A DNA stretch of 64,000 nt from Apostichopus japonicus (Eukaryota > Echinodermata > Holothuroidea > Aspidochirotida > Stichopodidae), in assembly GCF_037975245.1 (NCBI RefSeq), contig NC_092565.1:7556999-7620998 (forward strand), in the 5' to 3' direction. Made by a program: the position numbers and the translations under genes. Position 1 is the stretch's first letter, and the number at the start of each line of letters is the position of its first letter. The notes below the pieces were generated by a model. It saw only the letters and a list, made by a program, of their open reading frames with translations. It searched no databases and was not told the DNA's origin. Below, in pieces: positions 1-64,000 of this stretch.

Positions 1-722
1 TGAACTTAATAGTTGGTTTTTCCAGTCGTTGCAACGTCACCATGACTCCCGGATGTTAATAAATGTCCAAGCATATTCCTGTACGAAAACATCGATTTTG
101 ACACTCAGTTTATTAAAATCTTCTTTCTGTAAACACCACTGTTGTGGTTTTCAACCACAGATCAAAATTTCAGGCCAAAAAGAAAGAATTTTGAAAACAT
201 GATCATGTGTTCCCGAATCATGTTATATTAATTTATAAACTGGTCTTATCATAGGATGGTGCACACTTTGAAGTATACACCAGAAGAAGAATATATACGG
301 ACAAGGTCATTCAATCACCTGATATCCATCTTTTTACCTCATCCTGCAGTCCTACTTTGTGACGATTATACCCCTATTACATGGCCCCTCCCACCCCCGC
401 CCCCTCCCCTTCTCACAATGACTCATCTTTATTCTAAGAAGAATTTTAGATGAATTTTGTAAGTATAGGTTACATATGCAACAGTATATGATTTACTCAA
501 CCAAAACCTGTTGCAGGTAACATATGCTGCCAGATTGAGTAAATAGACTAGCATTCCTAATTTCCTGAATTCTACCGTAGGGCAAAGAGAACTGTATGAC
601 GTATATCTTCCTGCCTCTAACGCACTGGCTACCTTTAAAGTGATATGATGTACTACAGCCTATGTCTGGCAGACAGCTATACGCAAATCGGAACGACTGG
701 CAGCAGGAAGAATATGTTCGCA

Positions 723-1107
723 CAGTGGCGTAGGAAGGTACTTTTGAGTGGGGGGGGGGTGAAGACTGATGGCCGGCCTGGGGGAGGGGTCTAAGGGGAG
801 GGGGTGTCCCCCTCCCCTTTGGAATTTTTTTTGCATTTCCAGGTGGCCTCAGATGCAATTTGGTGCAATATAGCACACTTCAACCCACCCACTCCATTTT
901 GTATATAATTTTGCATTTTCACCTGGCCTTAGATGCAATTTGGTGCTCCAAATGAGATTTTTTTCTCATTTGGAAATGAAAAAGGGGTTTTCTGACTTGC
1001 GAAGCGGGGGGGGGGGGGGGGGGGCGGAATGATACTTCCGCCCCTCCATATTTTTCACTGGGGGCTGGCGCCCCCAGCCCCCCCCCCCCCCGGTTCCTAC
1101 GCCCTTG
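723..1107. mobile_element. hAT-type MITE, 385 bp, with 8-bp target duplication
   Basis: The ends form an imperfect terminal inverted repeat: CAGTGGCGTAGGAA on the left and TTCCTACGCCCTTG on the right. The flanks carry a perfect 8-base direct repeat, TGTTCGCA, at 715-722 and 1108-1115. Eight-base duplications and CAG-starting ends are typical of the hAT superfamily. No transposase frame is present, so the element is non-autonomous. Inside are a G-run at about 1005-1024 and a diverged duplicated block (AGATGCAATTTGGTG near 851 and 931). Confidence 0.8.
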
Positions 1108-4100
1108 TGTTCGCATGCACATTGTATCATTGTACAAGCTATACTCTGCAACGTCACTAAACTATGAATACTTTTGAAACAGAGGGTGTCTTAAGTCCAA
1201 TCATTTCAAGTGGACGGGGAGGAGGGGGAGGGGGAGGGAGAATGAGTGTTGGACGGGATAAATGATGTGATACACTTTTAGAAGTGTTTAGTGTACGTAT
1301 CACATTATGCTAATTCAACGATCATCGTTATATTGAAACAAACTTACTCTCGAGGTGTTACATGCATCGCGGAAGATATATGAATAACAGCAATCATATT
1401 TCAAGTCTCGTTACTCTTATGTTTATATTATTTCATAAAATGCTGTACATTTTTCTTCTTTATTTTCGCAGAAGCTTATTGTTAGGGACAAGCAAGGATC
1501 TATAAATTCACCGTCATGGTATATATTTTACTCAATAAATGTATATGGTCAATAAAGGAACCATATATAAAGGGCAAATGGTGTTGGAATGGAGATGACA
1601 CATTTTGAGACAGTGCACCCTCCTCCTCGCACCCCCTCGCACCCCCCCCCCCCCTCCGCTCAATGAGCTCCAGAAATTACTACCGGAAATAACTTGTTGT
1701 TTATTAATTTGAATACTTTACACAACCTATAGGCCGACTCTATTTACTAAAAGCGTAGGATATCTTCATAGTTAGAAAATATCACTGATTCACAGCATTT
1801 AAGCAAAAATTTGTAGTTTTAATTTTAATTATGTGAGCGCAAGTACTACTTTTTTTTTCTTTGTGTACGCCATTCGCCGCGATCTGACATCAAGTCACGG
1901 AAAACACCTGACATCCGACCTACAGAATAAAAACCAGAGAGTGCATACAGGGATAACAATATAAATATGTAAATGGCTCTGCGTATAAGATCTGACGTCA
2001 GATATTCAATGCAACAAAGTCAATGATATACGCTTGGCGTTCATTGAAGTATAGATATTAATTCAATTCATGGAAGACATTTTTCATATCGCTTTAAGGG
2101 CTAATATCCAGCGCCCACATCGTTGTACTCTGACAGATAGTAACGCAAGTAACTTATTAGCCAACAGTGTAACTTAATTGATAAACAGAGAGAGTCCGTG
2201 TTTGACAGAAATTTTCTTCGTCTAACACACATTGTATTATCGTAATAACACAAAGGCTACTGGGTAATTACCTCATCAGTAACTCAAGAAACTGAAGGCG
2301 CTTTGAATGACAAAAGAAAAAGATTTGCATTTTTCTGAAAAATTTCAAAGCTGAAACCTTAGAAAGGGAATTAGTTCTCTCGGGGAGTGGTAAGCCCACC
2401 TTATCTTCATTGAAGATTGGATACCCGCGGAGGATAGTATCCGCTTTCCAGATGAAAAAAAGTGTCAACGAGATTTCTTATTCAAACTAAAGCTGTCATT
2501 TTTGGTCTTCATATTTTCTTTGGATACATCGAAGGTTTATTTGTCCTTGTTTGTTTGGCGATATGGTAAGTAACATTTCTGATATTGAATTTCATAGTAT
2601 TTATTTTATTTCATTATTATGAAACCAAAGGAGAATAATACCAAACATGATATGAAGTAGATGAAGAAGGGCTGATGCAAGACAAAAAATCAATAAAAGA
2701 AGTTAACTCGATCTCAACGATAGGATAAAATTTATGTAATAAATATTTATAAATTAAGATATATGTTATAATATAAAATTAAAACATATGAGTAATATCA
2801 ATTCATGTATTAACATTATGTGTAATAATGAATTATATATTGTAATATGTGTAACAACAGCATAATGTTCTATAATAAATGTAATAGTTTTTTGTTATAT
2901 GTAATAGTCTATATAATAATAATTAAGTTTGAGGCAAGCGAGGCCTGTGATAGGCTCGGTTACCTATAACGTGTATCCGGACGTATAAAAGGAAAACGTT
3001 TCTTGAAAATCATATCGCCAAGTGTTTCTTTACTCTAGCCTTATTAACTAATTTGTTTATCCATACTGCGATTCATCATGAATTGTAGTTTGAGTATCCA
3101 CAACCTCACCTCGCCCTCCCTTTGGGTCGTCTCTTTCTCCAACCACCCCCATACCCCTCATCCCTCATTTTTGGTTGGAGTATTGTCATTGCGACAATTT
3201 AGACAAAAATAGTATTATTGTAGCAAAATTCATGGGAGGAAGTGTATTGGGATCTGGTATAATAGACATTAAAATAGCTGGTAGTCTTTTCATTGTGACT
3301 CTCATGTCATAACAGTATATTGTATATACCTATAGGCACACAGCAATAACATATCGCATTTGCCAACAAAATGTCATGCAGAAATTTGCGTATATCACGT
3401 TGGGATAAAACTAATACTTGTCATAGGCCTAAGTCGTATTTCATTATTTACTGATTAAATCGTTGCTGGTAGACCGGTTAGTAATTATTCGAAATTAAAA
3501 GGTTCGGCATGAAAAACTGTATTTGGTTGTTTCTTGGAATCTGTATAATGAGTGCACTGGATTTAAAATTACATTATTGTTGTTATAAACAAAAACAGTC
3601 TTTTTTTTAATATGTGATTTCTACTCCTAGTTTGCAGCAAACTTTACCAAGCATAGCCTACCTGTTATTCTTCATAGATATATTTTAAATGTATCGTACC
3701 AATAGGTTGGAGTTCTATAGTTCCTTTCAATCAAATACTGATAAATTGAACAACGTAAACAGTCAAATGTTCTTCAACATTTTTTTCAAAAGTTGCAGAT
3801 ATATAGACCATTTAGCATCTAAGAACCCCCTCCCACCTTCCCTTCCCCCTCCCCTTCCCTCAATTTACCAAAATTAAATAGAAACCTCCCTGGACGATTT
3901 AACATACTAGCCCCCCCCCCCCACCACCACCGCCTAGCAAAAAGGAGGAAACCATTTAGGGATGTGTTGGTTGAACAATAGACGCAAATGATGAAATTCT
4001 CCACTACATGACCGAAAATCCTTCGTAATTTATCTCGCACGTATAATTCAGAAATAGGATTGTTTGAAAATTATTTTACTTATTAGATATATACCGTCAT

Positions 4101-4165
4101 GAGAATGTACCATGATGTTTAGCCCTGCAAACTCGCCAGATGAAAAGGGGGGATGGGAAAGGGAA

Positions 4166-4197
<32 letters not shown>

Positions 4198-4307
4198 ACA
4201 TTGGCTGTTTTACTTCCAATCACTTACCTAATTCTATTATTGTATCTCACTCGAGATCCAGCCTTTCTCTAAATGCAGCATAGTTGTTTAACAGTTTTTC
4301 CGTTATT

Positions 4308-4309
<2 letters not shown>

Positions 4310-4362
<53 letters not shown>
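4310..4362. repeat. (TA)n microsatellite
   Basis: About 50 bases of uninterrupted AT dinucleotide. A shorter tract lies at about 4,169-4,199. Confidence 0.95.
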
Positions 4363-4364
<2 letters not shown>

Positions 4365-5712
4365 GCTAAATGTATGCTGTTTTGGCTCCAAATATGCTAG
4401 ATATACAAATATGGTCACCTTTGGTCAAAATTCTTGAACTGTTTTTATTACAACTTTCGAGGAAGTTGTCATCACTTAGACATTACGTCATCTTGTGTGT
4501 TCCTTAATAATGTCTGAGAACAATTTGGAGAGTAAAGAACATCAGGAATGTACTTTTCGAAAACTTCTAGCAATTATAGCGTGCTATAATTTGGGGCCTA
4601 AACTGACTACCCTTAAGTTAGCAATGTCAACATCATCATGATATATACATGGTAAAGACGCCACTCGTGGGGAACAGCTTCCCGAAGTCGATAAGAAATC
4701 TTGTCCTATTTTGGACCAATTTCGATCGATTTCTTTATTAAGTATACCTGTATGGATTTTGTCTTTACTTTTTCAAAGAAATGATGTTAACAACGATATT
4801 GTGCTTACAGAAACGCCTATATAGCCTATACATGAATAATACACAAACAAGCCACACAAAAAAGGGAAAAGTAACAGATTTCACCTAAAGGCGTTATTTC
4901 GTTTCACTCATTGTACAAAATGTCAAAATTATTCATGAAAACCGTGAAATCTATCAAACGCCGTCATATTTTACCTTTTTTTTTTTCCTTTTTTTTTTGG
5001 AAGATTGCTCATCACATGCATATGTGTGGATACATCTTACAGATTTTGCCACTCAACTTGACAAGCAATGGACACGACACAAACCCTGCTGCTAACACTT
5101 CCCTTCTCCGTTTACTTACTGTTCTTCAAACTGCCCCTGTCCCACAGACTCCCCCCCCCCCCCACACAGACGCATACATACACACATACATACATGAAAA
5201 CATATACACAACGTGATTTACGCGCATAAGATATCTGCATACTTTTGTAAAACACGATGCCTATTTCAACATTTGTTTATTTACATCATATATATAGACT
5301 AACATATACCAATAGCCAAGGTTATACTGTGTGGATAGGTTAATAACTTGTATACGGGCAAAGAGCGAGGCGTCCGACCATTGCAAGCCGACCTTGGAAA
5401 TACACTTTGTTTTCGTATTGTTTTAAATAGAAATCTTTTATGGTTTTCTTTCCTGTTCGTTTTCTTCCGTATTTCACTACCATGGTCGCAAGTATTGTTG
5501 CATCATACGAATAACTAATTATTTTGGGGTTCGAAATGCCACTTAATTAAATGTGTTAACGGCGAGCCTTACAAACCGCCGTGTGTTGATTATTAATAGT
5601 CCCACGACTCTTAATTAGTAGTGAAGGTTGGCGTTGTATCATCGTGAGAGAATGAAAGAGAGCCTACAGGAGGGGGGAAATTAAATCTCGCATAAACAAG
5701 CATGTTGGTTTG

Positions 5713-5742
5713 ATCAGTGAGTTCTGTTTGTAACTCACTGAT
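5713..5742. repeat. Perfect 11-bp inverted repeat (hairpin)
   Basis: ATCAGTGAGTT at 5713-5723 is repeated as its exact reverse complement at 5732-5742, with an 8-base loop. There is no poly-T run after it and no neighbouring gene end, so a terminator or RNA role is not indicated. Confidence 0.7.
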
Positions 5743-6379
5743 TTGATGTGGCATCTGCGTAAATACGGGGGAAAATATACGTCATTAAAAAATAAACGGA
5801 AGGAAAGTCAAAAGACGCAATTGTTACATACATCATCAAAGTTCCTTAAATCAGACAAACTTATAGATTAAGTATGTACGTCAATGAATGAAGCCTTTTA
5901 CGAAGAAACCTAATTATTATACTCAAAACGAAAAGAGAAGAAAACCTACAAACATTTAGTTCACCTGCAAAGATGACAAAGCTTGATAAAGTATTGAGAA
6001 TACTGTATGTAATCATTTGCAGGACTAATTGCTAAAGAATGAGAATCACTGCAACCCCCCCCCCCCCAACACACACACCCATCCACCCTTCAACAGCTTA
6101 ATGCAGCCATGAACACGACATGAAGAAAGTTAATGGGATGGATGGAAAAAAATCCCACCGTCAATTTGGATTAAATGCCGAAAATTGATATTATATAATA
6201 TTTCGCAGTGCTGTTACATAATCGTATAAGTAAGCTCAACAAAGAGTCAACAGTTTCATAATTAACCGCCAGTTTATTCTCTCTCAACTCCTACATCATC
6301 GAATGAATAAGAAGTGAATAATGCTTCTGAAATAAAATTTAAGAGTGCATTGATCCAAGACCTTGTAGATTCCTATCTA

Positions 6380-6475
6380 TGACATTGTACTCGATATGAT
6401 ACTCTCGGACATGTCCATGACAATGTACTCGCTCCAGCAACATTGTACCCGTTTCTGTACTTGTGATATCGTACT
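6380..6475. repeat. Degenerate tandem motif ACATTGTACTCG
   Basis: Variants of CATTGTACTCG recur about every 27-40 bases just before the first VMAT coding exon: GACATTGTACTCG, GACAATGTACTCG, AACATTGTACCCG and GATATCGTACTCG. It looks like a decayed minisatellite. Its position just before the exon 1 acceptor could matter, but no function is shown. Confidence 0.5.
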
Positions 6476-6533
6476 CGTGCTGAAAGTTAGGATCTGATTT
6501 GATAAAACTATGAAATGATTGCTTATCTCTCAG

Positions 6534-16284
<9,751 letters not shown>

Positions 16285-16555
16285 AGCTGAAACAGCACTA
16301 GCCCTTTCAGACGAACAATAACATCTTGCACGCTAAGAAACTTTCATTTCAGAACGAAAGCTTGTAGTATACACTTTACAGGCATTACACTAGTATAGTA
16401 ACTATAGATTAGTCTTGACAATTCAGGCGTTTTGTAAATGTGCAGCAACCCCGTCCTCATATTTTGAGTTATCTCTTTTTAATTCATATTTTTATCTTCT
16501 GCACATATTGACACTAAAGATATCTTTCAATGTTTAAAGTTGTCTTTTAATTTAG

Positions 16556-16567
16556 AATAAAAATAAA
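16556..16567 (+). promoter_or_regulatory. Poly(A) signals of the VMAT-like gene
   Basis: Two overlapping or adjacent AATAAA hexamers lie about 270 bases after the TAA stop, in AT-rich sequence followed by a GT-rich stretch. This is a plausible 3' end, giving a 3' UTR near 300 bases. The motif is preserved in the second copy near 49,811. Confidence 0.55.
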
Positions 16568-17535
16568 GTGGCTTGTCATGTCATGGAAAGGTATTTATAG
16601 GCGCCAAACCCTCATCGTGTGGTGGAAGAGAAGGGATTTTCGAGCGGACTCGGGGAGCTTCGCGTGAATGCTCATGCACAAAACTACACGTCTACATGGG
16701 CTGACAAACAGTGACATGTTTACTCATTTTGTTAGACATAGATAATTGTTCGACTTATATTATTACATAAATGATCAATTTGAAGATGTTCATATCTTCA
16801 TAATGTTTACATAAACAGATATGAAAGGTGGATGTCGATTTAAGTGATGAAAACAGTTATATTGAGTAATATTTTTTTATAGATCTTTAGGCGAGCCTGC
16901 AGGGTAACATGAGTTACTTCATTACTTTGGTTCTAAATGAATATGTAATTAAGTAATTCAGCTTTAATTAAGCCTTCTCTTGTGTTTCGATGTACAAAGC
17001 TGCTAATAGATCTGCAAAATACATTTAATTTCAACGTCATACAACGATTTCGTTAAATCACAAATCGTTTTTATAAAATTTAACAAGGACGTCAAAATTC
17101 CTTTATCGCTTGGTCAGCTGATTACTGAATAATTGATGTCCTTATTACAACCACTATTCCCAGACGTGCACAATGTCGTGACACATTGCCAAATGTACTT
17201 GGTAACTACAGAGCTGTATGGACTGAAAACTTTGCACTGTGCTTCCTCCTGTACCTAAGATTGACTCAATTACAGCCCACGAGGAGTTGAAGTCTAAATG
17301 CATGGTTCAAATCCATTTTTTGGAAGGTTAATAAAAAATAAAGAGAAGGTGTAAATACAAAAAGGTTCAATACACTTCAAAGCTTACGAATCATAACTTG
17401 ATTGTATCAATCGACAAACAGATGAATATGATGTTGAATGTTGGCGAATGATTTTTATTTTTGAATGTTACAAGAGGGTGATTTGTAAGTTATGAAGTAA
17501 TGAATGTTAGTAAACAGAAACACACACATACACAC

Positions 17536-17539
<4 letters not shown>

Positions 17540-17592
<53 letters not shown>
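17540..17592. repeat. (TA)n microsatellite, intergenic
   Basis: Pure TA of about 53 bases after a (CA)n-like stretch. The second copy at 50,778-50,949 is more than three times longer and is interrupted by AGGCCT blocks. Confidence 0.95.
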
Positions 17593-17593
<1 letters not shown>

Positions 17594-18587
17594 TTCACAT
17601 ATTTAATAATATCATATGTTATGTGTATGTTTGTAGTATAAAGTGCATAGCACAGCCATGATGATTGTAAGTTACAGCACGCTATCTCCCAAATAAAAAC
17701 AAAGTCGTCTTTGCAAATATGTTGTACGTTCGTTTTATTTTTTGGTTTATTTCATGAAACTTAAATATCAACTCTTAACACTTCTGTGGAGGTGCAGATC
17801 AGAAAAGGACCGAACGCGGCTGCTGTGTTGGGGGAAGGTGAGTGGGGGAGGGGTGGGGAGCTTTATGAGCAATTACACCTATCACTAACTAATTTGGCTC
17901 ACATTCCTTTTCATCGTCAAATGTGTAAGTCTCATAACACAAAGAAAACGTTAAACATAAACCTTTTTCTTTACGATAGAATTTCTCGTATCGACGCTCA
18001 CCGACGAAGTCACTCTATAACGGCTCCAATCGACATCCTCATTTAAATAACAAAGGTTTATCTGGTTTACTGCAGGAATTTTAAGGAGTATATTTGTGTC
18101 AACAGCAGTTCTTTATAGATCAGGTATTTCTGGCATCTTCAATGTTCATTGAGGACTTATCTTCAGTTTGATATCACTGTAAGGCCTACAACACGTTGAA
18201 CGCAGTGAAACCAACGAGTAATTGAAGTGTCCAGTGCTCCAATATAAATAGTCAAGTAATAACATATAACTTTATTCAGGACATGTGACTATAGTTTGAT
18301 GTGGAGGCAAGCCACGAAGTTTAAATTCAATTTTTCTGACAAAACAGATTCTCTGTACATTCCCTGACGAAAAGTCCAGTAAATTATACTGTTTTTTTTC
18401 AATCAAAAGGGCCTTTTTTCCCTTTCGCCCCCCCCCCCATATATTCAACAACAACTTTTAAACCACATTGTTAATACATTTTTTCAACAAATGGGCACTG
18501 CTCAATTAAAAGAAGGTACTTTTTAATAACAAAATCTGTACTGTTTTGTTGGAAACAATAAAATGAAGACGAAATATTTTTACTCAC

Positions 18588-18831
18588 CAGTTCATCTAGC
18601 ACAGCAATGATAAAACTCCGGTCCGCTCCGTCGATACGTTGCGAATAAAGGTAATAGAAAATACAGGATCCATCCATAGTACGATTAAAAGTATCTTGAG
18701 ATCCTTCACAAAATAAGAAAAGTTTAGATCGTCCGAAATAAAGTGTGGGCGGTTCCAATACGAAGTCTTCCAAAAATATAAACCGATAGCGGTCGGTTTT
18801 AAAGCTTATGTGAAAGTAGTTCAAGCTTGTT
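18588..18831 (-). CDS. Possible orphan exon, unknown product
   Basis: A minus-strand open frame of about 80 codons ends at a good donor, CTG|GTGAGT (exon edge 18,588), with an acceptor-like CAG just upstream near 18,832. The frame contains RYRFIFLEDF, PPTLYFGRSKLFLFCEG and CIFYYLYSQ. The second copy (51,957-52,200) keeps the frame and the donor; it has three amino acid changes and no indel within the exon. I do not recognise the protein. The FLFC...FYYLYSQ pattern loosely recalls longin-type N-termini such as HPS4/CCZ1, but that is weak. No partner exons were found, so it may be chance. Confidence 0.25.
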
Positions 18832-18839
18832 TCTGGTCA

Positions 18840-19000
18840 AAGTTCAATTAGAATCATAGGGTTCAAACTTGGTATCCCACATCCAGAAAACCCTGCCTGA
18901 GATGTGGTATAGTCCAATCGGTGCCTTCCAATCATAGGGTCCCCGGTTCGAGTCACTCCAAGATTATTGTATTTCGTCCAGTTACAGAGTTGTTGACAAT
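18840..19000 (+). repeat. tRNA-derived SINE-like unit
   Basis: A stretch with an A-box-like TGGTATAGTCCAATCGGT and, about 35 bases later, a B-box CCGGTTCGAGTCACTCC, as in tRNA-derived SINE heads. Its 3' side runs into sequence that differs between the two large copies (19,000-19,120 against 52,350-52,440). It is not a functional tRNA, because no acceptor stem is evident. Confidence 0.45.
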
Positions 19001-19149
19001 TCATAATCATTGACGAAAAATATGATTGTATGAGACTGACTTCGGTCAGATTGCGGCTTTGATAAGCCAATGATGGCTTCTTCGCGAGTTCCTGGTCACT
19101 TCGCGAGTTCGATGGTCACTGATGTTTGAAAATAAACTTTGAAACAGAC

Positions 19150-19533
19150 CAGTGGCGGAGCGTCCATAGAGTCGGGGGCGGATGCCCCCCCCCCCTCCCC
19201 CCGACGGACTCAAATGGACTGCTGGTGCCCTTTTCAGCTATTTACCACTTTTTACTTATTCGCGATTATTGACTTTTTTATTGCGCTCTAATCTACCTAT
19301 TGACATTTGTCACATGATTTTGTCGGCGATGACACCTATTTATTCTTCGTTTATCTGCAAATTAGCAAGGCCCGGAAAGGGTCATCATTCCGGCGATCTA
19401 GAGAGTATCTTTACTCAAAAATTTTATGTACGCTCCGCGCCAACCTGTGGTGGCGCTCCGCTTAGATAAAGTCGAAAGCGCCCATACAGACCATTCTCGC
19501 CCCCTCTGACCAATACCCCTAGCTCCGCCACTG
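19150..19533. mobile_element. MITE-like element, CAGTGGCGGAGC ends
   Basis: Begins CAGTGGCGGAGC and ends GCTCCGCCACTG, an inverted pair about 384 bases apart. Inside are a poly-C run and the motif TACGCTCCGCGCCAA followed by GGTGGCGCTCCGC. No clear 8-base target duplication is visible, so the flanks may have decayed. Related copies lie at 21,135, 35,935 (reverse), 52,468 and 54,442. The CAG(T/G)GGCG ends resemble hAT-type MITEs. Non-coding. Confidence 0.65.
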
Positions 19534-21134
19534 GCTCCCAACCATTCTTCCCCGTCAATTCGTCTAGTATCCCCCCCCCCCCTCCCTCCGCAACCAAACC
19601 TCGTTTGTTAAAGGAATATCTAATGATCATAGACACTTATTCTAATGTTAAATCAGCAAAGAGCAAGCCATAATGATTTTATCACTAAGATTTTTTTTTC
19701 ATTTCTTAGTTACACCATCATTTAACTTCCCACTCAATCCTACACTCCCTGATACCCTTCCATCCCAATGTAGGAAACTTCATCGTTACACGCAGCACGC
19801 AACGATCTTTGTTCTACTTAATTGAACCTTACTGAGTCTCTCAACTTAAAAGCATATTTTTTTCCAAATAGATTAGTGAAAGTTACACAGTTTTAAGTAA
19901 TAAATTAGAAGGCTCATCTCTTTGTTGAAGCATTGAATTATCGGCCTAGTCTTCCGATAAGCGTAACTCGGGGTTGAAAGAAATCAGTAAGAGCTAGCAG
20001 GCAGTAATGATATTAACTTACATATATATATTTTCAAATCTCATTTAGGACGAATTATTAGGTCCCCCTGGTAACATAATTCACCCCCCCCCCCTATTCT
20101 CCCCTACCTTTCTAAAACACTCACCGCTTCTCTTACAGCTAATATATGAGATATCCTCGTAAAACGTGATGATCTAGGTCCCTCATTTATCTAATGCATG
20201 GGAGGAACTCGAACTGACTTCTTCCTTATCCGCATATTCCAAGCTTTCTCCAAGAAAAGAGTTACAGTACCTATTACCCAGATGCTATGTAAATAATCAA
20301 AACTAGCCTCCCTCCTCATAAAACGTGATGATCTATGTCCCTCATTAATCTAAAGCATGGATGAACTCTCAACTTAAAGCATATTCCAAAGTTTTTCCAC
20401 AAAAGAGCCACAGAACCTACTACACACAAATTATGTAAATGTCACTGGACGGCATCCGTAGTGACATCGTTTTTTTTGGTCCACATTTGAGTTTCCATCA
20501 TATCTTTAATCTGCTTTTCATACATATCTTTTATTGTGATTGTTAAAATGACCACATCTAAGGACTTTTGAGTCGTTTTTCTGTATCTAGTGGAATTGTC
20601 TCGCTGAGATATAAAAGGATGAATTTTCCGTACGTTTTCACGGTAGGCTCCTCTGTTCAAGGTCAATGCACGACAATAACATTAGGTCCACTAAGTGCGG
20701 ATATTGGTCTCCATTTGCTACTATTACAGTAAACCCAACCGAGCAACGTATCTACGGTGTCTCTTAAAAGACATCACTATTAACAAAGTCGAAAAGAATT
20801 TTTAGTCTCTTTGGTGTCATTTGAAAAGTATTTCAGATTACATTACGTACAGATTTGCCCTATCTCCTTTTCTATGAGAAAGTTACATATGGGAAACATA
20901 AAAATGACCGTGATAAAATCAATTTCAAGATTACTAGCGATCAAATCGCTCAATTTGTTTCAAAAATGGTTGAAAAGTGACATGAATTGCTCCTCATTCA
21001 TTCATTTTGTTTGAGCATGTTGAACGCTTGCGATAACATGTCATTACGAATCATTGCAGACGCTCACCCAAACCGTTAAAATATACCGCCACTCCCGGGC
21101 CCTTACCCCTTCTCTTCCTACACTGCGCTCCCAA

Positions 21135-21493
21135 CAGTGGCGGAGCGTCCATACAGTCAGGGGGCGGAGGCCTCTTCCCCCTCCCCCCCCCCCCGAAGGA
21201 CTCAAATGGACTGCTGGCACCCTTTCCAGCTATTTACCACTTTTTAGCGATTATTGACTTTCTTTATTGCGCTCTCATCTACCTATTGACATTTTTCACA
21301 TTTTGTTGGCTAATGACACCTATTTATTCTTCGTTTATCTGCAAATTAGCAAGGCCCGGTGAGGGTCATTTCCGTCGATCTAGGGAGTATCTTTACTCAT
21401 AAAATGTCTGTACGTTCCGCGCCAACCTGTGGTGACTCTCCGCTTAGATAAAGTCGAAAGCGCCCACACAGACCATTCTCGCACCATCTGACC
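21135..21493. mobile_element. Truncated MITE of the CAGTGGCGGAGC family
   Basis: Starts with the same CAGTGGCGGAGCGTCC end as the element at 19,150 and is colinear with it (CAAATGGACTGCTGG, AAATTAGCAAGGCCCGG), but lacks the right inverted end after about 21,493. Confidence 0.6.
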
Positions 21494-21784
21494 AAAAATA
21501 AAAAATACTCACTGTACCGAAAATCTCCAGATTAAATGTGTCTTAAAAATAATTACCCGACAGAGCTCAAAACTGAACAAATTAGCTTCTTATAGCAGAA
21601 TCATCATGGTATTTTTTCCCCCTTTTCCTTTCCATGAAAGATTGAAAAGTTACTAATTATTTTGACAAAGTCACATCTCCATTCCAGCACATCCAACCTG
21701 AATGTAAGTTATTGAAATAATAAGATTTATTTTCAGTTTTTTTAAATTGAAAGCTCCGTTTTCTACCCCCAGGTGTAGGAGGCA

Positions 21785-22133
21785 TTGCAGGTAAAGGTTA
21801 TATCAATTCACCTCACTGCCACATTTTCTTTTTACCTTACAACCACCGTCAAATCATTTGATCAGTTTAGGCAGACCCTATCAGTACATCTTGATGCCAC
21901 AGACAAATCTACTCAGCTGGCTAATATATTCCGGCTTCCTCGGGATGTGATCATCGATATCAAGAAGCACCAAACACCGAGAATGCTATTGCTACAGACG
22001 CTGACCTAACATTCACTGATATCTTTCCACAAACATCACAAAATTTGGAAAATGCCCTGATGGAGCAAGGAAGTTCAGAATGTGTGAGTGATTTAGAAGA
22101 AATAATCCAGTATTTTGAGCAACAAATTTAGAT
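21785..22133 (+). pseudogene. Death-domain-like gene fragment, frameshifted
   Basis: One frame reads QFRQTLSVHLD, LANIFRLPRDVIIDIKK and TPRMLLLQTL, then stops. A second frame continues with NLENALMEQ, DLEEIIQYF and a stop at about 22,131. Order and spacing fit a death-domain fold: an L..LA..L.L....I..I core, a LLL...L helix, then a final L..AL...G....L..I helix, split by a frameshift. It sits in the intergenic region with no start or partner exons. The second copy (55,062-55,439) is also broken, by an earlier in-frame stop. Family assignment is from pattern only; a chance open frame is possible. Confidence 0.4.
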
Positions 22134-23033
22134 TTAAAGATTACAAATTTATACTGAAAATCTTTTAAGTTTGTATTTAGGAAAGCATTGTATATATGCC
22201 AGCATCCTATTATTGTAAATGCACCTATTGAAGAATGCCCTGTGTGCATTCTCTCTTTTTCTACGCAAAGACCAAAAGAAAAACACATTTTAAGGAATGT
22301 GACCTCTTGTATATTTATTCTCACCATATATTTATATTTTACATCTTCATAAAGTAAAACAACGTAAATGTGTAACGTATTAATATTTACAGCTTTTGCA
22401 CCCGTTTTTGTATTTAACCATGTTATAACCTATATCGCAAGATATGAAGTACACTCTTAATAAGCTGCAATATTTCTGTGAAATATCAGAAAAAAAGTTA
22501 CATTAATTGGAACTTTATGGAAAAGAATGTATGTTAAAAGTCTTCAGTATTCCCCTTAAAATATGCTTGAAAGTCAAGATATAATCACTCTTACTCTTCA
22601 ACAATTATTTGCCACCCTCCAACAATATTCCTTGTACAGTCATTACAATTTGTCAAATCTAAGAAATTCATCCTCTTTATGGATAAACGTTTGAGAGGAA
22701 AGTACTTGTAAACTTTATTTTGACATTTTCATTCACAGGTAAACTTTTATGACATTGTTTTTACTAAAATTTTGAAATGCTTGAAGCTAAACATTTTTGT
22801 TGCCAATACTATGGCATTCTTTAAGCTAAAATGTTGACATTCTTTAAGCTAAAATTTGGTACCGATATGACAACCTGAAAGCTTGGGATAGAATTTCAAT
22901 AAAAAATATAGAAGTAAGATGCAAAAGTCTCCTTGCACTATACTACCAGTAAAACCAGAAAAAGGAAAAAAAGAAGATGAAAATATCATTATTATAAAAG
23001 TGATAAAAAATTATTATTAGTACAAATTTCAGT

Positions 23034-23039
23034 TTTATT
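23034..23039 (-). promoter_or_regulatory. Candidate poly(A) signal of the SLC36-like gene
   Basis: TTTATT on the + strand reads AATAAA on the minus strand, about 430 bases beyond the stop codon of the SLC36-like gene. It is preserved in the second copy. Other AT-rich hexamers nearby could serve instead. Confidence 0.35.
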
Positions 23040-23467
23040 GTTAGGAGAAGATGTGCTATTTTAATTATTTTCCATTCAAGTCCAACATGATAGCGGCTCA
23101 TTTATATAAATGTTTTGAATGATTTGTTAATAACTAACCATAACCTTACAGTTTAGCTAATGAAATGAGATGCATACATCTGACTTTCATCATCTGCATA
23201 TACAGTGCAGCATATGTTACTCATGACACAACATACATTAAAAAACGTAATGTTACACATGACGTACATAATAATACGCAACATACGATACAGCACATGA
23301 AACAACTGCAATGTGACATTTAACTTTTGTCCAAGATGTCTGGCGGAGTTAACGATCTTTGATAATCTTTGGTAACTGTGACCGTCAGGCTCAAATATAC
23401 CCTGCTGCCCGGAAATGAACCAGTAGTTTACATCGTAAAGAATTTGACAAAAGAGAAACAACTATAT

Positions 23468-26400
23468 TCAATTTGGGCCTTGTAGATTTTCAATAATTTG
23501 CCTTACAGAGAAATAAACTCCTGTCACCATGCCAACCAGACCGATCGAAATGAGCAGAACGTCTTTCATGATGACTAATGTTGATCGACCTCCGAGACGA
23601 ATGTGGATAAGGCACGGGATAACGTAGGCCAGCATAGTACTTCCCACTGCACCTGTAGCAAACGAGAAAGGTGAGGAAGTTATAAACTATTGTTGGGAGC
23701 TTTCCTGGATGAGGATACCACACTCATTATTTCTTTTATACAGATCGTGTTGATTTCAGTGAAAATTAATCAGAAAGCACATAAAAAAAGAGGATCCCAT
23801 TTCCTACTGCTATTAAATATGCCAAAACCTGTTACTTTAGATATTAGAATAGCTATCACAACACAAGATAACTAGTTTTAAAGGTTAATTCCTTCCACCT
23901 TGCTTTTCAGCTAATTTGTTTATCAAATACAATGAGAGAGTCCTTTTGACTTTATTGCTCATCATTCAAAGCTACAATACATCATCTGTACAGTAAGATC
24001 CAACATTTGAACTATTCTTGAGGGTGTAACAAACTGACTTGTTTTAAACAAATGGTTGCTGGAGATCTGAGCATGTCTGTACGAGAAATAAAGTTTTGAA
24101 CCATTCCTCCTTTGGTCGCTGCATAACCTAATATGACCTTTGACCTCCTACACTCAAGTCTGGGATTTGGAAGTCATGGTACTACAGACCTAACAGACAA
24201 TGGGGCTTTATTTTCTTTGGATCCAGCTGTACAGCTCTAGCGGATCGCTTACACATTCCTAATTCTCAGTGCTTGAACTAGTTAACTACCTTTGCTTCGT
24301 AATCTCACGACCCTAATTGTATCAAACATTCACCAAAAGATTTCAAGAATATCAGAATACTCACCAACAAAAGCACTAAAATATGCATAGCTATCCTTCA
24401 AGAAACAGGCTAAACCAAACTGTATTACGACTATCACTACACGGACCACGATCCGTTTGTAGAAAAGAACCTGCTAGAGAAATGAAAAAGAAAATTCATG
24501 AATCTAGATTGGGAATGGAAGGAGGATGGAACTAATGAAGACCACTAAACTACAAATTTAACTTGCATCAAACAATAGAATGCTATTGTTCGCATCAAAC
24601 AATAAAATGCTATTGTTCGTAGCCACTATGGTGTAACGAAAGTTCATAGTTGATGTAATAAAGTGATGGGTTTATTGCTTTCAGAACACTTCTTTGCTTA
24701 ACGGCTGATGGAGGACAATGAAAAATAAATGGAACGTAACTGACACATTATTTTTAATTCAGCAAATCATTGCTTTACCAAGACACCAATGATTGAAACG
24801 GACATGTTTAACTTCACCTAGAAAGATTTTTAACGAAACTTTGAAAGCACGAGACTATCCATTTTCTGTGTTATAAAGCTGACAATCTAGTTTGAAAGCG
24901 ACTGTTTCAAGCAAAGAGAAGTATTGCTTATTGTGCATTGAATGCCTCTTTTTCAACTTATCATATAACGTATTACACTGCATAAAGCTCTGTTAAAATT
25001 ATGAATAATACTTAAAATATTCTTAATCTGCAAAAACAATAAAAGAAAAATTTGAAGGGGGAAGGGGGTTCATCTATTCTTTAAAAATATTGGATTATGT
25101 AATTTTAAAGTTTCACATCATGAAAACATAAAAAAAGAGGTTAGAACATCTCTGCAATTTTCTTAAGTATACAGCACTTTACACTAGATGTCGAAGTGTA
25201 AGCTAGTGTTTTGCCTGTTGCCAGTGCAATTTTGCGTATAATGGGATCTAGATTTTCATCCCTCCAAACTCCCCGACGTCGAGGGTAATTAACGGTCAAT
25301 TAAATTGACGGGAGGATCATTCACAAAGTGGCTCGCATATGCAGTCTCAGATTTAAGCATCCAAAAAATATCTAATGGTGCACAAATACTAACAGACACT
25401 TTTAAAGAGAAAAAAAAAATTAGTCCTGTCTTTCAATGCCGTACTGTACCTCTCCCCCCTCTGCCCCCCCCCTCATGGATGTCCTCACCAGACTCTCCCT
25501 TCACCACTCGGTTCTTTACACACTGTACACAAAGATATCAAATCCTAATATTATAACGCATACAGTTAATTTTTCATGGCTGCAGTTTTGGTTTTCTGTT
25601 CTGCTCTCTGGCCCATATAGATTAGTCTTTCTTTTCGAATGGAATTGTTCTGCACAAACACTGACCTTTTGAGTTGGTTGTCTGGTGACTACCTCTTCAC
25701 TCTGTACGGATTCGATCGGTATACCACTTGATAGCAAGGGTTCAGCTTGTTCATCCTCATGAATTGCTGTTGGATGGACATTGAGGTAAACGAGAAGGAT
25801 AAGTCTTCTAAAGTTCTGGACGGATAGACATTTGGTTGAACAAATGTTCACTTATATATATAAACATACTATATATATTGTATATTAAGTAACTATTAGT
25901 TCTATAAAAAAAAATGTTAAAAAAATCCCTGAAGGATATGAAAGTGTTAAGTTTAAATCATTTTTTGGGCTTAAAAAAATGAAATGATTTTCCAGAAGGC
26001 AAATGTCAACCTATGTTAGATTCTGTTTATAAAGTTGCCAACGATTTACAGGAATACCAAACTTGAAAAGATAATGTAAACAGCTGAGGTTCATCAATTA
26101 ATGTGACTGGACAAGTAAGTCTAACACACAGATCATTATTCAGCTACTCACATTTAGCAACAAAACTTAATAGAAAATAACATGTTTCCATTCCAGAGAT
26201 ATGTTAAATTTGAATATCTTGAAAACTGGTATAGCTATAGAAGCACTAATAGCACTTCAACTTTTGTTGTTGTTTTTGTTGTTGAAATATCAAGACATAA
26301 ATTCTGCTTCAAGTGATCATAGATCAGACTCTAGAGTTTGAAAGTGCTTTTGCTGTAAAGTTTATCATGAGGAGCAAATATTTGTTAATAACTACCAACA

Positions 26401-29400
26401 ATTTTCGAGGCAATTCTAACACATACCAAGGCTAAACACTGAATTTCAGCCTCTACCGATTCCAGCAATCTTAAAACACAGAGACGTTCAGAAACTTACA
26501 ACTGCCAAAGATGAGACCCTCCACAATTTCCACTGCCACAAAGTTTTGAAGTGGATATGTGAACAGCACTCCTATGCAGATGGTTGCATTCAATATTAAG
26601 ATCACGATGGGATTGGTGTGGCCGGCTAGACTCCATATGAGGACCTGTCCGACGTTATTTCCGTACTTCAGGTACCCTATGACACCCATGAAACAATAGA
26701 TACCAGTAAACAGAAAAAGGGCACCGTACAGCAGGGCAGGGTAAAGACTTCGATTCCCCTCCATGCTGGTCTCAATGGGGATAATCTGTAAGAAAAGCAA
26801 ATATAACATAAATACAGCTTAAATACCAGAAGATGCAGTCGGCTCTTCAACAAACCATAACACTTTGTATTTGTTTTATTTGTGTTGTATTTATTTTATT
26901 TGTGTTGCATTTGTATTGTATTTGTGTTGCATTTGTATTGTATTTGTGTTTTATTTGTGTTGTATTTGTTTTGTGTTGCATTTGTATTGTATTTGTGTTG
27001 TATTTGTTTCATTTGTGTTGTATTTATTTTATTTGTGTTGCATTTGTATTGTATTTGTGTTGTATTTGGTTGTGCAATGTTCCACAAAAGAGGAGCACAA
27101 CAAATGCTTGGAGTTTTATCTTTACAATGATTTCAGGGTTTCTTTTTAAAAGTTACATCCGTGGCGGGTTCTTTATTGATGTTGCGATCGATAGTTTAGT
27201 TAGTTTGTGTTGCATACTTCATTTTGTACAGTAAGCATGTTACAATATTACTAATGGATGCACTCAGTGTCATTTCAATTTTGTTCAGAAGGAGAAGTTC
27301 ACAAGGAAAAGTAATGCTTGAACTTCAAACAAGAGTCAGGCAGCAGAATACAATGAGATGAACTGTGTACCAAGGAGTATAAAGGTGTAAAGAAGTGGTA
27401 CGCGACCTTTTGCCAGTGACTTTAGAAAGTTAACTTTGCATGTGAAATTCGACTTCGCTTGATCGACTGACAAAATTAAAACAAACAAAAAATAGTTTTG
27501 TTATCTTATATTAGTATTATAGTGTTTAAATTAGTGTTATATATTTTGTTTATAAACATGTGTTTCAATTACCATAGTATTTGGTTATAAAGATTTCTTT
27601 CATTAAAGTTCACAGCATATTTTCAGAAGTTTTTGAGGATTTTCCTGGGAAGTTCTCTTGCCCCCCCTCCCCCACCCCCACCAACATATATTTCCATGAT
27701 CCACGTTTTGGTCACAGCTCAGAGTTTATGGACCCCTGGTGTAAAGCACTCATTACATCAAGTGACTTTACTAATTTCATTTGAAATTAAACCTAGGATT
27801 AAAATACCTGAAATATAAAATTTCACCGGACTAGAGCATATTTTAAAAATAGTTGCAAGTTTTTCCTCAGAGAACGAATTTTTTTTTTTTTTTGGAACTC
27901 CATGAAAACAAAATCTTTAAAGACATTTTTGCAAGTGGCACTAAATTGATCTTAATCCATTGAGTTGTTTACCACAAGGAGCTCTGTCCTACTGCAGTTG
28001 ATAAAACAAAACAGTCACGTCTCCTTTACGCCATAAAGAACTTACGGTTCCTATTCCTTCATACGCCGATGTCACTTGGCCGAAAAATATGGGAAAGCCA
28101 GAGAAGTTGGCAGTCCATGTGACATCATTATTTATTTTAAAATCTGTAGAAGAGAAAGATGAGCAGACAATTAAAAGCAGTTCTTGTTCGCATTAAATTT
28201 AGCGGTAGCTTAAATAACCAGGGTAAGAAGGGTAATTCTGTACATGTCTATAGGAATCTTAAATTCCTCCAAAGCAATCAGTACTGACAATTATCAATTC
28301 AACTAAAGTGGATTCGGTACAGTAATGAAAGCCAATCAGGAAACAAAGATTAAAAAACTTTTTTTAGTATATATTCCTCAGAGTAATGACAACATTAATT
28401 GACTGACATGTAAATGGCTGCAACTATTTCCAGTGCTATCTGAATAATTTATGCAATTGGTTAATTGCAAAGACTGTTTGAGCATGAATACACAAACTCT
28501 CATGATATAAGAGAACGTTTGGGATAAATTTGTTCTGTCTAGACAAGTTCAGCTTTCACCATATCTTCCGTTTTGACCACGTTCCACCCCAAACGGTCTT
28601 TTGACTCCATGAATTCATTACAACTTTTTCGACCCATCATCTGCTGTTTGGTCAAAATCAAAGTTAAAACCCTAGGAGTAGCCTTTTTGTGAGTTTGGCT
28701 CTCTGACCTCTTTTGAACCCAAATGACTTTTGACCTTAAAGTTAGGTACAAGTATTAGTACACATTATCTGCCGATCAGTGTGGTTAAGTTTGATCAAAA
28801 TCAAACATATAGCCTGGGAGAAGTCAGATTTTACATTTTTTTGCTGTTTTGACCACTGTTGAGTTTTGACATCATATGACCTTGACCCTAAAATAAACCA
28901 TCATTTAACTGACCACAATGACCAAGTTTGGTGAAAATCAAAACATAACTGTTCACAGTGAGTGCTTTCTCTTTTTATTCCTTCATTCTGAAATGAGCAT
29001 TATATATTAATAGTTACTGTGTCGCAGTGGTTAGCGCCCTGGAACTGATAGATTCACACAAACCCCTTAAAATGAGTTCAAGCCCCTGCTAGAGACAGAA
29101 TTTTAACTTTCTATGTTTTTCCTCCTTCCAATGGTGAGGTTGAAGTATAAGAGACATGCATTACTGTGGCCCAGTGCTCTCGAACTGAGAGTCAGATAAA
29201 CACCTTGACATGAGTTCAAGTCCATGCCAGACACGGCATTTCAATTTTCTGCTCTTTTCCATTCTTCCATTCCGAGGTGAGGTTAAAATGTATGAGAAAC
29301 GAGCATTATTTCTCAAAAGTTGCTGTGCGGCAGAGGTTAGTGCTCTGGGGCTGAGAGTGTCAGACGAACACCTTGTCATGAGTTCAATCCCCAGCCAGGG

Positions 29401-32227
29401 CTGTTTATTCATTGGGAACCAAAATGGTATTTTTACTTCCTTTAGTAAGACACCAAAATTCAAAACAAGTATTGAAAAAGATCAATTATATTTTGTCCAT
29501 TTAGAATTAGCCAGAGACATGGTTTTAGTACTACCATAAAGCATTTCTTAGTAAATGCTAACTGTTGCTAGAGAAGGATAACATTTTGCTTCAAAGATGT
29601 TTTAACTGGTTAATGGATACTTGAACATAGCTTATTCTATTTCATACCGAATCAGTTCATTGACAGGACTTTTCTTAGCCCCTCACCCCCCCCCCCCCTT
29701 TTGAGTTACCTTGCTAACACGCTCGTAGCTATATATACGCAGTTTTGCCTTCGGTAAGGAATCAAAAAGCGTCACCATCTTTGATGCGTTAGTGTCAACG
29801 ATGAATATCTGATCGGTTTCTTAATTTGTAGTTTAACCCACGAGTAGCTGTGGCATAGACTCACCAATGAAAATGATGAATGTGATTGCAATAAACCCAA
29901 GGAGTACAGCGGAGTTGGCAAAGACACTGAAGGGCCCCATATTTCGAATTCGCTTCACCATCGCTAAAGCCATGAAACATGGGAATGAAATGAGGAGAAG
30001 TAGATGGTAATCAACCACATGTTTTTCAGCATCCTTATTTAAGTTTGAGCCCATTGTTAAATATTGCCACCAGGACCTATCCAGACCATCCGTCAACACC
30101 GAGCTCTGGAGACCGCCGCCTTCGACCATCGGGGTCGGCGTTACTATATCATGCTTCGTAGTTCCGTTGTACACAAACATATCGATGGACTCTTCCAAGG
30201 TATCCGCAATGAAGATGAAATAGCTGACGCAGAAACCGAACTGAGTCACAAACAGACTGACTGTGGTCAGGATACACCCTAGCCGTCCTAGGACTGCACT
30301 CGCTACTTCTCCATAAGATATCGTCCTCTCGATTTCGCTCTCGGATATGGATCGCAATCTAGAAGACACGTAACCGGTCAGAGAGCTGGGATTATTGTCG
30401 ATTCGTTCTACCACTTCTCTCTTGCATTTAATGATCATATTACAACAGTGGGCGGTGGCTACCACGATAACCGCGATGCTTATGAGTCCCAGCTGTGCAC
30501 AGAAGAATGAGATCATTGCATCAAATCCTTTTCATTTCAAGTCAAGACAAGAATATTGGATCAAAGTTTTTAAAAGACACAAGTGGTGTATAGACCTGTT
30601 ACATTAGCCTACAACACTTTCAAATTAGACATAGCCATAAACCTAGCAAGATTTTCTGGCCAAAAATAAAGAACAGAAAACCGTGTCAATGTCAACAAGT
30701 GAACAGGATAAATATTTATAGCATTATGAAGAAAAGATATATACGCATAAACGTTATCCAATATAAAAACACAAGCTACAGACTACAGATCTGTTGGCAA
30801 TTTCCATTAATCTAAGAAATACAGTATAGGCTTCTTTTAAAGAAGTTCAAGGGTTTCAAAGGGCCCTTGATTTGTCTGGCTAATGCATATACCACTAGCT
30901 ACACATTCATGAAATGTGTGAAAAGCAAAACAATTTTTGGTTTAACTTTCCCCAAATCATCAACAAAATTGTTACAAAATACAATCAGCCTAAAGCTGAT
31001 GTATTGATATTTACTTTCAGCCGAATGAGTTAAACAGAGAACGGAATTGAAAGATGGAAATTATTTTGGAAGTGTAAAGAACATCTTGACAACCAAGAGG
31101 ACAAGCAAGAGAGCAGAAACAAGCCGACTGGTAAATCTTTATTTTATATGTGGTGTACTCTGGCCAGAAAAGCTGGAGAAAAGGGTGGGGGGGGGGGGGC
31201 TACAGCTACGAGCCCTGGGGTCAATTACTTCTCACCATGAGATAAACAATAAGGAAAATTGTAACCTCATCTCCTAATACACTTAAGAAGCTATAAGAGG
31301 ACTTCAGAAAGGTGGGCCTATTTTCTGGCTCTTTACATTCTTTTGTACCTGATTTTTGTTCAATTCATATGCTACACGTTGTAGTATAATATATTGAAGC
31401 CATAGAAGGATAGTGATGAACTCACTGAACAAATACATGAGTTCGCTGCTTAATGTTCTGACCAAAATGCAAAAGTTGCATTGTGGTTTCAATGATGTAA
31501 CACGAACACTTTTCTTTTTGAATCTGACGTAATGTATAGTGAGGGTGTACAACATACTTGATCTCAGTAATACCGTTAAAAGCAGTGTGATGTGACAAAC
31601 AATATATTCACAATGGCACAGGCCATCCTGAAAAAAACATTGACCTCAACAGCAGGCTTCTTGTACTGAATGTGAAGCATCTGAAGCAACTGTACTAAAT
31701 ATGACATCTGTCATTGTTGAAATATTGTGTAAAACATGGTTTTCACAATTTGACCCCGAATGACCTTTGACCTCCACAAAAAGCTATAGGCAAGTTGTAA
31801 TTAATTTGGTTCATATACATATTAAATATGAGATCTGCCCAAGCTTACCCTCCTGCGATATCGTGTTTACACGGTTTTCACAATTTGACCCCTGGTGACC
31901 CCAAATGACCTTTGACCTACACAACAAACAATAAACTTCTTGCTCTCAATGTGGTACTTCTACACACTAAATAATCTTCTTCAGATATCCTGTTTACAAG
32001 GTTACCATTATCATCAAAACCGAATATGCAGATTATTGCATTGTTACTTTCCCTTTCTCTTCCTTATCAATCTTTTCCCAAACAATATTAGTAATTACAC
32101 TAACATACAGTAAATGTTTGTACGTACCACTAATCCACTTTCTTTAAAGGCAAACGAGACGGTCAGGTAATTTGTACCAATGAATGCCTTAAAAATATTG
32201 GCAAAGTCTTGAGCGATCATAACAACC
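23468..32227 (-). CDS. SLC36-family proton-coupled amino acid transporter
   Basis: Multi-pass H+/amino acid symporter family (PAT/pathetic-like), at the plasma membrane or lysosome. Seven phase-matched minus-strand exons: 32227-32128, 30492-29865, 28143-28046, 26785-26500, 25850-25666, 24470-24365, 23652-23468 (TGA). TM1 is in the first (FKAFIGTNYLTVSFAFKESG, family pattern G.IGTG..G.P.A). TM2 follows (LGLISIAVIVVATAHCC), then the RTISYGEVASAVLG segment. Later exons give GFPIFFGQVTSAYEGIGT, IPIETSM, GYLKYGNNVGQ, LFTYPLQNFVAVEIVEG, and finally AYVIPCLIHIRLGGRS with C-terminus IENLQGPN. Seen length is about 528 aa. The 185-base exon 25850-25666 adds a 61-residue acidic loop where the family usually has a short linker. 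The start is unresolved: ATG ATC GCT in the 32,227 exon could be the start, or upstream exons could add about 40 residues. Which SLC36 paralog it is cannot be told. Confidence 0.85.
24565..24618. repeat. 27-bp tandem pair, each a hairpin
   Basis: Two units of 27 bases (24565-24591, 24592-24618), each containing AACAATAG-AATG-CTATTGTT or a one-base variant that can fold. They lie in an SLC36 intron. The pair is conserved in the second copy near 58,139-58,192. Confidence 0.75.
26866..27070. repeat. Minisatellite of TTTGTGTTGTA-type units
   Basis: About 205 bases of 10-12-base units such as TTTGTGTTGTA, TTTGTGTTGCA and TTTGTATTGTA, in the intron just upstream of SLC36 exon 26785-26500. Lack of stops gives long Cys/Ile/Val-rich open frames on both strands, which are artefacts. 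Copy two (60,478-60,681) differs by a few bases only. Confidence 0.9.
28560..28990. repeat. Diverged repeat rich in TTTTGACC / TCAAAATCAAA
   Basis: Intronic SLC36 sequence with loosely periodic blocks: TTTTGACCAC, GGTCAAAATCAAA, then TTTTGACCTTAAA, GATCAAAATCAAAC, then TGACCTTGACCC, GTGAAAATCAAAAC. The three rounds at about 130-170-base spacing suggest an old tandem repeat. The same vocabulary recurs at 31,720-31,930. Non-coding. Confidence 0.5.
29011..29430 (+). repeat. Three tandem tRNA-derived SINE-like units
   Basis: Three diverged units in an SLC36 intron each carry an A-box-like core (GTCGCAGTGGTTAGCGCC near 29,021; GTGGCCCAGTGCTC near 29,165; GCGGCAGAGGTTAGTGCTC near 29,327). Each also has a B-box GAGTTCAA(G/T)CC about 45-55 bases later (29,073; 29,213; 29,378). 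Spacing is about 145-157 bases. A and B boxes in this order are RNA polymerase III promoter elements from a tRNA ancestor. Stems are not tRNA-like, so these are SINE remnants rather than tRNA genes. The array is present in copy two. Confidence 0.6.
31720..31930. repeat. Two repeat units carrying TGACCTTTGACCT
   Basis: Two blocks about 145 bases apart share TTTTCACAATTTGACCCC followed by AATGACCTTTGACCT (31,761-31,773 and 31,906-31,918). Each contains a direct repeat of the nuclear-receptor half-site with one-base spacing (DR1). They look like units of an old intronic repeat; receptor binding is not shown. Confidence 0.5.
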
Positions 32228-32864
32228 CTATAAAAGAAAGAGAAGAGATATCATCCGATTATTTATCTTGCAAAGTATGAAATGTTAACCATGCAATATG
32301 TTACAAAAAGTCATTTCAATTAACATGTACAGTTATGAGATGTCAGTCCATCGTTTGTTTGAAAAACAAATCTCCTGGTACCTAGCAGTTTCATCCGAGT
32401 GTTCTCACATGTTATGGCATAATATACATATATTACAGTAGATGCCTTGGCAAACTCTTAATAATACAGCTAACACAGTAAGTTAACTTTTTGTCATACT
32501 TTCACAACATTAATTCATGTTACAACTCTTTCAAGGAGTTCCCTTCAAATACCTATTTGCCAACCAGTATTGTTGTTTGGAAAAAATATTGATATTGCCA
32601 TGTTATCTTCATATTTGAAATGTTTGGGCGAGGGTTTCTTGAAACATCAAAATCAGCCGATATTGAGATCCGAGTTATTGGATATCGCTAAAAGCATAAC
32701 ATCTGTGCAACACTAATTGACTCAATGACTTGGTGATATCACTTCTTATTGCCTGCCATTTTGTATCCAAACGGTCAGGGGGTGTTAACATGTTCCACAT
32801 CCTGGGAATAAATTGTTACCACCAGCATCCCACTGATAGAAAGATACTAGGTAACCGATCTTAC

Positions 32865-32894
32865 CGAGTACTCCAAATAGTAAGACCAGTATCC
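32865..32894 (-). CDS. Possible 30-bp exon, unresolved
   Basis: On the minus strand CTCTACAG precedes 30 bases that end at a donor, CTCG|GTAAGA. Joined to the candidate exon at 35,020-34,954 it keeps an open, very hydrophobic frame (ILVLLFGVL). Joining it to the SLC36 exon at 32,227 would put that exon out of frame, so it is either alternative or unrelated. Weak. Confidence 0.2.
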
Positions 32895-34953
32895 CTGTAG
32901 AGACGTGACACGTAGAGATGTGATAGATTAAAATTTATTACACAAATATCCAGTTACATTTTATCTAACTTTTATTTTGTTCTCAAAAGAAAAAATGAAA
33001 CCCAAAAGTGGAGAAAACCGTCATTCCTCACACCTTGAGAAATATATATAATAAAAAATGTTAGGACAGAACCAACAGGCTGTAGATTTACGTTCATTGT
33101 TACATTCTTTATTTATGTTAGCCCAGGTAGGTTCATATCCGTTTCAACACTATATTTCAATTCTTTGGCAGAAATCCCTGAGTATATGTATTATATACAT
33201 ATTGTGCACCATTGCTCTACAAATTAATGACTTATCAGTGTGATATGTACCACCACCATTTAAAAAATATATATAATTTTGATAGTCATGATATAATGAC
33301 CACTGTACTGGTTATTTAATATCTTATGGACATTATACTATTTATACACACAAAAAAAAGTGTACAGATATTTGTAAAATGTATACATGTTAATCATTAC
33401 TGATCAATTATTATTCCATTGGTTTTTACTAGTTAATAATTGCACAGAAGAGAAAGGATAACATGATATTGGGTTGTTACATCCATACAGCAAGAGAAGC
33501 ATGTACTACAATACTATAATGGAGTTACATACGGTACAAGAAAATACTGCTTGAGGTCAGAATAAACATACCTGCAAACAAATACTCAGAGAGTAGAGTA
33601 GTCATAGATACTACCTACTCAGGGAATAACCAAGTGTTCAAATTTTGTGCAGCACATTTGAAAGCTTTGAACTTTGTCTCATAAAACTACTACAATCTCT
33701 GTGTACAAATACTGCCATACATCTCTGCACTTGTTTAGTAAATTTGTCCATTTTGTGCATAGCATTTTTTGATGCAATACTGGATGAATTATGCACTGCT
33801 ACTGTACCTCCTGTCAGTTGTAGCATGCACGGTTTGGGTTTCAGAGTCTAACGACCAAGGGTAGCTTAATTCAGTTCAGAATTTTGAAAGCACAAAAGAA
33901 ATTATTTGTTAGAATACATATGTAACAGTTACCTCAAGAATGCAAGTCCTGTGCTCTACCAACAGAACTATCTTAGAGATGACCATTTTCTTTCTATGAA
34001 TCAAGTAACTAAATGCAGTCATACTGTGAGCCTTGTATTATATACTGGATATTTGTATGGCTGGAGAATTAAAGGGTGTGAAGACTCGCGCAAAAAGGAA
34101 CGTCTAATGCAGGTAAATTGACCTAGTTTCGAATGAGGTGTAACAGAAGTGTTAAACACCACCATCCATCCCAGAAAATACACACACAGCTTGCTACCGT
34201 CGGTAATTAAACACTAGTGTACAGTCAGTACATACAGCTGTGGTCAATACCCACAGCACAGTATACAAACGATACAGCGATGGACATCTCAGGTCCAGCT
34301 AAAGATAACAATTAAGGTATCACGATTCATTACTGTCTGCATTTTTTAGCGACACGAACGAAACGTCACTTGCAAGCAACAGAAAGTTAACTTTTTCAGA
34401 TGGCCACACTCGGTTTGGGGCGAGTCTTCAATGCCTTTAACTACACCATTCAGAAACCAAAAAAACTATTTCCAGATTGTCCAAAATTACTCTCTGTAAT
34501 ATTAGCCTGTGGTCAATATAACTATTAGTTAGTATCCAACTGTACTTTATGTAGTGCAGAGGTGTTAAAGAGCTTCCTGTTTAAACATGAAGGCAGTAGC
34601 AAGGTAGACAACTAGTTTGCATACATAATGAAAACTGCTTTCTAGTTAAAACCAGTTTATGGCCACTTTAGCCCAAACTGTGCAGCTTTCATCAGGTCGT
34701 CAGGTTTTTTCATCAGGCATATTATTAGCATCTTACCTTCTGGCTTAGTATAGTAGCAGTATGGGCTTAATATTAAGAATTTATCACATCATTGGGGGTT
34801 ATAGTGAGACATGAGACATGGGAAGACATGCATGTAAGAGTTGTACACTGTTTGAAGGTCTGTGCACTTCTGTCTGTATTCAACATGCTTTCATGTAGAA
34901 CTTTATATAAGCCTACAAAAGTACAGGTCACATTGCAAGTTAAAAAATATTAC

Positions 34954-35020
34954 CGAACACTATAATAGTGTTGACTGAAATACCATACGCCTTTAAGCTA
35001 AATTTGTCGTGGAACTTCAT
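34954..35020 (-). CDS. Possible first coding exon on minus strand
   Basis: ATG followed by 22 open codons (MKFHDKFSLKAYG, then ISVNTIIVF) and a donor, TTCG|GTAATA. It lies about 240 bases from a divergent plus-strand candidate first exon at 35,263, consistent with a two-way promoter. It might start the SLC36-like transcript or a separate membrane protein, but its phase does not join the known SLC36 exon at 32,227 directly. Confidence 0.25.
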
Positions 35021-35262
35021 TGTCGTAAGATTGAGCGTTGCTTCAGTTCTTCCCACCGCTGGCGCCTAAAAGTCTGAAATTGTATTCCACCAATAAAGTG
35101 AAGAGCTGATGTGTGCATCTCCACCAGTAGCAGGTGGGTACAGCCAATGACAATCTAGCCCTTCCTCGTTTTAAATCCTTGTCCAATCAGCACCACGAAT
35201 CTGTAGATATTTTCTCCATTGTGAGCGGTAGCATAATTTTGTTAGTTAGTTTTGAGCTCATC

Positions 35263-35321
35263 ATGAGGAGACCAAGATTTGCCTCTGACAAGACAAGAAC
35301 TGAGGGAATCGCCTATTTTCT
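35263..35321 (+). CDS. Possible first coding exon on plus strand
   Basis: ATG opens a frame MRRPRFASDKTRTEGIAYF, followed by a good donor, CT|GTAAGT, after 59 bases. The charged N-terminus looks like real coding sequence, but I do not recognise it and found no second exon. Sequence between 35,321 and 42,920 offers no obvious partner. Confidence 0.25.
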
Positions 35322-35934
35322 GTAAGTTGCTTTAAACTGGTATATTTGTTTCATCACACGAATGCTTGGCATGACTTGTAGGTTTAATTGTTTGTTTTAA
35401 GAAAGGGTAAAATTGAGTATCTTTGGGGTTGCGGAGGATACTGCTCGTACAAATAAAATACGCTACGAAAAGTTTCGTTACTCCTCGTGTATTTTAGTAA
35501 CAAGAAGCGCGGGTGTATTGTTAAGTAATAACATTTGTTGAATCTTCTTTAGGTCGCATTTTAAGGTAGACGAACATCATAGATATTTCTTGTAATGTTT
35601 TCGTAGTCAAGCAAATAACGAGAGGGGGTTAGTGTTAATCTGTGATAACATTATCCTTCATTTGCACATGTATACATTTTATCTACAAGTTACTTTATCA
35701 TTTCTTTTTACTTTCTTCTAATGAAAATGTGATCTCCGTGAAAGTCAGTCATTGCCATAATCTGGATCAATTTCACCTGTACCCAGCAAGAATCAGTGAT
35801 TGAGGTCATTAATATATTAGAGATTCCATAAGTCATCCTCTTCTCCCATTATTGTCAATATGTGTTGAAGATTATTACTACGTTCAACAGACTGTAACTT
35901 GGGAGAAACTGGTCGATTTTACAATACAATGGCA

Positions 35935-36125
35935 CAGCGACGTAGCCAGGAATTTGAAAGGGAGGGGGAGCACTTTTTGCGATTGATATGGATTTTCAAA
36001 GTTGTAGGCACGACTATCTGAGCGGAGCGCCACCATCGGTTGGCGCGGAGCGTACAAGAAAATTAAAATTTTTTTACAAACCCCCCAGATGGCCGGAAAC
36101 GGCCCTTCCCTAGTGTTCATTCTGG
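35935..36125 (-). mobile_element. Truncated MITE remnant, reversed
   Basis: Carries GCGGAGCGCCACC and GGCGCGGAGCGTAC, the reverse complement of the core of the elements at 19,150 and 21,135, beside a CAGCGACGTAGCCAGG end. Partial copy with no complete inverted ends. Confidence 0.5.
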
Positions 36126-37065
36126 TTCCCTGGCCTCTTGCTAACTTGAGACACCTCATTCAATATCACTTTCAAACCCCAAAAAACAAACGAGTTGAAA
36201 TAGTACGTAATTCAATAATAGGCCATCAGCTGAAACTCAAAAAGAGGCTGTAAAATCAGTTTCGTTCCAGCAACACCGGGTCTAGATTTTTAAAGCATTT
36301 TTGGGTAGTTCAATGCATCACAGACATTATATTAAAAGTTCTCCAAAAAATTTCCTGCAGTATTTTCGTAACGCACCCTCGAAATTGGGTATGTTATATA
36401 GACATTACGTGCTACGATGCTATGTATTAGGAACACACTAACGTTAGATTTGGTACAGTGGTGCATACATACCACTCTTTTCTTATATGTTTAATTACGA
36501 CATTTTTTTGTTGTTATAATAGTTGGGTAAGGGTTATAAGAATGGTGGAAGAGGATTCTGGTCTAAGGGTCAGTGAGGGTTGTTTTCAGGCATTACAAGT
36601 TGTGCCCTCCCCCCTCCATTTTCGCCAAAATGGTAAAAAAAGCACATTCTCAACTTTGACATATGAAATACAATTTTTACACATTATAACTTAAGGGTTT
36701 TAATTATAAAAATGTACCACTTTTAATAAACTCAGATATAATGCTTCGTAATAAATCAAATATTTTTAGATTTCCCCCCTATGTTATGATGCATTTCGTC
36801 TGTGCATGAAAGCGTAAATATACACATATAATGAAAAGTTCCTCTCCATAATTGTTACACTCCCCATCCAAACTGTTTTACACATGCGACCCCCTCCCCC
36901 TCTACTTTACATGTAGCTAAATCCCTAGTTACAATGAGATGTACCAATGCCCCAAGACCAGTGAGCTTATTTCTTTTGTATAAATCAATATATAAGTTGG
37001 CACACTAAGACGTCATGGCATATCGTAGATGTGAAATAAAGTTATAGTCGGTATATATCCATTAC

Positions 37066-37113
37066 CTTAGTACTCTTTCTACAGTCTTCGGCAAAACTAG
37101 GTGCTTTCTCCAT
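37066..37113 (-). CDS. Possible 16-codon first exon on minus strand
   Basis: ATG, 16 open codons (MEKAPSFAEDCRKSTK), then AAG|GTAATG. A short charged N-terminal exon would suit a cytosolic SLC36 N-terminus, but its phase 0 end does not fit the exon at 32,227 without another exon between. Very tentative. Confidence 0.15.
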
Positions 37114-38087
37114 GTTACTGAAACGACATGTTTATAATTCGTATTCATGCAAAAAGAGTTTCCAAGGGAGTTAACGTATAAAAGAAAAGATCGACAAGGT
37201 TTCGAATGGTATTTTGAATAATAATAGTTCTATATTCTACAAATAATATGAATAATAAAGGTAAATGGTACAAATAAGTGAATAACGAAGACAGTTAACT
37301 TAAGCCCCAGATAGAAAGAAATAATGTATCTATTAAGACTGGGTCGATGCACTCAATGGTGTAGTAGAGCTGGGCCTTTGCGATGATTCAAGATACAGGT
37401 TCTTCATCAAAAGGCGCGGCGCGGAATTAATAAGTAATTAAAAGTTCATCCAAGGACAGTTGTACTAGTTATAACAGGATCCACTTCAATTCACTGCATG
37501 GAAGTCAGATATGGTATGGAAAAGGGAAAGTCTATTCCGTAGTAGAGGTGAAGATAATTAGATGAAATAAAAGTCACTAAAGACTTGAATATCCTTCAGT
37601 CAAAACTTGAACAGATGCACAGAACGTATTAACAATATGAATAAAACAGGTAACGAAATGTTACGGCAAAACAATAAAGAACCGTGATATTGGAACAGGG
37701 TCAGGGGCAATAGTTCCCCAACAACAGTATATAAACCTCTGACTGGTTTCAGGATGCGGTATTTGCATCATCGTCATCAGTAAATGTAGTTATGAATATG
37801 CAAGAGGTAAAGCATGCCCATAACACCCTCCTCCCCCCTCCCCTCTCAGCAAAAAAAAGTGTGATTTGAAGAAAATGTGGATATTTATCATAAGGTGTCT
37901 GGTAGGTAGGGTAATCTACGTAAAACTACTAATAGCTAAAATGAATATATGAATAAGATCATGTTTTCTGGTTCCTTTAAACTCTGGGGAACAAAATAAT
38001 GACAACATGACTTTGAAAAAGTTAACCCTCTTCACAAACTTCAAACTTGATTAAAATTTCAGACTAAGATATCAAGATTTAACACCA

Positions 38088-40059
38088 TCACAGTTCATCC
38101 TCCAAATCATCTTCCCCTGCATCAACAATCTCAACATCTTCTTGGAAGTTCCTGCAATTTCTATATTTACATAGGTCTGTACACGGTAGTTGTGCATTCA
38201 TTCAGGAACATCTTCCTTTAAGACATTTGCCGACTCTACAGCTACTGCTGACACACTGAAGCAAAACATCTGGGTCAGGTGGCTTCGTCATCCAAGTGAT
38301 TATAAGGTCATCATTTCAAGTTTCCATCCATGTCCCTCTGGTGAGAGTGCATCAATCCTTTGCTGCAATGCCCTACTGTGAATAGCAGCCTGGTTGGTGC
38401 AGCGCTTAACATGCTGGATCAGAGCATCTTTTGTTGGTGGTAAACTCTGCTCTGAGGAGGAGATGAACAAAACACCTTGCACCATGAAATTGGATATTTT
38501 TGAGTCTCACATTTTATGATGGGGTACCAATATAATTACAATTAAGCTAGAAATAAGTTGCAAATTACTTTAATAATTTCAATGGAAAGATTAACCTGAT
38601 ATTGCATCTCAAAGCGTTTAGAGAATTTTTTAATTTTCCTTGAGGGAGGACCCCCATATTCCAAAAGTCCTAGATCCACCCCTGAACACTCAATGAACCA
38701 CACTTTGAAGAGAGTACTTTACCTTTCAAGATCTGTATGTCTTCCTTGTCAAGAATTGTATCTAGTTTCTTCAACATAGAGAGTGGTACCTCACTTCAAT
38801 GGCAACAATCTTTTCCTCTAATATTCATAAAATCTGGGCTCATCTTTTTTCCGCTCTGCTGCTTGTCGAAGCAATACTTTAATAAAATGAAATAAAAAAA
38901 ACCAAATTGTTTTGCATTTTCTGTTGATCAAAATGTAAGTTTGAACAAATAAGAACTAAGACAATTTTATTTATATACCATTTGATCTGCTCATCTTCTA
39001 TGGACAAACAAAGACACATTCAAATTTTGAAAACCAGTGTCATGCAAAAAAAGAATTAAAACAAGCTTTTTTTGACAGTACAGTACATTATCTCTTAATG
39101 TTATGGTTTAAATTATACAATGGTAGATTATATCTGTTACTAATAATAAAGGAGACAGATACTTGTTCATTTTGGTAAAGCTAGACAGGCTGACCATAAG
39201 ACCTTGCAAACCTAACCTTATTGCACCTTTGTTACACTTATTTTTCTAACTAATATAATATCTCTATCATTCAAATAAAGGGCCACAGTAAGAAAACTAT
39301 GAAGCCTGTATTTAACACTTAGGCTAGTGCCCCAGATGGAGAATTTGAAACAAATTTCCGTTCCTACCACCTTATAACAAAACAAATCAGATGACCATGC
39401 CACTAATTATATTATGTTCAGGTCCAACACTGTGCCCTTTGACTTGGATTCTATCCCTCAAGAGCTACTGATCTTGCATTATGCAACTTCTCTTAACACT
39501 TCAACTATGCCATAGAAGTGAAAGTACTGTAGAGTCGTGTAGTATGCTTAGGCTTACCTCCATCGAAAGTCTCTGCCTGCTGCAGCTTGTCCTGCACCCG
39601 TTTGCAACGCCGAGTAATGTATTGTTTCTTTTCCCACATATAATAAATTGAACAGGCAATACACCAGAGCTTCTGCTTGGTTTCCTCGATCTTTTCCGTT
39701 AATTCTTCGTTTAAAATCATATGGGGTCTACTCTGGTACTGTCCGTTTTCTTGCAGCAATGTGCTTGCTATCAACGAACCGCCTGTAACACTTATCGTGG
39801 AACCCCATCATACTATGCTGTTGAACACACGCTTGATCGTAGTAGGCCATGGAGTAATCAGTAGTACGGCGATATCACTGTCTCCGCCGCTGAGATTAAG
39901 CCAATCTTTAGCGCAGCAAGTAACTTTAGTCCATCGTTTATTCGTCAGTGCCTTGACTGCTTCAAATTTTACAGATTCAATGTGCACTGTAGCTAGTAAA
40001 TATTTATCGCAAACGCTGTTTTGGACCTTGGCAAGCCGATCAACAACAACAGGCAACAA
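38088..40059 (-). pseudogene. Decayed multi-domain gene of an uncharacterised repetitive family
   Basis: Ordered minus-strand fragments in changing frames. Residues TNKRWTKVTCCAKDWL (40,059-39,811) come first, then after a frameshift GFHDKCYRRFVDSKHIA. A helical EELTEKIEETKQKLW stretch follows, ending at donor 39,558. Next is an exon about 38,873-38,723 with KKDEPRFYEY and EEKIVAIEVRYH. Last is LPPTKDALIQHVKR (38,485-38,300), a frameshift, then PDPDVLLQC, CLKGRC, an in-frame TGA at 38,202-38,204 and LPCTDLCKY before the stop at 38,088. The HDKCYRRF, IEVRYHSLC, LPPT..AL..HVKR and Cys-rich C-terminus recall a multi-copy family of unannotated invertebrate proteins that I believe spreads as repeats. 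That is memory, not a search. Several frameshifts and stops argue for a dead copy. Confidence 0.5.
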
Positions 40060-40125
40060 AGTGCTGCAGCTCTATACATATAAAGTCTGTAAATCAACGA
40101 TAGGCTTATTTGACTGTGGAATGTT

Positions 40126-40229
40126 CTCAACTGAAATTTTATCGGCGTTAACGGGTTCTTAGGTAGATGTTAAAAAACTGACAAGATCGTATCCTAGTCT
40201 TTTTCGGCGGGTAGAGTATTGAATGAAAC
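40126..40229. repeat. Direct repeat A (pair with 40,776)
   Basis: About 105 bases starting CTCAACTGAAAT and ending TTGAATGAAAC recur at 40,776-40,881. They share TGTTAAAAAACTGACAAGAT and TAGTCTTTTTCG. Each copy is followed, at different distances, by ACTGGCTACGCCC(C)TGAT. This may be a small dispersed element or the ends of a degraded insertion. Confidence 0.6.
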
Positions 40230-40775
40230 GGCACGCGATATGAATGACAGCCTAGATGACAGAAGAATAGGTCACCTAATTTAGCCATAATCTTGCTACG
40301 TTCATTTCAATAGTTTTTCCTGTCTAGACTCTTAAACTCGTCCAGCAAGCTTATGGATTTGAATTATGGGTGTTTTAATAAAAAAAATAACTTGGCCAAA
40401 AAAAGTGTAGGCCCGGGCCTACAGTGCTACATACTGGCTACGCCCCTGATAGTTCTATATTAGGATTAGATCTCTTACTGAAATATGGCTGACCTAATAA
40501 GGTGACAAAGAGTACAAGTTTTATGTAGAAAAAGGGCACATTTTTAACCTGAGGAAAAGTGGGGGCACTTGCCCCCTGTGCCCCCCGGTTCCGCCGCTCT
40601 TGAAGGTACATGTACAGAGTAGTCTTACTTTTCAACTTCTGATACTTGTAGATACAAAGATAGTCCAGATATGTCTTTGCTACAACTGTAGCTATTAAAT
40701 GTTTAAGTAAGCCTAATAAGAGAAGGCGAGAGCTATCCGACGATTGCCATCTGATGCAAATTTCTCAAGCGTTTC

Positions 40776-40881
40776 CTCAACTGAAATATAACCTGCGTAA
40801 ACGGGTACTTAACTACATGTTAAAAAACTGACAAGATCGGATCCTATAGTCTTTTTCGCCGTGTAGAGTGTTGAATGAAAC
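40776..40881. repeat. Direct repeat B (pair with 40,126)
   Basis: Second copy of the roughly 105-base block, about 650 bases downstream and same orientation, diverged by roughly 15 percent by eye. A transposon-end-like GGCTACGCCCTGAT follows at about 40,899. Confidence 0.6.
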
Positions 40882-42814
40882 TATCGTGCTATATACTGGC
40901 TACGCCCTGATCATATGATATCAGTAGGCCTACCAGCAGATTTTGTTTCCTGTTTAAATTCTTTTAGGCCTACATGTTCTTTTACATAATATATCAGAAA
41001 GACAAACATAGTGCTCTTTTACAAGTTTTCCTGTAGGATGATTCTTGTTTATTGTCCAATGTCTGGACTTTAATACATTTGACGAACTTAACTGATGGAC
41101 AATATAAACTTTCATATTTTGTAATACAGCCAGATATGCAGTGGCCTAAAAACAAATATCGTTATCGCAGTGTATTAGCAGTGTAATAATTATTTATAGG
41201 AAGTGCGTATCACGTACGATTGCTAGCTTAGCTTCATAACATGCTGTTCGTGCAACAACTTAGGACGACTCATTGAACGAACGTTGTCGACGTTGTTGTG
41301 CATACAGTTCGTGACATTCCATAGAGTGCGATTAGGTAGGCAATATGTATTTTATTACGCAGTGGCCAACTGTAGGCTTGTAATTGGCTATAAGCTAAAT
41401 TTAGCTAATTGCATCTGCCAAACTAAGTAAGTAGTTGAATCAGTAGTCGTGAATGTTACTACGATTACAATCGAGTTAACGGAGCTGACGATTATTCAAT
41501 ATCAAAAGAGCACTGACAAAATACCATGCTAAAAAACGACAGTTTAAAAAAAAAAATCGACACTGAAAGGGGGGGCGGTCGCTCCCCGTGCTCCCCCCTA
41601 GCTACGTCCCTGCAATGGCATGCATAGCAAACAAAACAAAATACAGAAAGTAAGATTTACTAACCCTACAGAGGGGGCCTTTGGGTCTAACTACTTAACA
41701 TATTGACTTCGCAATGAGTTTAGCCTAGGCTAGGCTAGTGTAATGGGCCTTGGCTAAAGTTACTGTTGGCTATATGGGAGCTAACTTACTGGCCTAGGCT
41801 AGGCCTACTTTGTCCTGACTTACTGTGTATCCTAAATTTAAACTAAATGGAAGCAATGCGATTAAACATTGTAAGATTGATATCCAGTTGATTGAAATCT
41901 ATTATCCTTACCTCATCTTGTTTTCAAAGACGTTCCACTCGTTGAAAATTGTTAGGCAGTAGATTTGAAGAAGTTAATCATTGAGAATCAGGCTGGGATC
42001 GTCAATCTCGTCCCGTGACGTGTATGTCACTGTACTGTAAAATAGATTTTGCCAGGCGCAAGTAGCGTTAATCCTACACAATACAGTGACTAAAACCCAG
42101 GAAGGGAGTGTTCCGAGTTCAAGTTATACCGGATCAATAGTATGGAAGCGTAGAGGAGGCATAACATTAACAACTTTTAGTTCTTACTTAATATAGTTAA
42201 TATATATGACAGGAACTTTGCCGCGTTGAAAAGGGTTCAAATTGAAATTAATGCATAGTGCACTGTATAATAGCAAATAGATTATGAACATGAATTAAAG
42301 CATAAAATTTAACTTAAATAGCTGAACTAACAACGTGCATATAGCTTTTACAATGACAAGGTGACAAGTAAATAACTTTCCGCTCCTTCGGCGAATAGCA
42401 AACTGCACAAACGAAAATCTTTGTTTTCAAACGATGGAAAATAAATTTGCAATTTACTAACTAGTAATGGTTTGAGTTACTTTGTTACTTCTTTAATCGA
42501 ACAGTTTTGGTTTTCTTCCCAAGTTATCCGATGCTCACAAGATAACAACTCTTGTGTTTGGTACTCTCTATATACATATGACAAACTTGGGACACTCCCT
42601 CCTCCGCTTTTTTTGAGTTAACGTTACAGAAAAACAAAAACAAGCAGACAAAATGCACAAGAAAAAAACAAAAAAGCTAATGTTCCGTGACACGAAAATT
42701 GGTTCAGAACAGTAATTTTCAGAAAACACAGAGCAAACATTTTCTTATACAAGCAAGTTTTATTTTCTGTCTTCAATAATTTGAATGACATATTTTATGT
42801 TACATAAAAATCAT
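40882..42814. other. Non-coding stretch before the duplication junction
   Basis: No coding or RNA feature is supported. A short G/C-rich remnant near 41,568-41,612 (ending CTAGCTACGTCCCTG) resembles a hAT-type MITE end. The rest is AT-rich, unremarkable sequence. Confidence 0.4.
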
Positions 42815-42920
42815 TACATTTTCATCATTGTACAGCTATTCCTGTTTAATACGGGACCGTTTTGCAATGTGAGTGTCCAGTTTAGGCTTCCGTACTGAAA
42901 TGTGTGACCACTTGCGGGAT
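42815..42920 (-). CDS. Possible terminal exon cut by the junction
   Basis: Minus-strand frame running from the junction to a stop at 42,815 (SGHTFQYGSLNWTLTLQNG, then VLNRNSCTMMKM), followed about 60 bases later by AATAAA on the minus strand near 42,760. This would be the 3' end of an unknown gene truncated by the duplication boundary. The part of the frame beyond 42,920 is only VMAT exon read backwards. Unrecognised and tentative. Confidence 0.25.
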
Positions 42921-49539
<6,619 letters not shown>

Positions 49540-49810
49540 AGCTGAAACAGCACTAGCCCTTTCAGACGAACAATAACATCTTGCACGCTAAGAAACTTTC
49601 ATTTCAGAACGAAAGCTTGTAGTATACACATTACAGGCATTACACTAGTATAGTAACTATAGATTAGTCTTGACAATTCAGGCGTTTTGTAAATGTGCAG
49701 TAACCCCATCCTAATATTTTGAGATATCTCTTATTAATTCATATTTTTATCTTCTGCACATATTGACACTAAAGATATCTTTCAATGTTTAAAGTTGTCT
49801 TTTAATTTAG

Positions 49811-49822
49811 AATAAAAATAAA
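49811..49822 (+). promoter_or_regulatory. Poly(A) signals of the second VMAT copy
   Basis: Same doubled AATAAA motif as at 16,556, about 270 bases after the stop. Confidence 0.5.
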
Positions 49823-50777
49823 GTGGCTTGTCATGTCATGGAAAGGTATTTAGGCGCCAAACCCTCATCGTGTGGTGGAAGAGAAGGGATTTTCGAGCGG
49901 ACTCGGGGAGCTTCGCGTGCATGCTCATGCACAAAACTACACGTATATATGGGCTGACAAACAGTGACATGTTTACTCATTTTGTTAGACATCGATAATT
50001 GTTCGACTTATATTATTACATAAATTATCAATTTGAAGATGTTCATATCTTCATAATGTTTACATAAACAGATATGAAAGGTGGATGTCGATTTAAGTGA
50101 TGAAAACAGTTATATTGAGTAATATTGTTTTGTAGATCTTTAGGCGAGTAACATGAGTTACTTCATTACACTGGTTCTAAATGAATATGTAATTAAGTAA
50201 TTCAGCTTTAATTAAGCCTTCTCTTGTGTTTCGAGGTACAAAGTTGCTAATAGCTCTGCAAAATACATCTAGTTTCAACATCATACAACGATTTCGTTTA
50301 ATCACAAATCGTTTTTATCAAATTTAACAAGGACGTCAAAATTCCTTTAGCGCTTGGTCAGCTGATTACTTAATACTTGATGTCCTTATTACAACCACTA
50401 TTCCCAGACGTGCACAATGTCGTGACACATTGCCAAATGTACTTACAGAGCTGTATGGACTGACAACTTTATACTGTGCTTCTTCCTTTACCTAAGATTG
50501 ACTCAATTACAGCCCACGAGGAGTTGACGTCCAATGCATGGTTCAAATCCATTTTTTGGAAGGTTAATAAAAAATAAAGAGAAGGTGTAAATACAAAAAG
50601 GTTCAATACACTTCAAAGCTTACGAATCATAACTTGATTGTATCAATCGACAAACAGATGAATATGATGTTGATGTTGGCGAATGATTTTTATTTTTGAA
50701 TGTTACAAGAGGGTGATTTGTAAGTTATGAAGTAAGGAATGTTAGTAAAACAGACACACAGACACATACACACACAA

Positions 50778-50827
50778 ATATATATATATATAGGCCTTTA
50801 TATATATATATATATATATATATAGGC

Positions 50828-50898
<71 letters not shown>

Positions 50899-50899
50899 C

Positions 50900-50949
<50 letters not shown>
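50778..50949. repeat. (TA)n interrupted by AGGCCT blocks
   Basis: A TA tract about 170 bases long, broken three times by AGGCCTTTA (near 50,793, 50,825 and 50,897). The first copy is a pure 53-base tract, so this one grew and gained a higher-order pattern. Confidence 0.9.
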
Positions 50950-50951
<2 letters not shown>

Positions 50952-51956
50952 TTCACATATTTAATAATATCATATGTTATGTAGATGTTTGTAGTATAAA
51001 GTGCATAGCACAGCCATGATGATTGTAAGTTACAGCACGCTATCTCCCAAATAAAAACAAAGTCGTCTTTGCAAATATGTTGTACGTTCGGTTTTTTTTT
51101 TTTTTCATGAAACTTAAATATCAACTCTTAACACTTCTGTGGAGGTGCAGATCAGAAAAGGAACGAACGCGGCTGATGTGTTGGGGGAAGGTGAGTGGGG
51201 GAGGGGTGGGGTGGGGAGCTTTATGAGCAATTACACCTGTCACTAACTAATTTGGCTCACATTCCTTTTCATCGTCAAATGTGTAAGTCTCATAACACAA
51301 AGAAAACGTTAAACATAAACCTTTTTCTTTACGATAGAATTTCTCGTATCGACGCTCACCGACGAAGTCACTCTATAACGGCTCCAATCGACATCCTCAT
51401 TTAAATAACAAAGGTTTATCTGGTTTACTGCAGGAATTTTAAGGAGTATATTTGTGTCAACAGCAGTGCTTTATAGATCAGGTATTTCTGGCATCTTCAA
51501 GGTCCATTGAAGACTTATCGTCAGTTTGTGATCATTGTAGGGCCTACAACACGTTGAACGCAGTGAATGTTATGATACCATAAAGAAGTGTCCAGTGTTG
51601 CTCCAATATAAATAGTCAAGTAATAGCATATAACTTTATTCAGGACATGTGACTATAGTTTGATGTGGAGGCAAGCCACAAAGTTTAAATTCAATTTTTC
51701 TGACAAAACAGATTCTCTGTACATTCCCTGACGAAAAGTCCAGTAAATTATACTGTTTTTTTTTCAACCAAATGGGCCTTTTTTCCTTTCCCGCCCCCCC
51801 CCCCAATTATTCAACAACAACTTTTAAACCCCATTGTTAATACATTTTCTCAACAAATGGGCACTGCTCAATTAAAAGAGGGTACTTTTTAATAACAAAA
51901 TCTGTACTGCTTTGGTGCTGGAAACAATAAAATGAAGACGAAATATTTTTACTCAC

Positions 51957-52200
51957 CAGTTCATCTAGCACAGCAATGATAAAACTCCGGTCCGCTGCGT
52001 CGGTACGTTGCGAATAAAGGTAATAGAAAATACAGGATCCATCCATAGTACGATTAAAAGTATCTTGAGATCCTTCACAAAATAAGAAAAGTTTAGATCG
52101 TCCGAAATAAAGTGTGGGCGGTTCCAATACGAAGCCTTCCAAAAATATAAACCGATAGCGGTCGGTTTTAAAGCTTATGTGAAAGTAGTTCAAGCTTGTT
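51957..52200 (-). CDS. Possible orphan exon, second copy
   Basis: Counterpart of the exon-like frame at 18,588-18,831 with the same CTG|GTGAGT donor. Three replacements (D to G, I to T and G to A) and no frame-breaking change within the exon. Product unknown. Confidence 0.25.
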
Positions 52201-52467
52201 TCTGGTCAAAGTTCAATTAGAATCATAGGGTTCAAACCTGGTATCCCACATCCAGAAAAGCCTGCCTGAGATGTGATATAGTCCAATCGGTGCCTTCCAA
52301 TTATAAAGTCCCCGGTTCGAGTCACTCCAAGATTATTGTATTTCGTCCAGTTGCATACATACATACATATATACATATAGTCGAATGAAGGTCATGTGAG
52401 ATCATAAGAACCATGAGATCAGATTGTCGATGGTCACTGATGTTTGAAAATAAACTTTGAAACAGAC

Positions 52468-52847
52468 CAGTGGCGGAGCGTCCATAGAGTCAGGATGCCC
52501 CCCCCCCCCCCCCCGACGGACTCAAATGGACTGCTGGCGCCCTTTTCAGCTATTTGCCACTTTTTACTTGTTCGCGATTATTGACTTTTTTATTGCGCTC
52601 TAATCTACCTATTGACATTTGTCACATGATTTTGTTGGCGATGACACCTATTTATTCTTCGTTTATCTGCAAATTAGCAAGGCCCGGAAAGGGTCATTTC
52701 CGGCGATCTAGGGAGTATCTTTACTCAAAAAATTCATGTACGCTCCGCGCCAATTAACCTGTGGTGGCGCTCCGCTTAGATAAAGTCGAAAGCGCCCATA
52801 CAGACCATTCTCGCCCCCTCTGACCAATACCCCTAGCTCCGCCACTG
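52468..52847. mobile_element. MITE-like element, second-unit copy
   Basis: Counterpart of the element at 19,150-19,533, with CAGTGGCGGAGC and GCTCCGCCACTG ends. It carries small indels in the poly-C tract and an inserted TTAA near 52,755. It was inherited with the duplication rather than inserted separately. Confidence 0.65.
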
Positions 52848-54441
52848 GCTCCCAATCATTCTTCCCCGTCAATCCGTCTAGTATCCCCCCCTCCTCCCTC
52901 CCCAACCGAACCTCGTTTGTTAAAGGAATATCTAATGATTATAGACACTTATTCTAATGTTAAATCAGCAAAGAGCAAGCAATAATGATTTTATCACTAA
53001 GATTTTTTTTTCATTTCTTAGTTACACCATCATTTAACTTCCCACTCAATCCTACACTCCCTGATACCCTTCCATCCCAATGTAGGAAACTTCATCGTTA
53101 CACGCAGCACGCAGCACGCAACGATCTTTGTTCTACTTAATTGATCCTTACTGAGTCTCTCAACTTAAAAGCATATTTTTTTCCACATAGATTAGTGAAA
53201 GTTACACAGTTTTAAGTAATAAATTAGAAGCATCTCTTTGTTGAAGCATTGTATTATCGGCCTAGTCTTCGATAAGCGTAACTTAGGGTTGAAAGAAATC
53301 AGTGAGAGCTAGCCGGCAGTAATGATATTAACTTACATATATATATTTTCAAATCTCATTTAGGACGAATTATTAGGTCCCCCTGGTAACATAATTCACC
53401 CCCTCCCCTATTCTCCCCTACCTTTCTTAAACTCTCACCGCTTCTCTTACAGCTAATATATGAGATATCCTCGTAAAGCGTGATGATCTAGGTCCCTCAT
53501 TTATCTAATGCATGGGAGGAACTCGAAACTTTCTTCCTTATCCGCATATTCCAAGCTTTCTCCAAGAAAAGAGTTACAGTACCTATTACCCAGATGCTAT
53601 GTTAATAATTAAAAATAGCCTCCCTCCTCATAAAACGTGATGATCTATGTCCCTCATTAATCTAAAGCATGGATGAACTCTCAACTTAAAGCATATTCCA
53701 AAGTTTTTTCCACAAAAGAGCCACAGAACCTACCACACACAAATTATGTAAATGTCACTGGACGGCATCCGTAGTGACATCGTTTTTTGGTCCACATTTG
53801 AGTTTCCATCATATCTTTAATCTGCTTTTCATACATATCTTTTATTGTGATTGTTAAAATGACCACATCTAAGGACTTTTGAGTCGTTTTTCTGTATCTA
53901 GTGGAATTGTCTCGCTGAGATATAAAAGGATGAATTTTCCGTACGTTTTCGCGGTAGGCCCCTCTGTTCAAGGTCAATGCACGACTATAACATTAGGTCC
54001 ACTAAGTGCGGATATTGGTCTCCATTTGCTACTATTACAGTAAACCCAACCGAGCAACGTATCTACGGTGTCTCTTAAAAGACATCATTATTAACAAAGT
54101 CGAAAAGAATTTTTAGTCTCTTTGGTGTCATTTGAAAAGTATTTCTGATTACATTACGTATAGATTTGCCCTCTCTCCTTTTCTATGAGAAAGGTACATA
54201 TGGGAAACATAACAATGACCGTGATAAAATCAATTTCAAGATTACTAGCGATCAAATCGCTCAATTTGTTTCAAAAAATGGTTGAAAAGTGACATGAATT
54301 CCTCCTCATTCATTCATTTTACTTGAGCATGTTGAACGCTTGCGATAACATGTCATTACGAATCATTGCAGACGCTCACCCAAACCGTTAAAATATACCG
54401 CCACTCCCCCTCCCCCTTCTCTTCCTACACTGCGCTCCCAA

Positions 54442-54793
54442 CAGTGGCGGAGCGTCCATACAGTCAGGGGGCGGATGCCCCCCCCCCCCCCCCGACGGAC
54501 TCAAATGGACTACTGGCACCCTTTCCAGCTATTTACCACTTTTTAGCGATTATTGACTTTCTTTATTGTGCTCTCATCTACCTATTGACATTTTTCACAT
54601 TTTGTTGGCTAATGACACCTATTTATTCTTCGTTTATCTGCAAATTAGCAAGGCCCGGTGAGGGTCATTTCCGTCGATCTAGGGAGTATCTTTACTCATA
54701 AAATGTCTGTACGTTCCGCGCCAACCTGTGGTGGCGCTCCGCTTAGATAAAGTCGGAAGCGCCCACACAGACCATTCTCGCCCCATCTGACCA
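54442..54793. mobile_element. Truncated MITE, second-unit copy
   Basis: Counterpart of 21,135-21,493, again lacking the right inverted end. Confidence 0.6.
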
Positions 54794-55061
54794 AAAATAA
54801 AAAATACTCACTGTACCGAAAATCTCCAGATTTAATGTATCTTTAAAATAATGACTCGATAGTTCTCAAAACTGAACAAATTAGCTTCTTAGGAGAATCA
54901 TCATGGTATTTTTTCCCCTTTTCCTTTCCATGAAAGATTGAAAAGTTACTAAGTATTTTGACAAAGTCAAATCTCCATTCCAGCACATCGAACCTGAATG
55001 TAATTGAAATAATAAGATTTATTTTGATTTTTTTAATTTCTAACCCCAGGTGTAGGAGGCA

Positions 55062-55439
55062 TTGCAGGTAAAGGTCATATCAATTCACCTCACTGCCACA
55101 TTTTCATTTTACCTTACAACCACCGTCAAATCATATGATCAGTTTAGGCAGACCCTATCAGTACATCTTGATGCCACAGACAAATCTTCTCAGCTGGCTA
55201 ATATATTCCGGCTTCCTCGGGATGTGATCATCGATATCAAGAAGCACCAAACACCGAGAATGCTTTTGTTATAGAAGTTGACCGAACATTCACTGATATC
55301 TTTCCACAAACATCACAAAATTTGGAAAATGCCCTGACAGAGCAAGGAAGTTCAGAATGTGTGAGAGATTTAGAAGAAATAATCCAGTATTTTGAGAAAC
55401 AATATGTCCTGAATAGATTTGTACTGAAAATCTTCTAAG
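55062..55439 (+). pseudogene. Death-domain-like fragment, second copy
   Basis: Same pattern as 21,785-22,133 (LANIFRLPRDVIIDIKK preserved), but the frame stops right after RMLLL and the downstream helix region has further changes and a small deletion. Both copies are broken, so the damage began before, or is shared by, the two units. Confidence 0.35.
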
Positions 55440-55831
55440 TTTGTATTTAGGAAAGCTTTGTATATATGCCAGCATCCTATTATTGTAAATGCACCTATTG
55501 AAGAATGCCCTGTGTGCATTCTCCCTTTTTCTACACAAAGACTAAAAGAAAACCACATTTTAAGGAATGTGACCTCTTGTATATTTATTCTCACCATATA
55601 TTTATATTTTACAACTTCATAAAGTAAAACAACGTAAATGTGTAACGTATTAATATTTACAGCTTTGCACCCGTTTTTGTATTTAGCCATGTTATAACCT
55701 ACAACGCAAGATATGAAGTACACTCTTAATAAGCTGCAATATTTCTGTGAAATATCAGAAAAAAAGTGACATTAATTGGAACTATATGGAAAAGAATGTA
55801 TGTTAAAAGTCTTCAGTATTCCCCTTAAAAT

Positions 55832-56388
55832 ATGCTTGAAAGTCAAGATATAATCACTCTTGCTCTTCAACAATTATTTGCCACCCTCCAACAATATTCC
55901 TTGTACAGTCATTACAATTTGTCAAATCTAACAAATTCATCCTCTTTATGGATAAACGGTTGAGAGGATAGTACTTGTAAAATTTATTTTGACATTTTCA
56001 TTCACAGGAAAACTTTTATGACATTGTTTTTACTTAAATTTTGAAAAGCTTGAAGCTAAACATTTTTGTTGCCAATACTATGGCATTCTTTAAGCTAAAA
56101 TGTTGACATTATGCTTGAAAGTCAAGATATAATCAATCTTGCTCTTCAACAATTATTTGCCACCCTCTAACAATATTCATTGTTCAGTCATTACATTTTG
56201 TCAAATCTAACAAATTCATCCTCTTTATGGATAAAACGTTGAGAGGAAAGTACTTGTAAAATTATTTTGAAATTTTCATTCACAGGTTAACTTTTTTGAC
56301 ATTGTTTTTACTAAAATTTTGAAATGCTTGAAGCTAAACATTTTTGTTGCCAATACTATGGCATTCTTTAAGCTAAAATGTTGACATT
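55832..56388. repeat. 279-bp local tandem duplication, second unit only
   Basis: A block starting ATGCTTGAAAGTCAAGATAT occurs at 55,832 and again at 56,111. The first unit has it once (about 22,563-22,840). The two blocks differ at several positions, so the event is not brand new. A 23-base TTCTTTAAGCTAAAATGTTG tandem follows at 56,362-56,425. Confidence 0.85.
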
Positions 56389-57033
56389 CTTTAAGCTAAA
56401 ATGTTGACATTCTTTAAGCTAAAATTTGGTACCGATATGACAACCTGAAAGCCTGGGATAGAATTTCAATAAAAAATATAGAAGTAAGATGCAAAAGTCT
56501 CCTTGCACTATACTACCAGTAAAACCAGAAAAAGGAAAAAAAGATGAAAAATACCATTATTATAAAAGTGATAAAAAATATTATTCGTACAATTTCAGTT
56601 TTATTGTTAGGAGAAGATGTGCTATTTTTTATTATTTTCCATTCAAGTCCAACATGATAGCCGCTCATCTATATAAATTTTTGGATGATTTGTAAATAAC
56701 TAACCATAACCTGACAGTTTAGCTAATGAAATGAGATGCATACATCTGACTATCATCATTTGCATATACAGTGCAGCATATGTTACTCATGACACAACAT
56801 ACATTAAAAAACGTAATGTTACTCATGACGTACATAATAATACGCAACATACGATACAGCACATGAAACAACTGCAATGTGACGTTCAACTTTTGTCCAA
56901 GATGTCTGGCGGAGTAAACGATCTTTGATAATCTTTGGTAACTGTGACCGTCAGGCTCAAATATACCCTGCTGCCCGGAAATGAACCAGTAGTTTACATC
57001 GTAAAGAATTTGACAAAAGAGAAACAACTATAT

Positions 57034-60000
57034 TCAATTTGGGCCTTGTAGATTTTCAATAATTTGCCTTACAGAGAAATAAACTCCTGTCACCATGCCA
57101 ACCAGACCGATCGAAATGAGCAGAACGTCTTTCATGATGACTAATGTAGATCGACCTCCGAGACGAATGTGGATAAGGCACGGGATAACGTAGGCCAGCA
57201 TAGTACTTCCCACTGCACCTGTAGCAAACGAGAAAGGTGAGGAAGTTAAAAACTATTGTTGGGAGGTTTCCTAAATGAGAAAATCACACTAATTACTTCT
57301 TTTATACAGATCGTGTTGATTTCAGTGAAAATGAAACAGAAAGCACATAAAATAAAGGGGACCTCATTTCCTACTGCTATTAAATATGCTTTCACAGAAA
57401 CCTGTTACTTTAAATGTCAGAATAGCTATCACAAAACAAGATAACTATTTTTAAAGGTTAATTCCTTCTACCTTGCTTTTCAGCTAATTTGTTTATCAAA
57501 CACAATGAGAGTCCTTTTGACTTTATTGCTCATCATGCACAATACATCATCTGTACAGTAAGATCCAACATTTGAACTATTCTTGAGGGTGTAACAAACT
57601 GACTTGTTTTAAACAAAAGGTTGCTGGAGATCTGAGCATGTCTGTACGAGAAATAAAGTTTTGAACCATTCCTCCTTTGGTCACTAAATAACCTAATTTG
57701 ACTTTTGGCCTCCTACACTCAAGTCTGGGATTTGGAAGTAATGGTACTAAAGATCTAACAGACGATGGGGCTTTATTTTCTTTGGATCCAGCCGTACAGC
57801 TCTAACCGATCGCTTAACACATTCCTAATTCTCAGTGCTTGAACTAGTTAACTACCTTTGCTTCGTAATATCACAACCCTAATTGTATCAAACTTTCACC
57901 AAATGATTTCAAGAATATGAGAAAATACTCACCAACTAAAGCACTAAAATATGCATAGCTATCCTTCAAGAAATAGGCTAAACCAAACTGTATTACTACT
58001 ATCATTACACGGACCAAGCCCCGTTTGTAGAAAGGAACCTGATAGAGAAATGAAAAAGAAAATTCATGAATCTAGATTGGGAATGGAAGGAGGATGGAAC
58101 TAATGAGGACCACTAAACTACAAATTTAACTTGTGATATGCATCAAACAATAGAATGCTATTGTTCGCATCAAACAATAGGATGCTATTGTTCGTAGCCA
58201 CTATGGTGTAACAAAAGTTCATAGTTGATGTAATAAAGTGATGCGTTTATTGCTTTCAGAACACTTCTTTGCTTAACGGCTGATGGAGGACAATGCAAAA
58301 TAAATGGAACGTAACTGAACCCACCATTATTTGTAATTCAACAAATCATTGCTTTACCAAGACACCAATGATGGAAACGGACATGTTTAACTTCACCTAG
58401 AAACATATTTAACGAAACTTTGAAAGCATGAGACTATCCATTTTCTGTGTTATAGACCTGACAATCTAGTTTGAAAGCGACTGTTTCAAGCAAAGAGAAG
58501 TATTGCTTATTGTGCATTGAATGCCTCTTTTTCAACTTATCGCATAACGTATTAGACTGCATAAAGCTCTGTTAAAATTATGAATAATACTTAAAATATT
58601 CTTAATCTGCAAAAACAATAAAAGAAAAATTTGAAGGGGGAAGGGGGTTCATCTATTCTTTAAAAATATTGGAGTATGTAATTTTAAAGTTTCACATCAT
58701 GAAAACATAAAAAAGGAGGTTAGAACATCTCTGCAATTTTCTTAAGTATACAGCACTTTACACTAGATGTCAAAGTGTAAGCTAGTGTTTTGCCTGTTGC
58801 CAGTGCAATTTTGCGTATGGGATCTAGATATTCATCCCTCCAAACTCCCCGACGTCGAGGGTAATTAACGGTCAATTAAATTGACGGGAGGATCATTCAC
58901 AAAGTGGCTCGCAAATGCAGTCTCAGATTTAAGCATCCAAAAAAATATCTAGTGGTGCACAAATACTAACAGACACTTTTAAAGAAAAAAAATTTAGTCC
59001 TGTCTTTTATTACCATACTGTACCTCTCCCCCCATGCCCCCTGCCCCCCCCCCATGGATGTCCTCACCAGACTCTCCCTTTACCACTCGGTTCTTTACAC
59101 ACTGTACACAAAGATATCAAATCCTAATATTACAACGCATACAGTTCATTTTTCATGGCTGCAGTTTTTGGCTTTCTGTTCTGCTCTCTGGCCCATATAG
59201 ATTAGTCTTTCTTTTCGAATGGAATTGTTCTGCACAAACACTGACCTTTTCAGTTGGTTGTCTGGTGTCGACCTCTTCACTCTGTATGGATTCGTTCGGT
59301 ATACCACTTGATAGCAAGGGTTCCCTCGATTCTAAGTTGGGTATGCTTGGGTCAGCTTGTTCATCCTCATGAATTGCTGTTGGATGGACATTGAGGTAAA
59401 CGAGAAGGATAAGTCTTCTAAAGTTCTGGACGGATAGACATTTGGTTGAACAAATGTTCACTTATATATATAAACATACTATATACTGTGAAAGTATGTT
59501 CATTTACACTTGTATATTAAGTAACTATTAGTTCTATAAAAAAAAAATGTTAAAAAAATCCCTGAAGAATTGAAAGTGTTAAGTTTAAATGATTTTTTGG
59601 GCTTAAAAAAATGAAATGATTTCCAGAAGGCAAATGTCAGCCTATGTTAGATTCTGTTTATATAGTTGCCAACGATTTACAGGAATACCAAACTTGAAAA
59701 GATAATGTAAACAGCTGAGGTTCATCAATTAATGTGACTGGACAAGTAAGTCTAACACACAGATCATTATTCAGCTACTCACATTTAGCAACAAAACTTA
59801 AATAACATGTTTCCATTCCAGAGATATGTTCAATCTGAATATCTTGAAAACTGGTATAGCTATAGAAGCACTAATAGCACTTCAACTTTTGTTGTTGAAA
59901 TATCAAGACATAAATTCTGCTTCAAGTGATCATAGATCAGACTCCAGAGTGTGAAAGTGCTTTTGCTGTAAAGTTTATTATGAGGAGCAAATATTTGTTA

Positions 60001-63000
60001 ATAACTACCATCAATTTTCGAGGCAATTCTAACACATACCGAGGCTAAACACTGAATTTCAGCCCTACCTATTCCAGCCATCTGAAAACACAGAAACGTT
60101 CAGAAACTTACAACTGCCAAAGATGAGACCCTCCACAATTTCCACTGCCACAAAGTTTTGAAGTGGATATGTGAACAGCACTCCTATGCAGATGGTTGCA
60201 TTAATTATTAAGATCACGATGGGATTGGTGTGGCCGGCTAGACTCCATATGAGGACCTGTCCGACGTTATTTCCGTACTTCAGGTACCCTATAACACCCA
60301 TGAAACAATAGATACCAGTAAACAATAAAAGGGCACCGTACAGCAGGACAGGGTAAAGACTTCGATTCCCCTCCATGCTGGTCTCAATGGGGATAATCTG
60401 TAAGAAAAGCAAATATAACATAAATACAGCTTAAATACCAGAAGATGCAGTCGGCTCTTCAACAAACCATAACACTTTGTATTTGTTTTATTTGTGTTGT
60501 ATTTATTTTATTTGTGTTGCATTTGTATTGTATTTGTGTTGCATTTGTGTTGTATTTGTGTTTTATTTGTGTTGTATTTGTTTTGTGTTGCATTTGTATT
60601 GTATTTGTGTTGTATTTGTTTCATTTGTGTTGTATTTATTTTATTTGTGTTGCATTTGTATTGTATTTGTGTTGTATTTGGTTGTTGCATGTACCACAAA
60701 AGAGGAGCACAACAAATGCTTGGAGTTTTATCTTTACAATGATTTCATGGTTTCTTTTTAAAAGTTACATCCGTGGCGGGTTCTTTATTGATGTTGCGAT
60801 CGATAGTTTAGTTAGTTTGTGTTACATACTTCATTTTGTACAGTAAGCATGTTACAATATTACTAATGGATGCACTCAGTGTCATTTGAATTTTGTTCAG
60901 AAGGAGAAGTTCACAAGGAAAAGTAATGCTTGCACTTCAAACAAGAGTCAGGCAGCAGAATACAATGAGATGAACTGTGTACCAAGGAGTGTAGAGCTGT
61001 AAAGAAGTGGTACGCAACCTTTTGCCAGTGACTTTAGAAAGTTAACTTTGCATGTGAAATACGACTTCACTTGATCGACTGACAAATTTAAAACAAACAA
61101 AAAATAGTTTTGTTATTTTATATTAGTATTATAGTGTTTAAATTAGTGTTATATATTTTGTTTATAAACATGTGTTTCAATTACCATAGTATTTGGTTAT
61201 AAAGATTTCTTTCATGACAGTTCACAACATATTTTCAGAAGTTTTTGAGGATTTTCCTGGGAAGTTCTCTTGCCCCCCCCCCCCCTCCCCCACCCCCACC
61301 AACATATATTTCCATGATCCACGTTTTGGTCAAAGCTCAGGTTTATGGACCACTGGTGTAAAGCACTCATTACATCAAGTGACCTTACTAATTTCATTTG
61401 AAATTAAACCTAGGATTAAAATACCTGAAATATAAAAATTCACCGGACTAGAGCATATTTTAAAAATAGTTGCAAGTTTTTCCTCAGAGAACGAATTTTT
61501 GTTTTTTTGTGGAACTCCATGAAAACAAAATATTTAAAGACATTTTTGCAAGTGGCACTAAATTGATCTTAATCCAGTGAGCTGTTTACCACAAGGAGCT
61601 CTGTCCTACTGCAGTCCATAAAACAAAACAGTCACGTCTCCTTTACGCCATAAAGAACTTACGGTTCCTATTCCTTCATACGCCGATGTCACTTGGCCGA
61701 AAAATATGGGAAAGCCAGAGATGTTGGCAGTCCATGTGATTTCATTATTTATTTTAAAATCTGTAGAAGAGAAAGATGAGCAGACAATTAAAAGCAGTTC
61801 TTGTTCGCATTAAATTTAGCGGTAGCTTAAATAACCAGGGTAAGAAGGGTAATTCTGTACATGTCTAGAGGAATCTTAAATTCCTCCAAAGCAATCAGTA
61901 CTGACAATTATCAATTCAACTAAAGTGGATTCGGTACAGTAATGAAAGCCAATCTGGAAACAAAGATTAAAAAACTTTTTTTAGTATACATTCCTCAGAG
62001 TAATGACAACATTAATTGACTGACATGTAAATGGCTGCAACTATTTCCAGTGCTATCTGAATAATTTATGCAAATGGTTAATTGCAAAGACTGTTTGAGC
62101 ATGAATGCACAAACTCTCATGATATAAGAGAACGTTTGGGATAAATTTGTTCTGTCTAGACATGTTCAGCTTTCACCATATCTTCCGTTTTGACCACGTT
62201 CCACCTCAAACGTTCTTTTGACTCCATGAATTAATTACAACTTTTTCGACCCATCATCTGCTGTTTGGTCAAAATCAAACTTAAAACCCTAGGAGTAGAC
62301 TTTTTGTGAGTTTGGCTCTCTGACCTCTTTTGAACCCAAATGACTTTTGACCTTAAAGTTAGGTACAAGTATTAGTACACATTATCTGCCGATCAGTATG
62401 GTTAAGTTTGATCAAAATCAAACATATAGCCTGGGAGAAGTCAGATTTTACATTTTTTTGCTGTTTTGATCACTTTTGAGTTTTGACATCATATGACCTT
62501 GACCCTAAAATAAACCATCATCTAACTGACCACAATGACCAAGTTTGGTGAAAATCAAAACATAACTGTTCACAGTGAGTGCTTTCTCTTTTTACTCATT
62601 CATTCTGAAATGAGCATTATATATTAATAGTTACTGTGTCGTAGTGGTTAGCGCCCTGGAACTGATAGATTCACACAAACCCTTAAAATGAGTTCAAGCC
62701 CCTGCTAGAGACAGAATTTTAACTTTCTATGCTTTTCCTCCTTCCAATGGTGAGGTTGAAGTATAAGAGACATGCATTACTGTGGCGCAGTGCTCTCGAA
62801 CTGAGAGTCAGATAAACTCCTTGACATGAGTTCAAGTCCATGCCAGACACGGCATTTCAATTTTCTGCTCTTTTCCATTCTTCCATTCCGAGGTGAGGTT
62901 GAAATGTATTAGAAACGAGCATTATTTCTCAAAAGTTGCTGTGCGGCAGAGGTTAGTGCTCTGGAGCTGAGAGTGTCAGACGAACACCTTGTCATGAGTT

Positions 63001-64000
63001 CAATCCGCAGCCAGGGCTGTTTATTCATTGGGAACCAAACTGGCATTTTTACTTCCTCCAGTAAGACACCAAAATTCAAAACAAGTATTAAAAAAAAGAT
63101 CAATTATATTTTGTCCATTTAGAATTAGCCAGAGAAATGTTTTTAGTACTACTATAAAGCATTTCTTAGTAAATGCTAAGTGTTGCTAGAGAAGGATAAC
63201 ATTTTGCTTCAAAGATGTTTTAACTGGTTAATGGATACTTGAACATAGCTTATTCTATTTCATACCAAATCAGTTCATTGACAGGACTTTTCTTAGCCCC
63301 ACCCCCTTTTTTTGAGTTACCTTGCTAACACGCTCGGACGTTGCGTAGCTATATATACGCAGTTTTGCCTTCGTTAAGGAATCAAAAAGCGTCACCATCT
63401 TTGATGCGTTAGTGTCAACGATGAATATCTGATCGGTTTCTTAATTTGTAGTTTAACCCACGAGTAGCTGTGGCATAGACTCACCAATGAAAATGATGAC
63501 TGTGATTGCAATAAACCCAAGGAGTACAGCAAAGTTGGCAAGGGCACTGAAGGGCCCCATATCTCGAATTCGCTTCAACATCGCTAAAGCCATGAAAAAT
63601 AGGAATGGAATTAAGATAAGTAGATGATAATCAACCACATGTTTTTCAGCATCCTTATCTAAGTTTGAACCCATTGTTAAATATTGCCACCAGGACCTAT
63701 CCAGACCATCCGTCAACACCGAGCTCTGGAGACTACCGCCTTCGACCATCGCGGTCGGCGTTACTATATCATGCTTCGTTCTGTTGTACACAAACGTATC
63801 GATGGACTCTTCCAAGGTATCAGCAATGAAGATGAAATAGCTGACGCAGAATCCGAACTGAGTCACAAACAGACAGGCTGTGGTCAGGAAAGACCCTAGC
63901 CGCCCTAGGACTGCACTCGCTACTTCTCCATAAGATATCGTCCTCTCGATTTCGCTCGGGGATATGGATCGCAATCTAGAAGACACGTAACCGGTCAGAG
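57034..64000 (-). CDS. SLC36-family amino acid transporter, second copy (partial at window end)
   Basis: Intact minus-strand exons: 64000(cut)-63485, 61760-61663, 60397-60112, 59460-59246, 58038-57933, 57218-57034 (TGA). Splice sites and phases match the first copy, with no stops. The loop exon is 215 rather than 185 bases, adding DPSIPNLESR in frame. Many residues differ: exon 58038-57933 starts VPFYKRGLVRVM against VLFYKRIVVRVV, and the 63,485 exon has LILIPFLFFMALAML against LLLISFPCFMALAMV plus a one-codon deletion near VYNRT. The N-terminal half, including TM1, lies beyond the window. Probably functional as far as seen, and a distinct allele or paralog. Confidence 0.8.
60478..60681. repeat. 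TTTGTGTTGTA minisatellite, second copy
   Basis: Same array and nearly the same unit order as 26,866-27,070; unit count unchanged. Long open frames here are artefacts. Confidence 0.9.
62630..63030 (+). repeat. Three tandem tRNA-derived SINE-like units, second copy
   Basis: Counterpart of 29,011-29,430 with A-box cores near 62,637, 62,784 and 62,940 and B-box GAGTTCAA motifs about 50 bases after each. All three units are retained in order. Confidence 0.6.

Follow-up and report, generated by a model that had tools for sequence, protein, structure and literature searches.

Introduction

Direct tandem units of recent origin have been described in an echinoderm for the Sp185/333 (SpTransformer) genes of the purple sea urchin. 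These are immune genes in units of 4.2-4.6 kb bounded by GAT repeats; short tandem repeats flank the duplications, for which the authors proposed unequal crossing-over (PMC5103432). For the sea cucumber Apostichopus japonicus, another source counts 74 tandem clusters with more than five gene copies (PMC5638244). A third comparison is with assembly artefacts. False heterotype duplications are adjacent copies on one scaffold whose divergence is not far from the heterozygosity of the species (PMC9516828).

The array described here, on contig C5 of Apostichopus japonicus, shares with Sp185/333 the echinoderm host, the direct tandem arrangement of the units, and their recent origin. It differs in the size of the units (about 33 kb), in its transporter genes, and in the absence of comparable flanking repeats at the seam in the window, which we call seam 1. 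It has only three units, fewer than the copies in the large clusters counted for this species. Its adjacent copies on one scaffold, with a divergence not far from heterozygosity, resemble the false heterotype duplications, but there is no gap between the copies, and a third unit and a second seam are present.

Materials and methods

The window is the whole stretch of DNA analyzed, 64,000 nucleotides in length (C5:7556999-7620998), and all coordinates follow its numbering unless a contig is named. It was compared with the surrounding 220 kb (C5:7530001-7750000). U1, U2, and U3 denote units 1, 2, and 3 of the array. Block identities were taken from gap-free columns of one MAFFT alignment. This alignment is not meaningful past U1 35,930, and that part was excluded from the change-point analysis. 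In the coding comparison of VMAT, exon 14 was limited to its first 104 nt. At the gathering score, no Rfam family was found in the window.

Structure of the array and its seams

When the window was compared with itself, six main direct matches appeared in collinear order, from 10,378/42,917 to 30,383/64,000, at 94.1-95.8% identity with gaps counted. These matches far exceed chance. The preliminary description had placed a restart of the sequence at 42,921, in the middle of VMAT exon 4 (equivalent to 10,381), with unit 1 repeated from there in order and in direct orientation up to the end of the window. The self-comparison and the flanks of the joint bear out the restart, and the collinear matches confirm the order. 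Insertions and deletions shift the offset between U1 and U2 from 32,540 at the joint to 33,611 close to the end of the window. Three direct units were found in the 220 kb, starting at 8,224 (U1), 42,921 (U2), and 73,199 (U3), with main matches of 91-98%. The far right end is weaker, with 84-86% between units 2 and 3. The units are adjacent, in the same orientation, longer than 1 kb, and of high identity, as in a tandem segmental duplication. The head-to-tail direct orientation proposed earlier is supported. The features are collected in Table 1.

Table 1. Positions of the array features in window coordinates
Feature	Position	Strand	Details
Unit 1	8224..42920	+	Shared part starts at 8,224 for unit 3 and at 10,381 for unit 2
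Unit 2, first part	42921..64000	+	Extends past the window to 73,198, where seam 2 joins unit 3
Seam 1	42920..42921		Joint between the unit-1 right end and mid-exon 4 of VMAT (= 10,381); shared base, one T (42,921)
Right end of unit 1	42613..42921	+	Recurs at U2 70,677-70,988 (94.9%), continuing past the seam point; last 122 bases recur in U3 (86%)
(AT)46.5 array	10158..10250	+	131 bases left of the exon-4 breakpoint
VMAT gene, complete, unit 1	6534..15403	+	14 coding exons, 558 aa, 13 introns, all GT-AG; MFS_1
VMAT, 5'-truncated, unit 2	42921..48666	+	Exons 5-14 preceded by the final 39 nt of exon 4; the frame open at the seam has no start codon
SLC36-like amino-acid transporter gene, unit 1	23474..30519	-	Four exon segments recognized; Aa_trans in the large exon, E 1.4e-12
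SLC36-like gene, unit 2	57040..64000	-	Large exon 63,456-64,136 extends beyond the window end
5.7-kb insert, unit 1 only	35934..41613		8-base overlap at the ends; part 39,986-41,563 recurs inverted inside a unit-3 insert
Best single change point in the three-unit relationship	25715..25799		Gain of 97.6 log units; 200 shuffles gave no more than 11.7

At seam 1, ...ACTTGCGGGATT is joined to GTTGCAAGG..., and the same joint can also be written as GCGGGATT followed by GTTGCAAGG. The left flank runs on as GCGGGATTTACAA at U2 70,988, and CTAGGAT precedes the right-flank sequence at U1 10,381 and U3 75,340. The two sides overlap by one T, or by an imperfect GGAT with a one-base shift. The earlier statement that no microhomology is present is thus correct to within one base, the exception being the T common to both sides. 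A 261-bp probe across seam 1 had five matches genome-wide, every one on C5. No transposon was seen at seam 1; a hAT-like element, described below, sits near seam 2. A chimeric coding exon at seam 1 was considered and rejected, as the upstream frame is open for five codons only and has no start. Seam 1 is not a working element, and the VMAT piece at its right is without exons 1-3, half of exon 4, and the start.

Seam 2 lies outside the window. Unit 3 starts there at the equivalent of U1 8,224, in VMAT intron 1, and seam 2 is therefore unlike seam 1. The 4,352 bases from U2 70,988 to the exon-4 point of U3 (75,340) are absent from seam 1. Of these, 260 bases are still common to unit 3. Also among them are a short-repeat piece (71,248-71,505) resembling 146,631-146,901 and a dispersed element (71,580-73,049, about 1.47 kb) whose 14-base inverted ends agree at 13 positions and which is flanked by an 8-base duplication. 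About 215 bases have no convincing match in the 220 kb, and the left end of unit 3 follows. We take the dispersed element to be hAT-like. Four of five copies examined (L032, L033, L034, and L036) share its end within a base and the fifth (L035) matches to 72,806; 40 of the 2,138 candidates in this genome search were scored, so that the copies represent a lower bound. The whole assembly comprises 671,581,487 bp in 35 contigs. Contig C35 (16,099 bp), the mitogenome, carries COX1 above the Pfam cut-off. Read with translation table 9, it has asparagine at conserved COI positions, which points to an echinoderm, and its open frames were assigned in the order COI, ND4L, COII, ATP6, COIII, ND3, ND4, ND5, ND6 (opposite strand), CYTB, ND1, and ND2, an arrangement known from sea urchins and sea cucumbers. 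Elsewhere in the assembly, five COX1-like pieces (L023-L027) lie on C29:14745-31219, outside the mitogenome contig, and are perhaps nuclear mitochondrial DNA or misplaced mitogenome.

Transporter gene copies

Among PDB entries, the unit-1 VMAT protein is closest to VMAT2 (E 2.2e-160), and its best VAChT match has an E of 3.1e-91. Unit 1 is the only unit with a complete MFS protein nearer to VMAT (SLC18A1/2) than to VAChT. Exon 1 is missing from the VMAT of units 2 and 3, and its region matched only itself among the 40 of 310 candidates scored genome-wide. Intron 1 contains a dispersed repeat (7167-7384) that occurs in at least 42 further places at 71-88% (40 of 310 candidates scored). Unit 3 retains exons 2-14 of VMAT.

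In 885 nt of coding sequence, the VMAT copies of U1 and U2 differ at 0 of 673 nonsynonymous and 3 of 212 synonymous sites, and their introns differ at 74 of 4,033 positions. U1 and U3 have 3 synonymous and 5 nonsynonymous differences, with two of the five nonsynonymous codons stemming from the 7-bp insertion of unit 3, and 46 of 4,065 intron positions differ. If nonsynonymous sites had changed neutrally at the rate of the introns, the expectation for U1-U2 would be 12.3 such differences, with a probability of 4e-6 for none. On the assumption of equal branches, constraint on the unit-2 piece can have been absent for less than about half of its branch. It is without decay, whereas the unit-3 VMAT is decayed, with a W>C change and the 7-bp insertion near its end.

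The SLC36-like gene lies on the opposite strand to VMAT in each unit, and its four segments keep an open frame in all three units. The Aa_trans match of the large exon is above the Pfam cut-off. The SLC36 subfamily label, which derives from a probe, is tentative. The first exon of the gene was not found; the stretch 32,788-32,934 on the minus strand was a guess for this exon and was not confirmed. The large exon has exactly three matches in the genome (three of three candidates scored), all within the array.

In the large exon (U1 29836-30519), U1 and U2 differ at 24.5 of 522 nonsynonymous and 8.5 of 159 synonymous sites, with open frames. The corresponding values are 29 of 518 and 11 of 160 for U1-U3, and 23.5 of 517 and 12.5 of 161 for U2-U3. 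The other three segments, summed, are more conserved, with 5 of 409 nonsynonymous and 3 of 133 synonymous sites for U1-U2, and 3 of 410 and 8 of 133 for U2-U3. When all four segments are considered, the nonsynonymous rate is about equal to the synonymous rate for U1-U2 only, and U2-U3 is constrained; the SLC36-like copies are therefore not simply neutral. The large exon differs more than its flanks between U1 and U2 (4.70 vs 2.65%, p 0.008), and there is no such excess for U1-U3 or U2-U3.

Two further features accompany these genes. An 11-base tandem array (TTGTATTTGTG, about 20 copies) lies beside an SLC36-like exon, at 26865-27073 and 60477-60685, with equal length in U1 and U2, and about 150 aligned bases around it are absent from unit 3. 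U1 and U2 both keep a minus-strand open frame of about 121 aa (18474-18836 and 51840-52205); the unit-1 copy has no Pfam match.

Histories of the units

The alignment up to U1 35,930 contains 1,171 informative sites, and the relationship among the three units changes near U1 25.7 kb. Left of this point, 136 sites group U1 with U2, 255 group U1 with U3, and 192 group U2 with U3, and the mismatches of these pairs are 3.00, 2.25, and 2.68%. Right of it, the counts are 366, 100, and 122, and the mismatches are 2.45, 5.35, and 5.25%. The two halves of the units therefore have different histories, which unequal exchange or gene conversion would give.

Discussion

We read seam 1 as a real feature of a three-unit head-to-tail tandem segmental duplication on one Apostichopus japonicus chromosome, and on the assembled sequence we put the probability of this reading at about 0.8. 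The assembly holds one complete VMAT, two 5'-truncated VMAT, three SLC36-like copies, and two different seams. Exchange between units and haplotypes, by unequal crossing-over or gene conversion, may have moved the VMAT half recently and would have left the SLC36-like half of unit 3 older. The right half of unit 3, at 5.25-5.35% from the other units, exceeds the reported heterozygosity of 1.59%.

Seam 1 itself could stem from the deletion of 4,352 bases followed by end joining, or from a separate recent breakpoint from a diverged haplotype, the two being about evenly balanced. Both are parts of the real-array reading and share its probability rather than adding to it. Under the deletion, the seams would once have been alike, and the 4,352 bases across the U1/U2 seam would have been lost and the ends joined. 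This may be what happened, at somewhat less than even odds. The VMAT ends of the two seams are 2,157 bases apart (10,381 and 8,224), their right unit ends are 260-520 bases apart when the 1.47-kb element is excluded, and the one shared base suits end joining. However, U2 and U3 are not sisters in the left half, as the site counts there indicate, and the unit-3 VMAT carries the decay that unit 2 is free of.

These same observations, namely the undecayed unit-2 VMAT and the kinship of U1 and U3 in the left half, are consistent with seam 1 being a second, recent duplication breakpoint, with the segment coming from a diverged haplotype with an intact VMAT. We regard this origin as possible and hold it tentatively. 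It needs two breaks that fell by chance near older ones at both ends, though the (AT)46.5 array, 131 bases off the exon-4 breakpoint, may have favored one of the two.

A false duplication, the other possibility raised in the preliminary description, appears improbable. U1 and U2 would then be two haplotypes of one locus joined end to end by the assembler, and real chromosomes would carry U1 or U2, seam 2, and U3. The seam falls mid-exon with one shared base and no repeat there, and the VMAT of U1 and U2 differ by no amino-acid change, as alleles would; this last point also counts against the real array. So does the U1-U2 divergence of 2.45-3.0%, which is not far over the heterozygosity estimated by gce k-mer analysis (1.59%), by a simulated fit (about 2%), and from SNP calls (0.73%, called an underestimate) (PMC5638244). 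The array has, however, a third unit and a second seam, U1 is nearer to U3 than to U2 in the left half, and the SLC36-like large exon, present in exactly three copies, has its 24.5 nonsynonymous differences between U1 and U2, which is not the pattern of alleles of a conserved gene. We also count against this reading that contigs lacking an overlap should not be joined by a read-overlap assembler.

False copies on the same scaffold are typically separated by gaps (PMC9516828), but there is no N at the seam or anywhere in the 220 kb. In the assembly report, 198 contigs of 671,627,515 bp became 34 scaffolds of 671,643,915 bp (PMC10344927). With 164 joins and 16,400 extra bases, each scaffold join appears to carry 100 N, a rule taken from these published totals rather than from N runs observed directly in the genome. 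The same report gives a mean HiFi read length of 14.7 kb (PMC10344927), so that reads would span seam 1, which counts against an artefact. A single head-to-tail duplication of 32,540 bases with one novel junction, as first proposed, is not supported, given the third unit and the two non-identical seams.

The array might be a young, still shifting cluster that varies in unit number between individuals, its SLC36-like copies diversifying and its dead VMAT pieces travelling as passengers. We consider this unlikely, the more so because equal nonsynonymous and synonymous rates are approached by the SLC36-like genes of U1 and U2 only, and there is constraint for U2-U3. The array looks like a rather ordinary tandem duplication, with ordinary turnover in a polymorphic genome. 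It indicates that a window may show just one of several seams, and that the constraint on coding sequence, compared between copies, can set a limit on how long ago a copy was truncated. Since one truncated VMAT is without decay and the SLC36-like copies next to it are more diverged, the order of events at this locus is testable with phased reads.
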